Shown here: piece by piece, positions 1 through 64,000 of the stretch
Numbering within the stretch: position 1 is the first letter of the stretch
How the letters are laid out: every line of letters begins with the position of its first letter
Assembly (NCBI RefSeq): GCF_030389965.1
Contig: NZ_CP128399.1
Span: forward strand, 62,001-126,000
Direction of reading: 5' to 3'
DNA length: 64,000 nt
From: Candidatus Chlorohelix allophototropha
Lineage (GTDB): Bacteria; Chloroflexota; Chloroflexia; Chloroheliales; Chloroheliaceae
The notes under the pieces: generated by a model
Told to the model about the DNA's origin: nothing
The model's input: the letters and a program-made list of their open reading frames with translations, nothing else
Databases searched by the model: none
Made by a program: the position numbers and the translations under genes

Positions 1-2762
1 CACCTTGGGGTGAAGGTGTTGCTCCATGGCTTAGAGGGCTGGTTCTTCCAAATTACACACCATCTGCTCCTACTAAAGCCGAAATAACGCTTGCGCCTTT
101 CAACCCTGTTGCTGAACAGCAAATAGCGCGCCAAAAGTTTATTCATACTGATGAGTTTGATGCCGATAAGCCCCAATGGGTAGAGGAAGCCGCTGTTTCA
201 GCAGAATCTACAGATGAAACAAGACCGCTTTCGATGCGTGAATTGTTGCGACAGACTAACGAACTTGCCGGTCCTGAGATGTTGTTACAAGAGGTAAAAT
301 CTTCGGAGGATATAACTACACCTCCGTTAATTGATATACATCAACGCCCCACCGAAGAATTCAGCCTTGCCGATTTGGATATACAACAAATATCGGATAG
401 TCCTGTAAATTTGCCGGAAGCTGCCTCGTCTGAGGAAAACCTGATTGAGCAAGTAGCCTCTCTTGATATGCCGGAATGGCTGAGTAGTGAGATAAAAGCA
501 ACCGGAAGTCAAGAAACCCTTGATGAACTGCCAGCATGGTTGAAAGCCGAAATTGGCGATGAGCCAGTTACACCTCCACCCGGAGTAATGCCGGATTGGC
601 TTACAACCGGAGTCCAAACTGAGAAGCAAGCACAGGAAGAAGAAGCTATACCCGATTGGCTAGGTGAAATCTCACCGTCTGAACCTACTTCTGTTGAAGA
701 AGAGATACCGGATTGGCTAAAGGGTTTAAAAGAAGAGCTACCAGAAGAAAAAACCATTGCCCCTGTACCCACCGAAGAGTATCCGCAGTGGTTGGGCGAT
801 GTTGACGTGCAAGCCACCGCTAAACCGGCTGAGCAAATGCCGGAGTGGTTACAATCGCCTATTTCTGAAAGCGCTACTGCCGCCCCTGACACTCAGCCAG
901 AGTCTGCTGAAGATAAATTAGAACCGTTTGACCTTGCTCATTTTGTGGAGACAGAACCAGAAGTTGACGAGTCATCTCATACAGTTGTGGATGCGTCAAG
1001 TACTTCTAGTTCTGAAATTCCGGAATGGCTAGGTGAATTTGAACATCCGCAAGGTCAGGCAGGTGAGGAAGAACCACCTGAGTGGCTCAAATCTATGATG
1101 CAAGGTACTGCTCCATCTCGTAAAGCGGAAGAAGCGCCTAAAACCTATTCGCAGGTAGGCTCTTACGCTTTGGATGAGCAGCTTGAAAATATACCGGAAT
1201 GGCTCAAGGATAAAACTGAAGCTCCTGTTGCAAATACCGCTGCGGCGACTCCGGTTGCGCAAGAGTCCCAGATAGGCGCATTATTGCGTGAAATCGCGCT
1301 GCTGGGCGATGATGAACAATTGCCCGTGACAACTCCGGAATGGCTCAATACCGAAAAGAAACCTGAGCCTGAACCTGAGCCTGAAATACCCATGCCGCTC
1401 TCTGAAATACCGGATTGGTTAAAAGATGATACGGCAAATCTTAAGGGTATCGCTCAAGTGGCGGACGTTGGTACTCTCCAGCCAAATTTGCAAATGCCAC
1501 AGGTGGAGGTTGCTACTCCTTTTGAAATAGAAGGTCAGAACTTCCTCGGTGACCTAGATGTACCATCATGGTTGGTACAACAATCCCAACCTGCTGTTGT
1601 TGCGCCTGCTCAACCCCTGACTCAGCCCACCCCGGCAGAATTTGTGCCTGGGCAATTACCCGCTTGGTTGCGCACTGTTGGTCCGACTGTAACTGAAGAA
1701 CCAGATCAACTTACCGATTCGGTTAAACTTGTCGGTAGCCTTCCTTTAGTGACTATACCGATAACGTTGGCTGGTGCAGAGGTGCTTAATACTTTGCTAT
1801 CCTCCCCACATAAAATAGCAGTTGAGGATAAAAAAGAGCAGAAAAAACCGCTCATCAGCCAAGCTATCTTGATAAGATACGCAGGTTTTATGGTGCTGTT
1901 ACTGGCGGCGTTGCTTGGTATTCTGTTAACACCGCTAAAAGATGCCTCTATTAATATTCAGCCTTCTACCCTCAATTTCTTTACTGCGGTTGAAAGTCTG
2001 CAACCAAATCAGAAGGTGTTGCTGGCTTATGATTGGGATGCTGAAGTAAACGGCGAAATGCGAAGCCTATCTCAGAGTGTGACCCAGCATGTTATGGCGA
2101 AACGTTCGCGCATTGTGACGGTTAGTTTGAACCCACAAGGACCTGCCCTTGCCAGCCAAATTCTGAACGAACTTGCTACTCGCCCTGAATATGGTAATAG
2201 CGCCACTCGTCTTTACGAATATGGAATCGGCTATTTGAATCTAGGCTACCGTTCCGGCAATGAAGCCGCTTTGCGCAGCCTTTTCTCAAATATCGGCGCT
2301 TTGCCCGATTACAAGAAAGGCGCACAGGCATCCAGTTACCCGGTGATGCAAGGGATTAACGGTTTACAAGATTTTGACATGATAATTGTGCTGGCTGGGA
2401 ATGACGGCAGTGTACGTTCATGGGTCGAGCAATTAAGTATTCAGCCAAATGCCCGACTGTTATTGGTAACTCCCTCGGCAGTCGAACCTTTCGCGCAGCC
2501 TTATGTGTTTGGTCCTCCTGCTGCGGACACGCAAACCATCGGCAAGTTTACCAGACCACAAGCTTTGCTAACGGGATTGAACGGTGCGGCGCAATATCAG
2601 CAGTTACTGCTTGACCGTAATATTTCTTCAGATCGGAATCTGAATTTGCTCCAACGCCTAAATGCGCAAACTTTTGCAGCGTTGGGGTTGGTCTTGATAA
2701 TTATTGTAGTGAACGTGGTTTACTTATCGACTGAGTTAAGGAAACGACGGGGGTCTGCCTGA
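1..2762 (+). CDS. P-[ED]-W-L repeat membrane protein (5' partial)
   Basis: The reading frame is open from the window edge (first full codon at 3), so the N-terminus lies outside; 919 residues are visible. The first two thirds are acidic, Pro/Glu-rich and probably disordered, with at least 14 copies of a short motif P-x-W-L (mostly I/M-P-E-W-L or I-P-D-W-L) spaced irregularly. A hydrophobic helix follows at visible residues about 620-645, then a folded region of about 245 residues, then a C-terminal helix at about 890-912 and a basic tail. Seen: two membrane segments with the repeat region and the tail on one side, probably cytoplasmic, and the folded domain outside. The stop overlaps the next start by one base, so the two are translationally coupled. 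I do not recognise a family. The repeats look like docking motifs for a partner protein (inference). Confidence 0.85.
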   Translation, partial: PWGEGVAPWLRGLVLPNYTPSAPTKAEITLAPFNPVAEQQIARQKFIHTDEFDADKPQWVEEAAVSAESTDETRPLSMRELLRQTNELAGPEMLLQEVKSSEDITTPPLIDIHQRPTEEFSLADLDIQQISDSPVNLPEAASSEENLIEQVASLDMPEWLSSEIKATGSQETLDELPAWLKAEIGDEPVTPPPGVMPDWLTTGVQTEKQAQEEEAIPDWLGEISPSEPTSVEEEIPDWLKGLKEELPEEKTIAPVPTEEYPQWLGDVDVQATAKPAEQMPEWLQSPISESATAAPDTQPESAEDKLEPFDLAHFVETEPEVDESSHTVVDASSTSSSEIPEWLGEFEHPQGQAGEEEPPEWLKSMMQGTAPSRKAEEAPKTYSQVGSYALDEQLENIPEWLKDKTEAPVANTAAATPVAQESQIGALLREIALLGDDEQLPVTTPEWLNTEKKPEPEPEPEIPMPLSEIPDWLKDDTANLKGIAQVADVGTLQPNLQMPQVEVATPFEIEGQNFLGDLDVPSWLVQQSQPAVVAPAQPLTQPTPAEFVPGQLPAWLRTVGPTVTEEPDQLTDSVKLVGSLPLVTIPITLAGAEVLNTLLSSPHKIAVEDKKEQKKPLISQAILIRYAGFMVLLLAALLGILLTPLKDASINIQPSTLNFFTAVESLQPNQKVLLAYDWDAEVNGEMRSLSQSVTQHVMAKRSRIVTVSLNPQGPALASQILNELATRPEYGNSATRLYEYGIGYLNLGYRSGNEAALRSLFSNIGALPDYKKGAQASSYPVMQGINGLQDFDMIIVLAGNDGSVRSWVEQLSIQPNARLLLVTPSAVEPFAQPYVFGPPAADTQTIGKFTRPQALLTGLNGAAQYQQLLLDRNISSDRNLNLLQRLNAQTFAALGLVLIIIVVNVVYLSTELRKRRGSA

Positions 2763-3427
2763 TGGATTGGTCAAGCCTAGGAACAGGTATTGCGGTGGTA
2801 CTGACACTGATGATATATAGCTATCTGGTAGGCGACAATGTGCTGTTCCGGATTGCCGAATATCTGCTGGTGGGGGTTAGTATCGGTTGGTCTACTTTAC
2901 AAATAATATTTGGAATTATTATTCCGGCGTTTGATTCTGTACGACAGGAAACTGCCGGAGGTTCACCCACCTTAGCTACCGTTTTAACCTTTGCAATTCC
3001 GCTAGTTCTGGGCGCACTTTTGCTGGTTAGAGTAGGACGCGCCACTCGCTCTCTCCATAATCTCATAATGGCGTTGGTAATCGGTACGGTTTCTGCGCTG
3101 GCATTGGCAGGTGCAGTATTCGGCACTCTAGTTCCGCAGGTTGGGCAAACAATTGTTAATCTGCGTGGGGGCGCGGGGTCGAATAGCTGGGATATTCTCG
3201 GCAATATTGTGCTGGTAGCAGGTGTGTTGCTTTCGCTGGCTTATTTCCAGTTTACCATTCGTAAGAACCCTGAAGAAAGTGGTACTGCTCAAGCAGGGGT
3301 GATAGTGCGTTTGTTGGGGCGCTGGTCTTTAATGCTAGCCTTTGGCGCAATTTTTGGGTCAGTATTCCTGACTTATTTTGCGGCTTTGATAGATCGGCTG
3401 ATGTTTCTTATCAAATTAGGAGGCTGA
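2762..3427 (+). CDS. Polytopic membrane protein, unknown function
   Basis: 221 residues, about six hydrophobic segments with short loops and no obvious catalytic motif. The ATG shares its A with the stop of the upstream P-[ED]-W-L protein, and the next gene begins five bases after its stop, so it sits in the middle of a tight operon. Loops are poor in conserved charged residues, which argues against a transporter with a charged translocation path. I do not recognise the family. Context suggests that it forms a membrane complex with the bitopic upstream protein and the ASKHA ATPase downstream (inference). Confidence 0.85.
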   Translation: MDWSSLGTGIAVVLTLMIYSYLVGDNVLFRIAEYLLVGVSIGWSTLQIIFGIIIPAFDSVRQETAGGSPTLATVLTFAIPLVLGALLLVRVGRATRSLHNLIMALVIGTVSALALAGAVFGTLVPQVGQTIVNLRGGAGSNSWDILGNIVLVAGVLLSLAYFQFTIRKNPEESGTAQAGVIVRLLGRWSLMLAFGAIFGSVFLTYFAALIDRLMFLIKLGG

Positions 3428-3431
3428 TCCG

Positions 3432-5681
3432 GTGTTTTCCAGTCGTCAAATGCTGGCGGGGCAAATTGAGTCGGCGTTGGTAGCGGATTGCGGCAGCAAT
3501 GTAACCCGCGTGGTTTTGATAGAAATCGTCGATACTGCCTATCGCTTTATAGCTCGCGGCGAAGCGCCTAGCACTGCCGAAGCCCCATTTATGGATGTAA
3601 CTGTCGGAATCATGAACGCCATCGCTTCGATTGAAGCCAGCACCGGTCGAAAACTTATTTCTAACGGGCGTATTCTGATACCACAAGAAGATGACCGTAC
3701 TGGCGTAGATGCTTTCTTGGCAAGTAGTAGCGCTGCCGAATCTTTGCGGTTAGTTGCCGCTGGTTTGGTAAAAAATGAATCGGCTGAGGCTGCGGCACGT
3801 GGTAGCCATTCCACTTATACCACCGTGTTGGATACTATCAGTCTTGATGATTACGGTGATGACTTTGACCCTGAAACCGATTTTACTACCGTCGAGATTG
3901 ATTTTGATAATCCTGAAGCCGAATTTAATCCTTTTAAGGGTTCCACTGCCAGACCGCCTATTTTTGGTAGCGCGCAGGAAGATTTAGTCAGCAAACGTAC
4001 AAAAAAGAAACAAAAAGGCATAAGCCTAGCCGGTGACCGCACGTTGCGACATTGGCGTGAGCGGCAAATCGCCAAATTGCGGAGATTAAGCCCCAACTTT
4101 ATCGTAATGAGCGGTGGCGTGGATAGCGCTTCTTACCAACCTTTATTGGATTTGCTCGATGTGTTGCTTGAAGCTAATCGCCAAGAAGCAGTACTGGCAA
4201 TGGCAACTGGCGTATCTCATAAAGCGCCTACCCTTATATTTGCTGGTAATTCAAAAGCGCATGATGCTCTGCTGGAGAAAATGGCAGGGCAGTTGGAGTG
4301 TTTCCTCGTAGATAATATCAGACCCGTCCATGAGCGGGAGAATCTTGAACCTCTTCAGAACCAACTTTCCTTACTATATCAGGAAAGGCTCTTGCCGGGC
4401 TTGCCGGGCTATCAGAAACTTGCCCAATTATCGAGTGGGCAGATAAATACAACCTGTCGTGCAGTTGGTTTGATGACTCGCTATTTGGCGCATCAGATTG
4501 AGGGAAATAAGGTTCTGACCGCCGATATTGGCGGGAACAACACTTCTCTGTTTTATGCCACCGCCGAAGAATTTAACTCGATGGTGCAGGGCGATTTTGG
4601 CTTAAGCTATGGGCTGAGTAATGTACTAGCCCAAACAGGGGTAGCAAGGATAATACGCTGGATTCCTTTTAAAATTACTGAAGATGAGGTAATCCATTAC
4701 GCCTTGAACAAAACCCTGCGCCCAAAATCTATTCCCGCCGATGAACGTGAGCGTTATATCGAAGCCGCGTTTGCGCGTGAGGCTTTGCGCTGTAACTATA
4801 TAATGCTATCCAAACAGAGTTCCAAAGGGCTGGATTATAACCGGGTTATCGGGGCGGGTGGTCCTTTGGTAAATGTTAACCCTTGGCATGCAGTATTGAT
4901 GTTGTTGGATGCTTTTGAGCCTGCCGGAAGTGCAGGAACGGGCTTACTTGATATAGAGCTTGATACCACAATGCTCATGTCAACTGCCGGTACGCTGGCA
5001 ACTTATAACGCCAATGCAGCGGCTTACCTATTCCAATATGATTGCCTTAACCGACTCGGTTCGGTAGTTGTACCGTTGGGGCATGCCTCACCGGGTAGCC
5101 TTGCCGTAACTATAAGTTTGCATACTCGTTCTGGGCGTACTCGCGAATTGAAAGTGAAATACGGCGATATAGAAATTATTCCTTTTTATTCCGATGAAGA
5201 AGCAACCCTTGAGATTGTACCTTCACCTGGTTTCAGAATCGGTAGCGCCGCTGCAGGCGTACCGGTACGTAGCCAAGAATTTATTAGTGGCGGTTCGGTG
5301 GGGTTGATTATTGATGCGCGTGGTCGCCCTTTACACTTTTCTTCTAACTCAGATGAGCGGCAAGAAGCAGTTGCACGCTGGTATAGCGCTTATCGCAATG
5401 CTCTCCAAAGAGCCGAGCAGGATACTCAGGGGGGTTATTCGTTGAAGGCTTTGACCACTCGCAAAGCTCAACCTTCTCAACCCGTGACTGAACCAAAAGC
5501 GCCGTCTGAAAAAGAGCCAGTGAAAGCCGCGCCTGCTCCAAAGCCGCTGGCGAAGACAAAACCGCAAAAAACTTTCACGCCAGCCAAGAAGAAAACTGAA
5601 GAACCGCCAGCCCTTTCAGAGCTAACTCCTGAAGAGCTATTGCGAAGAGAATTGACCGGAAAAGGCAAGAAGAAAAGATAG
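3432..5681 (+). CDS. GlmL/MutL-family ASKHA ATPase with extra tail
   Basis: 749 residues. The start is GTG with AGGAGG about 8 bases upstream. Actin-like ATPase signatures are visible: phosphate-1 loop V-A-D-C-G-S-N-V-T (Asp19), phosphate-2 loop T-A-D-I-G-G-N (Asp365) and a G-A-G-G-P adenosine motif near 474-478. Spacing and text match the glutamate mutase MutL/GlmL family, proteins thought to act with B12-dependent mutases. Family members are usually well under 500 residues; this one has an acidic insertion at about 115-185, a basic stretch, and a Lys/Pro/Ala-rich tail from about 675 to the end. No mutase lies beside it; instead it is cotranscribed with two membrane proteins. That context recalls PilM-type ASKHA proteins that bind membrane partners, so a structural or regulatory role is as likely as a mutase chaperone (inference). 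Confidence 0.8.
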   Translation: MFSSRQMLAGQIESALVADCGSNVTRVVLIEIVDTAYRFIARGEAPSTAEAPFMDVTVGIMNAIASIEASTGRKLISNGRILIPQEDDRTGVDAFLASSSAAESLRLVAAGLVKNESAEAAARGSHSTYTTVLDTISLDDYGDDFDPETDFTTVEIDFDNPEAEFNPFKGSTARPPIFGSAQEDLVSKRTKKKQKGISLAGDRTLRHWRERQIAKLRRLSPNFIVMSGGVDSASYQPLLDLLDVLLEANRQEAVLAMATGVSHKAPTLIFAGNSKAHDALLEKMAGQLECFLVDNIRPVHERENLEPLQNQLSLLYQERLLPGLPGYQKLAQLSSGQINTTCRAVGLMTRYLAHQIEGNKVLTADIGGNNTSLFYATAEEFNSMVQGDFGLSYGLSNVLAQTGVARIIRWIPFKITEDEVIHYALNKTLRPKSIPADERERYIEAAFAREALRCNYIMLSKQSSKGLDYNRVIGAGGPLVNVNPWHAVLMLLDAFEPAGSAGTGLLDIELDTTMLMSTAGTLATYNANAAAYLFQYDCLNRLGSVVVPLGHASPGSLAVTISLHTRSGRTRELKVKYGDIEIIPFYSDEEATLEIVPSPGFRIGSAAAGVPVRSQEFISGGSVGLIIDARGRPLHFSSNSDERQEAVARWYSAYRNALQRAEQDTQGGYSLKALTTRKAQPSQPVTEPKAPSEKEPVKAAPAPKPLAKTKPQKTFTPAKKKTEEPPALSELTPEELLRRELTGKGKKKR

Positions 5682-5688
5682 TGGGACT

Positions 5689-6879
5689 ATGAGCGTTAAT
5701 ATGCGTTTCCAACAAGCAACCCCCGTTCCGGCGTTTCGCCCCTACCCAACGTTGGCGTGGAATATTCCTATAGTGGTGGAACGCTATCTGCCGCTTGTGG
5801 GTGAGGTAGTTGTTGCCGGGGGTCAGCGGGTGGATAATGACACGCCTGTAGCACGCACTCTTTTGCCCGGTCGTCCTAGCTTATTCAATCTTAGCGAGTA
5901 TTTTGATATGCCTCCTAAGGAAGTAACTAAGCTGATGCTCAAAAAGGTGAGCGATCGCCTTTCTGATGGAGAGATTATTGCCCAGAAAAAAGGGTTTAGG
6001 GGCATGCAGTTTCGCGCACCTTTCGCCTCTACCTTGAGCGCGTATGATGAGGCAATCGGCTATTTAAGCCTGAATCCTTCGCCCACACCTTTAGTGTTGG
6101 AAGCCTTTGTACGAGGGGTAGTTTCCGAGACTGTGCCGGGTTACGGTGTAAAGATAGAAACTAGGGCAAATTACCTGCGAGGGGCGGTTGGTTTCGGTGG
6201 TGAGGTTCACGGTGTATTACGTAGCATGGTAGCCGACCCAATTCAATCGGTGAGTCCCGAAAGTATAGACGCACGTAGCACCTATTTTATTTTGTTGGCA
6301 GGGGCAGTGGTTACGGCTGAGGTTTTGCGTAAGGCGGTAGAATTTCGGGTAAAAGGTGTCATTGCCGGAAGCATGCGCGAAGAAGAAATGACCAAGTTTT
6401 TGGATTATCGTAAACGCGAATCTTTTTATCAAGTGGGACAAAATAACTGGCGGTTTCCCGCCGAAGTCAATCCCCTTGATTGCCCCTTTACGCTGATCTT
6501 GACCGAAGGATTTGGGCAACGCCCTATGGCGAATCGGGCATTTGATATGTTGACAGATCAAAACGGTTTGCAAATTTCGCTAAATGGCACAACACGCTTG
6601 CGGCGTGGGTGGCAACGCCCTGAAGTAATCGCCGTGGTTGGCTCAGAATATATGCATCCATCCACCGATATAAGCCTTGAAGCACAGTTGCCGCGCATTA
6701 ATTCGCTGGTCAGGCTCACCAATCCGACTTATCTGGGCGTATTAGGGAGGGTTATAAACTTACCACAGCGTCGTTATGTGGGCGCTAATTCGCTCGACCG
6801 TTTGGTGGAAGTGGAAGTGGGTGGCGGTAGAAAGCTAATGATTCCAGCCGTTGATATGGAGGTGCTGGAGCAATATTAG
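5689..6879 (+). CDS. Conserved hypothetical protein, last gene of ASKHA operon
   Basis: 396 residues, soluble, starting with ATG seven bases after the upstream stop. No signal peptide and no transmembrane segment are seen. The middle (about 140-190) is rich in Gly/Val with alternating hydrophobic residues and looks like beta structure; the segment at about 60-110 is helical and basic. A G-S-M-R-E-E-E-M stretch near residue 228 follows what looks like a Rossmann-like hydrophobic strand pair. I do not recognise a family and assign no function. Its position as the distal gene of a compact operon suggests that it is a soluble partner of the ASKHA ATPase or of the membrane proteins. Confidence 0.8.
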   Translation: MSVNMRFQQATPVPAFRPYPTLAWNIPIVVERYLPLVGEVVVAGGQRVDNDTPVARTLLPGRPSLFNLSEYFDMPPKEVTKLMLKKVSDRLSDGEIIAQKKGFRGMQFRAPFASTLSAYDEAIGYLSLNPSPTPLVLEAFVRGVVSETVPGYGVKIETRANYLRGAVGFGGEVHGVLRSMVADPIQSVSPESIDARSTYFILLAGAVVTAEVLRKAVEFRVKGVIAGSMREEEMTKFLDYRKRESFYQVGQNNWRFPAEVNPLDCPFTLILTEGFGQRPMANRAFDMLTDQNGLQISLNGTTRLRRGWQRPEVIAVVGSEYMHPSTDISLEAQLPRINSLVRLTNPTYLGVLGRVINLPQRRYVGANSLDRLVEVEVGGGRKLMIPAVDMEVLEQY

Positions 6880-6974
6880 GCGCATTGCCCCGCTACGGCA
6901 CACGACAATTTAAGTTATAATCTTTCCACCTCAACGGCAGTAATATTTTTGGGTAAGCAGGTTCACGCGATAAA

Positions 6975-9900
6975 ATGCAGTTATACCAGTTAACAAAACG
7001 AAAAGGCTTTGCCTTAGTTGCCACCTCGGTAATGGTGCTGGCTCTTGTTATTGCGTTTAGCGACATTTTCAACTGGCTTAACTTTCCTCGCAATCCCGCT
7101 TTCTTTCTATTCAGAACTTTTATTGCGGCGATTGTATTGCTGGTTTGGCTGGTTTTGAATCTGCCACCTCCTAAGTTGCCCACCGGAAAATTTATTATTG
7201 CGCTAGCGGAATTTAGCCAAGAAAGAGAACCGGATGGCGGCTATAATGGCGTATTACGACCTGAGCCAATCCGGCGTTTGCCACTTCGTCGCTTTTCCGA
7301 ACCTGTTCAGTACGAGGATGAAACCTTACCTTTTGAAGAAAGCTTGCACGGAAGCCGCTTTCTCGATAACTTGCGACAGAAACGCCGGGCGCAGCCTGTA
7401 GCGGCGTTGCGTGGAGAAAAACGAGCCGCTGCTCTGCCTGAGAATTATGCCCGAAATGGCTTGAACTTAGCTACTTCCACCCCATTGGCAACTCGCCCGA
7501 ATCGCAGTGCTACACAGTATGCTGCTGCCGATTCCACTGCCGTTTCTCGCCTTGTTACCGGGGTTAGCACCAATTCAAGGTTGGTTGCCACTAACGAAAT
7601 AGGGGAGCCGCAACAGGAAGGCAAGACGCGCCACAAATTCACCCCCCCTGATTATTTAAACCGTTGGATGTATGTGAGCGGGGCGCGTCAAATATCAGCT
7701 TTTTTAGTGGAAGGAATCGGGCGGGCAATTAGTCAGGCAGGTGTGGACGATCTGGCGATTTTCAAAACCGATTACGCCGATGACTCCGTTACTGCCAAGC
7801 AACATGCCGAACTGAACCGGGCGCATGTGGTTATTTGGGGTTGGAACACTTATCATACTCGGCGCGAGTTTGTGCCAGTATTTGAAATACTGGCTTCGCT
7901 GGAAGATGCACCACCTCCCGCAGGTGATATGCAGATAATGTGTTTATCCAGCTTTGAACTGGGGCTACATTCGGTACATCATAGCACTTCTTCTTTCAAT
8001 GCTTTCGTATCGGGGTTGGGCGCATACGGTTTGCGCAAATTCGAGCAGGCACGCAATGAATTCAGTTTGGCGCTCATCGCCAATATAATGAGCGAAGTTT
8101 ATCCACGCTATGAAAATCCTGTGGCGCGCGCCATTATCTATTTTTTCCTAGGTAATGCTTATTACTATTGCAACCAACTTGAGAAAGCCTTGCGTTGTTA
8201 TCAGGAAGCATGGGCGCTTGATAGCCAGTTATTTGAGGCTCGCGTAAATATGGGGGTTGTACTGGCGTTACAGGGCAAGCTCGATTTTGCGGTTAAAAGC
8301 TTTATTGGGGTGGTACGGGATAATCCTGAACTGGCGGTAGCTCGTTACAACTTGGGGATGGCTTATCTGGAAAAGGGTGATTTCGGTAAGTGCCGCCGCG
8401 AGTTGGGGAATGCCATCAAGATTAACCCACGCTATGCCGTAGCCTACCGCGGGTTGGGTATATCTTACCTGAAGGAATTGCAACTATCTGAGCAGAATCG
8501 TTCGGATAATAAGGCTTTGCCATCCCCCAAACAAGATAATTCTGATAATCATCTACTTTATGAGGAAGCCATTACTCGTATTGGCGAGGCGTTGCGGCTT
8601 AAGCCCGATTACGCTCGCGCCAGAGTAGATTTGGGGCGCATCCGGTTACATCAAGCGCAATCCGGTTTGTATGATTCTGAAAAATGCTATCATCAAGCTT
8701 CTGCAGAATTGCAGGAAGCAATCCGGATTGATCATACACTGGTAGAAGCCCATTACATGTTAGGCTTGTTACTGCGTGAACAACAAGACCTCGAAAGTGC
8801 GGTACTGTCGCTCAAAGAAGCGGTGCGCCAGAGTCGTACCGAGCGCGACCCATTCTATGCGTTGGCACACTACGCACAGGGTGAAATTTATCAGCAACGC
8901 GGTCAGGTTGAGTTAGCCAAGGAAGAGTTCAAGGAAGCCACTCGCGCCCGCGCCGCTTTATCTCCAGCTACCGCGCAGGACTATATTAATCAAGGTATCG
9001 GCTATCTGGGCAACCAGCAATTCGCGGAAGCCCGTGAAGCTTTCCAGAAAGCTTTGCAACTAGAGCCGGATAACGCTGAGGCGATGTTATATATGGGCGT
9101 GGTTTATCAGGAGACCAATCTGCTCAATCAAGCTTTTACCATTTATCAGAATGTCATGAAGTTGCCTAACGCGCCCGAAGAGGTTTATAACCGCTTGAGC
9201 CGCCTCTATTTGGAGTTGGGTGACGAAAAAAATGCTTTCGATCTCATCAAGAACGCCGCCACACGCAACCCGCGCAGCGCGCGCCTTCAATTCTGGCTTG
9301 GCAACGCTTACCGCCGTTCCAAAGACGAGACTCAGGCAATGTCCTGTTATATCAACGCTTTCCGAATTGATCCAGATTCGGCAGACGCTCGTTTTAATCT
9401 GGCGATGATTTACCTCGGTCGCAAGCAGATTCAGGATGCAGTTCTTCAATTTACTGAAGTGGTGCGGATTCGCCCGAACGATTACAGCACTTATATTTTT
9501 CTGGGCAGAGTGTATCTGCAAATGGGACAAACTCAGGAAGCAGTTAATGCGCTCAATGAAGCTATCCGTATCAAACCTGATGCGGTAGAAGCATTACTGG
9601 CACTTGGTCAGATTTACCAGCGACAGGCTGAAGCCGAATCGGCTATTGCTCAGTACGAAACCGCCCTTACCTACTCACCCAACGACTTGCGTATTCGCGA
9701 ATTGCTGGCTTCCGCCTATGCGTTGGCGGGTAGGGTTGAGCTATCCATCGAGCAGTTTCAGGCTGTTCTATCATCAGAACCAAGCCTTGATCAGAAAGCC
9801 GATGCGCACTACAATTTGGGCGTAGCTTATACCTCTCGCGAGAAATACCATCTGGCTGCTCAGGAATTTGTCGAGTATGTTAAACTGAAGCCGACTGATG

Positions 9901-10106
9901 CCGATGGTTATTTTAATTTGGGTCTTGCCTACAAGAACCAAGGCATGATAATGGAATCGATAGACGCTCTCAGTAAGGCGATTGAGTTGCGTTCTACTTA
10001 CGCCACCGCATACCAGTTGCGTGGACAACTTTTTATTGCTATAAATGATAATGAACATGGTATCGCCGATTTGCAAGCGTTCCAGAGTTTGAAAGCAAGA
10101 CAATAG
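6975..10106 (+). CDS. Membrane-anchored TPR protein
   Basis: 1043 residues. Two hydrophobic helices near the N-terminus (about 11-31 and 41-63) form a hairpin anchor. A basic, low-complexity linker follows to about 215, then a compact region at about 225-340 containing V-V-I-W-G-W-N, and then some fifteen or more tetratricopeptide repeats from about 345 to the C-terminus. TPR consensus residues (A at position 8, G-Y at 11-12, A at 20, P at 32) recur clearly, for example in A-x-x-N-L-G-x-A-Y. TPR solenoids bind other proteins, so this is probably a cytoplasmic scaffold held at the membrane. No good ribosome-binding site is seen before the ATG, so the exact start is uncertain. The small acidic gene downstream follows after 18 bases. 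Confidence 0.88.
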   Translation: MQLYQLTKRKGFALVATSVMVLALVIAFSDIFNWLNFPRNPAFFLFRTFIAAIVLLVWLVLNLPPPKLPTGKFIIALAEFSQEREPDGGYNGVLRPEPIRRLPLRRFSEPVQYEDETLPFEESLHGSRFLDNLRQKRRAQPVAALRGEKRAAALPENYARNGLNLATSTPLATRPNRSATQYAAADSTAVSRLVTGVSTNSRLVATNEIGEPQQEGKTRHKFTPPDYLNRWMYVSGARQISAFLVEGIGRAISQAGVDDLAIFKTDYADDSVTAKQHAELNRAHVVIWGWNTYHTRREFVPVFEILASLEDAPPPAGDMQIMCLSSFELGLHSVHHSTSSFNAFVSGLGAYGLRKFEQARNEFSLALIANIMSEVYPRYENPVARAIIYFFLGNAYYYCNQLEKALRCYQEAWALDSQLFEARVNMGVVLALQGKLDFAVKSFIGVVRDNPELAVARYNLGMAYLEKGDFGKCRRELGNAIKINPRYAVAYRGLGISYLKELQLSEQNRSDNKALPSPKQDNSDNHLLYEEAITRIGEALRLKPDYARARVDLGRIRLHQAQSGLYDSEKCYHQASAELQEAIRIDHTLVEAHYMLGLLLREQQDLESAVLSLKEAVRQSRTERDPFYALAHYAQGEIYQQRGQVELAKEEFKEATRARAALSPATAQDYINQGIGYLGNQQFAEAREAFQKALQLEPDNAEAMLYMGVVYQETNLLNQAFTIYQNVMKLPNAPEEVYNRLSRLYLELGDEKNAFDLIKNAATRNPRSARLQFWLGNAYRRSKDETQAMSCYINAFRIDPDSADARFNLAMIYLGRKQIQDAVLQFTEVVRIRPNDYSTYIFLGRVYLQMGQTQEAVNALNEAIRIKPDAVEALLALGQIYQRQAEAESAIAQYETALTYSPNDLRIRELLASAYALAGRVELSIEQFQAVLSSEPSLDQKADAHYNLGVAYTSREKYHLAAQEFVEYVKLKPTDADGYFNLGLAYKNQGMIMESIDALSKAIELRSTYATAYQLRGQLFIAINDNEHGIADLQAFQSLKARQ

Positions 10107-10124
10107 TTATATTTTAGGTGAATT

Positions 10125-10511
10125 ATGAGCGACCAGCATATTGATATTGATGATGTAGATGCACCGAAAGCCTCTTCTAAAAAAGAGCAGGTTTTTGATG
10201 ATTATGATAGTGGAGATACCGGCAGTGGTGATCCCTACCGCGTCTGGGGTTTTGAGCGCATGCCAGAAATGGTGCGCGACTTTTCTGATAAAATCGCTTT
10301 TCGCGTACGTGATGCCACTGATGATGCTATTCCCGAAGATGCCCGCCGTTTGTTCCGCAACGCCCAACGCGAATTTTTGCTAGGCTGGCGTAAGGTGATT
10401 GATTATCAGTTGGAACGTATCAGGACGCAGGAGGAACTCGAACGTTCACGCCGCGCTCGCACTCAGGAAAGTTCTGACACCTCTATCAAAATCGAAATTG
10501 AGGAAGATTAG
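10125..10511 (+). CDS. Small acidic hypothetical protein
   Basis: 128 residues, ATG start, directly behind the TPR gene. The first 45 residues are strongly acidic and low-complexity (Asp/Ser/Gly). The middle (about 50-100) has the amphipathic, Arg/Glu-rich look of a helical domain, and the C-terminus is again charged. There is no membrane segment. I do not recognise it. A strong hairpin follows 8 bases after the stop, so it ends the transcription unit. It may bind the TPR protein (inference from adjacency only). Confidence 0.75.
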   Translation: MSDQHIDIDDVDAPKASSKKEQVFDDYDSGDTGSGDPYRVWGFERMPEMVRDFSDKIAFRVRDATDDAIPEDARRLFRNAQREFLLGWRKVIDYQLERIRTQEELERSRRARTQESSDTSIKIEIEED

Positions 10512-10556
10512 AAAAAAATCCCCTTCCCGTACTGGAGAAGGGGATCATTTATTTTT
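10512..10556. terminator. Bidirectional terminator between the acidic gene and fabF
   Basis: Stem T-C-C-C-C-T-T-C (10519-10526) pairs with G-A-A-G-G-G-G-A (10537-10544). It is flanked by a run of seven A on the left, which is U7 for the minus-strand fabF message, and by a T-rich stretch on the right. It therefore serves both convergent genes. Confidence 0.85.
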
Positions 10557-10558
10557 GA

Positions 10559-11803
10559 CTAATTCTCAAATTTGCTGAGAATCACTGAGACGTTGTGCCC
10601 GCCAAAGCCAAAGCTATTCGACATAGCATGGCGAACGGGCTTTTTCTTTGCCACGTTGGGAGTTATATCTAAGTCACAATTGGGGTCTGGGAACTCGTAG
10701 TTAATAGTTGGGGGTATAATCCCTTCGTTAATGGCTTTCAGGCAGACTATCGCTTCAAATGCACCTGCCGCACCTAACAAATGTCCGGTCATAGATTTGG
10801 TGCTACTGATAGAAACTTCGTAAGCTGTTTTACCCATCGCCCGTTTAATGGCAGCGGTTTCGGCTTTTTCATTTAGCTGGGTGCTAGTGCCATGCGCGTT
10901 GATGTAATCTATCTGTTCAGGGGTGATCTTGGCGCGTTCCATTGCCAGCGTCATTGCACGGGCAGCGCCATCACCTGTTTCTTCCGGCTGAACAATATCG
11001 CCGGCATCATCGGTGCTGCCGTATCCGGTCAATTCACCGTAGATAGTGGCGCCCCGCTGTAAAGCATGCTCCAATTCTTCTAGTATCAGCACTCCTGCTC
11101 CTTCAGCCATTACAAAACCGTCGCGTTTGGCATCGAAAGGGCGGCTGGCTTTCTGTGGTTCATCGTTGTTGCGGCTAAGCGCGGTCATAGAGTTGAAGCC
11201 TGCCACCGAGATAGGCACGATAGGCGCTTCGCTACCACCCGCTATCATTACATCTGCTTCGCCCCGCTTGATGATTTCGCCCGCCTCCCCGATAGCATGC
11301 GCTCCGGTTGAACAAGCCGAGACCACGCAGAAATTGGTGCCACGCGCTCCATAGTAAATTGCAACCATCCCGCTTGCCATGTTGGCAATCATCATGGGGA
11401 TAAAGAAGGGGCTGACACGGGTTGGACCCTTTTCGTGTAGCACTTTGAATTGATCGCTCAGAATACCGATGCCGCCGATACCGCTGCCCACAATAACGCC
11501 TACCCGGTTGCGGTTGTTATCTTCAATTTTCAAGCCGGAATGTTCAAGGGCTTGTTTGGTGGCTGCCAGCGCGAACAGAGCGTAACGATCCATTCTGCGG
11601 GCATCTTTGCGGTCTATATTGTAGTTGTCGGGGTTAAAGTTTTTGACTTCCCCGGCGATTTTGGTTTTATGTTCGGAGGCATCGAATAGAGTGATAGCGC
11701 CAATACCGCTTTTGCCCTCCACCAACCCGTTCCAAGTGGTTTCGAGATCTAGCCCTAGCGGGGTGATTGCGCCCATACCTGTAACAACAACTCTTGTAGC
11801 CAA
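10559..11803 (-). CDS. fabF: 3-oxoacyl-ACP synthase II
   Basis: Beta-ketoacyl-ACP synthase II condenses malonyl-ACP with acyl-ACP in fatty-acid elongation. The thiolase-fold condensing enzyme signatures are all present: V-V-V-T-G-M-G at the N-terminus, active-site Cys in S-A-C-S-T-G, the two His in N-A-H-G-T-S-T and M-T-G-H-L-L-G-A-A-G, and a Gly-rich F-G-F-G-G-H-N near the end. I chose the TTG at 11803 because it gives 414 residues, the usual FabF length, and is preceded by GGGGG at 11812-11816. A longer in-frame start at 11890 would add 29 residues unlike the family. No other fatty-acid genes are adjacent. Confidence 0.95.
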   Translation of the reverse strand: MATRVVVTGMGAITPLGLDLETTWNGLVEGKSGIGAITLFDASEHKTKIAGEVKNFNPDNYNIDRKDARRMDRYALFALAATKQALEHSGLKIEDNNRNRVGVIVGSGIGGIGILSDQFKVLHEKGPTRVSPFFIPMMIANMASGMVAIYYGARGTNFCVVSACSTGAHAIGEAGEIIKRGEADVMIAGGSEAPIVPISVAGFNSMTALSRNNDEPQKASRPFDAKRDGFVMAEGAGVLILEELEHALQRGATIYGELTGYGSTDDAGDIVQPEETGDGAARAMTLAMERAKITPEQIDYINAHGTSTQLNEKAETAAIKRAMGKTAYEVSISSTKSMTGHLLGAAGAFEAIVCLKAINEGIIPPTINYEFPDPNCDLDITPNVAKKKPVRHAMSNSFGFGGHNVSVILSKFEN

Positions 11804-12000
11804 ACTACATTTCCCCCAATCTATCGGTTTGCTTATCTCCTGCTTTTGGTTGCAAGGGGGAGTATAGCACAGCCATGAAACAGCCCGCAAATCATTTTTG
11901 CTGCCTGTTTTCTCTGCGAATTAGCTTCTATTTAGGCGTTATATGGTCTTGGCGGGTGGGTTTATACTCAAGTGGGCGGGCATGTTGGTAAAAACTCCAC

Positions 12001-12029
12001 TTGACAGCAATTGTCCTGCTGGCTATACT
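12001..12029 (+). promoter_or_regulatory. Sigma-70-type promoter for thrS leader
   Basis: A perfect -35 TTGACA (12001-12006) and -10 TATACT (12024-12029) are separated by 17 bases. Transcription would begin near 12036, just upstream of the T-box leader. Confidence 0.85.
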
Positions 12030-12071
12030 TTTCTAATAATAAAATATCTAGAAACGTTGAGCAGGACAATT
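12009..12071. repeat. 12-bp inverted repeat spanning the thrS promoter
   Basis: AATTGTCCTGCT at 12009-12020 and its exact reverse complement at 12060-12071 are separated by 39 bases. The left arm lies in the promoter spacer and so upstream of the transcript start; the right arm is in the first part of the leader. The pair therefore cannot fold in the RNA and may be a DNA operator or a chance repeat. Confidence 0.6.
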
Positions 12072-12320
12072 AACCAAAGTGCCGGTTTCAGAGAGAGGGA
12101 GTATTTAGCTGGAAACTGCCTTAACCGGAAATGTGGCGAAAACCACCTGCGAGTCGCTCCGCTAAGCAAATGCCAAAGAGCGCGGGTATGCCCGTTACCG
12201 CATAAAAGAGCGTCTTTGCTAGGGCAAAGGCGGAAGCAGGGTGGAACCACGGAAGTGTTTTGAACCTTTCGTCCCTCGTTCAGTTTTGATAAACAGGGCG
12301 AAGGGATTTTTGTTTTTATA
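12036..12320 (+). promoter_or_regulatory. T-box leader upstream of thrS
   Basis: The hallmark T-box sequence AGGGTGGAACCACGG is at 12238-12252 and its TGGA bulge would pair with the tRNA acceptor end. Upstream are a long stem I region with CCGGTT (12082-12087) pairing with AACCGG (12123-12128) and the AGAGAG motif inside it. A small stem III, CTTTGC/GCAAAG at 12214-12229, lies immediately before the antiterminator. An ACC threonine triplet at 12142-12144 is a candidate specifier. The antiterminator competes with an intrinsic terminator at about 12272-12318. Uncharged tRNA-Thr should favour read-through into thrS. Confidence 0.92.
12272..12318 (+). terminator. T-box intrinsic terminator
   Basis: TCCCTCGTTC pairs, with one bulge, with GGGCGAAGGGA (12296-12306) and is followed by TTTTTGTTTTT. 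It is the off-state structure of the T-box leader, ending about 48 bases before the thrS start. Confidence 0.85.
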
Positions 12321-12365
12321 GGCAAAATTACTCTGCCGCTCCATTACAGACGAGGTGTAATCAAA

Positions 12366-14228
12366 ATGAGCCAAAAAAACGAAAAGCAACTTTCCGAGTC
12401 TGAATTGATGCAGATGCGCCACTCCGCCGCGCATTTGATGGCGGCTGCCGTGCAGCAACTCTGGCCCGATGCCCGTTTCGGAGTAGGTCCGGCGGTCAAG
12501 AACGGCTTTTACTATGATATGGATTTGCCGGTGCAACTTACGCCCGAAGATTTGGGCAAAATCGAGCAGAAAATGCGCGAGTTGAAAAATAAGAAACTAC
12601 CATTTGAGCGCGTGGAATTGCCCGTTGATGATGCAATTGCCGAGATGGATAAGCGCGGGCAAGCCTATAAGGTAGAGCTATTGCAATTACTTAAGGAGAA
12701 GGGTAGCACCGCCGTTGCCAAAGAGACAGGCGATGCTGATGTAGTAGATACGGATTCGAGTGGGGGCGTTACCAGTGTTTCTTTCTACAAAACGGGCGAT
12801 TTCGTAGATTTGTGTCGCGGTCCGCATGTGAATAGTACGGTACAAATCGGCGCGTTCAAGCTCATGAATATTGCGGGGGCTTACTGGCGCGGCAACGAGA
12901 AGAATAAGCAATTGCAACGCCTGTACGGGGCGGCTTTTGCCACCAAAGAAGAGCTTGATCAGTATTTGTGGCAACTGGAAGAAGCTAAAAAGCGCGACCA
13001 TCGCAAACTGGGTCAAGAACTGGATATTTTCGTCATATCTGATGAGGTTGGACCGGGTTTGCCCCTGTGGATGCCTAATGGTACGGTGCTGCGAGATGAG
13101 TTGGAGAGATTGTCGAAAGAAGAAGAACGCCGGGACGGTTACTATCGCATCTCTACGCCCAATATTACCAAAGCTCAGCTTTATTACCGCTCAGGTCACT
13201 TGCCTTTTTACCGCGAAGATATGTACGCGCCTATGATTATCGACGACGAGGAGTATTTTCTCAAGCCGATGAACTGCCCTCATCATCACCAGATTTATCT
13301 GGCGCGTCCGCACAGTTACCGCGACTTGCCCTTGCGTTTGGCTGAGTATGGTCAGGTTTATCGCTACGAGCAGAGCGGCGCTCTCTCCGGTTTGATGCGT
13401 GTGCGCGGTATGGCACAGAACGATGCGCATATCTATTGCCGCTACGATCAAGCCAAAGAGGAATTTTTGCGGGTAATGAACCTGCATTCGCGTTATTACA
13501 AATTGCTCGGCATTGATGATTACTATATGCGCTTCTCTAAACCGGATTTGAACAAACTGGACAAGTATGTGAACGAGCCAGAAAAATGGATCGAAGCCAT
13601 GAACGTGGTCAAAGAAGCGATGGACGAATCGGGCTTACCCTATATTGAGGCAGAGGGGGAAGCGGCTTTCTACGGACCGAAGATCGACTTCATGATTAAG
13701 AGTGTTATCGGTACGGAGTATGCTATTTCTACCAACCAGCTAGACTTCCTCGCAACAGAGCGATTCGGCTTGGTTTATACGGGCGAAGACGGCAAGGAAC
13801 ACCCTGTGTACGTGATTCACCGCGCACCGCTTGGTTCGCATGAACGCTTCGTTGCCTTCCTAATTGAGCATTTCGCAGGCGCATTCCCAACGTGGCTTGC
13901 TCCGGTGCAAGCGGTGGTCATTCCTATCGCCGACCGCCATAATGAGTATGCTCGCAAGGTTTACGAGACACTCTTTAACGCCGATATACCGAATGCTATT
14001 AACGGTATGCGCGTTGAACTAGACGATGCCCGCGAGTCAATGCAGAAGAAGATACGCAAGGCGCAACTCCAGAAAATTCCTTATATGCTGGTAGTGGGCG
14101 ATAAGGAAGCCGAGCAGGGCGCAGTAGCAGTGCGTTTACGTAATAACCAAGATTTAGGCTCCATGCCGCTGGATGAGTTCGTGGCGCGTGTACACGAGCG
14201 AGTGGTAAAACGCTCTCCAGAGCTTTAA
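12366..14228 (+). CDS. thrS: Threonine--tRNA ligase lacking the TGS domain
   Basis: Charges tRNA-Thr with threonine. 620 residues. The editing domain begins almost at the start: H19-x-x-x-H23 (R-H-S-A-A-H) and C-R-G-P-H-V. The catalytic core follows with zinc ligands in M-N-C-P, N-D-A-H-I-Y and V-I-H-R-A, class II motif 2 around R-Y-E-Q-S-G and motif 3 in G-S-H-E-R-F. The anticodon-binding domain is at the end (P-Y-M-L-V-V-G-D-K-E). The roughly 60-residue TGS domain found before the HxxxH motif in E. coli ThrS is absent. No coding sequence for it lies upstream, because the T-box leader occupies that space, so this is a natural short form rather than a misread start. Confidence 0.96.
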   Translation: MSQKNEKQLSESELMQMRHSAAHLMAAAVQQLWPDARFGVGPAVKNGFYYDMDLPVQLTPEDLGKIEQKMRELKNKKLPFERVELPVDDAIAEMDKRGQAYKVELLQLLKEKGSTAVAKETGDADVVDTDSSGGVTSVSFYKTGDFVDLCRGPHVNSTVQIGAFKLMNIAGAYWRGNEKNKQLQRLYGAAFATKEELDQYLWQLEEAKKRDHRKLGQELDIFVISDEVGPGLPLWMPNGTVLRDELERLSKEEERRDGYYRISTPNITKAQLYYRSGHLPFYREDMYAPMIIDDEEYFLKPMNCPHHHQIYLARPHSYRDLPLRLAEYGQVYRYEQSGALSGLMRVRGMAQNDAHIYCRYDQAKEEFLRVMNLHSRYYKLLGIDDYYMRFSKPDLNKLDKYVNEPEKWIEAMNVVKEAMDESGLPYIEAEGEAAFYGPKIDFMIKSVIGTEYAISTNQLDFLATERFGLVYTGEDGKEHPVYVIHRAPLGSHERFVAFLIEHFAGAFPTWLAPVQAVVIPIADRHNEYARKVYETLFNADIPNAINGMRVELDDARESMQKKIRKAQLQKIPYMLVVGDKEAEQGAVAVRLRNNQDLGSMPLDEFVARVHERVVKRSPEL

Positions 14229-14245
14229 GATATCAGAAAAAGTAG

Positions 14246-14274
14246 AGCGGTAGGCAAAACCTACCGCTTTTTTC
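14246..14274 (+). terminator. thrS terminator
   Basis: A perfect nine-base stem, AGCGGTAGG (14246-14254) with CCTACCGCT (14260-14268), has a CAAAA loop and is followed by a T-run. It lies 18 bases after the thrS stop. Confidence 0.9.
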
Positions 14275-14299
14275 TATAAAAAGTTTGCTCAAGACCTTA

Positions 14300-15091
14300 T
14301 TAGCGTGAAGGTTTTTCACCCTCATCGGTTTGCTTTGGAATAGAGACGGGACTTAAAAGTTGTTGATACAAGGCAGTAGTTGCCGGATCAGGCGTAATAT
14401 CCAGTTCTTGTCTTAGCGTTTCAGCGCATAACCGATAATAATTGATTGCCTCTGCATGCTTGTTGCAAGCAACTTGCAAGCGCATAAGCATACGATAGGT
14501 TTCTTCATCCAAACGGTTTTGCTTGAGTAATAATTCGGCATACATGATAGCAGTGACGTGGTCTCTTATTTGTTCATAATATACCGCCAGCCTTCTGACT
14601 GTTCTGAAATAAATATCAGCGAGTCGTTCACGCTCAAGTATTATCCAGTCGTCATAAATGCCGGGTAGCAATTCACCACGATATAGTATTACTGCTCGTT
14701 CAAGGTGCTGAACGGCTTTAGCTTGCTTTCCGGTATGCTCTTCTTTATCGGCACATGCGACTGCTTGTTCAAAACTGGCTGTATCTAATTCCAGTGTGTA
14801 AGCACCATTCCACTTTATTTGAGCATACTCAATGCGGAGGAATTGTTCTGCTTCTGGGAAAACGGCACGTAACCGAAAGAGCAACCTTCGAAGATTGGCT
14901 AGTCCTTGTGCTTCGGAAGATTCAGGCCATAAAAGAGAGGCGAGTTGTAAGCGTGAATGCGTTGAATTGAAGTAAAAAATCAGGTATGCCAGCAACGACT
15001 TGAATCTTAAGGAAGTGGTAAGGGCTAGAGGCTGGTTATCCATCACAATTAGGAAATCTCCTAACATTCTGACTTTGCATACCACTGCCAT
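14300..15091 (-). CDS. SARP-type transcriptional activator (winged helix + BTAD)
   Basis: 263 residues. The N-terminal 95 residues match the OmpR-like DNA-binding domain of SARP regulators: V-R-M-L-G-D-F, then R-x-K-S-L-L-A-Y-L, then L-A-S-L-L-W-P-E-S-S-E-A-Q and L-R-R-L-L-F-R-L-R. The rest, to about 250, is a bacterial transcriptional activator domain of TPR-like helices with Y-R-G-E-L-L-P-G-I-Y-D-D-W-I and the terminal D-P-A-T-T-A-L-Y-Q-Q-L-L. It lacks the ATPase module of AfsR-type proteins. SARPs activate promoters by binding heptamer direct repeats with an 11-bp period; exactly such a repeat lies in the divergent region to its right. The likely target is the 68-residue gene there, or itself. 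Confidence 0.9.
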   Translation of the reverse strand: MAVVCKVRMLGDFLIVMDNQPLALTTSLRFKSLLAYLIFYFNSTHSRLQLASLLWPESSEAQGLANLRRLLFRLRAVFPEAEQFLRIEYAQIKWNGAYTLELDTASFEQAVACADKEEHTGKQAKAVQHLERAVILYRGELLPGIYDDWIILERERLADIYFRTVRRLAVYYEQIRDHVTAIMYAELLLKQNRLDEETYRMLMRLQVACNKHAEAINYYRLCAETLRQELDITPDPATTALYQQLLSPVSIPKQTDEGEKPSR

Positions 15092-15197
15092 TTATTAAAC
15101 CTCAAGTTTACCAATAGTTTCCTTTGTAGCACTGCGCTAAAAAAGCAACATTAATTCCAGTATGTACCAATTTTAGCATAAATTCAATAGTTAAAAA

Positions 15198-15248
15198 TGT
15201 AACAATTTGTTTTGTGTAACGCTTTTGTAACGCTTTAAACGTTAGGAT
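15198..15248 (+). promoter_or_regulatory. Candidate SARP-box direct repeats and -10 element
   Basis: The 11-mer TGTAACGCTTT occurs twice in tandem (15215-15225 and 15226-15236), with a degenerate copy TGTAACAATTT at 15198-15208. A TAGGAT hexamer (15243-15248) lies 10 bases after the last heptamer. The 11-bp period with a closely following -10 is the geometry known for SARP-activated promoters. A SARP gene is divergent from this site. Confidence 0.6.
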
Positions 15249-15393
15249 AGAAATAGAAATCAAACAGATGTAGAAATATACTTCTCAAATTTTCGCGGCA
15301 AAAATGATTTAAGTCTTCCAACTGAGTTTACTTTTATTAAAAACCTTGAATTACCGCAGATATTGGAAAAATTCTTAGTAAGGAAGGTTTAAA

Positions 15394-15600
15394 ATGGCAG
15401 GCTATGAATTGGAATTGGCGAAAATGAAGCAAGCTGAATACCGTTACCAGATGGATACTGATGCGCTGGCGGAGGAAGTACGCAAACTTGAAAGACCGGA
15501 AAGCTCGTTATGGTACAGGCTTAGGAAATTGTTCACTTCTAAAAATGATTACCGCTCACGTAAGCATACTCGCACCTCCACGTTAAGGCATGAGCATTAG
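15394..15600 (+). CDS. Small basic hypothetical protein
   Basis: 68 residues. The ATG is preceded by AAGGAAGG with good spacing. The N-terminal half is a charged amphipathic helix (Glu/Lys/Arg, with A-E-E-V-R-K-L-E) and the C-terminal half is strongly basic (Arg/Lys/His). No family is recognised. A hairpin terminator follows, so it is a single-gene unit. It lies downstream of the SARP-type repeats, about 145 bases from the candidate -10, and may be a target of the divergent regulator. Confidence 0.65.
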   Translation: MAGYELELAKMKQAEYRYQMDTDALAEEVRKLERPESSLWYRLRKLFTSKNDYRSRKHTRTSTLRHEH

Positions 15601-15655
15601 TAGCAAGCACAGCTTATTCAGGAATCTAACAAATAACTCATCTGGTTAAAATTTG

Positions 15656-15684
15656 GGTGGTAGGCAAAGACCTACCGCTTTTTT
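15656..15684 (+). terminator. Intrinsic terminator of the 68-residue gene
   Basis: GGTGGTAGG pairs (with G-U pairs) with CCTACCGCT and is followed by T6. The hairpin is nearly the same sequence as the thrS terminator 1.4 kb upstream. Confidence 0.8.
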
Positions 15685-15785
15685 AAAATTTTGAGGCTGG
15701 AATTAACTTGCCATGTTAGGGCGCATGGCTATACAATACAGCCACTCGCAGCTTATCTATAACTAATCGAACGGAAGGAATACAA

Positions 15786-16049
15786 ATGGGTTTTTTTGCT
15801 GGAATCCTTAAATTTACAATCGGTGTAACTGTAGGAGCCACAGTAGGAGCAGCCGTAACCACTTTCATTGTAACGCGCGATGGTGGACAAACCCTAGAAC
15901 AGCTAAAGGGTTTGGTGCAAGAAATATCGAACGGGGCAAAAGAAGCTTATCAGGAAGAGCAAACGCGCCAAACCGAGCGCCGTCAGCAATTGATTGGCGA
16001 TGCTGGCACAGCGCGAAACACTCGTAAGGCTGAGAAAAAAGACAAATAA
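15786..16049 (+). CDS. YtxH-like small membrane protein
   Basis: 87 residues. Residues 4-28 form one glycine/alanine/valine-rich membrane segment with G-x-x-x-G spacing, followed by a long charged helix (Gln/Glu/Arg) and a Lys-rich end. This layout matches the YtxH/DUF-type single-pass proteins often found near stress genes. The ATG is preceded by GGAAGGAATACAA. The next gene starts 24 bases after the stop, so the two are probably cotranscribed. The family name is a likeness rather than a firm match. Confidence 0.7.
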   Translation: MGFFAGILKFTIGVTVGATVGAAVTTFIVTRDGGQTLEQLKGLVQEISNGAKEAYQEEQTRQTERRQQLIGDAGTARNTRKAEKKDK

Positions 16050-16073
16050 TCTCTTTTCCGGGAGTTATTTCTT

Positions 16074-17051
16074 TTGCAGGATGATTTAAAACGTCTGGAT
16101 AGTGCCTTAGCCTCTTTGGTGGCAGGACGCAAGAATACCGCGCTACGTTTGCTTTCCACAGTGGTAGCGAAAGAGCCTGCCAACCAGCAGGCATGGTTGT
16201 ATTTGTCTTTGGCACAACCGCGTGAAAAGGCGCAACAAGCATTAGATCAGCTTTTAAAGCTCAACCCTGCTCACCAAACTGCCATTACATTATCTCTCAA
16301 GTTGAAAGAAAATCCCGAAGCTGAATTATTGCTCTCTGATATTTTATCCGAAGCTGAAATTGCTGTTTTGGCGGCAAGCAATGAAGCTACCAAGCCAGTT
16401 CGTAAAGCGGGGCGACCTTCTCGCAAGGCTAAGGCTGTTTTAGAGGTGGATAGCAAACCTATTGAGTTTGTTGAAGCCGCTGTTGAACTTACAGAAACAG
16501 AATTTGAAGCTGCTGTTACAACGTTTGCCGAGAATGACTTAACCCATCCGGCTACTGCACAAATGCCTCTCGAAGATGATGCACAACAAACCCCTGCTTT
16601 AGCCGAAACCACAACTACCTTTGAGCCTATTATTGTGCCTAGTGATGAGCCTTTGCCGACATTGGGCGAAATTAGCGAACCTCTAACTTTTGAGACGGAT
16701 TATACCTTTTTCTTTGATACGGAAAGAGTACAAGAAAAAAATAACCCGGTTGCTACTCCAATTTTGCAAGCCTCCACCAAAACAGCCACACCCCCGCAGA
16801 ACTCGGTTATTACCGCTTCGGCTGATTCGTCCGTATCTGCTGCTCTAGCTAATGATGATTTCTGGAAACGGGCTGCTGCTCAGTTCAATTCGCCCTACAC
16901 CTTGCGCGGAGTAGGGAAACTAAACCCACGTCCGGTACGCCGTACTCGTGGACCTACTCGTGCTTTTGTCTCAGTCACCAACTTCGGTTTGCTAATGATT
17001 ATGCTGGCAAGCATCATCTTGCTGGTATATCTTTACCTGCTGTTCTTCTAG
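16074..17051 (+). CDS. TPR-like protein with C-terminal membrane anchor
   Basis: 325 residues, TTG start preceded by GGGAG. Residues 1-85 are one or two TPR-like helix pairs (A-W-L-Y-L-S-L-A and L-N-P-A-H). The middle (about 100-270) is acidic, Thr/Ala/Glu/Pro-rich and probably disordered. A basic stretch comes before a single C-terminal membrane helix (about 301-323), so the protein is tail-anchored with the TPR part in the cytoplasm. It follows the YtxH-like gene by 24 bases. The combination of TPR, acidic linker and membrane anchor resembles, in plan only, the large TPR proteins elsewhere in the window. Confidence 0.78.
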   Translation: MQDDLKRLDSALASLVAGRKNTALRLLSTVVAKEPANQQAWLYLSLAQPREKAQQALDQLLKLNPAHQTAITLSLKLKENPEAELLLSDILSEAEIAVLAASNEATKPVRKAGRPSRKAKAVLEVDSKPIEFVEAAVELTETEFEAAVTTFAENDLTHPATAQMPLEDDAQQTPALAETTTTFEPIIVPSDEPLPTLGEISEPLTFETDYTFFFDTERVQEKNNPVATPILQASTKTATPPQNSVITASADSSVSAALANDDFWKRAAAQFNSPYTLRGVGKLNPRPVRRTRGPTRAFVSVTNFGLLMIMLASIILLVYLYLLFF

Positions 17052-17119
17052 AAATCCAATTACCCCCAACTCTACCCTCGATTTTAGCCAAGACTACCCA
17101 ATAAATCGTTTGTGGTGGG

Positions 17120-17959
17120 CTATCTGTCTTGCTCTTCTTCTTTTAAATCTATTTCAGGTTTCTTTAAATATGGATTTGGCACATAATGCTGGTCGTTTTC
17201 GCTAGAGCGACGCTGGCGCAAATCACGTAAGGTGTGGATTGCGATTGTAGCAGGTTTAAACTGTGATAGGTTCAATAACGCGGCTATCTGGCGCGATACC
17301 ACCAGATATAATAGTCCTAGAAATAAAATGGATGATAAAGCCACCCATTCGGATATTCTTTGACCTAAAGCGATGATCAAGTCAAAGATAGCATGGGTAA
17401 TTACCGCCAACATTAGCCCGGCAATAACCCGCCGCTTTGCTGTTGTTTTCAAACGATCGAATTTGGCGAGTCCTAGAGCTGCGCCCCACATTGCGGAGAA
17501 CAGAACATGCCCCAGAGTGCTGACAGGACCCCGTAGCAGGATAATTACAGGACCTTCGTTAATTATAAAGAAAACATTTTCAAAAGTCGCAAAACCTAGC
17601 CCGCTTGCAGCGGCGTAAATAATGCCATCAACCGGTTCGTTGAAAGCAGGGTGTCGGTAAGCCAGCAAGTAAGTTATCGCCAGTTTGCCTAACTCTTCGG
17701 TCAAAGCTACTACTAAAAGGTAGAAGAGTATTACCGGTAGAATATTCTCACTTTCACTTAGTGCAATATTACCTTGTTTTCCGGCTTGATCTATCGAGTA
17801 TTCAAACAAGCCGATTAGCAATGAAATTGGTATTCCGGTAATAAAAACTAAAGCCAGTAAGTGCTTGGGTTCTTTTTCGTATTTATCTTGGCGATAGTAC
17901 CACCACATCCAAAATAAGCCGGGTATCAGAGAAGCGAGAAAGACAATGATAAATTCCAT
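17120..17959 (-). CDS. PrsW-family intramembrane metalloprotease
   Basis: 279 residues with about seven or eight membrane segments. PrsW motifs are visible: W-W-Y-Y-R-Q-D-K-Y-E-K-E-P after the first helix, E-E-L-G-K (zinc-ligand/catalytic Glu pair) near residue 88, H-V-L-F-S-A-x-W-G-A-A-L-G and T-H-A-I-F-D with metal-binding His. PrsW of Bacillus cuts the anti-sigma factor RsiW; other family members have different substrates, so the target here is unknown. No anti-sigma gene is adjacent. It lies 18 bases downstream of the AEC permease on the same strand. Confidence 0.88.
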   Translation of the reverse strand: MEFIIVFLASLIPGLFWMWWYYRQDKYEKEPKHLLALVFITGIPISLLIGLFEYSIDQAGKQGNIALSESENILPVILFYLLVVALTEELGKLAITYLLAYRHPAFNEPVDGIIYAAASGLGFATFENVFFIINEGPVIILLRGPVSTLGHVLFSAMWGAALGLAKFDRLKTTAKRRVIAGLMLAVITHAIFDLIIALGQRISEWVALSSILFLGLLYLVVSRQIAALLNLSQFKPATIAIHTLRDLRQRRSSENDQHYVPNPYLKKPEIDLKEEEQDR

Positions 17960-17977
17960 CTGCTCTCCTGCCCGGTT

Positions 17978-18916
17978 TTAACGCGGTAAGAATAACGCTG
18001 TCATGAGAAGAATCGTAGGAAGAGAAAAGAAGAAGCTTGAAAAAACTGCTGCACTGGTAAATTCTTCGTCCAACTTGTATTGGTTGGCATAGGCAAGACA
18101 GAGAATGATAGCCGGGGTTGAAGCGTTCAGTAAAATTACACCCTGTGTCATCTGGTCGTCCGGTAGCAAGATTTTAGCAAGGACAATTCCGATGATCGGT
18201 GATACTAGCAATTTGATTAGGTTCAGCGCAATGATAGAAGGTAAGATACTGCCGATATTTTTCCAGACTATCGTTACGCCTACAAGGAACATCATCAGGG
18301 GTAGGGTTACTGCTCCCAGTGTATCAAGAGTAGCAGTTATAAAGGTTGGCAAGTCGTCCTTATAGAAGATTAGCGCCAGTACCAACCCGATAAAAGGACC
18401 TGAACGCGGAATTGCCAGCAGCGTTTGCCAGCCAAAGCGCCCGCCTTCTCCGTAGAAAGAAGCAATAATCACACCCATAGTTACGAGCAGGGTTAGGCTG
18501 CCGATTTCGCTATAGAAGGCGTGCGGCAAGATTCCTTTGTCACCGTATATGCCCTTGACCAGCGGTAAACCCACAAAACCGGTGCTGCCGAAAGTAGCGG
18601 TCAGGATAAATGCGCCCATTTGGCGGCGTTGTAATTTAAGGATGCGCCCAAGACTCCATGCCATAACGCCGCAAAAGAGGATTACCAACAGAGCGATAAG
18701 CGAAACTTTGAGGACTTCCGGGGAGATGGGTTTATCTCTGGTTTTTTTGATGCCGTTAAAGATAACAGCCGGAAGAAACACATTGTTAATCAGTGGCGGG
18801 AAAATGCGCTTGGCATCTTCTGGACGTAGCCATTGAGCGGCACGTACACCTGCACCGACCATCACTAAACCGAAGACGACTATGATTGTTTGGAAAACTT
18901 GGTCAAAATTACCCAT
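17978..18916 (-). CDS. AEC-family permease (auxin efflux carrier type)
   Basis: 312 residues with about ten hydrophobic segments in two inverted halves, the AEC/Mem_trans plan. Typical pieces are the N-terminal Q-T-I-I-V-V-F-G-L-V, the helix break with G-F-V-G-L-P-L-V-K in the first half, and N-A-S-T-P-A-I-I-L in the second. The family exports or imports organic acids such as malate; the substrate cannot be told from sequence. It lies between MerR and prsW genes on the same strand with short gaps. Confidence 0.88.
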   Translation of the reverse strand: MGNFDQVFQTIIVVFGLVMVGAGVRAAQWLRPEDAKRIFPPLINNVFLPAVIFNGIKKTRDKPISPEVLKVSLIALLVILFCGVMAWSLGRILKLQRRQMGAFILTATFGSTGFVGLPLVKGIYGDKGILPHAFYSEIGSLTLLVTMGVIIASFYGEGGRFGWQTLLAIPRSGPFIGLVLALIFYKDDLPTFITATLDTLGAVTLPLMMFLVGVTIVWKNIGSILPSIIALNLIKLLVSPIIGIVLAKILLPDDQMTQGVILLNASTPAIILCLAYANQYKLDEEFTSAAVFSSFFFSLPTILLMTALFLPR

Positions 18917-18935
18917 TTAGAGCAAAAACCGCTCA

Positions 18936-19478
18936 CTATTCCATTTCTATAAAGTCTGGGAAGAAATATTTTATAGGGTCGCTAATTGTTTTTCGCAATT
19001 CTTCGAGCATTATGAGAATAATTTTGACACCGCTCAGGTTCACGCCGCGTTTTTGAGTCAAGAATTGAACAAATTGCAATTTAAAGATGTCGTTCTGGGA
19101 ATAACGGCGGCGCTGAGTTTTGGTGCGAAATGGCACAACTAACTCTTGTTCTTCATAGATGCGCAAGGTGCGAGGGTGCAACTTAAGAATGTCTGCTGCA
19201 ATGCTAAGCGGGTATACCGCTTTATCAGGGCTGATACGAACTTCAAACCCGCTTCCGGGATTAGGGGTTTTACTTTTGCGCCCTCGTCTTTTAGTTTCTG
19301 TTTCATGGGTAGTGCTGGTAATTTCCACGCCATAAGCTGGAAGGTTTTCCGGTGCAAGACTATCTGCGCTTTTTTCAATCTCTAATGGATGCGTTCTAGG
19401 ACGACCTCGCCCCCTTTTAGGTATTCCATTATTGGGAGAATCTACAGGCGGGGGAACTTTGGTTTTATTTACTTCCAT
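18936..19478 (-). CDS. MerR-family regulator, HspR-like, with AT-hook-like N-terminus
   Basis: 180 residues. Residues about 90-160 form a MerR winged helix: P-L-S-I-A-A-D-I-L, H-P-R-T-L-R-I-Y-E, R-R-Y-S-Q-N-D-I, and G-V-N-L-S-G-V-K. This is closest in pattern to HspR, the heat-shock repressor. The N-terminal 80 residues are a basic, disordered extension with K-R-G-R-G-R-P-R-T-H and K-R-R-G-R-K-S-K, both resembling AT-hooks. No hrcA, dnaK or clpB lies in the window, so the regulon is unknown. It is 20 bases upstream of the AEC permease and may control it. Confidence 0.85.
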   Translation of the reverse strand: MEVNKTKVPPPVDSPNNGIPKRGRGRPRTHPLEIEKSADSLAPENLPAYGVEITSTTHETETKRRGRKSKTPNPGSGFEVRISPDKAVYPLSIAADILKLHPRTLRIYEEQELVVPFRTKTQRRRYSQNDIFKLQFVQFLTQKRGVNLSGVKIILIMLEELRKTISDPIKYFFPDFIEME

Positions 19479-19723
19479 AGTCTGTCCGCTTTCATCGCCT
19501 GACTCATACAGAACTTTTAAGATAGGGAGCAGGCTAAAAAATTAAAAATGCACCAAACATCAGGAATTTTGAGCGAGTTTAGAATTAAACCAGTTCGCCA
19601 AATTTAACATAATGACTTATTACTGTCAAGACTACTAGCAAAAAGCATATCAATAAAACAGTATATAAGCCTGTCACTTTTGTTACTATTATTATGTGCA
19701 ATTACAAAATAAACGATGAAGTA

Positions 19724-20098
19724 CTAAGCTCCGTTTTTTCTCCCACGACCTCTTCTTTGCTTGGGCATTTCATCTTCATTATGGTTACTATCGAATTCAC
19801 TGGATAATAACGAGGTTTCGGCTTTTCCCAAAACAATATTTTTCAGAGTATTGCTGGCGGTAAAGCCGGGAGTCTGGGTTTCGGGTATTACAATGCGCTC
19901 TTTGGTTTGAGGGTTTACCCCCTTGCGTTCGCGCCTAGTCCGCACCTCAAAAGTGCCAAAGCCTGTCAGCACCACTTTGTCTCCATTGCGTAGGCTGCGG
20001 GCAATCAGTTCAATCGTAGATTTGACGACCTGATTAACCTGTTTTTGAGGTAGAGAAGTTTCACGGGCTAATTGTTTGATGAACTCATTTTTGTGCAT
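19724..20098 (-). CDS. HU-family DNA-binding protein with basic C-terminal tail
   Basis: 124 residues. The first 90 are a standard HU/IHF fold: N-E-F-I-K-Q-L-A, G-D-K-V-V-L-T-G-F-G-T-F-E-V-R, and the arm around N-P-Q-T-K-E-R-I-V-I-P. The intercalating Pro is in V-I-P-E-T. Beyond the usual ~90 residues is a 34-residue tail with an acidic stretch and then Q-R-R-G-R-G-R-K, an AT-hook-like end. Binds and bends DNA in the nucleoid. GGAGG precedes the ATG. Confidence 0.94.
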   Translation of the reverse strand: MHKNEFIKQLARETSLPQKQVNQVVKSTIELIARSLRNGDKVVLTGFGTFEVRTRRERKGVNPQTKERIVIPETQTPGFTASNTLKNIVLGKAETSLLSSEFDSNHNEDEMPKQRRGRGRKNGA

Positions 20099-20190
20099 GG
20101 CTTGCCTAGCCTCCCAAAAATACTAACTGCATAGCTTCAGAAAAGTAATAATGAGGATACGCGAAGGATTTTGATCTTCTTGACACGAGG

Positions 20191-20496
20191 TTATACTTCA
20201 ACAGAATAGTCGGAGTTTTTATGGCTAATATAGCTTACAATTCCGGCTATTATCCCACCCACCACTAATAAAATGAAAAACGTTAAGAGCGTATAAGATT
20301 CGAACGTTGCGCCTACAACTAGGTCTGACGGTTTCAAAATAGCTTTGAAAGGCGCTACTAACGGCTCTGACAAGTTGTATATGATGTTTTGTGAAACAGC
20401 GAAGAGCTTGAAAATAAAACGAACAAGCAGTAAAGAGCCGCTTAGACTCAGCAACACATAAAGTATTCCAATTATGCTGGTTTGCTTCACAGGCAT
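20191..20496 (-). CDS. YggT-like membrane protein
   Basis: 101 residues from the ATG at 20496, which avoids overlapping the upstream gene; a TTG at 20532 would add 12 residues and overlap by 32 bases. Two membrane helices (about 8-30 and 69-92) flank a segment with L-S-E-P-L-V-A-P-F-K, like the conserved P-x-L-x-P-x-R of YggT proteins. YggT proteins have been linked to osmotic stress and septation in some bacteria, but the biochemical role is not known. Probably cotranscribed with the upstream 93-residue membrane protein. Confidence 0.65.
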   Translation of the reverse strand: MPVKQTSIIGILYVLLSLSGSLLLVRFIFKLFAVSQNIIYNLSEPLVAPFKAILKPSDLVVGATFESYTLLTFFILLVVGGIIAGIVSYISHKNSDYSVEV

Positions 20497-20500
20497 TTTT

Positions 20501-20782
20501 CTAACGGCTTCGACGTTTGCGATAGAACCCAAATCCTGCTACCAGAAAAATCCCACCTAAAACGCCCCTTACTATCGGTATATCCTCTATTGTAGGCTCA
20601 AAATCGAATTGCGGTAAAGGCAACTCGATTAAAATAACAACGCCAAAAACTGCCAGTATTATTGCTCCAAAAAAACCGAAGTCGGGCGCTGCGCCTGCAA
20701 TTAACTCACCTAGAAATGCAGCTATGGCAGCCAGAAACACTAGTGCAAAAAATTGGGGCAAAGTAGGTGGAAGTTGCAGCAT
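20501..20782 (-). CDS. Small membrane protein, GlsB/YeaQ-like
   Basis: 93 residues with three hydrophobic segments and a basic Y-R-K-R-R-S-R end. The stretch P-D-F-G-F-F-G-A-I-I-L-A-V-F-G-V-V-I-L resembles the repeated glycine helices of transglycosylase-associated (GlsB/YeaQ/YmgE) proteins, a stress-linked family of unknown mechanism. The match is by pattern only. It is the first gene of a two-gene unit. Confidence 0.6.
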   Translation of the reverse strand: MLQLPPTLPQFFALVFLAAIAAFLGELIAGAAPDFGFFGAIILAVFGVVILIELPLPQFDFEPTIEDIPIVRGVLGGIFLVAGFGFYRKRRSR

Positions 20783-21146
20783 GCTTCAAGATTCGCTCGC
20801 TACCGTTTGTTGCGGTAAATAATTGACTCTTTATACAGATTATACAAATTTATGGTTTATCAGAGATTGAGAAAAGCCCATTGCAAAAACTTATTTCATC
20901 AAAATCATAGCAAAGGGGTATAGCTTTGTCAATCATTACTCGCGTCGATAAAGACACGAATGAATCAAAGTGAGTTCATACGCAACTCTAACAGTGTAGT
21001 ACTGGCATATCGGATAGGTTCGGTGATAGAATCAAAAGGCAGACCGGAGTTATAAGGCCGTGAGGCGGTAAAAAACGGTATCCGGTAGCGGTGTTTTATA
21101 TATATACGAAGCTGACAGCCGCGTCGGTTTCGGAAAGGACATTAAC
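20783..21146. other. Divergent intergenic region, 364 bp
   Basis: AT-rich upstream region between the minus-strand membrane-protein pair and the plus-strand DUF4177-like gene. It holds a minus-strand TATAAT (20844-20839), a possible -10 for the membrane genes, without a good -35. Immediately before 21147 is GGAAAGGA, a ribosome-binding site. I see no RNA gene or repeat in the rest. Confidence 0.5.
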
Positions 21147-21635
21147 ATGAGCGACAGATTTAATTTACCTCCCAACTGGCAAGATATGTTCGGGCAATTT
21201 GTTCGAGAAGGGCAAAACTGGCTTGGTAAGATTGAAAGTTCAATGAACAGCACTATGCCTCGTCCTGAACAAGTTGAAATCGAAGAAGAAGAGGAAGGGG
21301 AGGGGGACACTCCACCTAAGGCACGCAAGCACACAAGCACGCCCTACACCGGGCAACGCTGGGAATATAAGGTAGCTTACGTTAACTTCAAAGGTCAAAT
21401 CAGCGCAGAAGGCGAGCAACTATTAATCGGCAGAGGTGAGCGCCGGAGCACCTTCGTTCGCAAGTTCCTAGACGAGTTAGGGGCAGAAGGTTGGGAGTTA
21501 TCTGGTGTCAGCCCGTTGGGTGTTTCTGAGAACAGCTATTTTGTATTCAAGCGCCCCGCCACCCGTGCGGCAGAACCGATTGAACGCAAGGTAGAAGCTA
21601 AGGAAGAACCGACTACTGAAGACGACGTTCTGTAA
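21147..21635 (+). CDS. DUF4177-like protein
   Basis: 162 residues. After an acidic linker (about 35-60), residues about 68-135 read W-E-Y-K-V-A-Y ... L-D-E-L-G-A-E-G-W-E-L-S-G-V ... S-Y-F-V-F-K-R-P, the signature of the small DUF4177 alpha/beta fold whose function is unknown. The N-terminal 35 residues are amphipathic and the C-terminus is acidic. A terminator follows, so it is monocistronic. Confidence 0.75.
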   Translation: MSDRFNLPPNWQDMFGQFVREGQNWLGKIESSMNSTMPRPEQVEIEEEEEGEGDTPPKARKHTSTPYTGQRWEYKVAYVNFKGQISAEGEQLLIGRGERRSTFVRKFLDELGAEGWELSGVSPLGVSENSYFVFKRPATRAAEPIERKVEAKEEPTTEDDVL

Positions 21636-21643
21636 ATTTCGAT

Positions 21644-21687
21644 TGAACTGCTTTGGGCTTTCATAAATACCCGAAGCAGTTTTTTAT
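21644..21687 (+). terminator. Terminator of the DUF4177-like gene
   Basis: AACTGCTTTGGG pairs with CCCGAAGCAGTT (one mismatch/bulge) across a 12-base loop and is followed by T6. Confidence 0.85.
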
Positions 21688-21746
21688 TACTAAAAATTTT
21701 CCTGCAAAAATTTATGGAAGAAATTTTATGCTAAGCTATAAATACA

Positions 21747-22241
21747 ATGAAACGTTATACCAGATTAATATTGCCGCTTAGTATGTTACTTGGTATGCTC
21801 TTTTGTGCCTATGCTGCTTTTTTCGTCGGCGTAAAGGAGGATTTGCCCTTTCCGCCTAGTTCCACCAGAATTCCGCTTAGCGTCATCCAACAACTTACTT
21901 TGGCTCAACAGTGGAACGAGTCGGCGAGTTGGCGAAACCCTACCGCAGAGGTATATATTCTGGGCGACAGCTTTGAAAAGACCGCTGATTTTTACCGGAA
22001 TGCTTTTGTGAACAGGCGTGCTTGGAAAGAACTTCCTTCGCCTGCCCAACCCAAAGAAGTTGCGCCCGGACAAACATTTCAAACTTTAAGTTTTGCAAAA
22101 GATAACAAGCAGGTAATTATTGCCTTTACGGCTGCGCAAGTGCTGTTGCAAACCGATACAGCTTTAAATCGAGTGATTCAGAGCAGCAATTTACATTTGA
22201 ACGATTCGTTAGCAATAGTTATTTACGGTCAAAAGAGTTAA
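21747..22241 (+). CDS. Hypothetical protein with N-terminal membrane segment
   Basis: 164 residues. A hydrophobic stretch at about 9-28 after K-R-Y-T-R is either a signal peptide or an anchor, so the rest is outside the membrane. The exported part is an alpha/beta domain with Y-I-L-G-D-S-F and alternating hydrophobics. I recognise no family. It is followed after 11 bases by a small Cys-rich gene with its own AAAGGAGA site, so the two are probably cotranscribed. Confidence 0.7.
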   Translation: MKRYTRLILPLSMLLGMLFCAYAAFFVGVKEDLPFPPSSTRIPLSVIQQLTLAQQWNESASWRNPTAEVYILGDSFEKTADFYRNAFVNRRAWKELPSPAQPKEVAPGQTFQTLSFAKDNKQVIIAFTAAQVLLQTDTALNRVIQSSNLHLNDSLAIVIYGQKS

Positions 22242-22252
22242 AGGAGATATAA

Positions 22253-22498
22253 ATGGGTCATGCAGTAGATGGTATTGAGCCATGCGCTAAAAGCGAACAA
22301 GAAGATGTGCAATGCATGTGCGGGATTGAAATAGAGACGGTTGCCGGGAAAGTAACACATGTAGGGGTAATTCCTAACTCCAGATGCCGCCTTTGCACGG
22401 GAGTTTCCGACCATGATAAATACGAAATTTTCCGCATGGGTGTCCCATGGGGGGTAATAGTCTGTAACATTTGCATGTTGATCTGCGACGAGTATTAA
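22253..22498 (+). CDS. Small cysteine-rich protein, probably metal-binding
   Basis: 81 residues with eight Cys. Six fall in pairs or short clusters: C-M-C, C-R-L-C and C-N-I-C followed by C near the end. C-x-C and C-x-x-C arrangements suggest a zinc or iron-sulfur site. There is no signal peptide and no known family. The ATG has AAGGAGATATAA upstream. The stop overlaps by four bases the stop of the convergent hydrolase gene. Confidence 0.65.
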   Translation: MGHAVDGIEPCAKSEQEDVQCMCGIEIETVAGKVTHVGVIPNSRCRLCTGVSDHDKYEIFRMGVPWGVIVCNICMLICDEY

Positions 22499-23193
22499 GC
22501 TTCCTGCTCAAGATGCTTTGCCCAGATTTTGGCAGCCGATGGGTGAGAATAATCTATGCGCCCAAATAACCCGTAATGGTATATTCCATCCAGCACATGA
22601 TTTTCTGCGCCGGGCATATAAGCGCCATCCACCGTTATAAAACCGTCACCCCATTGGTTAGGGTTATCAGGCCACTGTAATTTGTAAGATTGATAGGCGA
22701 AACGCTCTGCCGGAGAACCGTTGCGACGTGCGAATACACTTTTGCCAATAGCCGATACGTAAGTGATATCGGGGTAGTATGCGCCGGGATAATATTTGTT
22801 GGCATAGGCGGCGCTTTTAGTTGCCCACGGTTCTTTGGTGGTATAAGGTGAGCCTAAAGAAATCAACCCGCGTACAAACCGATGTCCGTTACACTTTAGC
22901 CCCCCGTAGGGTCTTTCGCCCATCCATAGGCGCGCGATGCGTCCTCCTGCGCTGTGTCCAACCAGCCAAACTTTTTCTGCTCCGGTACGCTGGAGGGCTA
23001 GTTTTATAACTCTTTCCAGATCAAGTATTTGGGGCTGAAAACTATCATCACGGGTAATTGCCCACCTGATTCTTCCTACCGTTGAAACATAGACTTTTCG
23101 GGAATAGGGAGGCTTATTCAGCGCTTTAATCCAAGAAAGGTAATCGCCGGGTTCGGTTAGAAAGCCACCCGCTATCACAACAGGTTCATTCAT
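22495..23193 (-). CDS. Alpha/beta hydrolase, lipase-like
   Basis: 232 residues. The nucleophile elbow G-H-S-A-G-G follows K-V-W-L-V near residue 80, and a late His (about 207-212, in E-N-H-V-L-D-G-I-Y-H) could complete a triad. The fold and the G-H-S-x-G-G with an early oxyanion strand V-V-I-A-G-G recall PGAP1/lipase-like esterases that act on acyl esters. There is no signal peptide, so it acts in the cytoplasm. Its start overlaps the glycosyltransferase stop by four bases (ATGA), so it is the last gene of a coupled three-gene operon. Confidence 0.82.
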   Translation of the reverse strand: MNEPVVIAGGFLTEPGDYLSWIKALNKPPYSRKVYVSTVGRIRWAITRDDSFQPQILDLERVIKLALQRTGAEKVWLVGHSAGGRIARLWMGERPYGGLKCNGHRFVRGLISLGSPYTTKEPWATKSAAYANKYYPGAYYPDITYVSAIGKSVFARRNGSPAERFAYQSYKLQWPDNPNQWGDGFITVDGAYMPGAENHVLDGIYHYGLFGRIDYSHPSAAKIWAKHLEQEA

Positions 23194-24449
23194 GATTTTT
23201 TCTCGTTCACAAGTTTTGCTAACATTTCCTCAATCCGGTTTAAACGCTCTTCTACCCCTGTAAAACGTTCTGCTATTGCGGCTAAAGCAATGTTTTGCGT
23301 CGTTTCATGTGCTAAAACCACCTGTCCCAAGTCTTCGATAGCGCGTGCTACTGTTGCGTTATAATCTACTTGTTGTTGCAGGATGGGTTTAACATACCAG
23401 CGAGTCGAGATATTATTAAAACGTTCACGAAACTTCGCCACAAAAGGTAGGCGGCTACTGAAAGATTTTTCCTCGACCAGCCAACCTTTTTTTACATCGC
23501 TCAGGCGGGATGGTAGCCTTTCTAATACCGGATTTTGATCATCCACAATAATTTCATCCTTATTATCTTTTACTTGCCAAGAATGAGCAAGCGCTTGATA
23601 TATCTTAATGCTGGCAGATAAGTCTAGACTGGGAGGGGTTATGGCAATGCGTTTGCTTTCCGACGCTATAAACTCGGTGAAGAATTGATGTGTGTCAAGG
23701 TGTTTTCGCGCAAGGTGTAGTCGATTGCGGTGCAATAATTCATAATAACTGCTTTTGCGCCCGAAACTTGTACCCTCGTAATGCCAAGCAACTGCACTTG
23801 CTTCATACCAGATTTTCCAACCCAATTTGCGCGCTCGGAGGCACAAATCGACATCCTCGAAATAGCCAGGATGAAAAGCAGGATCAAAACCACCCAACGC
23901 TTGCACTATTTCTCGCCGTACTGCTAACGCTGCGCCGGTTACAAAATCTACCGCCACGCTTTCATCCCAGCGCCCGTCATCCTCTTCGCGGTATCCGAAA
24001 TGGATACCCAAAAGGCTTCCATGTATAATTAACCCGCCCGCGTGCTGGATTTTGCCATCTCTTGTTAGCAATTTGCAACCTGCTATGCCAATTTCGGGAT
24101 TTTTGTCGAAAGGTGCGACAAACTTTTGCAACCAACCTACCGGAAAACTCATATCAGGATTGAGAACTATATATAGCTCTCCTTCCAGATGTTCCCAGCC
24201 ATAGTTAGCGCCACCACCATAGCCCAGATTTTCAGGGGCTGGAAGCCATTTCAGATTACTTTTTAGGAAGGGCTTTATCGTATTATGAGTACGCTGTTGT
24301 GCGGCTTTATCGCCATTTTCAACCACTGCCACTTGAGTTTGAGCGGGGTACGCCTCACAATTCTCTAGCAGCGTTTTTAGACACTCAGGCAAATCCGCTG
24401 CCGAATCATAGCTGACTATTACAATTGCTAATGTGGGAAACTCGCTCAT
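23190..24449 (-). CDS. Family 2 glycosyltransferase, rhamnosyltransferase-like
   Basis: 419 residues. The GT-A domain spans about 1-250: A-I-V-I-V-S-Y-D-S at the N-terminus, the nucleotide/metal motif L-N-P-D-M, and the acceptor-side sequence G-Y-F-E-D-V-D-L-C-L-R-A typical of WbbL-type enzymes that add rhamnose or related sugars to surface glycans. The C-terminal 170 residues are mostly charged helix, probably coiled coil, with L-N-R-I-E-E-M-L near the end. It overlaps neighbours by four bases on both sides, between a TPR gene and a hydrolase gene. Confidence 0.9.
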   Translation of the reverse strand: MSEFPTLAIVIVSYDSAADLPECLKTLLENCEAYPAQTQVAVVENGDKAAQQRTHNTIKPFLKSNLKWLPAPENLGYGGGANYGWEHLEGELYIVLNPDMSFPVGWLQKFVAPFDKNPEIGIAGCKLLTRDGKIQHAGGLIIHGSLLGIHFGYREEDDGRWDESVAVDFVTGAALAVRREIVQALGGFDPAFHPGYFEDVDLCLRARKLGWKIWYEASAVAWHYEGTSFGRKSSYYELLHRNRLHLARKHLDTHQFFTEFIASESKRIAITPPSLDLSASIKIYQALAHSWQVKDNKDEIIVDDQNPVLERLPSRLSDVKKGWLVEEKSFSSRLPFVAKFRERFNNISTRWYVKPILQQQVDYNATVARAIEDLGQVVLAHETTQNIALAAIAERFTGVEERLNRIEEMLAKLVNEKKS

Positions 24450-25351
24450 TCTGCTCCACTTTTCATTTGCTGAAGCTCTAACAAATATTTCTCAGCGCTC
24501 TGTTTCAACTCACTATTGATAGAAGTTTGAAGAAACTCTATGAAATCGGCGCTCGCATGCTCGCGATGTCCTGCCAATTTATAAACCTCGCCTCGTTGGA
24601 ACAATAGAGGTAGGTCGGGTTTTAGCTTCAAAGCTTCACTCAAGTTCTGGATAGTAAGGTCGTACTCTTGCATAGCGAGATATGCTTCAGCTTGATCTTT
24701 CAAAGCAGCCAGCAAACCTATTCGTGCCAGAAAATCTTTAGGGGAAAGCTCAAGCGCTTTGCGGAACGTAGTAAGCGCTTGATTGTACAGACGTACCGCG
24801 CTTGCCGAGTCTGGTTGTATTCCTTCTGGTGGGTTTAACAGGCTGGTTGCTTCGGATGATAGCCGCGCCCCTTCTTTTGCCAAATGCGCTGCGTATGCCA
24901 AATTATCACCGCGTGGCGCAAGCTCAGTCAGGTATTTCTGAGCAGCTTCGCGCAGATATTCTATTTTTCCATAGCGTAAATACTGAGTCAGGTCGTTGCG
25001 GGCGGAGGCAGGGTCGTCACTTTTCAGATGACTCATGGCGCGATAATAATAATCCTCTGCCAGCGTGGGATTAAGGCGGATTGCCTGAGTCAAATCTGCC
25101 ACTGCTTCTTTGTAATTATGTATATAGCGCTGCTGATGACCACGTTGGCTGTAAGCATCGGCTAAAGCCTTTCGCGCTACTTGCAAGGGTTCTTTCTCTT
25201 CGGTAGCGATTTCCAGTGTCTTTTTGAATATTGCCAAAGCTTCCCCGCAGTGTAGGATTGCCTGTTGCGGTGTAAGCGAAACCGTCGCTTCGTCTAATAG
25301 ACGATACCCTTCGTTTAGCAATTTATCGAATTCAGAGACATTTTTTCCCAA
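24446..25351 (-). CDS. TPR-repeat protein
   Basis: 301 residues, no membrane segment. Tetratricopeptide-like helix pairs recur (A-V-A-D-L-T-Q-A-I-R-L-N-P, A-L-T-T-F-R-K-A-L-E-L-S-P, N-L-S-E-A-L-K-L-K-P), arranged as two related halves of about 150 residues, each ending in a Y-L-x-E-L segment. This suggests an internal duplication. It heads an overlapping operon with a glycosyltransferase and a hydrolase; its partner is unknown. Confidence 0.85.
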   Translation of the reverse strand: MGKNVSEFDKLLNEGYRLLDEATVSLTPQQAILHCGEALAIFKKTLEIATEEKEPLQVARKALADAYSQRGHQQRYIHNYKEAVADLTQAIRLNPTLAEDYYYRAMSHLKSDDPASARNDLTQYLRYGKIEYLREAAQKYLTELAPRGDNLAYAAHLAKEGARLSSEATSLLNPPEGIQPDSASAVRLYNQALTTFRKALELSPKDFLARIGLLAALKDQAEAYLAMQEYDLTIQNLSEALKLKPDLPLLFQRGEVYKLAGHREHASADFIEFLQTSINSELKQSAEKYLLELQQMKSGAE

Positions 25352-25443
25352 TTATGCTACCCTCGCGCTTGTTTTGGCGCATTCCAAGTTTAGCTTATTC
25401 GTTAGCGCGTTGCAATCGGCTGAAATAAATTTTTTGTCCAGAT

Positions 25444-25464
25444 ATTTCCACAAACTGTGGAAAA
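25444..25464. promoter_or_regulatory. Inverted DnaA-box-like pair upstream of dnaN
   Basis: ATTTCCACA (25444-25452) and, on the other strand, the related TTTTCCACA (25464-25456) face each other across three bases. Both are one or two changes from the DnaA box TTATCCACA. They lie just upstream of the dnaN promoter. Confidence 0.5.
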
Positions 25465-25467
25465 ATA

Positions 25468-25495
25468 TTTTCATTTGCTGGGATTGTGTTATAAT
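25468..25495 (+). promoter_or_regulatory. dnaN promoter with extended -10
   Basis: TATAAT (25490-25495) is preceded by TGT, an extended -10, with a weak -35-like TTTTCA at 25468-25473 (16-base spacer). Transcription would start near 25502, about 60 bases before the dnaN ATG. Confidence 0.7.
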
Positions 25496-25564
25496 TTAGC
25501 CCAAATATATCTTCTAAAATACCGTAATACTCTGAAAACTAGGTCGAAAAGGAGCAAACCAAGT

Positions 25565-26719
25565 ATGAAGGTTAGTTGCCTGCAAGAACAACTCAGCAAG
25601 GGCTTGTCGGTAGTCGGGCGTGCCGTTTCCACCAAGACTACATTACCGGTTTTAAATCATATTCTGATTGCTACCGAAACTACCGATGATGGCGGGCGGT
25701 TAAAGTTGGCTGCGACTAATCTTGAAATCAGTATAACCTACTGGGTGTCGGCGCGTGTGGATGAACCGGGCGAAATCACTATACCGGCGCGCCTTCTTTC
25801 TGATTTTGTTTCCAGCCTCGGCAATGAACAAGTACATATGAGCCTTGATGAACAAACCCTTTCGCTCAATGTACGTAGCGCTCGTTATGAAGCCAATATA
25901 AAGGGTATTCCCGCCGAAGATTTCCCAACCCTACCAAATGTAACCAATCCCGGCAATAGCGCCGAAATCGCTTCTAATGTTTTCCGGGAGGCTGTGAGTC
26001 AGGTGGCTTTTGCTGCCAGCACCGATGAAACTCGCCCGGTATTGACCGGACTTTATGCCAGTTTTAACGGTGATAAAGTCACTATGGCGGCAGCGGATAG
26101 TTTCAGACTTGCGGTTAAAGAAGCTTCTTTGCTATCTTCGGTAAGCAATAATTTCAGTATAATTCTGCCTGCTCGCGCTATGTTAGAGCTTTCCCGTATT
26201 GTTAGTGACGATGATTCGCCGATCGAAATCAGCGTTACTGCCAATAGGAGTCAGGCTTTGTTCAAAGCGCAAGGGATTGATTTTACCAGCAGCTTGATTG
26301 AAGGGAGTTTCCCCAATTTCCAGCATATCATCCCCAAACGGTTTGATACCCGCACCTTGATTAGTACCGCCGATTTGCTCAAAGCCGTTAAGGTATCCAG
26401 CTTGTTTGCGCGGGATAGCGGCGGCAATATAATTCGGATGGCGGTTACTCCGGGCGAGGATATAACTCCCGGTAGCGTTATGCTGACGGCTAATGCGGCT
26501 GAAGTGGGCGATAACCGCAACGAGCTTGAAGCGACGGTAGAGGGACAGCCCGCCCAGATCGCTTTTAACGCCAAATATTTAACCGATGTTCTAGGAGCGA
26601 TAAACACCGCGCAGGTTGCCATCGAACTCCAATCTCCTAGTAATCCGGGCGTTATCAAACCGGTAGGCAAAGAGGATTACACCCACGTAATTATGCCGAT
26701 GCACCTCGCCAATCGCTAG
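25565..26719 (+). CDS. dnaN: DNA polymerase III beta subunit (sliding clamp)
   Basis: Forms the dimeric ring that tethers the replicative polymerase to DNA. 384 residues from the ATG at 25565, the usual length for the family. AAAAGGAG lies 10-17 bases upstream, whereas an in-frame start at 25457 would add 36 unrelated residues and run over the promoter. Typical clamp text: L-P-V-L-N-H-I-L, P-A-R-L-L-S-D-F-V, F-P-T-L, T-D-E-T-R-P-V-L-T-G, D-S-F-R-L-A and the C-terminal M-P-M-H-L. dnaA is not adjacent. A hairpin separates it from ligA. Confidence 0.97.
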   Translation: MKVSCLQEQLSKGLSVVGRAVSTKTTLPVLNHILIATETTDDGGRLKLAATNLEISITYWVSARVDEPGEITIPARLLSDFVSSLGNEQVHMSLDEQTLSLNVRSARYEANIKGIPAEDFPTLPNVTNPGNSAEIASNVFREAVSQVAFAASTDETRPVLTGLYASFNGDKVTMAAADSFRLAVKEASLLSSVSNNFSIILPARAMLELSRIVSDDDSPIEISVTANRSQALFKAQGIDFTSSLIEGSFPNFQHIIPKRFDTRTLISTADLLKAVKVSSLFARDSGGNIIRMAVTPGEDITPGSVMLTANAAEVGDNRNELEATVEGQPAQIAFNAKYLTDVLGAINTAQVAIELQSPSNPGVIKPVGKEDYTHVIMPMHLANR

Positions 26720-26755
26720 AAATTTGCAGATATTTTCAAAGAAATAGAAAATGGT

Positions 26756-28839
<2,084 letters not shown>

Positions 28840-28939
28840 GCAGTAGTAGGAAAGCGAATTTGGAGAAGCTTTGCAGTTAATTGTTTTGATTATTTGAATT
28901 CAGCTTATTCTGAACATTGTATTATATCTTGGAGAAAAA

Positions 28940-29167
28940 ATGGCATATAGCGAACCTATAAAATCTGATAGCCCTGTGGTAAAGGTGCGGCAAATTGCCC
29001 GTCTTGCCCAATTGATTCTGGATTTACGGAATGAATACGAACAACGCTCGCGCCCCGATACTCTTCGCCAACTCAAGCAGCGCGCTGCCGAATTGAATGC
29101 GCTGGCGCAAGAACTTGAAGGCGAAACGCCCCAACCTTCCGAGAATCAGGAAAAAGGCTCAAAATAA
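28940..29167 (+). CDS. Small helical hypothetical protein
   Basis: 75 residues, ATG with TTGGAGAA eight bases upstream. It is mostly one or two amphipathic helices (Q-I-A-R-L-A-Q-L-I-L-D-L-R-N-E-Y, then L-K-Q-R-A-A-E-L-N-A-L-A-Q-E-L-E), probably coiled coil, with a short polar tail. There is no membrane segment. I do not recognise it. It lies between ligA and a DUF4349 protein. Confidence 0.65.
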   Translation: MAYSEPIKSDSPVVKVRQIARLAQLILDLRNEYEQRSRPDTLRQLKQRAAELNALAQELEGETPQPSENQEKGSK

Positions 29168-29384
29168 CTTTCTGCTAGCATCTTATCAATTTACCGGCTG
29201 TTTCCTCCCCGGTGTTTTCTGCTACGTTTAAACAGTTTATCCGGTATTCAAATTCTCCGATTTTTTGAAAATTGGCGTAATTCGCGTAATTTTTTTGTAT
29301 AGCCTGCGTTTTATTAAGTAGAAACCTACTGATAGTGTTGGTATGAAGAGTTCGCAACAAATTAGTAAACGCAGGAGTAATCAA

Positions 29385-30350
29385 ATGAAATCCTCAAGCT
29401 TTTTTTCTTCACATCGTCGTCTGTTTCTTTTCGGCTCAATCGCGCTGCTTGTGCTGCTGGTTGGTTCAGTGGCAATAGGTATAATGGCAAGCCCCAGAGT
29501 AGGAAATGTTTTTGATGAGGTTTCGAGCGGAATTGGCTATGCGCCGCAACCCACCGCTGCTGCCGCCGGTTCTGCCGCTAAAGCGCCCGCACAGGATTAT
29601 GCTAGCGGCTCAACCTCTACAAGTTCTGGCAGCTATAATATAGGGACAAGCACGGACAAGATGATAATCCGCAATGCTACCTTAAATGTGACCGTAGAAA
29701 ATATGGAAAAGACGCTGGCTGATATTCGGGCGCTGGTGGCGCAGCAACAAGGTACGATATTTAGTAGCAATACTACTGTCCGCAATGAACAAACATATGC
29801 CACTTTGGTGTTGCAGATTCCATCCGGCGCGTTTGATGAAACAATGACCCGCCTACGCGCTCTGGCTTATAAAGTGGATAGCGAAAATACTACCAGCCAG
29901 GATGTCACCGAAGAATATGTTGATTTGGACTCGCAAATGCGTAACCTTAAAGCAACCGAAGCTCAGTTGTTAGACTTGCTGAAAAAGGCTACTAACGTGA
30001 ATGAAACGCTGACGGTTCAACGCGAATTAACCAACGTTCGCGGCGAAATCGAGCGTCGGCAAGGCAGAATGAACTATTTGCAGAAAAAGAGCGATTATTC
30101 GCTGGTAACTCTCAATATTTCGCCTAAAGGCGCACCCTCTACATTGAAAGTGGGCAATAACTGGGACTTCGGCTTAATCTTGTCGGATGCGTGGGAAGGT
30201 TCTCTGCGTGGTTTGCAGGGACTGGCAACCGTAACCGTAACCCTCGCGGTATATGGCATTTGGCTTGTGCCTTTGCTAGTACTGGGCTTCTACTTCGGCA
30301 GGAAATTCTACCGTCGCTTCCGCTCACTCGCTTCGCAGCAAACTAATTAA
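29385..30350 (+). CDS. DUF4349-domain membrane protein
   Basis: 321 residues from the ATG at 29385, which has GGAG ten bases upstream; an in-frame ATG at 29343 has no such site. A signal-anchor helix at about 12-35 is followed by an Ala/Ser/Gly-rich linker, the DUF4349 domain (K-M-I-I-R-N-A-T-L-N-V-T-V, then V-Y-V-D-L-D-type E-E-Y-V-D-L-D-S-Q-M-R-N-L and T-V-Q-R-E-L-T-N-V-R-G-E-I-E), a coiled coil and a C-terminal membrane helix at about 284-306. The family is found as surface lipoproteins or membrane proteins; its function is unknown. Confidence 0.85.
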   Translation: MKSSSFFSSHRRLFLFGSIALLVLLVGSVAIGIMASPRVGNVFDEVSSGIGYAPQPTAAAAGSAAKAPAQDYASGSTSTSSGSYNIGTSTDKMIIRNATLNVTVENMEKTLADIRALVAQQQGTIFSSNTTVRNEQTYATLVLQIPSGAFDETMTRLRALAYKVDSENTTSQDVTEEYVDLDSQMRNLKATEAQLLDLLKKATNVNETLTVQRELTNVRGEIERRQGRMNYLQKKSDYSLVTLNISPKGAPSTLKVGNNWDFGLILSDAWEGSLRGLQGLATVTVTLAVYGIWLVPLLVLGFYFGRKFYRRFRSLASQQTN

Positions 30351-30357
30351 ATCGAGT

Positions 30358-30404
30358 AAGGCTGGACTGAGTATAAATAAAATTCTTAGCCCAGCCTTAA
30401 TCTT
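30358..30404 (+). terminator. Hairpin after the DUF4349 gene
   Basis: AAGGCTGG (30358-30365) pairs with CCAGCCTT (30391-30398), with CTGAG/CTTAG extending inside, followed by AATCTTTT. A plausible but T-poor terminator that isolates the parAB promoter region. Confidence 0.6.
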
Positions 30405-30420
30405 TTACTAATAAAGCTAT

Positions 30421-30556
30421 TTATCCACAATTGACTCTCGTTTTCCACAAAATATCCCCATTTATCCACATTATGGAAAGCAGATTGCGGCTTAGGCTTA
30501 AAGCTGTTAAAATTAACCTACTTTAATAGGATAATTTAATTTATAAAGAAGCTTCA
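30421..30556. promoter_or_regulatory. DnaA-box cluster plus AT-rich segment (candidate oriC)
   Basis: Perfect TTATCCACA boxes occur at 30421-30429 and 30462-30470, with a one-mismatch box TTTTCCACA at 30441-30449. All are on the same strand at 20- and 21-base intervals, close to two helical turns. A strongly AT-rich stretch follows at about 30500-30556, then parA. dnaN and ligA lie 4-5 kb upstream. This is either oriC or a DnaA-controlled parAB promoter. dnaA itself is not in the window. Confidence 0.55.
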
Positions 30557-30560
30557 GGTT

Positions 30561-31334
30561 TTGAAGAGCAAAATTATCGCAATTGCGAATCAGAAAGGTG
30601 GTGTGGGTAAAACCACTACCGCCGTAAGTCTTAGTGCGGGTTTGGCTGCCGAAGGCTACCGTATATTGCTGGTAGATAGTGACCCACAGGGGAATGCTAC
30701 CGGTAGTCTTGGTATTAACAAGCGCGAGTTGGAAGTATCGCTTTACGAGGTGCTGGTGGGCGAAAGTACCGCTACTCAAGCAATACTGGCTTCTGGTAGG
30801 GAAAGGCTGGAACTGTTACCCGCTTCGGTAGAATTGGCGGGCGCAGAGGTAGAGCTTACCAGTTTGACCGATGATGAGCGTGCCTTTCGTTTGAAAATGG
30901 CGTTGGAGCCTGTACGTTCTCGCTTTGACTATATCCTGATCGATTGCCCGCCTTCGCTAGGTCAAATAACTGTGAATGCGCTGACTGCTGCTGATGGTGT
31001 AATCATTCCGATCCAGTGCGAATATCTGGCGTTGGAAGGCTTGACACAGCTAAAGAATACAATTGATCTGGTAACAGCCGCGCTCAACCCTCGGCTGACC
31101 ATTTTTGGCATCATTATGACGATGTATGATGGGCGTACCAACCTAGCGTTGCAAGTGGTTGAAGAAGTCAAAAAGTATTTTCCGGAGCAAATATTCAATA
31201 CGGTTGTACCACGTAGTGTGCGCTTGAGTGAAGCTCCCAGTTTCGGGCAGTCTATTTTCGAATATGACCCGAATAGTCGAGGGGCACAGGCGTACAAAAT
31301 TCTGACACGCGAGATGGTAGCACGCATTAAGTAG
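30561..31334 (+). CDS. parA: Chromosome-partitioning ATPase ParA/Soj
   Basis: Walker-type ATPase that moves ParB-bound origins over the nucleoid. 257 residues, TTG start. Deviant Walker A K-G-G-V-G-K-T-T near residues 12-19, the A'-motif V-D-S-D-P-Q-G-N and the Walker B-like I-L-I-D-C-P-P-S-L are all present. The text matches the short chromosomal Soj type without an N-terminal regulatory domain. parB follows after 11 bases. The promoter region holds three DnaA boxes. Confidence 0.96.
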   Translation: MKSKIIAIANQKGGVGKTTTAVSLSAGLAAEGYRILLVDSDPQGNATGSLGINKRELEVSLYEVLVGESTATQAILASGRERLELLPASVELAGAEVELTSLTDDERAFRLKMALEPVRSRFDYILIDCPPSLGQITVNALTAADGVIIPIQCEYLALEGLTQLKNTIDLVTAALNPRLTIFGIIMTMYDGRTNLALQVVEEVKKYFPEQIFNTVVPRSVRLSEAPSFGQSIFEYDPNSRGAQAYKILTREMVARIK

Positions 31335-31345
31335 AGGGGCAAGAG

Positions 31346-32422
31346 ATGGCTAAGGCAAGAGGCGGTCTGGGTCGCGGTCTGAATGCACTGATACCGGGGG
31401 CAATTCCTGCTCGTGAGGTGGAAGAAACAAAACCATCCCTCGACGATGAAAACGAGGAGTCCCTTAGTGCTGCTCCGATTTCTGACACTCCACCTGAAAC
31501 TGCCTTGAGCAAATTGTCGGAAGTTCGCAAAATCGGTCTATTAACTGTACCGATTACTAGTATTGCGCCTAACCCATACCAGCCCCGTAAAAAAATTGAT
31601 CCGGATGTGTTGGAAGAACTGGCAAATTCAATTCGGGTTCATGGTTTGGTGCAACCTCCGGTGGTAAGTTATAACCCCGATTACGACCCAAACAATCATG
31701 GGGAAGAGCCTGCAACAGTTGCTGACGGGGTTAAGAAAGAATATCGCGCCCGTTACCTGTTGATTGCCGGAGAGCGTCGCTGGCAGGCTGCAAAACTGAT
31801 TGGGCTTACCACTATTCCGGTTGTAGTCAAAGAAACAACCCCGTTACAGATGCTGGAACTGGCAATAGTTGAGAATATCCAGCGTGCCGACTTGAACCCA
31901 CTTGAAGAGGCATACGCCTACCGCCAACTAGTAGATGAATTTCGTCTCACTCAAGAACAGGTGTCGGAGAAAGTTGGTAAAAGTCGCACGGCTGTTACCA
32001 ATTCGCTACGCTTGCTAGATTTGCCTAAAGAGATTCTTGATGCATTGAGTGATAATCTGTTCACCGAAGGTCATGCCCGTGCCTTGCTAATGGCAAAAGA
32101 TAATCGCGACAGGTTGCGCTTAATGAACCTGATTATCGAGAAAGCTATGAGCGTGCGCCAAACCGAGGAAACAGCTCGTCGGATGAATACAGCCCACGCT
32201 GCCCGTGCCTATAACGATGAGGCTGAGCCTGAAATGCGCCAGAAACAACGCATTTCCGAGCTTGAAACCAGTTCTCTTGAGCAAAAATTCCGAGATGCGC
32301 TTAGCATGCAGGTCGAATTAACCCGCAGCAAGCGAGGGGGTAAATTGGTGGTTCAATTCTATAGTGAAGAAGAACTTGAATGGCTTTACCGGCGTATAAC
32401 CGGTGAAGATTTTGGCATATAA
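31346..32422 (+). CDS. parB: Chromosome-partitioning protein ParB/Spo0J
   Basis: CTPase clamp that loads at parS sites. 358 residues. The N-terminus has G-R-G-L-N-A-L-I-P, a ParA-stimulating type motif. The nucleotide-binding domain includes P-N-P-Y-Q-P-R-K and the G-E-R-R-W-Q-A-A box, interrupted by an unusual ~25-residue acidic insertion just before it (N-P-D-Y-D-P-N-N ...). The helix-turn-helix reads Q-V-S-E-K-V-G-K-S-R-T-A-V-T-N-S-L-R-L-L. The C-terminal dimerisation domain is present. I did not find a consensus parS site in the window by eye. Next gene starts four bases after the stop. Confidence 0.95.
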   Translation: MAKARGGLGRGLNALIPGAIPAREVEETKPSLDDENEESLSAAPISDTPPETALSKLSEVRKIGLLTVPITSIAPNPYQPRKKIDPDVLEELANSIRVHGLVQPPVVSYNPDYDPNNHGEEPATVADGVKKEYRARYLLIAGERRWQAAKLIGLTTIPVVVKETTPLQMLELAIVENIQRADLNPLEEAYAYRQLVDEFRLTQEQVSEKVGKSRTAVTNSLRLLDLPKEILDALSDNLFTEGHARALLMAKDNRDRLRLMNLIIEKAMSVRQTEETARRMNTAHAARAYNDEAEPEMRQKQRISELETSSLEQKFRDALSMQVELTRSKRGGKLVVQFYSEEELEWLYRRITGEDFGI

Positions 32423-32425
32423 TCG

Positions 32426-33478
32426 ATGTCACAAACTATCTTAACTGCGTCTCCTGATTTTATCAGTACTGCCCTTGAAGAACTGTGTGAAGCCGATCCT
32501 GCCCTTACAGTTGAAAAGCTACTTGGCGACGGTGTTTCACTGGTATCCGGTCCTATGGACTTTGAAACCCTCTCTACGCGCTTGCAAAAGCTTGAGCCGG
32601 TATTCTTAAGACATATCTGCCCTGTTTGGCTGATTCATAAAATGCGCGAGCGGGAAGAATTAGCTGCCCTTACCCAAGTTTTGGTAGAGTTGCCCGCTAC
32701 CGCCCGTTTACTATCTCAGGGAGTTTCCTTTTCGGTACAGGCGCGCTTTTTAGGCGAAGACCCGCAGCATGTTTTAACCGCTTACGCCATTAAAGAGGAC
32801 ATATCCCAAAGCATAATAACCAAATTTGGAGCGGTTGAGAATATCAAAACGCCCGACGTAGTGGTTTCGGTGGCGGTTTACGAAGCTACTGCTTATGTTG
32901 GGATTTCAAAGGTAAGCCAGAACTTGAGCGATTGGGCAGGTGGGATGCGCCGTTTCGCCCGTGAGTCGCAACAAATCAGCCGCGCCGAGTTTAAATTGCT
33001 GGAAGCTATGGATATTTTCGGGCTAAAACTGCCGGAGTCGGGTAGTGCGCTTGACCTTGGAGCTGCGCCGGGTGGTTGGACGCGCCTTTTGCTCAAAAAC
33101 GGGTTACAGGTAGTAGCGGTTGACCCGGCAGAATTAGACCCACGTCTGAACTCCTATACAAACCTACGCCATTTTCGAGGGCATGCTGCCGATTACCTGC
33201 GTTTGGCGCAAAAGCAGCGACGACGCTTTGACATAATTTTAAGCGATATGCGCGTAGATGCGCGCGTTACTGCCGAGCTTATGGGGCAATTTGCCAACCT
33301 ATTACCGCCTAGAGGTCATGGACTGGCAACTCTCAAACTGCCTTTCGCTTCGCCCGAACTTGACCCGGTATTGCACATGCGCCAATCGCTAACCCTGTTG
33401 CGCCAAAGTTTCCGCCTCGTCCAAGCAAAGCATCTGTTCCACAATCGACAGGAAGTCACCGTTTTTCTGGAGAAATAA
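32426..33478 (+). CDS. FtsJ/RlmM-like SAM-dependent methyltransferase
   Basis: 350 residues. The C-terminal half is a Rossmann methyltransferase: S-A-L-D-L-G-A-A-P-G-G-W-T (SAM motif I, about 205-217), V-V-A-V-D-P-A, I-I-L-S-D-M-R and L-A-T-L-K-L-P. The D and K of the FtsJ K-D-K-E tetrad are visible. The N-terminal ~190 residues resemble a THUMP-like RNA-binding region, as in RlmM, which 2'-O-methylates a 23S rRNA cytidine. The assignment to RlmM is by domain plan. It is the third gene of the parAB operon, starting four bases after parB. Confidence 0.85.
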   Translation: MSQTILTASPDFISTALEELCEADPALTVEKLLGDGVSLVSGPMDFETLSTRLQKLEPVFLRHICPVWLIHKMREREELAALTQVLVELPATARLLSQGVSFSVQARFLGEDPQHVLTAYAIKEDISQSIITKFGAVENIKTPDVVVSVAVYEATAYVGISKVSQNLSDWAGGMRRFARESQQISRAEFKLLEAMDIFGLKLPESGSALDLGAAPGGWTRLLLKNGLQVVAVDPAELDPRLNSYTNLRHFRGHAADYLRLAQKQRRRFDIILSDMRVDARVTAELMGQFANLLPPRGHGLATLKLPFASPELDPVLHMRQSLTLLRQSFRLVQAKHLFHNRQEVTVFLEK

Positions 33479-33481
33479 AAA

Positions 33482-33561
33482 ATCGCCACTTCTGGCGAAT
33501 CGCTGCTTGTATGCGCTGATTTAGCACAGGCACGCCCGATTCTATCGGACGTACCTGCGCT
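33482..33561. other. Two intergenic hairpins between convergent genes
   Basis: CGCCA/TGGCG (about 33484-33497) is a small hairpin right after the methyltransferase stop. A larger imperfect inverted repeat (33524-33560) has arms ending A-T-C-G-G and C-C-G-A-T around T-C-T. Neither has a clear T-run, so termination is possible but not secure. Confidence 0.45.
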
Positions 33562-33589
33562 CATTACAACTTTGTGGAAAAGTTGCGTT

Positions 33590-34045
33590 TTACTCCATGA
33601 TCCATTTATCGGTGTCGCGCTCGTAGCTTACCAATTCTTCGGGTTTGAAGAAAAGATTGATTTCTATCGCAGCGTTCTCCGGGGAGTCAGAACCATGTAC
33701 TAGGTTGCGCCCAATTTCTACTGCCAAATCACCACGAATTGTACCTAGAGGGGCAGATACCGGGTTGGTGGAACCCATAGTGTTGCGGACGACTTCAATC
33801 GCTTTTTTGCCTTCGAGGACTGCTACCACTACCGGGCTGCTGGTAATGTATTTTACCAACCCCTCGAAGAAGGGCTTACCCTGATGGATTCCGTAGTGTT
33901 TATTGGCAAGTTCAGTTGAAATGTGCATCAACTTCATACCGACAAATTTTAAGCCGCGTTGCTCGAAGCGTTTGATAATTTCACCGGTCAAGCCGCGCTG
34001 TACACCATCAGGTTTAACAATAATCAGGGTTCGTTCGAGGCTCAC
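33590..34045 (-). CDS. ndk: Nucleoside diphosphate kinase
   Basis: Transfers the gamma phosphate of NTPs to NDPs through a phosphohistidine. 151 residues, the usual length. N-terminal E-R-T-L-I-I-V-K-P-D-G-V-Q-R, then the catalytic His in G-R-N-L-V-H-G-S-D-S-P-E-N-A and the C-terminal W-I-M-E. All nucleotide-binding residues expected are seen. It is preceded by AAGGAGAATT and by a terminator for the upstream gene, so it has its own promoter. Confidence 0.97.
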   Translation of the reverse strand: MSLERTLIIVKPDGVQRGLTGEIIKRFEQRGLKFVGMKLMHISTELANKHYGIHQGKPFFEGLVKYITSSPVVVAVLEGKKAIEVVRNTMGSTNPVSAPLGTIRGDLAVEIGRNLVHGSDSPENAAIEINLFFKPEELVSYERDTDKWIME

Positions 34046-34087
34046 TTGTTTAATTCTCCTTATATTGCAAAACTCAAGCCATAAAAC

Positions 34088-34122
34088 AGCCCAAAAGCGG
34101 AACTTGGCTCCGCGTTTGGGCT
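34088..34122 (-). terminator. Terminator downstream of the Roadblock gene
   Basis: AGCCCAAA and TTTGGGCT, with GCGGA/TCCGC inside, form a long stem. Read on the minus strand it is followed by GTTTTAT. It separates the scaffold-Roadblock operon from ndk. Confidence 0.8.
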
Positions 34123-34184
34123 ACTTCAACTATTTTACAAAAGCTATATAAGGATAATACTTTTTTGGCAAAAGGGCAAACACG

Positions 34185-34532
34185 CTATTCCTGAAAATCG
34201 TCTCGCGCTCTGCGTGCGGCTTTTGCCATCGCCAGTCGCACTTCGCCTACATTGTAGGGGGGTTGGCAAATGACGACCAATACCAAATCTCCTGCTTCGC
34301 GCATTTGCAATGAGCCTTCTGCCGCGCCTACGATTGCATCATTTAGCTTGCCAATACCCAGCCTTTCAGTGGTACGTGCTACTGTATCGAAGGTGCTGGC
34401 TGCCATCGCACCTAAAATTTCAGCGTCTTCTTCTTCTATCATGAGGCTCTGAACTACCAAACCATCTTTTCCAACAAGGAGACCGCCAATAACTCCGTCA
34501 AGTTTAACCAATTCCTCAAAATACTTAGCCAT
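34185..34532 (-). CDS. Roadblock/LC7-domain protein
   Basis: 115 residues, a single Roadblock/LC7 domain: G-V-I-G-G-L-L-V-G-K-D-G-L-V-V, then I-L-G-A-M-A-A-S-T-F and a final L-V-L-V-V-I-C. Roadblock proteins such as MglB dimerise and act on Ras-like GTPases of the MglA type as GAPs or adaptors. There is no GTPase beside it, but an MglA-like one lies at 46.5 kb. It follows the giant scaffold gene by 64 bases on the same strand and ends at a terminator, so the two are probably one unit. Confidence 0.88.
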   Translation of the reverse strand: MAKYFEELVKLDGVIGGLLVGKDGLVVQSLMIEEEDAEILGAMAASTFDTVARTTERLGIGKLNDAIVGAAEGSLQMREAGDLVLVVICQPPYNVGEVRLAMAKAARRARDDFQE

Positions 34533-34596
34533 TGCCTCTCCTTACCGCCGCGTTTCTCGGCGACAGCATTTTATGTAAGTGTTGCCGACGTAAGCT

Positions 34597-37500
34597 TTAT
34601 TTTTTTGGACCTATAGCTTTGCTATATTCGCTCAGTGCCCAGTGATAATGTCCTTGCTTCATATATGCATCACCTAGAACACGATGGTAACGTGGCAATT
34701 CAGTGGATTGGGACGACATTTCTTGCAACTTAGCCACTATATTGTCGAGGGCGCTTTTATCTGCCAGCTTTATTGAAGTAGCGTAATATTCGAGAGCTTG
34801 TTTGTACTCTTTTTGCTGCATATAAGCGATACCAAGCTCAAAATTGGCAGAAAAATCACGCGGGTTGTTCTGTAGACGCTTCAGGTAATCTGATAAATCT
34901 GCTACGGGTGCCGGTTCTGCGGCAATTAATTCAGTTTCCTTCACCTGTAGCGTTTCAGGCTCAACCGGAGTAGCAGCCTCTTGCGTTTCCTGTATTTCTA
35001 CAGGTATAGGCTGAGTTTCTGCCAGTGTTGCTGGCTCATGCAATGGCTTGTATTCTTCAACCGCCGCATGCTCTGTTTCTGGAAGATGCGGTAAGGCTTC
35101 TGCATAAGATTCTTCCACTGGCGACTCACTATGCTCAGGTGTGAAGTCAGTTAGAATGTTCTCAGCCTCGGGTTGCCTCGCCAATCCGAAATCGAAGTCA
35201 GGCAGTTCTTCCTCAAGATTTGCGGTAGGTACTTGCTCTGGTATTGTGATACCAAAGACTTTAGAAGCTTCATCAAACGACATTAAATTACCGGCAGTTT
35301 GTGGCTTTTCCGGTTCAGGATGGAACATCGCCAACCCCTCATCGGTATGTTGTTGCAAAAACTCCGGTTCATTGAAAAAGTCACCCAATAAGTCTAACTC
35401 GGCGGGCTTCTGTTCCTGCGCTTTTACTTCAGGTTCAGCAAACAGATTATCAAAGCTAAACTGCTCGGTTGGCTCTGGTTCACTATAGGAAGCGGGAATT
35501 TCTTCAGCCTTTGGTTCTTGTGCTTTTACTTCAGGTTCAGCAAACAGATTATCAAAGCTAAACGGTTCGGCTGGCTCTGGTTCTACGTAGAAGGTGGGCG
35601 TTTCTTCAATTGCCGATTCTTGCACCTTTTCAGCAGGTTCAGTAAACAGGCTATCAAAGTTGAATGGTTCGGCTGGCTCTGATTCAGCATAGGAAGCGGG
35701 AATTTCTTCGGCTGCTGGTTCTTGCGATTTTGCTTCAGGTTCAGCAAACAGATTATCAAAGCTGAACGGTTCGACTGGTTCAAAAGCGGGAATTTCTTCG
35801 GCTGCTGGTTCTTGCACCTTTTCAACAGTTTCAGTAAACAGGCTATCAAAGTTGAACGGTTCGGCTGGCTCTGGCTCAACATAGAAGGTGGGCGCTTCTT
35901 CGGCTGTAAGGAATGGAGCAAAACTAAAATCGCTTTCCGCTTTACTATCAAAAGGTTCAGCGGCAATCGGCTCGAATGGTTTTGTTTCCTCATCGAAACT
36001 AAGCGGGAACAATTCTTCTTCAGCTACCGGAGCAACCTCTTCAGTAAGAGGTTCGTCTGGTTTAAAGCTGAACGGCACGGCTTCTTTGGGCAGTTCTTGC
36101 GTTTTAAAGGTAGCAGGCGCAAATTCATTTAGGTCAAAATTATCGAAATGCAACTCTCCGAGATCAAAAGCCTCTTGCTCAACCTGTGTTTCGGCAACAC
36201 CTTCGGTAAAGGCGGTTTGCATTTCGGCTTCAAGCTCTGGTTTAAAAACTGGAATCGCTTCTTCTCCAAATGGATTGGCTTGATTAGCCGCAGTTGTGAA
36301 GCTTTCAGCGATACCACTTTGCTCAGCTAATGCCGTTTCCTCTGTTTCGCCCGTTGCTGCCATTCGCTCGACTTCTTCAAATGATGGGAAAATATCGAAC
36401 TCTTGCGCTACAGGTTCTTCCTGCTTAACCGATTCAGTCGGAATCTGCCCTTGCTCTTCAAGTTGGCGACGGCGGGCTGCCATTCGTTCGAACATCGAAC
36501 CGCTTGCCTTCGCTTCTTCGGCTTCAGATTCTAATTCTGAGGATTTTCTCTTGCGATTTTCCAGCCAACTAAAGCGGCGCAACGGTCGTTCTTGTCCGGG
36601 TTCTACTTCCGGTTCAGGTTCACGCGGACGACGTGTAGTAGAAGGCATAAAAGGTTCGGGTTGATAATCGTTCAATTCGGGACGCAAGGCTGATTTACCT
36701 TTACCCAAACCGGGTATTGATTCGAATCCTTCTAGCGAGAATGGTTCAAGCTCCAATCCTTCCAAGTCATCTAAAGATGACTCATCAGTGAATGGGCGTT
36801 GGTGCTGTGGGTTAGAGGAAAGCCCGCCAAAACCGGGTATTCCGGTTGGGGAGTTGTCCAGAGAAGCGGCGGATGATAAATCATTCAGTTTCATTCCGCT
36901 CATATCTTGGAAGCCTTGCGATTTTAATGCTCCGGGAGGGCTACCCGCTTGGGAGTTGGGTAATTCTTCCTCAAAGGTGAATGGTTCTAGGTCATCCAGA
37001 TTCTCTCCACTTTCAAAAGGTGACATTGGTGGAGTGAAACCGCGTGGCGCTCCAAAAGGACTGGTCGCCGGGGGTTGGTTGAATTGAATCGGTGGTGGAA
37101 CCTGCGCTTGCGGCTTCTGGATTTTTTCGACCGCTTCTTCAAAAGGATTGAAAGGTATCAAATCCTCCATATCCCCAAAACCGGAAGGTGGGGTGAAAGC
37201 TGTAGGTGGCTGCACCGAGGTAGGTTGAACCGGTGGTTTGGTGGGCGCATTTGCTTGGGCTCCAAATCCGGGAGTTGGCGGTTGCCCGGTAATATCTTCA
37301 AAAGAGAATGGGATAAGATCATCATCATTAAAAGGTGAAATCGAGGCGGCAGGCTTGTCAAAATCCATATCATTCGGGGTAAATGCCTGCAACGGTTGGT
37401 TATTAAAGGTCGGTAGTGGCGCTTGTGGCGCTGTCGGTGGTGGTGGTGGCGTTTGCATAACCGGACCACCAAAAACTCCCGATTCTTCGAGCGAGAATGG

Positions 37501-39690
37501 CTGTAGTTCATCCAACCCAAAATCACCGGCGGGTGGATTGAATGAAGCACTAGGATTTACTTGACCTTCCATAGTGCTATCTACCCAATTGGGAAGATCG
37601 CTAGGAGGCATACTACTGCCTAAATCCATCATATTTGGACGGGCGGTTGTACTCTGGCGATTTGCGCCGGGGTTTAGCCAATCGGGAAGGTCACCACCGC
37701 CAAGCGTATCATCGCGAGGGCGCACGCGGGCAGGTGAGGTAGACACATCAACAATCGGAGGGTTTTCTTGTTGCGCGCCAAACTTTTCGGCTTCTTCTTC
37801 ATTCATTGCAAAAGGTCGTAGATAATCCGGAAGTTCTTCTCGTTCCCAATCAAATAAATCGATTTCTTCTTCCGGTTTGCCTTTTTTGATAGGCATTTCC
37901 TCAATCTCCTTGCTAGCTGAGGAAGCTACACTATTTTCGGTTTGTAATACTTCCTCTTCCAACACGCCGGTGGGTGGAATAATTGTACTTTCGGCTAGTT
38001 CATTGGCGGCATAGGCAGGTTCTGGACCACGCTCATCACGCAGATGGAAGGCATGCTCCTGAATTTTACCGGGAGTATCAGTTTCAGCCGGAACAGCCCA
38101 TTCTTCAGCAATAACTTCAACTACTTCTTCTTTTTCATTAACCGTTGCTTGTATCTGCTGCTCTACAAATAGATTCTCAAGGTATGAATTATCATATGGA
38201 GTCTCTTGTTGGTCAGGGTTGGTTGCAGCTGGTTGCTCAAAATTGCTCAGTTCATCATCAAGCTCAAAATCAAACCCTAAATCTGGCTGTTCTTGGAAAG
38301 ATTCGTTAGATGTTGCCAGATTTGCAGCCAGATTTGGCGCTGGGGTAAAATCTTCTTCATCAAACAGGTCAAATAATTCGTTAGAAGTACTAACTTCCTC
38401 TTGATTGCCCGATTCAGCAATAGGGATATTTACGCCTGCTGGATAAGCTGAAGCCCCAAAATCTGTTACTTCTAAATCTTCCTGCTCTTCTTGCTCGGAA
38501 TCGAAACTAAAAGGTTGTAGCCCCACAAGTTCTTCGTCAGGTACTTTCGGCGCAACAGAGGTTTGCGAAGGGGCAAGGGTTGCAGCATGCGGTATATCTA
38601 TATCATCAAAGAAACTATCGAAGGAACTATCTTCATCACCTCGCCTGATTTTTTCAAGCTCGGCGATTGCTTCAGCTTCTTCCTGTGCTTTATTTTCCTG
38701 CTCTACAACTGCTTCGCTCTCGGCTAGCAAACGCTCAAACCAGTCATTTTCCCCGGAAAGCTCTTTAAGGGTGCTTTTTTCCTCTTCATCGGGGTTTACG
38801 CCTTTCAAGCCAAGTTGTAGGTCGGTTGCAGTATCGGCGGTAACCCATGCAGGTAAAAGAGGCTGATTTTCTTTTTCGGCTTCGAGTTTTGACCAGTCTG
38901 GCGGTGGCAATTGCGCAGCCCCTAACATTCCCAGATAATTTAAGGCTCCATCCGAAGCGGCAGGGTCTTCAAAGAGGCGTTCAGCTACTAGATACAACGG
39001 GTCAAGCGCTTGCGCTTTTTCCAGATAAGTGGCGGCTCTTTCCTCGCGACGGCGCACTCCATAAATATGCCACAAAATCAGGTTGCATTTGATCAGGTAG
39101 GGTTGTTCTTCCAGCAGTTCGCGGCAAAGTTGCTCTGCTCGGTAGTAATCGCGATTGCGCCAATAGGCTTCTGCCAACCCGGTTTGAATATCTAGGCGGT
39201 TGGGGGTTTCGCGAAGGATTGAGAGAAACTCGTCAATCGCTTGGCTGAAAAAACCATCGCGGATACGCTGATGAGCCAACCCGGCTTTGGTAAGTCGCAA
39301 GCGCGGACGATCCATGCCTTGATGTTCGCGGTATAGGCGTAGTAGCTCCACCCGCAATTGTTCTATATTGGGGTCAAGCTCTAGCGCACGCTCATAATAA
39401 ACGATGGCGTTGTCGATATCGCCTCGTTCATACGCGATAAAACCTCTATCTACATAGCCAAGCACGTCATGTGGGTCTGCTGCTAGAACGTAGGTGAACA
39501 GTTTATCCGCTTCGTCTAATAGACGTTTCTCGGTATAAGCTTCACCTAGTTCGCGTGTAGCTTCAAGACAACGAGGGTAATAACGGAAAACATGCTGGCA
39601 TAACAAAACTGCCTTATCAGGCTCCCCATTCTCCATGAGTTGCTTAGCCTGATTAATAATTTCATCGAGTTTAACTCGTTCGCCCGCCAT
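34597..39690 (-). CDS. Giant TPR scaffold with acidic motif-rich middle
   Basis: 1697 residues. The N-terminal ~290 residues are TPR repeats (E-L-G-E-A-Y-T-E, then A-I-V-Y-Y-E-R-A-L-E-L-D-P). The next ~1250 residues are acidic, Pro/Glu/Phe-rich and probably disordered, with recurring short motifs: about a dozen copies of [EQI]-P-F-[STN]-[FL]-[DE] and P-D-W-L / P-N-W-V / P-D-Y-L like the left-end protein. The last ~110 residues are two or three more TPRs. No membrane segment. Within the middle are five near-identical units of about 30 residues (35400-35880). A Roadblock gene follows. TPR proteins that bind MglA-type GTPases are known (SgmX of Myxococcus); a similar role here is inference. Confidence 0.9.
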   Translation of the reverse strand: MAGERVKLDEIINQAKQLMENGEPDKAVLLCQHVFRYYPRCLEATRELGEAYTEKRLLDEADKLFTYVLAADPHDVLGYVDRGFIAYERGDIDNAIVYYERALELDPNIEQLRVELLRLYREHQGMDRPRLRLTKAGLAHQRIRDGFFSQAIDEFLSILRETPNRLDIQTGLAEAYWRNRDYYRAEQLCRELLEEQPYLIKCNLILWHIYGVRRREERAATYLEKAQALDPLYLVAERLFEDPAASDGALNYLGMLGAAQLPPPDWSKLEAEKENQPLLPAWVTADTATDLQLGLKGVNPDEEEKSTLKELSGENDWFERLLAESEAVVEQENKAQEEAEAIAELEKIRRGDEDSSFDSFFDDIDIPHAATLAPSQTSVAPKVPDEELVGLQPFSFDSEQEEQEDLEVTDFGASAYPAGVNIPIAESGNQEEVSTSNELFDLFDEEDFTPAPNLAANLATSNESFQEQPDLGFDFELDDELSNFEQPAATNPDQQETPYDNSYLENLFVEQQIQATVNEKEEVVEVIAEEWAVPAETDTPGKIQEHAFHLRDERGPEPAYAANELAESTIIPPTGVLEEEVLQTENSVASSASKEIEEMPIKKGKPEEEIDLFDWEREELPDYLRPFAMNEEEAEKFGAQQENPPIVDVSTSPARVRPRDDTLGGGDLPDWLNPGANRQSTTARPNMMDLGSSMPPSDLPNWVDSTMEGQVNPSASFNPPAGDFGLDELQPFSLEESGVFGGPVMQTPPPPPTAPQAPLPTFNNQPLQAFTPNDMDFDKPAASISPFNDDDLIPFSFEDITGQPPTPGFGAQANAPTKPPVQPTSVQPPTAFTPPSGFGDMEDLIPFNPFEEAVEKIQKPQAQVPPPIQFNQPPATSPFGAPRGFTPPMSPFESGENLDDLEPFTFEEELPNSQAGSPPGALKSQGFQDMSGMKLNDLSSAASLDNSPTGIPGFGGLSSNPQHQRPFTDESSLDDLEGLELEPFSLEGFESIPGLGKGKSALRPELNDYQPEPFMPSTTRRPREPEPEVEPGQERPLRRFSWLENRKRKSSELESEAEEAKASGSMFERMAARRRQLEEQGQIPTESVKQEEPVAQEFDIFPSFEEVERMAATGETEETALAEQSGIAESFTTAANQANPFGEEAIPVFKPELEAEMQTAFTEGVAETQVEQEAFDLGELHFDNFDLNEFAPATFKTQELPKEAVPFSFKPDEPLTEEVAPVAEEELFPLSFDEETKPFEPIAAEPFDSKAESDFSFAPFLTAEEAPTFYVEPEPAEPFNFDSLFTETVEKVQEPAAEEIPAFEPVEPFSFDNLFAEPEAKSQEPAAEEIPASYAESEPAEPFNFDSLFTEPAEKVQESAIEETPTFYVEPEPAEPFSFDNLFAEPEVKAQEPKAEEIPASYSEPEPTEQFSFDNLFAEPEVKAQEQKPAELDLLGDFFNEPEFLQQHTDEGLAMFHPEPEKPQTAGNLMSFDEASKVFGITIPEQVPTANLEEELPDFDFGLARQPEAENILTDFTPEHSESPVEESYAEALPHLPETEHAAVEEYKPLHEPATLAETQPIPVEIQETQEAATPVEPETLQVKETELIAAEPAPVADLSDYLKRLQNNPRDFSANFELGIAYMQQKEYKQALEYYATSIKLADKSALDNIVAKLQEMSSQSTELPRYHRVLGDAYMKQGHYHWALSEYSKAIGPKK
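35400..35880 (-). repeat. Internal tandem repeats in the scaffold gene
   Basis: Five units of roughly 90-105 bases encode F-[SN]-F-D-[NS]-L-F-[AT]-E followed by Lys/Gln/Glu-Pro-rich linkers. Copies share blocks of more than 25 identical bases, for example at about 35431, 35533 and 35737. This suggests recent duplication or gene conversion. Confidence 0.85.
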
Positions 39691-39800
39691 TGGAGTTATC
39701 CCTGCAAATTTAATTGTGTCCCATTATTTACATAAAATTAGTTATGTAGCGTAATTATAAGGTAAACAATATAGAATGGCAATACTTTAGTCGGAAAAAT

Positions 39801-41081
39801 TTATTGGGAACCCATGGGGTTGATAATATCGCGGGCGTGTTTGAGCAAAATTTCGATGCGGCGCGAGTCAACCTGCTTGCTTTGTAGGTATTTTTCAAGC
39901 AGTTGAAGTGGCGTTAATTCTTCTACTTCCAATCCGGCGAGGCGAGTCCTGCGTGGTTTATCTACTTCACGACTGATAGCAGCAACTAGGTAAACTTTCA
40001 TTTCATGCAAGACGCGCCTTATTTCATCTTCGCGCACTTGCCCTTCCTGTTCCGGTCGCAATTTGATTTTAACTCGAACGATTGCCTCGTTCAAGCCGTT
40101 TTCCCAACGAATAGCTTCGCGCTGTAGCGCTTGTATAATCGCGGTAGTGGGATTTACCAGCCCATCACTTTCAACCTGCTTTATATCCAGTTCCAGCGTG
40201 TGAAAAGGGCGCGTCCGGTGGTCGGCATTGAATGACCAAACCGTGTTGCGTGAGGCAAGCCCACCGCCCGGATCATTAATATCCACAATTACGAAGCCTT
40301 TATCTTCTTTTTCTTCTCCAAAATCTATTCGTTCGATACTGCCGGGATAAACAATCGAAACACCATCCACTTCAAAATGCTGGTGCTTGTGGATATGCCC
40401 AACCGCTACGTAATCAAAGCGAGCGGCGCTAAGCATACTTTTCTGGATTACCAAATCTTGACCTAACATTATAGAACGCTCGCTACTCCAAACTGACCCG
40501 GCGATGGTGGCATGTGCTGCCAGCACTGCCGGTATTTGTGGATCGAGCTTGGTGATAAAGGCGTTTAAGGCGTTGGTAATCTTTACGGTCATTAATTCAT
40601 TTAGCTCATCCATACTTTTGCCGCGATATTCTTCTCTGGCAATTAATCCGGCGCGGGTAACCCATGGGAGTGCTACTACCTGAAGTGGTCCACTTTTGGT
40701 TTGGATAACGGTCAGCCCGATTTCGCGCGCAACATACACATTGGGCACATACAAGGTCTGAAAAATTTCAATAGCATGGGCGCGATTGCTCATGCTTGGC
40801 AAGTCATGGTTTCCGGTCAAGAGATAAACCGGAATTCCGTTTGAGGCAAGACGCTGAATTCGTTTGGCAAATTCGCGTTGCACGGTAGGGTTGGGGTCGC
40901 GACTTTTATAGGCATCGCCCGTGAACAAAACTGCATCCACGCCCATTTCCATTGCCGCTTCGATGGCACGGTCAAAGGCGTACATGAAATCGAGTAGGCG
41001 CGTAGGGTAGCCCGTTTGCGGGTCTACCCTCGAATAGGTTTCGATGCCAAAATGTATGTCAGAGATATGCAGGAGGCGCAT
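39801..41081 (-). CDS. sbcD: SbcD-like metallophosphoesterase nuclease
   Basis: 426 residues. Calcineurin-like phosphoesterase motifs in order: H-I-S-D-I-H-F-G, T-G-D-A-Y, T-G-N-H-D-L-P-S, A-A-H-A-T and V-G-H-I-H-K-H. The layout matches SbcD/Mre11-type DNA double-strand-break nucleases, which act with the SbcC ATPase on hairpins and blocked ends. sbcC is not next to it. The G-D-x-F-D seen in E. coli SbcD reads G-D-A-Y-K here, so the last Asp is absent; it may belong to a divergent branch. It follows meaB by 12 bases on the same strand. Confidence 0.85.
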   Translation of the reverse strand: MRLLHISDIHFGIETYSRVDPQTGYPTRLLDFMYAFDRAIEAAMEMGVDAVLFTGDAYKSRDPNPTVQREFAKRIQRLASNGIPVYLLTGNHDLPSMSNRAHAIEIFQTLYVPNVYVAREIGLTVIQTKSGPLQVVALPWVTRAGLIAREEYRGKSMDELNELMTVKITNALNAFITKLDPQIPAVLAAHATIAGSVWSSERSIMLGQDLVIQKSMLSAARFDYVAVGHIHKHQHFEVDGVSIVYPGSIERIDFGEEKEDKGFVIVDINDPGGGLASRNTVWSFNADHRTRPFHTLELDIKQVESDGLVNPTTAIIQALQREAIRWENGLNEAIVRVKIKLRPEQEGQVREDEIRRVLHEMKVYLVAAISREVDKPRRTRLAGLEVEELTPLQLLEKYLQSKQVDSRRIEILLKHARDIINPMGSQ

Positions 41082-41093
41082 TTAATTTTACCG

Positions 41094-42071
41094 CTACTGG
41101 AGCGCTCCATCGAGTAATTTTATAGCTGCTTCGTACAGATCCAATTCGTGCTGCTCAATCCGTTCAAGCAACTCGTTCAGACCACCGGGCGCATTTTCGG
41201 ATTTTAGCAACCGCGTCAATATTTCCTCGCTTATACGTGCGATCATCTCATCACGCAGGCGAAGTTTTTCGCGCTTGCCGTATTCACCGCTGGTTTTCAA
41301 ATAAGCTAGATGGGCTTCCGCTTGATCTACCAGTTCGCAAATACCAGAACCTTCCGCCGCTATGGTTTTAAGAACAGGTATTTCCCAGTTGCGCTTTTTG
41401 GGAGCGAGACTCATCATTGCACGTAGGTGCAATTGCAAGCGTTCGACCCCCTCGCGATCAGCTTTATTAATTACAATCAGGTCGGCAATTTCCAGCACAC
41501 CAGCCTTGATTGCCTGAATATCATCGCCCATGCCCGGTACTTCTACCAATATTGTGGTGTGCGCTGCTTTGGCAATATCAACTTCATCTTGCCCGACACC
41601 GACAGTTTCAAGGATGATGATTTCTTTGCCGAAAGCGTCCATCGCTCGCACCACATCGCTGGTGGCAGAAGCCAATCCGCCCAATTGCCCGCGTGTTGCC
41701 ATGCTACGAATAAATACTTCCTTATCGTTGTAATTTTCGAGCATGCGAATGCGATCGCCCAATACTGCGCCTCCGGTTAGGGTGCTGGTAGGGTCTATCG
41801 CTATCACTCCCACCGAGTAGTTGCGCTTTCGGAATTCCTTGATTAGCTGATTGGTCAAGGTGCTTTTACCTGCACCGGGTGCGCCGGTAATTCCGATGAT
41901 ATGGGCGCGCCCGGTTAGCGGGTAAAGTTGTTTAAGAAGCATGGAGGCTTCGGTAGTACGGTTCTCCACGATGGTGATGGCGCGGGCAAGGGCGCGCCGA
42001 TCACCTCCCTTACCACGTTCTACTAATCCCAGAATTGCTGGAGTAGGTTGCGGGATCGAACTTGAAGACAT
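41094..42071 (-). CDS. meaB: MeaB/ArgK-type GTPase, chaperone of methylmalonyl-CoA mutase
   Basis: 325 residues. SIMIBI-class G3E GTPase: Walker A G-A-P-G-A-G-K-S-T near 62-70, I-A-I-D-P-T-S motif, E-T-V-G-V-G-Q and N-K-A-D. MeaB guards loading and reactivation of adenosylcobalamin in methylmalonyl-CoA mutase. It starts directly at the stop of the B12-binding subunit gene, which confirms the pairing. The catalytic subunit is not in the window. Confidence 0.94.
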   Translation of the reverse strand: MSSSSIPQPTPAILGLVERGKGGDRRALARAITIVENRTTEASMLLKQLYPLTGRAHIIGITGAPGAGKSTLTNQLIKEFRKRNYSVGVIAIDPTSTLTGGAVLGDRIRMLENYNDKEVFIRSMATRGQLGGLASATSDVVRAMDAFGKEIIILETVGVGQDEVDIAKAAHTTILVEVPGMGDDIQAIKAGVLEIADLIVINKADREGVERLQLHLRAMMSLAPKKRNWEIPVLKTIAAEGSGICELVDQAEAHLAYLKTSGEYGKREKLRLRDEMIARISEEILTRLLKSENAPGGLNELLERIEQHELDLYEAAIKLLDGALQ

Positions 42072-42518
42072 TTAGCTTTTTTCACTCCCGGTAGCCGCGC
42101 TTGCCGTTGGGCGCACGTTCTGGCGTATGAAGTTGGCGGTTTCTTCAATGGTAGTGCCGGGACCAAAAACAGCTTGTATGCCCAGCTTTTTGATTTCTTC
42201 CACTTCTTCCGGTGGAATGATGCCTCCGGCGAACACCAGTACATCTTCCATATTATTTTCAGCTAGCAACTTCATGACGCGCGGAAACAGGACAGTATGA
42301 GCGCCGCTGAGAATACTCAATCCAATGGCATCAACATCTTCTTGGAGCGCTGCTTCTAGTATCATTTCTGGGGTCTGGTGCAACCCGGTATAGATTACTT
42401 CCATACCGGCATCTCGTAAGCCGCGTGTTACTACCTTCGCACCCCGATCATGCCCATCTAAACCGGGTTTTGCGATTAATACTCTGATTTTGTGTTGTAC
42501 TTCATTCTGCTGGGTCAT
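42072..42518 (-). CDS. Cobalamin-binding subunit of a methylmalonyl-CoA-type mutase
   Basis: 148 residues from the ATG at 42518, which has AAAGGGAAA upstream; ATGs at 42545 and 42539 would add 9 or 7 residues without a better site. The lower-axial-ligand motif D-G-H-D-R-G (D-x-H-x-x-G) is at about residue 22, followed by S-x-L at S-I-L-S-G and G-G in F-A-G-G-I-I-P. This is the small C-terminal B12 domain as a separate polypeptide, as in split mutases. The large TIM-barrel subunit lies elsewhere. meaB follows without a gap. Confidence 0.93.
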
Positions 42519-42624
42519 AGCATTTCCCTTTCTCAGCATCCGCATTGATTGTAGAATGGTGCCGAATAATGTTAAATTTTATCATGCCTATCAACTCGCT
42601 TCAAATTGAACTGGCTAGAGCAGT

Positions 42625-42653
42625 TTGACTAGCTGACTTTGCTTCTTTATCAT
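42625..42653 (+). promoter_or_regulatory. Promoter of the ctpA-like gene
   Basis: -35 TTGACT (42625-42630) and -10 TATCAT (42648-42653), 17-base spacer, start near 42660, about 50 bases before the ATG at 42712. The minus-strand B12 subunit gene is divergent. Confidence 0.7.
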
Positions 42654-42711
42654 TACTATACCGCACTATATTCTCTAATTTGACCTATATTTAGGGGAAT
42701 CGATTAATCAA

Positions 42712-44076
42712 ATGCAAGAAGATGCAAAATCTGAAGATTTAAAAGAATCCGAACCCCGGATTCTTCCGCCGTCCAAACTGGATTATAAATCGTTACCTCG
42801 CCTTCTAAAATTACAAATAATGGTTAGCGGGGTATTTCTGTTTGTAGTCGCCTTTTTTCTGGGGATTATTTTTACTATTTTTATGCAGAACACCCCTTTC
42901 GATGACGGGTTTTTGAACCTGATTCAAAAACCAATCCTAAGCGCTAGTAATATCCCTACCGATGCCCATCGCCAATGGCTGAATTTAAGCCAGACTTTTA
43001 CGCTAATTGACCGTTATTATTACGAGCGTGATAAAATCAAGCATAAGGATATGACCTATGCGGCGGCTCAAGCGGTAGCTAATTCGTTAGGTGATCCCTT
43101 TACCCAATTCGTGCCACCCGAACGTAGCGCCGAACTGAGCCAAAACCTATCGGGGCAACAAGTCGGGGTCGGTATTATTACCCAATATAACCAAGATAAA
43201 TCAATTACAATAAAAGAGGTATTTGAGGGTACTCCTGCCGAGAAAGCGGGCTTAAAGGAAGGCGATATTTTCCTTAAAGTGGCTGGACAAGAGTTAACGC
43301 AGACAGGTGACTCCAACAAAGACCTAACACAGTTATCAACTTTGCTGCGAGGCGATAAAGGTTCAAAAGTAACGGTTACTTTACGCCGCCCTTCTGAAAA
43401 TAATCGTGAACTGGATATTGAAATTATCCGCGATTCGTTTATCCGTCCCTCTGTTACTGTAAAATTACTGCCGGATAAAATCGGTTATATCAATGTTTCA
43501 GTGTTTGGCTCTAATACTGTTAAGGAATTTGACCAGAAGGTGAAACGTCTTACCGACGCTGGCGCTATCGGCTTGGTGTTGGACTTGCGCAACAATGGGG
43601 GCGGGTTAGTAGATACTGCTAAAGATTTGTTAGCACGTTTTATGAATGGTGGTGTGGCATACTATGCCGATATCCCTTCCGAGAATGAAAAATTTCGTAC
43701 CGAAAATGTAGCCGAAAATAAAAGTGGTTTGGCATTGTATGATATCCCGCTGACGGTGTTGGTCAACAAGGATTCTGCCAGCGCCAGCGAGATTACTGCC
43801 GGTGCGCTGCGTGACCGAAACCGCGCTCCCCTAATCGGACAACGCACTTATGGCAAAGGTGTAGCACAATATGTAGTGCCGCTCTTTGATGGTTCAACTG
43901 CCCGTATTACATTTGAAAAATGGTACACTCCTGCTAAAATTGATATTTCTAAGCAGGGCTTGCAACCTAATATCGTTGTAAATCAGACTCAGGATGACAT
44001 TACTGCCGGACGCGACCCACAATTGGATCGCGCCGTGAAGTTTTTATTAGATAAAGAACAGATACCACCCCTTTAG
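42712..44076 (+). CDS. S41-family carboxyl-terminal processing protease
   Basis: 454 residues. A signal-anchor helix at about 40-62 places the rest outside the membrane. A PDZ domain (G-V-G-I-I, then G-T-P-A-E-K-A-G-L-K-E-G-D) lies at about 140-220. The S41 domain has the nucleophile Ser in N-K-D-S-A-S-A-S-E and the catalytic Lys in R-T-Y-G-K-G-V-A-Q. CtpA-type enzymes trim or degrade exported proteins. The antiporter gene follows 15 bases after the stop. No putative substrate is adjacent. Confidence 0.93.
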   Translation: MQEDAKSEDLKESEPRILPPSKLDYKSLPRLLKLQIMVSGVFLFVVAFFLGIIFTIFMQNTPFDDGFLNLIQKPILSASNIPTDAHRQWLNLSQTFTLIDRYYYERDKIKHKDMTYAAAQAVANSLGDPFTQFVPPERSAELSQNLSGQQVGVGIITQYNQDKSITIKEVFEGTPAEKAGLKEGDIFLKVAGQELTQTGDSNKDLTQLSTLLRGDKGSKVTVTLRRPSENNRELDIEIIRDSFIRPSVTVKLLPDKIGYINVSVFGSNTVKEFDQKVKRLTDAGAIGLVLDLRNNGGGLVDTAKDLLARFMNGGVAYYADIPSENEKFRTENVAENKSGLALYDIPLTVLVNKDSASASEITAGALRDRNRAPLIGQRTYGKGVAQYVVPLFDGSTARITFEKWYTPAKIDISKQGLQPNIVVNQTQDDITAGRDPQLDRAVKFLLDKEQIPPL

Positions 44077-44091
44077 CAGACAGGAGTGCAA

Positions 44092-45279
44092 ATGGCAGCA
44101 GGATTTGTTGGTCGTGCCTTTGGAGAACTTCGGCGCGCCTCGCTTTTCGACAAAATTTTGATAGTATTTTATGTATTTGTACCACTCGCTTTTGTAGCAC
44201 GCTTTGCCGACTTGTCCCCTTTCGCCACTTTCTTCATCTCTGCTTTGGCAATCGTGCCACTTGCCAAGCTACTGGGAGAGGCTACCGAATCAATTGCCTC
44301 CAAAATAGGCGCAACTCTGGGTGGTTTACTCAATGCTACTTTTGGAAACGCGGTGGAATTAATTATTTCCATTATTGCGCTTTCAAAGGGCATACCGGAG
44401 GTTGTAAAGGCTTCGATTACAGGTTCAATCATCGGTAACATACTATTTGTATTAGGCTTGTCGATGTTTTTAGGGGGACTAGGTTACAAAAGCCAACGCT
44501 TTAACCGCTATATTGCCAGTTCTTCGGCTAGCCAAATGACCCTAGCCTGTATTGCGCTAATCGTGCCTTCAGTATTTGTAGCCACTTCGGGGCAAACTGC
44601 TAATCTGCCTTCACTGGTTGAAAACCTAAGCTTGCTGGTGTCGGTTATTTTACTCGTATCCTATGCTGCGCAACTTTTCTTTACCTTACGTACTCACAGC
44701 AAAGAAACTGCCGATGAAGAATTGCCGGAGGGTTTGCAGGAATATGAAAATGAGCTAGCTAAAGCCGATGAGGTTATACATGGTTCAGCGTGGGGTGTGC
44801 GCCGTTCGTTGATTACACTGGTGTTAGCTACCGTCATTATTGGGTTGGTATCCGAAACGCTGGTGGGGAGTATAGAGCCACTAACCAAAGAACTAGGCTG
44901 GACAGAGCTATTTGTGGGGGTAATTCTGGTGGCGATTATCGGTAATGCTGCCGAACACCTTACTGCCGTTACAGTAGCGATGAAGAATAAGATGACGCTG
45001 GCGTTAAGTATCTCAATCGGTAGCGCGGCGCAGATTGCTCTTTTTGTAGCTCCGGTACTGGTGTTTGTAGGCTTTTTTATGGGCGGCAATAGCCAACTTG
45101 ATCTTTATTTCGGAGAGTTTGAGTTGATCGCGATTGTAGTCTCGGTGGTAATTATGAATCTGGTTACACAGGATAACGAAAGTAACTGGTTTGAAGGCGT
45201 ACAATTGCTGGCGGCATATGCCATTCTGGGAATCGCCTTTTATCTGCACCCGCCTGTTGTTTTCCCAACCCTGAAATAG
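44092..45279 (+). CDS. Ca2+/H+ antiporter, CaCA superfamily (CAX)
   Basis: 395 residues from the ATG at 44092 (GGAG at 44083-44086; a GTG at 44086 overlaps that site). About eleven membrane helices. The two alpha-repeats are seen: G-N-A-V-E-L-I-I-S-I-I-A-L (N-A-x-E) in the first half and G-N-A-A-E-H-L-T-A-V in the second, both with the conserved acidic residue. Exchanges Ca2+ for protons across the membrane. The acidic linker at about 205-235 is typical. It follows the S41 protease gene and probably shares its promoter. Confidence 0.93.
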   Translation: MAAGFVGRAFGELRRASLFDKILIVFYVFVPLAFVARFADLSPFATFFISALAIVPLAKLLGEATESIASKIGATLGGLLNATFGNAVELIISIIALSKGIPEVVKASITGSIIGNILFVLGLSMFLGGLGYKSQRFNRYIASSSASQMTLACIALIVPSVFVATSGQTANLPSLVENLSLLVSVILLVSYAAQLFFTLRTHSKETADEELPEGLQEYENELAKADEVIHGSAWGVRRSLITLVLATVIIGLVSETLVGSIEPLTKELGWTELFVGVILVAIIGNAAEHLTAVTVAMKNKMTLALSISIGSAAQIALFVAPVLVFVGFFMGGNSQLDLYFGEFELIAIVVSVVIMNLVTQDNESNWFEGVQLLAAYAILGIAFYLHPPVVFPTLK

Positions 45280-45442
45280 GCATTGCCTATTAAGAATCCT
45301 TGTCAAATTTTACTTGAAAAGGGTTATTGTCGGGTCTTGCATATTAGGTGATAATTTGACATAATTATATTATAAATATCTAGAAATCTTATAAATCCTG
45401 CTAAGTTAAGGACTGAATACTTGATTAAAGGGAGGCTGACGG

Positions 45443-45802
45443 ATGGCGGCGTTACGCGACGTGTTAAACAAGTTTAAAGCGGTAAAAGACGTAGAGATGG
45501 CGGCAATAGTCAGCTTGGATGGCATGCAGTTGGACAGCTTTAGCAAGGGTAATTTGGATGTCGATTCCATCTGTGCCATCGCTACTACCGGTTTACAAAT
45601 GAGTGTGGCGCTCGGTCATGAAACGGAACGTGGCGATGCCAAACAGACTGTACTGGAGTATTCGGGCGGTGCAATAGTGCTAGAGCCTTTGACTGAAGAA
45701 ACTATGATGCTGGTGGTCTCTAGCGATCCCAATAGCATTGGCAAGATACGATATTTAGGTAAAAAATACCGTCAATTATTAATCGATGCCCTAGGTGAAT
45801 AA
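45443..45802 (+). CDS. Roadblock/LC7-domain protein (MglB-like)
   Basis: 119 residues, one Roadblock domain (V-E-M-A-A-I-V-S-L-D-G-M-Q-L, then A-T-T-G-L-Q-M-S and L-E-P-L-T-E-E-T-M-M-L-V-V). GGGAGG precedes the ATG. It is the first gene of a four-gene cluster ending in DUF4388, with the MglA-like GTPase third. A second Roadblock protein follows. MglB dimers act as GAP for MglA; which of the two Roadblock proteins does so here cannot be told from sequence. Confidence 0.92.
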   Translation: MAALRDVLNKFKAVKDVEMAAIVSLDGMQLDSFSKGNLDVDSICAIATTGLQMSVALGHETERGDAKQTVLEYSGGAIVLEPLTEETMMLVVSSDPNSIGKIRYLGKKYRQLLIDALGE

Positions 45803-46020
45803 ATTAATTGACTATTGGTTTTACAAATACTATATTGTATAATCAACTCTGAAGCTCCGGGTGCTTTTTTACGCCTTGGTAAAGCACGCCTTAAATTATC
45901 CTTATAGTATTATTCAGCTATTACCAACCTGACAAGCCTATTAGGATAGTTTGGTCCTAAAATTGCCGCAAGCTGTAGCACAACTCCCGCCTGGCATAAC
46001 GGGAATTGACAGGAGAAATT

Positions 46021-46515
46021 ATGGATCCTCAACTAACTAGCATAATAGTTTCTCAGACTGAAACCTCCAATATTGAGGAATGCCTTGAGCGTCTTGTGGC
46101 TGAAACTGGAGCGAACTATTCGATGTTGCTCGACAAGAGCGGGCAAGTTATCGCTTCTCAAGGTGATACCGATCGCCAAGATATAACGGCGTTAGGCGCG
46201 TTGTTAGCAGGTACATTTGCCAGCAGCCGGGAAGTAGCGCGTTTATTAAAAGAAAAAGACTTTAGGGTATTATTCCAGCAGGGCGTTCGTGAGAATATTT
46301 TTACCGAACTGATTCAGGAACAATGGATGCTGGTAGTTATGTTTGATAAGCGCACCCATATAGGTTTGGTAAAAGTGTTAAGCAAACGTGCCACTGATGA
46401 GCTTGGGGCTGTTTTGGAAAGAGTAAAGGTTGAGAGCCGCGCAAAAGATGCTGTAATTAGCACCAGTTTCCGCACCAGCGTGGAAGATACAATTGATCTA
46501 CTCTTTAAGGACTAA
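46021..46515 (+). CDS. Roadblock/LC7-domain protein, longer paralogue
   Basis: 164 residues from the ATG at 46021 with AGGAG eight bases before; a TTG at 46006 overlaps less well. A single Roadblock domain sits at about 15-110 (E-T-G-A-N-Y-S-M-L-L-D-K-S-G-Q-V-I-A-S-Q, then F-A-S-S-R-E-V-A-R), and the C-terminal ~45 residues are a charged helix. Directly upstream (23 bases) of the MglA-like GTPase, the usual position of MglB in other bacteria, so it is the stronger candidate for the GTPase partner. Confidence 0.9.
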   Translation: MDPQLTSIIVSQTETSNIEECLERLVAETGANYSMLLDKSGQVIASQGDTDRQDITALGALLAGTFASSREVARLLKEKDFRVLFQQGVRENIFTELIQEQWMLVVMFDKRTHIGLVKVLSKRATDELGAVLERVKVESRAKDAVISTSFRTSVEDTIDLLFKD

Positions 46516-46538
46516 TTTATACTTGCGGTGAATAAAAA

Positions 46539-47117
46539 ATGGCTCTGATAAATGTTGCGGCTCGCGAAATACACTGCAAAATTGTTTATTACGGACCCGG
46601 CTTATGCGGCAAAACTACAAATTTAAAGTATATCCATTCTGCGGTACCCGGTCATGCCAAAGGTGATTTGCTTTCGATTGCTACCGAAACCGAGCGCACC
46701 TTGTTTTTTGACTTTCTTCCGCTAGATTTGGGTCAGGTTCACGGATTCCAAACCCGCTTCCACTTATATACTGTCCCGGGTCAGGTGCTGTATGAGCGAA
46801 CTCGCGTGGCGGTGTTGAACGGGGCGGATGGGGTAGTTTTTGTAGCAGACAGTCAGCAAAACAAGTTACGCGAGAATATTCAAAGCTTACAGGAATTAGC
46901 CCGAAATATTCAAGCGCAGGGTAAGAAGTTTCTAGAATTTCCACTGGTATTGCAATATAATAAGCGCGATATGCCCAACGCCGTACCGGTTGAAATCTTG
47001 GATCATTATCTAAATTCTTCCATAAAAGTCCCGCGCTTTGAGGCGATTGCCAGCAAGGGCGATGGAGTTTTTGATACTCTTAAGTCAATCAGTAAACTGG
47101 TTATTAGTAAGTTATAA
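46539..47117 (+). CDS. mglA: MglA-like Ras-family GTPase
   Basis: 192 residues. G1 loop G-P-G-L-C-G-K-T-T at about 20-28; the switch region F-D-F-L-P-L-D-L-G; G3 written T-V-P-G-Q instead of D-x-x-G, the mark of MglA-type GTPases; G4 N-K-R-D. In Myxococcus and Thermus MglA sets cell polarity and drives pili or gliding machines. It lies between a Roadblock protein (23 bases upstream) and a DUF4388 protein (99 bases downstream), the conserved module order. Confidence 0.95.
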   Translation: MALINVAAREIHCKIVYYGPGLCGKTTNLKYIHSAVPGHAKGDLLSIATETERTLFFDFLPLDLGQVHGFQTRFHLYTVPGQVLYERTRVAVLNGADGVVFVADSQQNKLRENIQSLQELARNIQAQGKKFLEFPLVLQYNKRDMPNAVPVEILDHYLNSSIKVPRFEAIASKGDGVFDTLKSISKLVISKL

Positions 47118-47216
47118 TTAAGAACAGGGATTAAAGATAGCAGCCATAACAAACTTGTATAGTTTGGTTGCCCTAATCCTCCGGACACAATCTACAGCTA
47201 ACGTGAAGGAAACAGC

Positions 47217-48026
47217 ATGGCTCTGGAAGGTTCGCTACGCGAATTTCCAGTAACAGACATTATTCAGATGGTAAGCCTGACTAAGCAGACAGGTGCCGCT
47301 GAAATTAAAGCCGCCTATCGCGGGCAACCCACGGTGGGTCGTATTTATTTTAGAGGCGGGAACGTAGTGTTCGCCGAACTCGATAATTTGCCTACCATGG
47401 AAGCCCTTCTTTCTTTTTTCTCAATTGACGACGGCGAATTCACATTTATTACCGGTGAGCCTGCTCCTCGCGAAGAAATCCATAGTAGCAGCGAGATGAT
47501 TATGATGCAGGGCATCAATCGCTCTGATGAGGTCAAACTCATTCGGGAAGTATTGCCCAGTGATGACATTGTGCCACGCCTTGCTGATAACCCTCAAACC
47601 GTGAATGGTGGTAGCATAAACCTGCGCCCTGAAGAGTGGAAGTTACTTACCCTTATCAATGGTCAAGATGATATTGCCACTATTTCCCGCAAAGGTAATA
47701 TCAGCCTGCATAATACCGAGAAAGTAATTGTGCATCTGCTGCAACTTGGTCTGGTGGAGAAACAGCAGCGCAATGTCAAATATATCCTTTATGCAGAGTT
47801 AAGCGAACTAGCTATTGGTGTGCTTGGCACTACCGCTAAAAACCTGATAGATCAATCCTACCAGCGTGCGCATATTTATATCGAAACCGATATAACGCCG
47901 GATCAGGCTTATGAGGTGGTGGTTAACTTTCAAAAACTTTCACGCTTGCTGGTAGGTCCAAAAAAATCTGATATGCTGGCAGATCAAATGCGCGACCGTG
48001 TTAATAAGCTTTTCAACATCAGGTAA
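47217..48026 (+). CDS. DUF4388 (PATAN-like) protein
   Basis: 269 residues. The N-terminal ~90 residues are DUF4388: L-E-G-S-L-R-E-F-P-V-T-D-I-I-Q-M, then T-G-A-A-E-I-K and V-G-R-I-Y-F-R-G-G-N-V-V-F-A-E. The middle (about 140-180) has a winged-helix look (L-L-T-L-I-N-G-Q-D-D-I-A-T-I-S-R). The C-terminal ~70 residues are a helical domain. DUF4388 proteins accompany MglA modules and two-component relays as adaptors. The lipoprotein gene begins 52 bases later. Confidence 0.88.
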   Translation: MALEGSLREFPVTDIIQMVSLTKQTGAAEIKAAYRGQPTVGRIYFRGGNVVFAELDNLPTMEALLSFFSIDDGEFTFITGEPAPREEIHSSSEMIMMQGINRSDEVKLIREVLPSDDIVPRLADNPQTVNGGSINLRPEEWKLLTLINGQDDIATISRKGNISLHNTEKVIVHLLQLGLVEKQQRNVKYILYAELSELAIGVLGTTAKNLIDQSYQRAHIYIETDITPDQAYEVVVNFQKLSRLLVGPKKSDMLADQMRDRVNKLFNIR

Positions 48027-48078
48027 TAGCTGTTATAAATCTCTACGGTGGCTTTTGATTAGAGGGTTGACGAGGCAG

Positions 48079-49107
48079 ATGTATATGAAACATAAAAAGC
48101 GGTTACCTTACATCATTGCTATGTTGATGGTTCTGGTGATGGGGTTAGCTGCATGTGGCGAACTAACGCCCAGCGGGAATACGACCGGTTTTTTGTTGAA
48201 TGAAGTATATTCCGGTTCTGCGGCAGGCGGCTTGCAATGGGTGGAAATTCTCGCGAATGCTTCAGGTAAGGATGGAGAAAATAGCCTAGACCTCACCGGC
48301 TTGACCCTTAGAACTGCTAAAGGCTCGCTGGATTTGAGTAAACAAAAGGCAACCGCGCTAATCCCCACAAAATCAGACTTACTAGAGGTAGGACAAGGAA
48401 AACCAGTTCCGGGCGGCGCTTACCTATTGGTGGTATCAAGCGTTTCGAACTTCAAAGCCGCCTTTCCCTCTTCTAAAGCTGTACCCTTTGATGGTTCAAG
48501 TGTTCTGGGTGATCTTGACCCCAAAGATGATGCCATTACTTTGTTGCAGGGAGGTCAGTTGCTTGATCAAGTCGGGTGGGGTAACCCTTCGCAAAGCTTA
48601 TTGAATAAAATTGGCGTTTCCGGTTCGGTAAATCTTTCGCTTTCTTCTATTGGGGGTGATAATCCCAAAAGTCTAGGGAGAACTCCACCGACCGGCGCGC
48701 GCGATGTAAATAAACCGGGTATCTTTACCATTCACGAATCGGTTTCGCCGGGCGGCGCAGTGCCACAACCTCGTGAAAAATATAATTTCTTGCTGAATGA
48801 AGCTACCAATGTTATTACTATCGTTGGCGGTTTGATACTTTTTCTGGTATTCGTGATGATAGCGGTAATTGCCCGCCGCTTTGAGACTTTGGCTCAACAA
48901 CGCACCTACTGGCAGTTGTTGTTGCTAGCCCCAATCGGAATTATGGTTTATAACGTTGTTACAATTCTAGCTTTCATTTCCAGAGGCAGTTTAAACGATC
49001 AAGATCGCTGGATTGGTTTTACCTCGTTATTCATCTCCGGTATAGCCTGTGCTGCGGTTATCAATGTATTTCGCAATATTGCCAAAGATATACTGGCGGC
49101 TGAGTAA
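48079..49107 (+). CDS. Lipoprotein with lamin-tail domain and membrane helices
   Basis: 342 residues from ATG 48079; an ATG at 48085 is equally possible and has better spacing to GAGG at 48072-48075. A lipobox ending L-A-A-C-G closes the signal peptide. Residues about 30-180 form an LTD-like domain (F-L-L-N-E-V-Y, W-V-E-I-L-A-N, L-D-L-T-G-L-T-L, G-G-A-Y-L-L-V-V, D-D-A-I-T-L-L). LTD domains are found in nuclear lamins and in many bacterial secreted proteins. Three membrane helices follow (about 245-340). The LTD domain is thus outside, tethered twice: by lipid and by helices. Upstream spacing suggests cotranscription with the MglA cluster. Confidence 0.82.
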   Translation: MYMKHKKRLPYIIAMLMVLVMGLAACGELTPSGNTTGFLLNEVYSGSAAGGLQWVEILANASGKDGENSLDLTGLTLRTAKGSLDLSKQKATALIPTKSDLLEVGQGKPVPGGAYLLVVSSVSNFKAAFPSSKAVPFDGSSVLGDLDPKDDAITLLQGGQLLDQVGWGNPSQSLLNKIGVSGSVNLSLSSIGGDNPKSLGRTPPTGARDVNKPGIFTIHESVSPGGAVPQPREKYNFLLNEATNVITIVGGLILFLVFVMIAVIARRFETLAQQRTYWQLLLLAPIGIMVYNVVTILAFISRGSLNDQDRWIGFTSLFISGIACAAVINVFRNIAKDILAAE

Positions 49108-49122
49108 AGGGAGGCATAGGCG

Positions 49123-49491
49123 ATGACCGTATTCGGCAATGTTATAGAGTTATTCCAGCAACAACAACTCCAGGCTTTACTGCTGGATATAGGCTTTATT
49201 ATATTGGCTCTGGCGCTCTTCTGGTTTGCTCGTATTCTGGGAGAATTGTTAGAAATTATCCAAAAACCCCCGGTAGAAGGACTTACTCGCATTGCGGGTT
49301 GGTTGTTGATTTTGACTTTCTCCATACCGCACTATGTCGCGAATATTTACTTGTATCCGAACCTAACCGGAGATAGTAATATGTGGGTAGCGCTTTGGAT
49401 TTTCCGTACTATCTCAAATGTGGGTTTGCTGGTTGCCTCAATTCTGGCATTAATCCCGGTAGTCTTGTATTGGCGTTGGACTAGAGAATAG
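49123..49491 (+). CDS. Small membrane protein, unknown
   Basis: 122 residues with about three or four hydrophobic segments. ATG with AAAGGGAGG eleven bases upstream. It starts 15 bases after the lipoprotein stop and is followed by an intrinsic terminator, so it is the last gene of the MglA-cluster transcript. No family recognised. Its hydrophobic layout is similar to the C-terminal membrane portion of the upstream lipoprotein, so the two may interact (inference). Confidence 0.75.
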   Translation: MTVFGNVIELFQQQQLQALLLDIGFIILALALFWFARILGELLEIIQKPPVEGLTRIAGWLLILTFSIPHYVANIYLYPNLTGDSNMWVALWIFRTISNVGLLVASILALIPVVLYWRWTRE

Positions 49492-49519
49492 TTTTTAACC
49501 TGACTGTAATAATTTTTTA

Positions 49520-49548
49520 TTGACAAAACCCCGCTTTACCACTATTTT
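49520..49548 (+). promoter_or_regulatory. Promoter of the first dedA gene, nested in a terminator
   Basis: -35 TTGACA (49520-49525) and -10 TATTTT (49543-49548), 17-base spacer. The -10 lies within the first arm and loop of the upstream operon's terminator hairpin, and the start (about 49555) within its second arm, so this transcript would not carry the hairpin. Confidence 0.65.
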
Positions 49549-49567
49549 GGAAATAGTGGTTTTTTTA
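49537..49567 (+). terminator. Terminator of the MglA-cluster operon
   Basis: ACCACTATTT (about 49538-49547) pairs with AAATAGTGGT (49551-49560) around a TGG loop, followed by T6. It lies about 45 bases after the stop of the small membrane gene. Confidence 0.8.
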
Positions 49568-49588
49568 CTATTTATCGGAGGATTAATT

Positions 49589-50269
49589 GTGTTAAAGGGT
49601 CTTGAAAACTGGCTGATCGACTTCCTGACAACTTTTTACCATAGTGTTGGCTGGTGGGGCGTAATAGCGATGATGGCAATTGAAAGCATGATGATTCCGC
49701 TACCCAGCGAAATTATTATGCCGCTGGCAGGGTGGTTGCTGGTGACCAATATTGCCGGTGATACTCCCGTGTGGCTGCAACTGGTCTGGGCTGGTGTAAT
49801 CGGTGGTGTAGGCTGCACAATCGGCTCTATAATCGGCTACTATATCGGACTCTTTGGCGGCAGACCTCTGGTAGTTAAATACGGCAAGTATGTGCTGATT
49901 AACGTTGGGCATCTGGAAATTGCCGAACGATGGCTCGATCGTTGGGGCGCCCTTGCCACTTTTATTTCTCGTTTGCTACCGGTGGTACGCACATTTGTAA
50001 GTTTGCCTGCCGGTGTGGTACGCACGCATCTTGCCATATTTTTACCTTTAACCTTTATAGGTTCATTTATTTGGTCGCTGGCTTTAGCTTGGGTAGGGTT
50101 TGTGTTGGGGGCACAATTTGAGTCGGTTCGCAACTCAATCGGCTGGTTAGATTACCCCATCATTGCTGTAATTCTACTTCTAGTAGTTTGGTTTGTGTAC
50201 AATTCGCTGAAAAAGCGCAAGCAAGAACGCCTTGCTGCTTCGGTTGTAGGCGGCAAAGGCAAGGAATAA
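49589..50269 (+). CDS. DedA-family membrane protein
   Basis: 226 residues from GTG 49589, chosen because GGAGG (49577-49581) lies seven bases before it and because the protein then begins as DedA proteins do. A TTG at 49520 would add 23 residues but lacks a site and sits in the promoter. DedA signatures: E-S-M-M-I-P-L-P-S-E, then G-x-x-x-G-Y-Y-I-G and R-x-L-P-V-V-R-T-F-V-S-L-P-A-G. The family includes flippases that return C55-P or phosphatidylethanolamine across the membrane. Five or six helices. Confidence 0.9.
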   Translation: MLKGLENWLIDFLTTFYHSVGWWGVIAMMAIESMMIPLPSEIIMPLAGWLLVTNIAGDTPVWLQLVWAGVIGGVGCTIGSIIGYYIGLFGGRPLVVKYGKYVLINVGHLEIAERWLDRWGALATFISRLLPVVRTFVSLPAGVVRTHLAIFLPLTFIGSFIWSLALAWVGFVLGAQFESVRNSIGWLDYPIIAVILLLVVWFVYNSLKKRKQERLAASVVGGKGKE

Positions 50270-50331
50270 GCCTCCGCTTTCATTGAAATTTGACATATCC
50301 TTTTTGCCGCTCACCTGTCGAGAGCTTTGTT

Positions 50332-50343
50332 GTTAAGCTTAAC
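50332..50343. repeat. Perfect 12-bp palindrome between the dedA genes
   Basis: GTTAAGCTTAAC. It lies 77 bases before the second dedA start and may be a dimeric operator; no other evidence. Confidence 0.3.
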
Positions 50344-50419
50344 CATCGACTACAAGGGATGGTGAACGGTTTTTTGTGGGAAAATTTAATAAATATAACC
50401 GAGAAGGAGTTTGCGGGAT

Positions 50420-51163
50420 TTGGAACTGACAATTTTTCTTGACTATGATGTAATTGCAGCAACAGACGTTGTTGCCAAAGAAGGCGGCTTCTTCCTCGAT
50501 CCTGTTTATCTTATCAAAACCCTAGGCTTGTTCGGCATAGTGCTGATTGTTTTCGCCGAGTCGGGTTTGCTGTTCGGCTTTTTCTTTCCGGGTGACAGTT
50601 TGCTCTTTACTGCCGGGTTTTTTGCTTCTCAGGGTTGGTTTGATATCTGGTTACTGGTTCCCCTATGTTTTATTGCCGCTGTTTTGGGCGATAGTGTAGG
50701 TTACTGGACAGGCAGCAAGTTTGGTCCGAAGTTATTTAACAAGGAAGATTCATTTTTCTTCCATAAGGATCATATTATTCGCGCTCAAAAATTTTACGAT
50801 AAATACGGTGGCAAAACAGTTCTGCTGGCGCGTTTCGTGCCGATTGTGCGCACCTTCGCGCCGATTGTAGCGGGCATGGGCAAAATGCGCTATGCCACAT
50901 TTCTAGCTTACAATGTGGTGGGCGCTTTCGTATTTGCAGTTTGTATCACTCTCGCTGGCTATTTCTTGGGTCAGGTGATACCGGATATAGATAAATTCCT
51001 GTTGCCAATTATTTTCTTGATTATTTTAGTTTCAGTTGCGCCGGGGATATACCATATTTTCAAGGAAAAAGATAACCGGATGCGCTTTACGAATAGCCTC
51101 AAGAAGTTGCTCAAACGTGATGGTAAGGTGGAATCTGCCGCTCAACTTAATAAAAAAGACTAA
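50420..51163 (+). CDS. DedA-family membrane protein, second copy
   Basis: 247 residues from TTG 50420, ten bases after AAGGAG; a TTG at 50411 in the same frame is almost on top of that site. It has E-S-G-L-L-F-G-F-F-F-P-G-D-S, the other common DedA form of the E-x-x-x-P-x-P-x-E loop, G-D-S-V-G-Y-W-T-G, and R-F-V-P-I-V-R-T-F-A-P-I-V-A-G. The C-terminus is basic. It is a distant paralogue of the upstream DedA protein, not a tandem duplicate. A terminator follows. Confidence 0.9.
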   Translation: MELTIFLDYDVIAATDVVAKEGGFFLDPVYLIKTLGLFGIVLIVFAESGLLFGFFFPGDSLLFTAGFFASQGWFDIWLLVPLCFIAAVLGDSVGYWTGSKFGPKLFNKEDSFFFHKDHIIRAQKFYDKYGGKTVLLARFVPIVRTFAPIVAGMGKMRYATFLAYNVVGAFVFAVCITLAGYFLGQVIPDIDKFLLPIIFLIILVSVAPGIYHIFKEKDNRMRFTNSLKKLLKRDGKVESAAQLNKKD

Positions 51164-51195
51164 AATCGCGGTTAATTTATGGCTAGTACCGGAGT

Positions 51196-51227
51196 TTCCC
51201 CCTGCTATGCCGGAGGGGGATTTTTTA
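51196..51227 (+). terminator. Terminator of the second dedA gene
   Basis: TCCCCC pairs with GGGGGA across 12 bases (about 51198-51220) and is followed by T6. It overlaps the 3' end of the convergent larC gene. Confidence 0.85.
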
Positions 51228-52473
51228 TTTCGGCTGTGTTTTTTGCTGCTTCATAAATTTCACGGAATGGTCTCTTGGTGCGGCGTGCGATTGCCGCTAC
51301 ATCTTCGTATTCCGGCACGGCTTCTACCGCTATGCCGTTGAGAAACTTGAGCTTGAGCCGTACTTTTGAGCCTGCCACTTCCACTTCTCGGAAATTGCGC
51401 CCGGCTTTGTAACGGCGATATTGGCTTACTCGCACGCCAAAGGCGCTGGTTTCTTTCAAGATAAGCTCGGCAATACGCGCTTCATCGCTGGTATTTGCCA
51501 GCACGCCTAGCATTACACCGGGGCGGTTTTTTTTCATCTGGATAGGGCTGAAGTAAACATCTAGTGCGCCTTCTGCCAGCAATTTATCCATCAGATAACC
51601 CAAGCCTTCCGCGCTCATATCGTCAAGATTGGTTTCTAGTCCGCAAATTTCGTCATGTTCAAAAGGGTCGCTAGTAAGCGATTCCTGTGTTAACTGTATT
51701 GTTTTATGAGTCTCAGTTTCTGGCAGAGGTTCTCCTAGCCACAGGCGCAGCGCATTTAGCCAATCAAATTCGCGACTCCCGAAGCCATAGCCGATTTTTT
51801 CCAGTTGCATAGCGGGTTGGGTGAAGCGGCACAAGGTTGTTACAATTGCCGCTCCTGTAGGCGTTACCATTTCGCTGCGGGCAGGGTATTGGCTACCATT
51901 GGATAGGGTTACTTGGGGCGACAAAATAGCCCCGGCGTTTGCCAGCAATTGCAGGGTGGCAGGGGCAGGCACAGGCAGAATTCCGTGCGCCGTATTTACA
52001 AAGCCGCTACCCAGCGGTAATGCGCTGCAATAAAAATGCTCTATTTCGAAATATTCGAAGCCTAGGCACGTCCCTACAATATCCACGATAGCATCTACTG
52101 CCCCGACCTCGTGAAAATGCACCTGTTCAAGCGGTACTCCATGAACCTGCGCTTCGGCTTCTGCCAACGCCCGGAAAATGCGAGAGGCTCTATCCTTGAC
52201 TCTATCAATCAATGCGCTGTTTTCGATAATAGCGAGTATCTCGCGGAGATGGCGCTGCGTTTCCAGTTCCGGTTGCTCTAAAATTACATCTAGCTTTATC
52301 CCGCTGATGCCATGCTGCTCGACTCGATTCATTTCAAGATGGTAATTAGCTACACCGAGTTTTGCCAGTTCAGCTTTGAGGTAATCAAGCGGCATTCCGG
52401 CATGCAGCAATGCGCCGAGTGTCATGTCACCGCTTACACCGGAAAATGCGTCAAAATAAATCAGTTTGCCCAT
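51205..52473 (-). CDS. larC: Nickel pincer cofactor biosynthesis protein LarC
   Basis: LarC inserts nickel into the pyridinium pincer cofactor (NPN) of lactate racemase and related epimerases. 422 residues in one continuous frame. Signature F-D-A-F-S-G-V-S-G-D-M near the N-terminus and V-H-F-H-E-V-G-A-V-D-A-I-V-D at about 115. The C-terminal half has L-E-T-N-L-D-D-M-S. In Lactobacillus LarC1 and LarC2 are joined by frameshifting; here they are fused. larA, larB and larE are not in the window. It starts 30 bases after rlmN's stop. Confidence 0.93.
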   Translation of the reverse strand: MGKLIYFDAFSGVSGDMTLGALLHAGMPLDYLKAELAKLGVANYHLEMNRVEQHGISGIKLDVILEQPELETQRHLREILAIIENSALIDRVKDRASRIFRALAEAEAQVHGVPLEQVHFHEVGAVDAIVDIVGTCLGFEYFEIEHFYCSALPLGSGFVNTAHGILPVPAPATLQLLANAGAILSPQVTLSNGSQYPARSEMVTPTGAAIVTTLCRFTQPAMQLEKIGYGFGSREFDWLNALRLWLGEPLPETETHKTIQLTQESLTSDPFEHDEICGLETNLDDMSAEGLGYLMDKLLAEGALDVYFSPIQMKKNRPGVMLGVLANTSDEARIAELILKETSAFGVRVSQYRRYKAGRNFREVEVAGSKVRLKLKFLNGIAVEAVPEYEDVAAIARRTKRPFREIYEAAKNTAEIKNPPPA

Positions 52474-52503
52474 TGCTTATATTTTCTGAAAGTACCTTGT
52501 GGG

Positions 52504-53676
52504 TTATTGACTCAAACGGCTGTGTTTACCGTCTTGCGCTACCTTTAGCTGTCCGCAAGCCGCCTGAATATCGCGTCCCATCTCCACCCGCACCGAGTTA
52601 GGAATACCATAACGAGTCAATTCTGCTTGGAAAACCTTAACTCGATTTATATCAGAACCGCGCTGGCTACTACCGGGAACGGGATTCATCGGAATCAGGT
52701 TTACGTGGCATAACATTCCTTTGATGAGTTTGCCCAGTTCTCGCGCACAAGCCACCGTATCATTAACCTCTTCTACCAGTGTATATTCAAAACTGAGGCG
52801 GCGATTGGTATTGGCGATATAATCCCGGCAAGCCTCGATTAGCTCGGCGATGGGATAACGGCGACTGATAGGCATCATCTGGCTGCGTAGCGTATCATTT
52901 GGGGCGTGCAGCGAAAGAGCTAGATTCACCGGCAGTTCTTCTTGCCCGAAGCGTTTTATCATTTGGGGTAAACCCACCGTGGAAACGGTCATTTTACGGG
53001 CGCTCAGGTTGATACCATCCGGGTCATGCAAGCGTCGAATCGCTTTCCAGAGGTTCAGGTAATTTGCCAACGGTTCGCCCATTCCCATAAACACAAGGTT
53101 GGAAACCCGCTTATGCCCCAAAGTCAATTTTTGATCTTCGGTGTTTATCAGGAAACGCTCGTAGTGCAAGATCTGTTGCAAGATTTCCCCCGCCGTCAGG
53201 TTACGATTCAAACCCATCAAGCCGGTAGCACAAAAAGAGCAAGCCATCGCGCAGCCAGCCTGCGTTGAAACGCATACAGTAGCGCGATCGGAGTAAAGCA
53301 TTAATACCGTTTCGATTTCCGCGCCGTCCCATAGCCGGAAAAGAGCTTTACGGGTTTGTCCGTCATGCGCAACTTTTTCAGCTATCACTTCCAGCGGGGC
53401 AAGGCGATAATTTCCCTGCAATTTTTCCAACAAAGGGCGAGGCAAGTTGCCCAACTCGCTGTACTCTGCGGCGAATTTCCGATATAGCCAGTCCCAAATC
53501 TGGTTAGCGCGAAAGGCAGGTTGCCCGAAGCTCAAAACAACATTTTTCAATTCATCCCGCTCAAGCGCAAGCAAATCAGGCAGCGGTTTGCTTGTCTGGG
53601 TAAGCGGTATAGAAGCGGTGGCAATATTTATATTTTCTATTTCGGCTAGATCTGCCTGAAAATCCTGCGGTAGCAT
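52504..53676 (-). CDS. rlmN: Dual-specificity 23S rRNA/tRNA adenine-C2 methyltransferase
   Basis: 390 residues. Radical SAM enzyme that methylates A2503 of 23S rRNA and A37 of some tRNAs at C2. The cluster-binding motif C-x3-C-x2-C is at A-G-C-A-M-A-C-S-F-C, near residue 143. The methyl-carrying Cys near the end is in Q-A-A-C-G-Q-L. N-terminal helices resemble a helix-hairpin-helix RNA-binding fold. larC lies 30 bases downstream on the same strand, and a terminator ends the preceding gene upstream. Confidence 0.96.
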   Translation of the reverse strand: MLPQDFQADLAEIENINIATASIPLTQTSKPLPDLLALERDELKNVVLSFGQPAFRANQIWDWLYRKFAAEYSELGNLPRPLLEKLQGNYRLAPLEVIAEKVAHDGQTRKALFRLWDGAEIETVLMLYSDRATVCVSTQAGCAMACSFCATGLMGLNRNLTAGEILQQILHYERFLINTEDQKLTLGHKRVSNLVFMGMGEPLANYLNLWKAIRRLHDPDGINLSARKMTVSTVGLPQMIKRFGQEELPVNLALSLHAPNDTLRSQMMPISRRYPIAELIEACRDYIANTNRRLSFEYTLVEEVNDTVACARELGKLIKGMLCHVNLIPMNPVPGSSQRGSDINRVKVFQAELTRYGIPNSVRVEMGRDIQAACGQLKVAQDGKHSRLSQ

Positions 53677-53696
53677 TTATACATCCAATCAATAAA

Positions 53697-53725
53697 AAAT
53701 CCCGTAGCCTCACTGGTTACGGGAG
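53697..53725 (-). terminator. Terminator of the response-regulator gene
   Basis: On the minus strand CCCGTA and TACGGG close an 11-base loop and are followed by ATTTTTT. It lies about 36 bases after the response regulator stop. Confidence 0.85.
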
Positions 53726-53760
53726 AAATTTTACCATTACTGCTAGGATAAGCAAAGTGG

Positions 53761-54513
53761 TTAAGGTTTATTCGAAAACTTATAGCCGACTCCCCGAATA
53801 GTCTGCACATAGCGAGGGTTGGAAGGGTCTTCCTCTAGCTTTTTACGCAGACGCGCTAGGTGTACATCTACTACGCGCCCATCGCCAAAGTAATCATAAT
53901 TCCAGATTTGCTCTAATAATTGGTCGCGGCTGAAAACCAATCCGGGATGATCATGTAGGTATTTTAGTAGGTCAAATTCCAATTTGGTCAAATCCAGTTC
54001 CTGCCCGTTCTTCCAAACCTGCCTTCGCTCTGAATCTATAATCAACCCGGTTTGAGAAGGAGCTTCGGTGGCTTTAGGTACTGAGATTATTTCAGCCTGG
54101 ATTTTGTTGCGCCGCATCATTGCGTTTACACGTGCTACCAGTTCGCGTCCACTGAAGGGTTTAGTAACATAATCGTCTGCGCCCGCTTCTAGACCGAGAA
54201 TTTTCTGATCCTCCGTGTCCAAGGCAGTGAGCATCATAATAAACATGCTCGGATTAATCTGGCGTAACTGGCGACAGACTTCTACCCCGTCCATTTCTGG
54301 CATCATTCGATCCAACAAGGCAACCACCGGGTTTTCTTTGCGCGCAATCTCAATTGCTTGTTTACCACCTTCTGCCACCAGTACATTGTATCCGGCGCGT
54401 TTAAGATGATATTCAACCAAAACCCTTATATCGGACTCATCGTCAACTACTAGTACTTTATCGGCAATTGCGGTATTTGCCGATTCTGCGTTTGAGTTGG
54501 TTTTTTCTGTCAT
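53761..54513 (-). CDS. OmpR/PhoB-family response regulator, orphan
   Basis: 250 residues. Receiver domain at about 15-135: acidic pair in L-V-V-D-D-E, phosphoacceptor Asp in L-L-D-R-M-M-P-E-M-D-G, Thr in M-L-T-A-L-D and Lys in V-T-K-P-F-S. Winged-helix DNA-binding domain at about 150-248 with D-L-T-K-L-E-F-D-L-L-K-Y-L and the C-terminal Y-V-Q-T-I-R-G-V-G-Y-K-F. No histidine kinase is adjacent. An insertion sequence lies 90 bases upstream and may have cut it from its former promoter or from mutS. Confidence 0.95.
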   Translation of the reverse strand: MTEKTNSNAESANTAIADKVLVVDDESDIRVLVEYHLKRAGYNVLVAEGGKQAIEIARKENPVVALLDRMMPEMDGVEVCRQLRQINPSMFIMMLTALDTEDQKILGLEAGADDYVTKPFSGRELVARVNAMMRRNKIQAEIISVPKATEAPSQTGLIIDSERRQVWKNGQELDLTKLEFDLLKYLHDHPGLVFSRDQLLEQIWNYDYFGDGRVVDVHLARLRKKLEEDPSNPRYVQTIRGVGYKFSNKP

Positions 54514-54593
54514 AAAATAGATACCACTATGTTCCTTTTTATTGATTAACTACTCTATTTTAACAGGAAAACCTAACAATTAACATAACGATC

Positions 54594-54603
54594 AAGGACA
54601 AAT
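54594..54603. repeat. Target-site duplication, left copy
   Basis: AAGGACAAAT, identical to 55819-55828, flanks the insertion sequence. Confidence 0.9.
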
Positions 54604-55818
54604 TTGCTACCGTACAGATATAAAGGAGAGGAAAAGGAGGAGAAGGTTGAGGCAGAGTGGTAAACTGTAGTTTTCTTACCGACCAAAGTAGAAAGCAAAA
54701 GGATACCAAAATGAGTGACAACCTTCGCCGACATCGTGCCATAAAACAGCAATTGTTGCAACTCCACCCACAAGCGCAGGGGCGCGAATTACAATATTTA
54801 ACAATTCTAGCGATGGTGATCAGTGGGATTGTAGGTAGTCGGCATAGTGCGTTGCCTAATATCGCCGCCAAAGTGCCAGATAAAACTAAACGGGAAAGCC
54901 GCATCATCCGAATGCGCCGATTGCTCAAAAATGATAACTTTAACCAAAAAGTGGTGTATGCTCCTTTCGCCAAACAATTGCTGAGTAGCCTGTGTCATTG
55001 TCCACTGGTACTGGTGATAGATGGCAGTCAGGTTGGTGCTGGTGGAATGGGCTTAGTAATCAGTGTAGTATATCAGGGGCGGGCTTTACCTTTGGGTTGG
55101 TTGGTGGTTAAGGCTAAAAAGGGACATTTAGCTCAAGCTTTGCACATCAGATTGTTAAAGCAAGTTCACTCGTTGGTTCCGTCTGGTAGCCAAGTAGTCT
55201 TTTTGGGTGATGGTGAATTCGATGGCTGTCGTTTGTTAAGACGGTTAGATTATTACGGTTGGCAGTATGTCTGTCGTACTGCTAAAAATAGCCAGGTCTG
55301 GTTGGATGAACAAGCTCATTATGCCATCAGTAAGTTAGGGGTTCAGCCTGGTCAGGTAGTGAGTCAGAGCGGCGTAGCATTCAGCAAACACGAGTACGGA
55401 CCAGTACTGGTCATAGCGGTCTGGCAAAAGCCTTACCGTGAGCCACTTTATCTGGTGAGTAATTTGGCTCTAGCCCAGGAAGCAATCCGGTACTACAAAA
55501 AGAGGTTTAGGATTGAAACCTTCTTTTCCGATAGCAAGAGCCGAGGGTTTCGGCTGGACAAGAGCCATTTGGATGACCCTAAACGGCTAGAAAGGTTATT
55601 GTTAGCGGCTTGTCTGGCTTATCTTTGGATTGTACATCTGGGTACGATAGCTTTAGCTGAAGGCTGGAACCGGGTCATTCATCGCACCGAACGACTGGAT
55701 TTGAGCCTGTTCAATTTAGGTTTGAACCTGCTTGAGCATTTTTTGAATGAACATTTACCCTTACCAGTCGCCTTTATCCCTTTTCTTTTAGAGGATTTCT
55801 AATTGTGTACGGTAGCAA
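54604..55818 (+). mobile_element. IS4-family insertion sequence, 1215 bp, intact
   Basis: Perfect 13-bp terminal inverted repeats (TTGCTACCGTACA at 54604-54616 and its complement at 55806-55818), flanked by identical 10-bp target duplications (AAGGACAAAT). One DDE transposase gene fills the inside. The size, the 9-12-bp duplication and the Y-R-E-K signature fit family IS4. The identical ends and open frame mark a recent insertion. Confidence 0.95.
54711..55802 (+). CDS. IS4-family DDE transposase
   Basis: 363 residues from ATG 54711 (AAAGGA seven bases before); a GTG at 54657 would add 18. DDE catalytic Asp residues appear in V-I-D-G-S-Q and L-G-D-G-E-F-D; the third acidic residue is in the Y-(2)-R-(3)-E-(6)-K signature at Y-K-K-R-F-R-I-E ... 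K, diagnostic of IS4. The N-terminal ~110 residues are basic and helical, a DNA-binding region. Carried by the 1215-bp element on the strand opposite to mutS and the response regulator. Confidence 0.95.
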   Translation: MSDNLRRHRAIKQQLLQLHPQAQGRELQYLTILAMVISGIVGSRHSALPNIAAKVPDKTKRESRIIRMRRLLKNDNFNQKVVYAPFAKQLLSSLCHCPLVLVIDGSQVGAGGMGLVISVVYQGRALPLGWLVVKAKKGHLAQALHIRLLKQVHSLVPSGSQVVFLGDGEFDGCRLLRRLDYYGWQYVCRTAKNSQVWLDEQAHYAISKLGVQPGQVVSQSGVAFSKHEYGPVLVIAVWQKPYREPLYLVSNLALAQEAIRYYKKRFRIETFFSDSKSRGFRLDKSHLDDPKRLERLLLAACLAYLWIVHLGTIALAEGWNRVIHRTERLDLSLFNLGLNLLEHFLNEHLPLPVAFIPFLLEDF

Positions 55819-55828
55819 AAGGACAAAT
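55819..55828. repeat. Target-site duplication, right copy
   Basis: AAGGACAAAT, the partner of 54594-54603. Confidence 0.9.
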
Positions 55829-55846
55829 AACTATATTAAATAGAGT

Positions 55847-58597
55847 TTATTCGTTTTTCAGGGATTTTTGTTGCAATTCATAAAGTTTGTTTATAGCCTC
55901 TATTGGCGATAACTCCATTATATTCAATTCTCGCAATTCTGCCAGTAGTGGATTCTCAGTTTCAACTTGCATTATCGGGGCTGAAAATAAGCTCATTTGG
56001 GTGGATTCTTCATACCCATTGGGCTGTCGGGCGGCTTTACGTGAGCGTCCGCGTTTCATTTCGTTTTCGTTTATCCCTTCCAATTGTGCCAGCAACTCTT
56101 CAGCGCGATGGATTACGCTGCGCGGCAAGCCTGCCAGTTGCGCCACATGGATGCCATAACTGCGATCTGCGCCTCCCGGTATTAACTTGCGTAGAAATAA
56201 AACCTTGCCCCCTTCCTCGGTAACAGCCACATTGTAATTAACCACTCGCGGTAATACATTCGCCAGTTCGATTAATTCGTGGTAATGAGTGGCAAAGAGG
56301 GTTTTTGCGCCACATTTGGGGTTGTTATGGATATATTCTACTACGGCGTGGGCGATTGCCAATCCATCATAAGTGCTAGTTCCACGCCCCACCTCATCCA
56401 GCAGAATTAGGCTGCGGGGGGTGCTGTGTGACAAGATATAGCTGGTTTCGGTCATTTCTACCATAAAGGTGCTTTGTCCGCCAGAAATGTCGTCCTGCGC
56501 CCCTACGCGGGTGAAGATTCGATCAACCAACCCGATAGTTGCTGAATCGGCAGGCACGAAAGAACCAATTTGCGCTATCAACACAATTAATGCAACCTGA
56601 CGCATAAAGGTGCTTTTACCCGCCATATTAGGTCCGGTGATTATAATAACTTGCTCGTGCTCGGTGTTGAGCGTCACATCGTTGGGTACAAAGACCGAAT
56701 CGGGGTTTGCCGCTTCTACCACCGGATGTCGCCCCGCCACAATTTTTATCAGCGAACCGTTATTGATTTGTGGGCGCACGAAGTTATTGCGTTCGGCTAC
56801 TTCTGCCAGCCCTACAAAAGCATCAATATGTGCCACTGCCGAGGCGGTTTCCAGCAGTCGCGCGGTAAATGTACCCGTAAACTCAAGCAACTCCTTATAA
56901 AGGCGGGTTTCCAGCGCATCTATTTTGTCCTGCGCCGTGACAATTAGGCTCTCTTTCTCCTTCAATTCGCTGGTGAAGAAGCGTTCGCCGTTGGCAATCG
57001 TCTGCTTGCGTATATAATCGGGTGGCACTAGCGAAAGATAAGATTTGCTAATCTCGATGTAATAGCCAAAAACCTGATTGTAACTTACCTTCAGGTTGGG
57101 GATTCCGGTTCGGGTGCGCTCCCGCTCTTCTAGCTTTGCAACCCACTCTTTTGCTTCCCGCACTCCGATTTTGATGGAGTCCATTTCTTCGGAGTAGCCT
57201 TCGCGGATGACATATTTCGCCTTGTTTACCGCGCCACGTCCTGCGAATTGCGCCAACAAATCGGGGTCGTCAATTACTGCTTCGGTAATGCGTCCGGTTA
57301 CATCGGTGCAAGGGTCAAGTCGTTTGATAATAGAGGCTAACGCGCTCTGCACTTCTGGTTGGGCGGTTTTAAGCAGTTCGGCGAGAGGTTCTACCCGTTC
57401 CAGCGAAGCCTTAAAAGATAATAGCTCTTTGGGAACAGCCACGCCCTGCGATATACGCTGCGTAGTGCGCTCTATATCGCGAATATTCTTGAGATGGTCT
57501 ATTAAAGCATCGCGCAAGGTGGCGTTGCGATAAAGGGCTTCTACCGCATCGAGACGCGCTTGAATGCGAGGTACTTCCAACAGTGGTTGCCCAATCCAGC
57601 GGCGTAACAAACGCGCTCCCATGTCGGTATGGGTGCGATCCAGTACGGCGGTAAGCGAGTTTTTTTTCAGCCCTGTGCGAGTCGACTCTTCCAGTTCGAG
57701 GTTGCGGCGGGTTTGTGGGTCAAGCGCCATAAATTGCTTAAGGCTGTAAGTAACCAGTGTATTGAGGCGTGCCGCGATGGATTTTTGCGTTTCCTTGAGA
57801 TAGGCGACCAGTGCACCTGAAGCCCGAATTACCAAAGGCATCTTCGCGCAACCAAAACCCTCCAGCGAGGCTACTTCAAAATGTTCCAGCAGGGCGTGAC
57901 GGGCATTATCTTCTTGCCAGCGAAAATTTTCAAACTGGGTGAGCATCGTTTTTTCGCAAGCGGTGGTAAGGGCGCGATAAGGCAGCAAGGGGTCATCTTC
58001 GTCCGCTTCGGTCTGGAACAGCATTTCAGGGCGAATGCGGCGTTGTTCGTTTCGGCGTGGCGCGACCAATTCAGCCGGGTTGATGCGCACAATCTCCTGC
58101 CGCACCGCATTGAGCAATTCCGCCCGGTTTTGTTCATTAAATTCGGTGGCGCGAAACTCCCCGGTGGTTATGTCGGTATAAGCCAACCCTGCGCTTTTCT
58201 CTTCCAGCCACAGCGCCACGATAAAATTGTTGCGGCGCGGTTCTAGCAAGTGCGGTTCTACCAGCGTGCCGGGCGTTACCACGCGGATTACCTCGCGCTG
58301 CACCAACGAACCCGGTTTTGGCTCAGTCATTTGCTCGCAAATGGCGACCTTATAGCCCAAATCCACCAGTTTTTTGAGATGTGGTTCTAGGGCGTGAAAG
58401 GGAATACCCGCCATCGGCAAGCTGTCATTCTTGTTGAAGCCTCGTTTGGTGAGATACAAGCCTAACTTTTCGGAAGCGGTAATAGCATCCTGCTCGAAAG
58501 TCTCGTAGAAATCGCCCAACCGAAATAACAATATCGCGTCGGGGTATTGTGCCTTGATTTTCTTATATTGTTGTATTAGCCCGTTCTCGTTGCTCAT
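55847..58597 (-). CDS. mutS: DNA mismatch repair protein MutS
   Basis: 916 residues. The mismatch-binding domain has the Phe-x-Glu motif within F-R-L-G-D-F-Y-E-T-F at about 24-35. The connector, lever and clamp follow. The ATPase has Walker A G-P-N-M-A-G-K-S-T-F-M-R-Q near 635, then D-D-I-S-G-G-Q-S-T-F-M-V-E-M and L-L-D-E-V-G-R-G-T-S. It recognises mismatches and recruits MutL (absent here). Its start overlaps the upstream O-antigen-ligase-like stop by four bases (ATGA), so they are coupled. Confidence 0.97.
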   Translation of the reverse strand: MSNENGLIQQYKKIKAQYPDAILLFRLGDFYETFEQDAITASEKLGLYLTKRGFNKNDSLPMAGIPFHALEPHLKKLVDLGYKVAICEQMTEPKPGSLVQREVIRVVTPGTLVEPHLLEPRRNNFIVALWLEEKSAGLAYTDITTGEFRATEFNEQNRAELLNAVRQEIVRINPAELVAPRRNEQRRIRPEMLFQTEADEDDPLLPYRALTTACEKTMLTQFENFRWQEDNARHALLEHFEVASLEGFGCAKMPLVIRASGALVAYLKETQKSIAARLNTLVTYSLKQFMALDPQTRRNLELEESTRTGLKKNSLTAVLDRTHTDMGARLLRRWIGQPLLEVPRIQARLDAVEALYRNATLRDALIDHLKNIRDIERTTQRISQGVAVPKELLSFKASLERVEPLAELLKTAQPEVQSALASIIKRLDPCTDVTGRITEAVIDDPDLLAQFAGRGAVNKAKYVIREGYSEEMDSIKIGVREAKEWVAKLEERERTRTGIPNLKVSYNQVFGYYIEISKSYLSLVPPDYIRKQTIANGERFFTSELKEKESLIVTAQDKIDALETRLYKELLEFTGTFTARLLETASAVAHIDAFVGLAEVAERNNFVRPQINNGSLIKIVAGRHPVVEAANPDSVFVPNDVTLNTEHEQVIIITGPNMAGKSTFMRQVALIVLIAQIGSFVPADSATIGLVDRIFTRVGAQDDISGGQSTFMVEMTETSYILSHSTPRSLILLDEVGRGTSTYDGLAIAHAVVEYIHNNPKCGAKTLFATHYHELIELANVLPRVVNYNVAVTEEGGKVLFLRKLIPGGADRSYGIHVAQLAGLPRSVIHRAEELLAQLEGINENEMKRGRSRKAARQPNGYEESTQMSLFSAPIMQVETENPLLAELRELNIMELSPIEAINKLYELQQKSLKNE

Positions 58598-60045
58598 TTT
58601 TTGTCAGCTTTAGTTTCCTGAATCTTCACCTGTGCCACTGCCAGCGCCATAAATAACCAGAAGAGCGCCGCCATATGCGAGAATTCAATATTGAAAAAGT
58701 AGTGATCTAGCACTCCAACCGCCAACGCTCCCACAATGCCGCCCGCAAAGCCCAACAAATATGCCTGCTGGCGTGGGTCAGGTAAGCGCCCCATTCCTTT
58801 AAGGCAGAAAGCGAAAAATAAAACTATTACCAGTAGGAAGGAAACCAAACCAAACAAGCCCATGCGTTGGGCGATGGTCAGGTAAATCATGGAAACGCCT
58901 GTCGTGAGGTCAACCGAAGGGGCGTTGCCAAAACCTACCCCAAACCATGGGTAACGTTGGATAATTTCAAGGGCGTTTTGGTATTCGGCAAGGCGCATCA
59001 AGGTGGCAGGGTCTTGCAGGGCAAAGCCCTCGGCGAAGCGCGTTTTGATATTACCCGGCAACACCAGCCAGCCAGCGATAGCTGCCGGGATAGCGTATAA
59101 CCAGATTTTGCGGTACTTCACCGTTGCCACGAAAGCGACTACTACCAGCGTACCCAATTGCGCCCCACGCCCATAGGTCAGCACCAGCGCAGCAGCAGGA
59201 CCAAGCATTAACAATGCCAGCACCCAACGTTTGAAAATGGGTTTGGGCGAAACCAGTTGTACAAAAAGTAGTGCAATTACCAGTACCAGCAAACCGCCGT
59301 AGCTATTCGGGTCAACGCTGGTTCCGGTGGCGCGTTGTCCTTTGGCGGGGTCGTCCTCCACATAGCGCAACACCCGATTGGTGGGGTAGCCGATGGTCTG
59401 CAACGCCAGTAAAAGCCGCTCTTGCAATGTTTGCGGCAATACATATAGCCCTAGTCCGATATAACCTGCCCCAGAACCTGCCAATGCCAGCAATTTCACC
59501 ACTTTATCCAGCACCGTTTGGGTACGCACAATATTTATTATGGCGAAAAAACTCACGATGGAAAGCATCAACTTGAAGAAATTGTGCATCACATCGGTGC
59601 TGTTCACGTAGCCAAAGCCGAGAATAAAAGCGAATAGGCATACGCCCAAGAACAGTAATACTGCCCAATCGAAGGGTGAAGAAACCAGCTTTTGATCCTC
59701 GTCGTCACTGCGGAGCGCCAAGCGGAATAACCAGACCGTGAATAGCGCCAGTTGAGCTGCTTCTAATAGAGTGAGTGTAATGCCAAGCTTTACCGGGATA
59801 ACGGCAAAAGGTAATAGCAACGCTATGCTTATTCCTACCATCAGGGTAAAGATGGGGCGACCAAGCATGAAATAAGCTACTACCAGCCCTGCTACCGCGC
59901 CAAAGCCGAAAAGAGGGTTGGGTAGCGCCACCGCCATAAAGCCGCCCGCCACGCCCAACAACAACGCGCTTCCTACCAGCATTATCAGTTTGCGGGTTTC
60001 GGGAGTTAGTATCAGGGATTTGGAAGTAGCTTTTTGATAGTTCAA
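58594..60045 (-). CDS. O-antigen ligase-like membrane protein (WaaL/Wzy type)
   Basis: 483 residues with about 12-13 membrane helices. It has a large loop between the late helices and the conserved N-x-x-L/x-Y-P-W-F-G-V-G-F-G-N segment (about 360-375) that marks Wzy_C/WaaL proteins, which transfer or polymerise surface glycans on a lipid carrier. The exact substrate cannot be told. The stop overlaps the mutS start by four bases. An unrecognised membrane protein gene ends 62 bases upstream on the same strand. Confidence 0.85.
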   Translation of the reverse strand: MNYQKATSKSLILTPETRKLIMLVGSALLLGVAGGFMAVALPNPLFGFGAVAGLVVAYFMLGRPIFTLMVGISIALLLPFAVIPVKLGITLTLLEAAQLALFTVWLFRLALRSDDEDQKLVSSPFDWAVLLFLGVCLFAFILGFGYVNSTDVMHNFFKLMLSIVSFFAIINIVRTQTVLDKVVKLLALAGSGAGYIGLGLYVLPQTLQERLLLALQTIGYPTNRVLRYVEDDPAKGQRATGTSVDPNSYGGLLVLVIALLFVQLVSPKPIFKRWVLALLMLGPAAALVLTYGRGAQLGTLVVVAFVATVKYRKIWLYAIPAAIAGWLVLPGNIKTRFAEGFALQDPATLMRLAEYQNALEIIQRYPWFGVGFGNAPSVDLTTGVSMIYLTIAQRMGLFGLVSFLLVIVLFFAFCLKGMGRLPDPRQQAYLLGFAGGIVGALAVGVLDHYFFNIEFSHMAALFWLFMALAVAQVKIQETKADKK

Positions 60046-60107
60046 GATGCTTTAGCTGTTTTCAAGAAAATGTTCTAACTTTTCAATGATTCATTCCGCT
60101 TATCGGG

Positions 60108-61385
60108 CTAGACCTCTCGTAGCAATTCCTGATGTCCTTTTACTTCCAACCGCACGATAAAGCGCAGGCGCGGCGTATGCTCTATCTCTACCACATCGCC
60201 TACTTGCAATTCATCAAATAGAAAATTGCTTATCTCAAATTTCCGCACCCCGTCGCTGCCTGACTCCAGACCACCGTCTGCTACCACAATCTGGCGGCGG
60301 GTATCGTTCGTGCCGCCATTCACGCGCCACTTGCTCAACACCGGACCTATTGTAATCTTTTTGGGCGCTTTCAGGTCTTTGAGTTTACGCAAAAAGTTAA
60401 CGCTGAAAAGCAAGCCCATACAAAACAGAAAAATAGCTGTACCCGGCAAAAGAAAACGCTCGGCAGTAGCGCCGTAGTTGCTGAAATTAGAATCCAGCCA
60501 ACTTGGAATCGAGTTGAATAAACAAAGCGCACCACCAGAAAATAATGCTGTAGCGATTATACCATCAGATAGCAGGGCTAATTTTTGCTGCCAGCCCGGC
60601 ATATAGCGCAAATTTATCGCCTTGCGCTGTTCCTGCTCCAACACCAGTAGTTGCTCTAGCTCAAAATCATCTCGCCGTAGTATTTTTACTTCTCTTACAA
60701 ACTGGAATAGAGGCGTGTAGCAGACTTCGACAAAATCCACCCCATCGGTTGACAGAAAATCCTTTTCATTTAATTCAAAGCGCAAATTTTTCCGGGCTTT
60801 TGGCGCGGGCAAACTGCGTAACAGCAAGCCATAGCCTGCCGCGTTGAAATCGGCTTGCTCAATCCGCGCCACTACTATTCCACGTTTACGATAAGGCGGC
60901 AACAACCAATCTGCAAGCTTAACCAGTGCATAGATAAGAATAAACACTATTAATATAATAATGCATGCCACTGTCCAGAATGCGGGAGCCTGATATTCCT
61001 GAAAAAGCACCCCTGCTACCCACTCATCTTGTACCAATTCTCCTAAGTTCTCGACATTGAGCGAATATATATGGTGGATGTGGGGAGACATAGAAATTAA
61101 CACATTTTGCCCGTTTTGAATTTGCCGAATCATTTCTGAGCGCAGTTCAAAGTGCGAAATTAATGAGCCTGTATTACTCTCTATCAGGTCAAAGCTGCCG
61201 TTATTGTTGCGAGGGTATGAGCGGGGGCTTTTGTTAGCAATTTTGCCTTCAACTACAACCGGTGGGTTGCTGCCATCGCTCCAGTAATCCTCGCCAATTA
61301 TGTATGCGACCCCAAGTCCAAGCCCCAAAATTAACGCAAGGCTGAAGCCGAAAATGAAGCGAGTTAAGGGATGTTTTTTCCACAT
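60108..61385 (-). CDS. Membrane protein, unknown function
   Basis: 425 residues. One helix near the N-terminus (about 10-30), an extracytoplasmic region to about 135, a second helix at about 137-160, a cytoplasmic beta-rich domain (about 165-265), two further helices (about 275-335), and a C-terminal beta-rich domain with G-D-V-V-E-I-E-H-T-P. The two beta domains look alike (V-E-V-C-Y-T-P-L-F and V-E-I-E-H-T-P-R), which suggests duplication. No family recognised. It is the first gene of a unit with the O-antigen-ligase-like gene and mutS. Confidence 0.75.
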   Translation of the reverse strand: MWKKHPLTRFIFGFSLALILGLGLGVAYIIGEDYWSDGSNPPVVVEGKIANKSPRSYPRNNNGSFDLIESNTGSLISHFELRSEMIRQIQNGQNVLISMSPHIHHIYSLNVENLGELVQDEWVAGVLFQEYQAPAFWTVACIIILIVFILIYALVKLADWLLPPYRKRGIVVARIEQADFNAAGYGLLLRSLPAPKARKNLRFELNEKDFLSTDGVDFVEVCYTPLFQFVREVKILRRDDFELEQLLVLEQEQRKAINLRYMPGWQQKLALLSDGIIATALFSGGALCLFNSIPSWLDSNFSNYGATAERFLLPGTAIFLFCMGLLFSVNFLRKLKDLKAPKKITIGPVLSKWRVNGGTNDTRRQIVVADGGLESGSDGVRKFEISNFLFDELQVGDVVEIEHTPRLRFIVRLEVKGHQELLREV

Positions 61386-61586
61386 GGCGCAGTTAGCGGT
61401 AAAGGAATTGCAAAACCGGACAATTTTGTGGGGTTATTATACCTTTTTTTTACATAAATTAAAGCATTATGCTTTTTGCAGTAACCATCAAAAAGACCTG
61501 TGTGTCTATTCTCAAGCTTTCGGTTTAGAGTATAATTTCGCTATTACTTTATTCAACCTGTATCCTGTAAATAGTGGTGGGAAAGA

Positions 61587-62831
61587 ATGACAGCCTCAAC
61601 TGAGATACCCGTAAAATTGGAAACTATTCTGGAAGCAGCCGGGCGCATCTCCGGTGTGGTACGCCGCACCGATTTGATGGAATCTCAGGCTTTTAGCAAG
61701 GAGTGCGGTGCGACAGTATTTCTAAAATTTGAAAATATGCAACGCACCGGTTCTTTTAAAATCCGGGGCGCTTATAATAAAATCTCTCGCTTAGCAGAAA
61801 TGCGCGGTGACGAGCGCCCTTTAGGGATTATCTGTGTCAGCGCGGGAAACCATGCTCAGGGCGTTGCCAGCGCCGCCCTATTTAGCGGGTTTGCGGCTAC
61901 AGTAGTAATGCCGTTAGGGGCATCCTTGACTAAAGTAATGGCGTGTCGCGACTTGAAAGCAGAAGTCATCCAGCATGGAAATACATTGGAAGAAGCCTTC
62001 ACCTTTGCCAATGAGTTGGCAAAAGCGCGTGAATTAATGATGGTGCATCCCTATGATGATTGGGATGTGATTGCCGGGCAGGGTACAATCGGTCTGGAAG
62101 TGCTTCAGGATTTACACGATGTCAATACTGTAGTAGCGCCTTTGGGTGGTGGCGGGTTGCTTTCTGGAATTGCGCTGGCGATTAAATTACAAAAACCCGA
62201 AGTCCGGGTTATCGGGGTACAAACCGAGGCGGTTTCGCCCTACTACGGCTTTATCCAGAGTGGGAAGTATAGCGCAATTAACCCGGATGCCACTACTATA
62301 GCCGATGGTATCCGGGTGAAGTTGCCGGGAGAGCGTCCTTCGTTGGTGTTGCGCCGCTATGTGGACGATGTGGTGACGGTGGATGACGGTAAAATTTCGG
62401 AAGCGATTGTTTCAGTTTTAGAACGTACTCGAACGTTGGTAGAAGGGGCGGGGGCAATTGGGCTTGCTGCACTAATGGCTGGTAAAATCCCGCTTAAACA
62501 GGACGAACGGGTGGCAGTAATTCTCAGCGGGGGCAATATTGATACGCCATTGGTCGGAAACATCATTGATTATGGTTTGTCCAGCAGTGGCAGGCTATTT
62601 GCGGTTTCTATACTCTTAACCGATAAGCCCGGACAACTCCATAACTTGCTTAGATTGGTAGCCGAAATGGGTATGAATTTGCGACAGGTGCAGCATCGGC
62701 GTGGCGAACTTAACGTTCCGGTGGGGCGCACCGAAGTAGTATTGCAAATCGAGTGTCGCGCGCGTGAGCAGCATAGCCAACTGGTGGAGCATCTCAGGAA
62801 TAATGGGCTTGAGGCAAGAATCATTAACTGA
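61587..62831 (+). CDS. ilvA: Threonine ammonia-lyase with ACT domain
   Basis: PLP enzyme converting threonine to 2-oxobutanoate, the first step of isoleucine synthesis or of threonine breakdown. 414 residues. The PLP Lys is in R-T-G-S-F-K-I-R-G-A, the phosphate-binding glycines in G-G-G-G-L-L-S-G, and S-G-G-N-I-D is the C-terminal cofactor motif. One ACT domain (about 335-410; L-T-D-K-P-G-Q-L) follows. A single ACT of this layout is the TdcB-like/one-domain form. A TATAAT at 61531-61536 is a possible -10; no leader peptide or T-box seen. Confidence 0.94.
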   Translation: MTASTEIPVKLETILEAAGRISGVVRRTDLMESQAFSKECGATVFLKFENMQRTGSFKIRGAYNKISRLAEMRGDERPLGIICVSAGNHAQGVASAALFSGFAATVVMPLGASLTKVMACRDLKAEVIQHGNTLEEAFTFANELAKARELMMVHPYDDWDVIAGQGTIGLEVLQDLHDVNTVVAPLGGGGLLSGIALAIKLQKPEVRVIGVQTEAVSPYYGFIQSGKYSAINPDATTIADGIRVKLPGERPSLVLRRYVDDVVTVDDGKISEAIVSVLERTRTLVEGAGAIGLAALMAGKIPLKQDERVAVILSGGNIDTPLVGNIIDYGLSSSGRLFAVSILLTDKPGQLHNLLRLVAEMGMNLRQVQHRRGELNVPVGRTEVVLQIECRAREQHSQLVEHLRNNGLEARIIN

Positions 62832-62894
62832 TCGCCGGATTAAAAACAATTTGATTGTTGCTCACCTGCGCTATATAATAGCGGCGAAACAAGA

Positions 62895-63075
62895 TAAAAG
62901 GGAGTAGTTTTCGGGCTTTAAGCCCGTTGCGGTGGTTTCGACATACTGGCTAAAAAAGCCTGGAACCGTCGGTCAGTATAGATTTATTGGCAAACGAGAC
63001 TTTTACCTTACAGCAACCCCCCCTATTTGGGTGTTGGGTTTTGCGGTAGGGTGAAAAGGCTCGTTTTTTTGTTAA
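62895..63075 (+). promoter_or_regulatory. yybP-ykoY manganese riboswitch
   Basis: The two conserved blocks are present: GGGAGTAG (62900-62907) and GAGACTTTTACC (62996-63007), with a GC hairpin (CGGGCTT/AAGCCCG, 62912-62926) between them. The downstream stem (about 63003-63050, A-C-C-T-T-A-C with G-T-A-G-G-G-T) followed by a T7 run is the expression platform. It directly precedes the UPF0016 gene, the usual target of this Mn2+-sensing element. Confidence 0.9.
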
Positions 63076-63085
63076 GGAGGAGAAA

Positions 63086-63652
63086 GTGTCTGCTATTCTG
63101 GCAAGTTTTTTCTTTATCTTCGCAGCAGAGATGGGTGACAAGACACAACTGGTGGCGTTGGCGTTTGCCACTCGTTACCGCCCAAAGCTGGTACTGATTG
63201 GCATAACGATAGCAACCTTGTTGGTGCATTTGTTTTCGGTGACTATCGGCGAAGTGTTAGGGGCAAGCCTGCCCTCTTTCTGGATAAGCATCGCGGCAGG
63301 GTTGGCGTTTATCGGTTTTGGTATCTGGACTCTGCGCGGTGATGAACTGGATGATGAAGGCGAAGTTAAGGAACATGCGCTTGGACCGCTTTTCACAGTA
63401 GGTATTACCTTTTTTCTGGCAGAACTGGGCGACAAAACTATGCTCGCCACTGTTACCCTGAGCAGCGAATATCGCGACTTTGTGCCAGTCTGGATAGGTT
63501 CAACTTTAGGAATGGTGCTGGCAGACGGGCTAGCAGTAATTGTGGGGATTGTAGCGGGCAAACGCTTGCCGGAAAAAACTATACAAATCGTGGCGGCTCT
63601 AATATTTATCGGTACGGGGATTTTTACGCTGGTAGAGACGATTTTCTTATAA
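63086..63652 (+). CDS. GDT1/UPF0016-family Mn2+ exporter
   Basis: 188 residues, GTG start with AAGGAGG nine bases before. Six helices in two halves, each with the family motif: E-M-G-D-K-T-Q (about 11-17) and E-L-G-D-K-T-M (about 112-118). This is the two-motif full form. Relatives in bacteria (MneA/YebN-like) and yeast (Gdt1) move Mn2+ or Ca2+. The yybP-ykoY riboswitch upstream points to Mn2+ export, turned on by high Mn2+. Confidence 0.93.
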   Translation: MSAILASFFFIFAAEMGDKTQLVALAFATRYRPKLVLIGITIATLLVHLFSVTIGEVLGASLPSFWISIAAGLAFIGFGIWTLRGDELDDEGEVKEHALGPLFTVGITFFLAELGDKTMLATVTLSSEYRDFVPVWIGSTLGMVLADGLAVIVGIVAGKRLPEKTIQIVAALIFIGTGIFTLVETIFL

Positions 63653-63668
63653 AAAAAATTAAACCCCA

Positions 63669-63692
63669 GTTGCTCACAAACCGGGGTTTTGC
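63669..63692 (+). terminator. Terminator of the Mn2+ exporter gene
   Basis: AACCCC pairs with GGGGTT across a 16-base loop and is followed by TT; the preceding A7 also makes it usable from the right. Confidence 0.75.
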
Positions 63693-63921
63693 TTGTACTG
63701 CCATTCTAATTGTGGGGTCGGCAGACTCGCGTTTGAAAAAGGTTTGCTCGTCCACTTGTCGGGAGGAGGGCGGCTTACCGTAATTTCCAAACTCAAGCGC
63801 ATTATAACCTACTTCATGAACCATGTCAAGGGGTGCGCGACTCATCCCCACCAGATTACTAATCCCACATGTAAAATTTAGTATTTAAAGATTGTGCAAA
63901 AAAGCGCCTTGCAAGCGTTTA

Positions 63922-64000
63922 TCACCCCTGCTTGATGAGTTCTTGAATAGATTGGGTTATCAGTTCAGGTTGTCTTAAAGGTATTGAATGATCGCTTTTT
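63922..64000 (-). CDS. Alpha/beta hydrolase, C-terminal fragment (partial)
   Basis: 25 codons and a TGA stop (63924-63922) on the minus strand run off the right edge. The end reads D-H-S-I-P-L-R-Q-P-E-L-I, like the final strand and catalytic-His region of alpha/beta hydrolases, followed by a helix. Too short to be sure. Confidence 0.55.
   Translation of the reverse strand, partial: KSDHSIPLRQPELITQSIQELIKQG

Follow-up and report, generated by a model that had tools for sequence, protein, structure and literature searches.

Closest described systems

Gene F of the locus described here encodes an ATPase of the GlmL/MutL family (PF13941, NF040745 and TIGR01319), whose members share with F an ASKHA core and its three ATP motifs; the family itself is already known, and what is new is the subfamily that F represents. 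F is unlike GlmL in having a C-terminal DARGRP module, a partner protein (G) and an associated membrane block, in having no mutase partner, and in falling into a separate clade. Among solved structures, the closest folds are the hydantoinase/oxoprolinase A and acetone carboxylase ATP-binding subunits, which align with F over its whole length, although at low TM-scores and with no HyuB-like partner noticed. PilM and FtsA also belong to ASKHA and cooperate with membrane partners, binding cytosolic peptides of bitopic proteins in the IA-IC cleft (PMC7613929), but they are not the closest folds to F and their membrane partners differ. On the membrane side, gene B is a clear member of DUF6754 (PF20539), an entry to which Pfam gives no function.

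Our literature searches, which covered open-licence papers under few names, returned nothing relevant for GlmL, no mention of DUF6754 and, for the system as a whole, no match to anything described (weak evidence, given this coverage). We put at roughly one in two the probability that there is one conserved and undescribed machine consisting of a cytosolic part, F and G, and a membrane part, the products of B, C, D and E.

A probable seven-gene operon

The window, by which we mean the whole 64,000-nucleotide stretch analysed (G000:C1:62001-126000 in the whole genome), opens on four forward-strand genes, D to G, called as open reading frames at 3-2762 (5' end open), 2762-3427, 3432-5681 and 5689-6879. 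Genes D and E overlap by one base, E and F lie 4 bases apart and F and G 7, which bears out the four closely packed genes of an earlier note on this DNA. The products of E, F (from a GTG start) and G have 221, 749 and 396 residues. The window edge truncates gene D: positions 1-2762 hold its 3' part (919 of 1342 residues), and the whole genome shows its start 1266 bases before the window. Three further genes on the same strand lie 5' of D (G000:C1:58751-60681) and encode proteins of 170 (A), 263 (B) and 206 (C) residues. A overlaps B by one base, and B-C and C-D are separated by 6 and 52 bases; given this overlap and short spacing, the seven genes look like a single operon with the order A-B-C-D-E-F-G. 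Thus, the four-gene operon of the earlier note holds for the genes it listed, but the set was incomplete, as A, B and C lie upstream.

A Pfam search gave no family match for A, C, D, E or G. Gene B matches DUF6754 at 1e-39 (136.6 bits against a cut-off of 27), and its counterpart in a WOR-3 genome does so at 9e-112. By hydropathy, B and D have two membrane segments each, C has six and E (2762-3427) six to seven; F and G have none. This agrees with the earlier description of the second and fourth window proteins as polytopic and soluble. The first had been called bitopic, which is wrong for D since hydropathy gives it two membrane segments, at residues 1050-1068 and 1313-1331.

B and D each combine one alpha/beta domain with two membrane passes, and flanking charges predict a cytoplasmic location for the domain of B and an extracytoplasmic one for that of D. 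The conserved core of D, delimited by a 42-sequence alignment, hydropathy and flanking charges, occupies positions 1881-2726 of the forward strand (TM1 1881-1937, alpha/beta domain 1938-2669, TM2 2670-2726). In WOR-3 and a planctomycete, D consists of approximately this core alone, with about 270-330 residues. Profile comparisons of the D core with G and with B detected no relation.

A motif array in the arm of D

The N-terminus of D is a zinc ribbon followed by an acidic, proline-rich cytosolic arm, and Chloroflexota D proteins usually have a long arm of this kind bearing up to 19 copies of [LIVM]-P-x-W-[LMIV]. Pattern counts in the complete D of the window genome gave 13 copies of this motif, against a mean of 0.05 and a maximum of 2 in residue shuffles, and 18 of P-x-W-L/V in all; 11 of the 13 lie in the window (469-1680, forward strand). 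A scan of the window genome found no comparable cluster elsewhere, and across neighbourhoods D accounts for 55 of the 59 proteins with at least two motifs (background, 815 unassigned neighbours). The natural reading of these repeats is that of a putative docking array, and the precedent of PilM and FtsA makes them a candidate binding site.

That precedent could be carried further, with F as a PilM/FtsA-type scaffold bound by the short motifs in the arm of D, where it would organise a pilus- or division-like assembly. The array itself and the presence of FtsA among the structural matches of F fit such a scheme, as does the peptide binding of PilM and FtsA, but we judge it very unlikely. FtsA ranks only 39th and the best 50 matches do not include PilM, with hydantoinase and acetone carboxylase in first place, so that the PilM-type resemblance drawn in the earlier note has no specific support. 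D is a two-pass protein, and its zinc-ribbon arm with the array is missing from WOR-3 and the planctomycete, where F and the membrane block are present. Because phyla carrying F and the block can lack it, the mechanism cannot be centred on the array.

The ATPase F and its partner G

F (3432-5681, forward strand) is matched by Pfam MutL at 1.9e-59 in two stretches and has all three ASKHA motifs, which together place it in the MutL/ASKHA family, as had been proposed from the letters of the window. By alignment, the phosphate-1 motif is ADCGSNVTRVV (3483-3515; TDCGSTTTKAI in other phyla), phosphate-2 is TADIGGNNTSL (4518-4550; GVDIGGATTDV) and the adenosine motif is VIGAGGPLVN (4845-4874; IVGSGGVLSH), all on the forward strand. 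Beyond the MutL domain, F has about 120 extra residues that form a beta module with the DARGRP motif and a long helix. The 749 residues of the window protein also include a disordered insertion (approximately residues 145-200) and, beyond approximately residue 670, a disordered tail. DARGRP itself (residues 628-633; 5313-5330, forward strand) is strongly conserved in 69 sequences, with D628, R630, G631 and P633 invariant and A629 and R632 above 90%. A scan of the GTDB set with this pattern returned 478 stretches, of which 425 were confirmed relatives and the best 80 of these were kept. The three ATP motifs are retained in most lineages; four Thermomicrobia-type sequences have lost all three and retain DARGRP.

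The structure model of F (pLDDT 90.5, pTM 0.89) has an ASKHA fold. Foldseek against the PDB placed N-methylhydantoinase first (1.2e-8) together with acetone carboxylase, followed by Hsp70-type proteins, and the best matches align over about the full length at TM-scores of only 0.24-0.29. Given these low scores, the ASKHA fold alone is secure. Profiles of F compared with the sequences of solved structures gave nothing credible and no detectable sequence relation.

G (5689-6879, forward strand) is a soluble partner that accompanies F almost everywhere. Its model (pLDDT 85.5, pTM 0.81) predicts barrel-sandwich-like segments at the N-terminus, an alpha/beta middle and a KOW/SH3-like C-terminus. 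Foldseek found parts resembling KOW domains, NqrA and an RraA-like fold, but no whole-fold match at E <= 0.001, and the G profile gave nothing credible against the sequences of solved structures. The likeness to NqrA/RnfC is weak and falls in the barrel-sandwich segments; the G of WOR-3 shows weak Pfam matches to Biotin_lipoyl and RnfC_N, and no Rnf or Nqr genes were recognised among the neighbouring proteins read.

Together, these matches raise the question of whether F and G might instead be a metabolic, ATP-dependent enzyme of the hydantoinase or acetone carboxylase type, with B-C-D-E as its substrate transporter or sensor. Such an enzyme would be in keeping with the best structural matches of F, with its weak Pfam matches to hydantoinase families, with the biotin/lipoyl-like and RnfC-like segments of G, and with the retention of F and G in some lineages that lack the membrane genes. 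However, true GlmLs show the same weak hydantoinase matches, which together with the low TM-scores suggests that the likeness may be general ASKHA kinship, and the Chloroflexota loci showed no metabolic gene as a recurrent neighbour. We thus regard an enzyme of this type as unlikely, if still credible.

Separation from GlmL and from mutases

The earlier note had called F a GlmL-type ATPase, but by the curated models it is not a GlmL. The window protein reaches 72.9 bits against the GlmL equivalog model NF040745 (cut-off 475) and 35.2 bits against the NCBI GlmL-family model (cut-off 204). The F of WOR-3 scores 229 bits on NF040745, and two true Chloroflexota GlmLs score 567-600 bits. In a 43-sequence tree, the F group and the true GlmLs are split with support of 100/100. 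Five true GlmLs that we compared have 461-483 residues and are without a DARxRP motif; the genes of three of them adjoin GlmE, and two of these also adjoin GlmS (all three genes at L180 and L182, GlmE and GlmL at L181). Judged by its sequence, F is an ASKHA ATPase subfamily of its own within the known family, separate from GlmL. Database names that refer to glutamate mutase point proteins of this type to the wrong biology.

The Pfam family that F shares with GlmL, and the presence elsewhere in the window of genes for a B12-binding mutase subunit and MeaB (41094-42545), could suggest that F reactivates a B12 enzyme encoded away from the operon. Against this, F falls below the GlmL cut-offs, and glmE exceeds its cut-off in 4 of 251 Chloroflexota genomes but in none of the 60 with DUF6754. 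Additionally, relatives of GlmS, GlmE and MeaB were absent from the 1783 proteins surrounding the loci in a search that did detect its positive controls, and one genome (G203) has a GlmS-GlmL-GlmE locus plus a separate B-C-D-F-G operon. A mutase-helper reading is therefore disfavoured by the gene content of these genomes, and a reactivase for a distant B12 enzyme seems to us extremely unlikely.

With no glutamate mutase near any locus examined, the cluster is probably an uncharacterised membrane-linked machine. The earlier suggestion of a new envelope machine rather than a mutase chaperone is upheld in its second half; a role in the envelope is plausible but unproven.

Co-occurrence and the proposed machine

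DUF6754 occurs in 60 of 251 Chloroflexota genomes, and a MutL protein is present in all but one of these 60, none of which has glutamate mutase. In 50 of the 60, F shares contig and strand with B and is found 2.2-6.3 kb downstream (median 4.0 kb), and in 9 it is on another contig. The hypergeometric probability of this co-occurrence of B and F is 7.6e-28, a value that is inflated because genome relatedness is ignored; the spread of the gene set over phyla is independent of that inflation. G is present in 59 of the 60 genomes with B. Chloroflexales keep it elsewhere in the genome, not beside F, and in most other deep Chloroflexota read it directly adjoins F.

Carriers of the cluster include Chloroflexota, Bacillota, Planctomycetota, WOR-3, Cloacimonadota and others. 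The order A-F-G-B-C-D-E is found in WOR-3, a planctomycete and a record labelled Desulfuromonas, and WOR-3 has the B-C-D-E block twice. In those genomes of Bacillota, Cloacimonadota and others, candidate phyla included, whose block is unlinked to F, the block is nonetheless present, with the order B-C-D-E in most loci read. Several phyla thus have these four genes as a fixed block, at times away from F. The association of F and G with the membrane block is thus well supported, as the earlier note's pairing of the ATPase with membrane genes had anticipated, and it appears that no function has been assigned to a conserved, multi-phylum membrane system that has an ATP-driven part. As a separate observation, WOR-3, TA06 and Cloacimonadota have gcvPB (glycine decarboxylase) upstream of A-F-G; as Chloroflexota and Bacillota showed no such gene next to F, we set it aside as a functional link.

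From these patterns we infer a physical complex, an ATPase activity, a direction of coupling and a function for the machine. ATP binding and hydrolysis would open and close F, and G would relay this movement to the cytoplasmic side of a B-C-D-E complex, which could use it to drive transport or remodelling, whether at the membrane or across it. The arm of D in Chloroflexota, with its zinc ribbon and about 5-19 P-x-W-L motifs, may serve as a multivalent tether that holds F or other clients. The linkage of F to B in 50 of the 60 genomes, the recurrence of the gene set in WOR-3 and a planctomycete, the persistence of F, G and B together even when unlinked, the intact ATP motifs in most lineages, the ASKHA fold of the F model and the separation of F from GlmL all argue for a single machine. 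We give a little less credence to a fuller version, in which the machine would be ancient and bacterial, comprising A-F-G and a B-C-D-E block duplicated in some phyla, powered by a new ASKHA subfamily and, in Chloroflexota, arranged by a zinc-ribbon scaffold bearing a unique P-x-W-L docking array. The small, defined gene set and the existence of cultivated carriers, such as Chloroflexus islandicus (locus L103), make the system directly testable.

F and G without the membrane block

Two groups of genomes speak against the proposed machine. F was found without DUF6754 in all eight Ktedonobacteria-type genomes searched, with G beside it at 7 of 8 loci, and Thermomicrobia-type genomes likewise have F, nearly always with G, and no DUF6754. 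The loss of ATP motifs in Thermomicrobia-type F also counts against an ATP-driven machine. These genomes suggest that F and G can work, or at least persist, without the membrane block, and the earlier note's description of the ATPase as locked in an operon with membrane proteins was too strong; an ATPase conserved in the absence of those genes is an outcome which that note had itself named as refuting.

The wider spread of F and G than of B-E in Chloroflexota, and the high rank of Hsp70s among the structural matches of F, would also suit F and G as a general chaperone or switch of the cytosol, with a regulatory or secondary link to B-C-D-E. Against this, F and G co-occur strictly with B-E in many phyla, unlinked genes included, and we consider such a chaperone quite unlikely. 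The Ktedonobacteria and Thermomicrobia genomes show that loss of the membrane block can leave F, G and a zinc-ribbon protein in place. Where the gene preceding F in Ktedonobacteria and Thermomicrobia was recognised, it encodes a soluble zinc-ribbon protein, and that of Ktedonobacteria also bears the motif array.

B12-mutase genes and variants of the operon proteins

The window also encodes a MeaB-like GTPase adjoining a B12-binding mutase subunit (window 41094-42545, - strand; read from translations), approximately 35 kb away from F, the operon's MutL/GlmL-type ASKHA ATPase. Judged from these translations, the source genome carries B12-mutase machinery, its own chaperone included.

Thermomicrobia-type F proteins (loci L042, L046, L047 and L049) have lost all three ATP motifs and retain the C-terminal DARGRP motif; they are likely to represent a non-ATPase descendant. 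A Symbiobacterium-labelled genome holds two F-G pairs in tandem (L121:9983-17091), where one copy of G, the soluble partner of F, has an apparent repeat of its barrel-like segment. By eye, several B proteins outside Chloroflexota begin with a signal-like N-terminus and a fibronectin-type-III-like extracytoplasmic segment, followed by the DUF6754 part (L082:12902-14125 and L170:4294-5541).

In WOR-3, TA06 and Cloacimonadota, and also in a single record labelled Desulfuromonas, operon genes A-F-G are directly preceded by a gcvPB-like gene of ~480 aa (L082, L112, L128 and L133; probably also L090, L092, L122 and L123), identified by sequence in four loci and by size only in the remainder.

Other genes in the window

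The gene directly downstream of G (window 6975-10106, + strand) encodes a large protein rich in TPR repeats, with membrane segments at its N-terminus, and in a same-family genome (L054) G is followed by a 1041-aa protein of similar length. A second, acidic and repeat-rich TPR protein of 1697 aa (window 34597-39690, - strand) contains three P-x-W-L/V motifs, a motif type also arrayed in the arm of membrane-block protein D.

Consecutive genes that appear to encode a roadblock protein, a small GTPase resembling MglA and a DUF4388-like protein (window 46006-48026, + strand; translations, by eye) may form a polarity or motility module. A transposase-like ORF (window 54657-55802, + strand; translation, by eye) is flanked by a response regulator gene and mutS.

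Follow-up and report, generated by a model that had tools for sequence, protein, structure and literature searches.

An origin-type DnaA-box array near dnaN, ligA and parAB, away from the main origin of the Candidatus Chlorohelix allophototropha chromosome

The array and its gene neighbourhood

The window considered here is the whole 64,000-nucleotide stretch of DNA that was analysed (C1:62001-126000) from a Candidatus Chlorohelix allophototropha genome (G000) of 6,086,194 bases in five contigs, which include C1 (2,961,161 bases), C2 (2,453,413 bases) and C4 (241,389 bases). These lengths fit the replicons of 2.96 Mb, 2.45 Mb and 241 kb described for 'Ca. Chlorohelix allophototropha' L227-S17 (PMC10972752). 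Between a DUF4349 protein gene and parA, the window contains three DnaA boxes that together span C1:92421-92470 (Table 1). As an earlier, sequence-only reading of this DNA had described, the three boxes lie on the same strand in a 20/21-bp register, and Pfam matches to dnaN, ligA, parA and parB bear out the neighbourhood that it had named. Its remark that dnaA is not adjacent also holds, as this gene sits at C1:1, approximately 92 kb from the array. The AT-rich DNA reported 3' of the boxes is likewise present, with 84% A+T in the 50 bp from position 30498 against 53% window-wide, and it coincides in part with the presumed promoter and leader of parA. Relative to the presumed transcription start of parA, the box centres are situated at about -95, -75 and -54, although the promoter itself was not reported by a consensus promoter scan. 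With respect to an unwinding element, the gap contains AT-richness alone: a DnaA-trio scan of positions 30351-30560 returned 0 candidates, and a motif like that of the basal unwinding system (BUS) was found on neither strand at the array. A second ParA, 47% identical, is encoded on the smallest replicon (G000 C5:27552-28301).

Table 1. Coordinates of the array and of the neighbouring features, in window positions
Feature	Position	Strand	Details
dnaN, sliding clamp	25574..26719	+	Pfam
ligA, NAD-dependent DNA ligase	26797..28839	+	Pfam
DUF4349 protein gene	29343..30350	+	directly before the array gap
Intergenic region, DUF4349 gene to parA (210 bp)	30351..30560		contains the array and the leader of parA; unwinding motif not found
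DnaA box 1	30421..30429	+	TTATCCACA
DnaA box 2	30441..30449	+	TTTTCCACA; starts 20 bp past the start of box 1
DnaA box 3	30462..30470	+	TTATCCACA; starts 21 bp past the start of box 2
Presumed parA promoter	30485..30513	+	TTGCGG-N17-TAAAAT, from the block (A)AAGCTGTTAAAAT common to relatives; -35 weak
parA	30561..31334	+	Pfam; TTG start codon assumed
parB	31346..32422	+	Pfam

Taken singly, boxes show no enrichment in the window, where TTWTNCACA occurs 7 times against 6.1 expected. Their close tandem arrangement is rare. The pattern TTATCCACA-N0-30-TTWTCCACA has one occurrence in 6,086,194 bases, which is the window array, and the tandem pair TGTGGANAA-N9-15-TGTGGANAA is limited genome-wide (6.09 Mb) to this array and one dnaA-side array, with 0 matches in the control. 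No tandem DnaA-box pair was found on the 2.45-Mb second chromosome (C2) or on the smaller replicons C3-C5, and these four may thus use another initiator or looser boxes. A census of C1, which covered 352 boxes at no more than one mismatch in the 1.236 Mb sampled of its 2.961 Mb, places the window array as the third densest cluster, with 4 boxes per 300 bp (the fourth being TTACCCACA, within parA), behind the two clusters that follow and precede dnaA (8 and 6 boxes, respectively). The lack of enrichment of single boxes in the window speaks for a chance cluster of box-like words, but the probability of such a cluster is practically nil and it is rejected here: tandem pairs occur at just two sites in 6.09 Mb, the exact register is common to 58 genomes of the class, and the synteny of the array is kept in three relatives, as described below.

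Replication origin of the chromosome

The array had been put forward as a candidate oriC, to be checked by the GC skew of the whole genome. Raw GC skew of C1 is uninformative (permutation p 0.71), and third-codon skew corrected for strand was therefore used, in which the coding-strand effect was removed across 1029 open frames from sampled C1 stretches. The AT3 skew is most extreme precisely at C1:0 (permutation p 0.013; 1029 frames), and the GC3 skew alone has its best position at 2.77 Mb, which is not significant (p 0.07). The change point of the keto skew is placed at +2 kb, with a bootstrap 5-95% range of -8 to +10 kb (170 frames between -100 and +126 kb). The corresponding weighted squared error is 206 for a switch at 0, 430 for a switch at 92.4 kb and 477 for no change, and position 0 beats 92.4 kb in 400/400 bootstraps in this range and in each of two wider ones. 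All skew bins are positive from 0 to 420 kb and all are negative from -420 kb to 0, and no second switch was found at 92 kb. Together, the change point at +2 kb and the signs of the bins show that the chromosome switches at dnaA, with 92.4 kb preferred in no bootstrap, which is the outcome that the sequence-only reading had itself named as speaking against its proposal. The main origin of the chromosome is thus at dnaA, and not at the window array 92 kb away. This call is founded on the strand-corrected AT3 and keto3 skews, which reflect the history of replication and not its present firing.

The dnaA gene is the first gene of C1 and has DnaA boxes on both of its sides, in the two clusters of 8 and 6 counted above. 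Approximately 470 bp past the gene lies the sequence TTCCCACA-TTTCCAC-TCCCT-CTATTACTG, followed by AT-rich DNA, in the order tandem boxes, spacer, DnaA-trio, AT-rich DNA. This dnaA-side site, with its CTATTACTG element, resembles the order of box, spacer and DnaA-trio in BUS origins of the Bacillus subtilis type (PMC8287927). The window site shares DnaA boxes and AT-rich DNA with the same origins but, unlike them, has no DnaA-trio motif within reach. Because CTG stands as the third trio of the dnaA-side motif, the strict DnaA-trio scan missed this motif as well, and a looser pattern caught it. A similar motif is present past dnaA in G001, G003, G004 and G008, and none was found at the dnaA of G002 with the looser BUS-like pattern. 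The first BUS-like regex match in G008 was spurious, and the real motif of that genome is another stretch past dnaA. The DnaA ATPase profile also gave nine matches of equal score to 271-codon frames (C1:682103, 1451441, 1950044 and 2111447, and five on C2-C4), and these frames probably represent copies of a helper gene of the IS21 type.

No parS was found near the window array. Matches to parS with one mismatch occur at about the control rate (14 versus 8), and only a three-site cluster was used; the only clustered sites are three within 80 bp at C1:2871100-2871180 (L100 10100-10180). This cluster lies 90 kb to the left of dnaA and parAB lies 92 kb to its right, which puts the midpoint at dnaA, the arrangement that a symmetric inversion around the origin would leave.

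The triplet in relatives and across the class

Within the family, the triplet of G001, G003 and G004 follows dnaN-ligA-DUF4349, as in the window, and parAB is located on another contig. In G001, which belongs to the sister genus, contig C87 carries both dnaA, at 40 kb, and the array, at 177 kb. The parA genes of these three genomes keep the block AAAGCTGTTAAAAT and have no boxes. In G002, three boxes in a 21/21 register stand ahead of parA, and the distance from boxes to promoter is nearly equal in that genome and in G000. Boxes and promoter are therefore together in 2/5 family members (G000 and G002) and apart in 3/5. The retention of the array without parA in G001, G003 and G004 argues that it is kept for its own sake, and not merely as an operator of parA.

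A triplet of three tandem boxes was found in 58/158 genomes of the class, all 58 of which have one in the exact 20/21 register; the G002 array, whose boxes end in C, is left out of this number. Matches amount to one per genome and two in the present genome, with controls empty save for G108 (3). Although 19-23 bp were permitted per step, the boxes start at 0, 20 and 41 in 58 of the 59 listed triplets, including that of the window, and the sole exception among those listed is the dnaA-side array of this same genome (22/22). The spacers of the window array also fit the consensus of 53 triplets from other families, with 0/5000 spacer shuffles fitting as well. The array is adjoined in 16/20 other-family loci (L220-L239) by a DUF151-like gene, which is presumably bfn, and 7/20 also have parA within the fetched stretch. 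The array of the genus g2 (L208, L209 and L210) is denser than that of the window, with one more box at +10 and with TTAT(G/A)CACA at about -22.

Upstream of the triplet, and on the opposite strand, a motif of tandem boxes and CTA is present in 29/30 loci of one other family (f6), a count that takes in L152 (at -90, which looks spurious) and L151 (at -212), and in 9/14 loci of other families. It is situated mostly near -144, and about 1% of shuffles match the pattern, which was written after inspection of the sequences. This unwinding-like motif was found at neither the window array (0/1) nor the arrays of G001, G003 and G004 (0/3).

A comparison is offered by Chloroflexus aurantiacus (G039), a single contig in which the triplet lies at 1,967,010 (C1:1967010-1967059; L183 2010-2059), parA at 1,969,363 and dnaA at about 0.7 kb, such that the triplet is 2.3 kb from parA and about 2 Mb from dnaA. 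The AT3 skew of this genome has its extreme at 1.96 Mb, with 0/300 permutations as strong (40 stretches of 20 kb), and the GC3 skew has its extreme at 1.98-2.08 Mb (p 0.007), with the opposite sign at dnaA. Like the window array, that of C. aurantiacus is a same-strand 20/21 triplet whose middle box, TTTTCCACA, is the weaker one, and it lies near parAB and far from dnaA. Unlike the window site, it is accompanied by a tandem-box/CTAC motif approximately 144 bp upstream, by further boxes, by parS at the start of parA and by a skew switch. The earlier proposal of an origin-kind array beside parAB holds for at least one other family of the class, but not for the oriC of the present chromosome. According to the genome paper, the C. 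aurantiacus J-10-fl chromosome measures 5,258,541 bp, dnaA is Caur_0001 and oriC is drawn at twelve o'clock (PMC3150298). The skew switch at about 1.96 Mb, beside parAB and bfn, differs from that drawn position.

Possible roles of the array and their meaning

Several features of the window array would suit a working oriC, as its triplet and register are the same as those at the skew-defined origin of C. aurantiacus, its flank is AT-rich, and dnaN and parAB are neighbours of origin type. Such a role is nevertheless extremely improbable, given a skew switch at +2 kb and not at 92 kb, three boxes only and no unwinding motif where dnaA has fourteen boxes together with one, and the absence of parS nearby, the sole parS cluster being 90 kb beyond dnaA on the opposite side. 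The array might instead be a secondary origin, or one on standby, that is silent or seldom fires and persists as a relic of an ancestral parAB-linked origin. Register and neighbourhood are again of the origin type, but the missing unwinding motif and the lack of a second skew switch at 92 kb make this very improbable.

A role as a simple DnaA operator of the parA promoter, in which phased DnaA upstream of the -35 element activates or represses parAB and thereby ties partition to initiation, deserves more weight but is still unlikely. In this genome and in G002, the boxes closely precede a promoter-like block that relatives share, and a precedent is provided by the initiator RctB, which acts on parAB2 transcription in Vibrio (PMC6399470). 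However, the parA genes of G001, G003 and G004 have the promoter-like block without boxes while their array persists elsewhere, and the consensus scan lends the promoter no support.

The favoured explanation, which is considered fairly probable, is that an origin-type DnaA array has been parted from its unwinding element, is not the main origin, and serves as an origin-proximal regulatory or titration site by dnaN-ligA(-parAB), perhaps with a tuning effect on parAB. The window array probably derives from an origin array, as a copy of it or as a remnant. DnaA binding is predicted here from the boxes: spaced two helical turns apart (20/21 bp), they would align DnaA protomers on one face of the DNA, and DnaA would be expected to bind the triplet cooperatively on that face. 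With no unwinding motif at the array, loading of DnaA would not be followed by strand opening, and the array would then act as an origin-proximal DnaA-binding site for regulation or titration. In this species, where the presumed parA promoter closely follows the array, bound DnaA may also modulate parAB transcription, a step that is weakened because 3/5 family members hold the array away from parA.

Among known systems, the datA and DARS sites of Escherichia coli are similarly non-coding clusters of DnaA boxes away from oriC. Loci of this kind titrate DnaA or change its nucleotide state, and they have a box layout and partner proteins of their own. The cisII and cisMP elements of Deinococcus radiodurans also resemble it as AT-rich DnaA-binding sequences upstream of parAB; these serve secondary replicons as origins and parS-like sites, and contain iterons together with non-canonical boxes (PMC7671480). 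The window array, by contrast, has three canonical boxes and no iterons, and is located on the primary chromosome. In titles and abstracts on Chloroflexota oriC and on DnaA boxes and parAB promoters, no description of such an array was found, although DoriC may already place the Chloroflexus origin.

More tentatively, the class may possess one ancestral origin design, composed of an unwinding module and a divergent 20/21 triplet, whose location has shifted between dnaA and parAB/bfn. Its two halves would have parted in the present lineage, with the unwinding origin at dnaA and the triplet near dnaN-ligA-parAB as a separate DnaA-sensing array through which partition is linked to the level of the initiator. 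The shared register could, alternatively, be a matter of functional convergence instead of descent. If the ancestral design did move in this way, the origin of C. aurantiacus adjoins parAB, and not dnaA as the genome paper drew it. For the Chloroflexota, contigs that begin at dnaA can mislead about the origin, and so can DnaA boxes close to parAB. The presence or absence of the unwinding motif at a 20/21 triplet would serve as a sharp sequence test for tracking origin moves class-wide. In the favoured reading, the two tasks of an origin, DnaA loading and strand opening, would be set apart within one natural genome.
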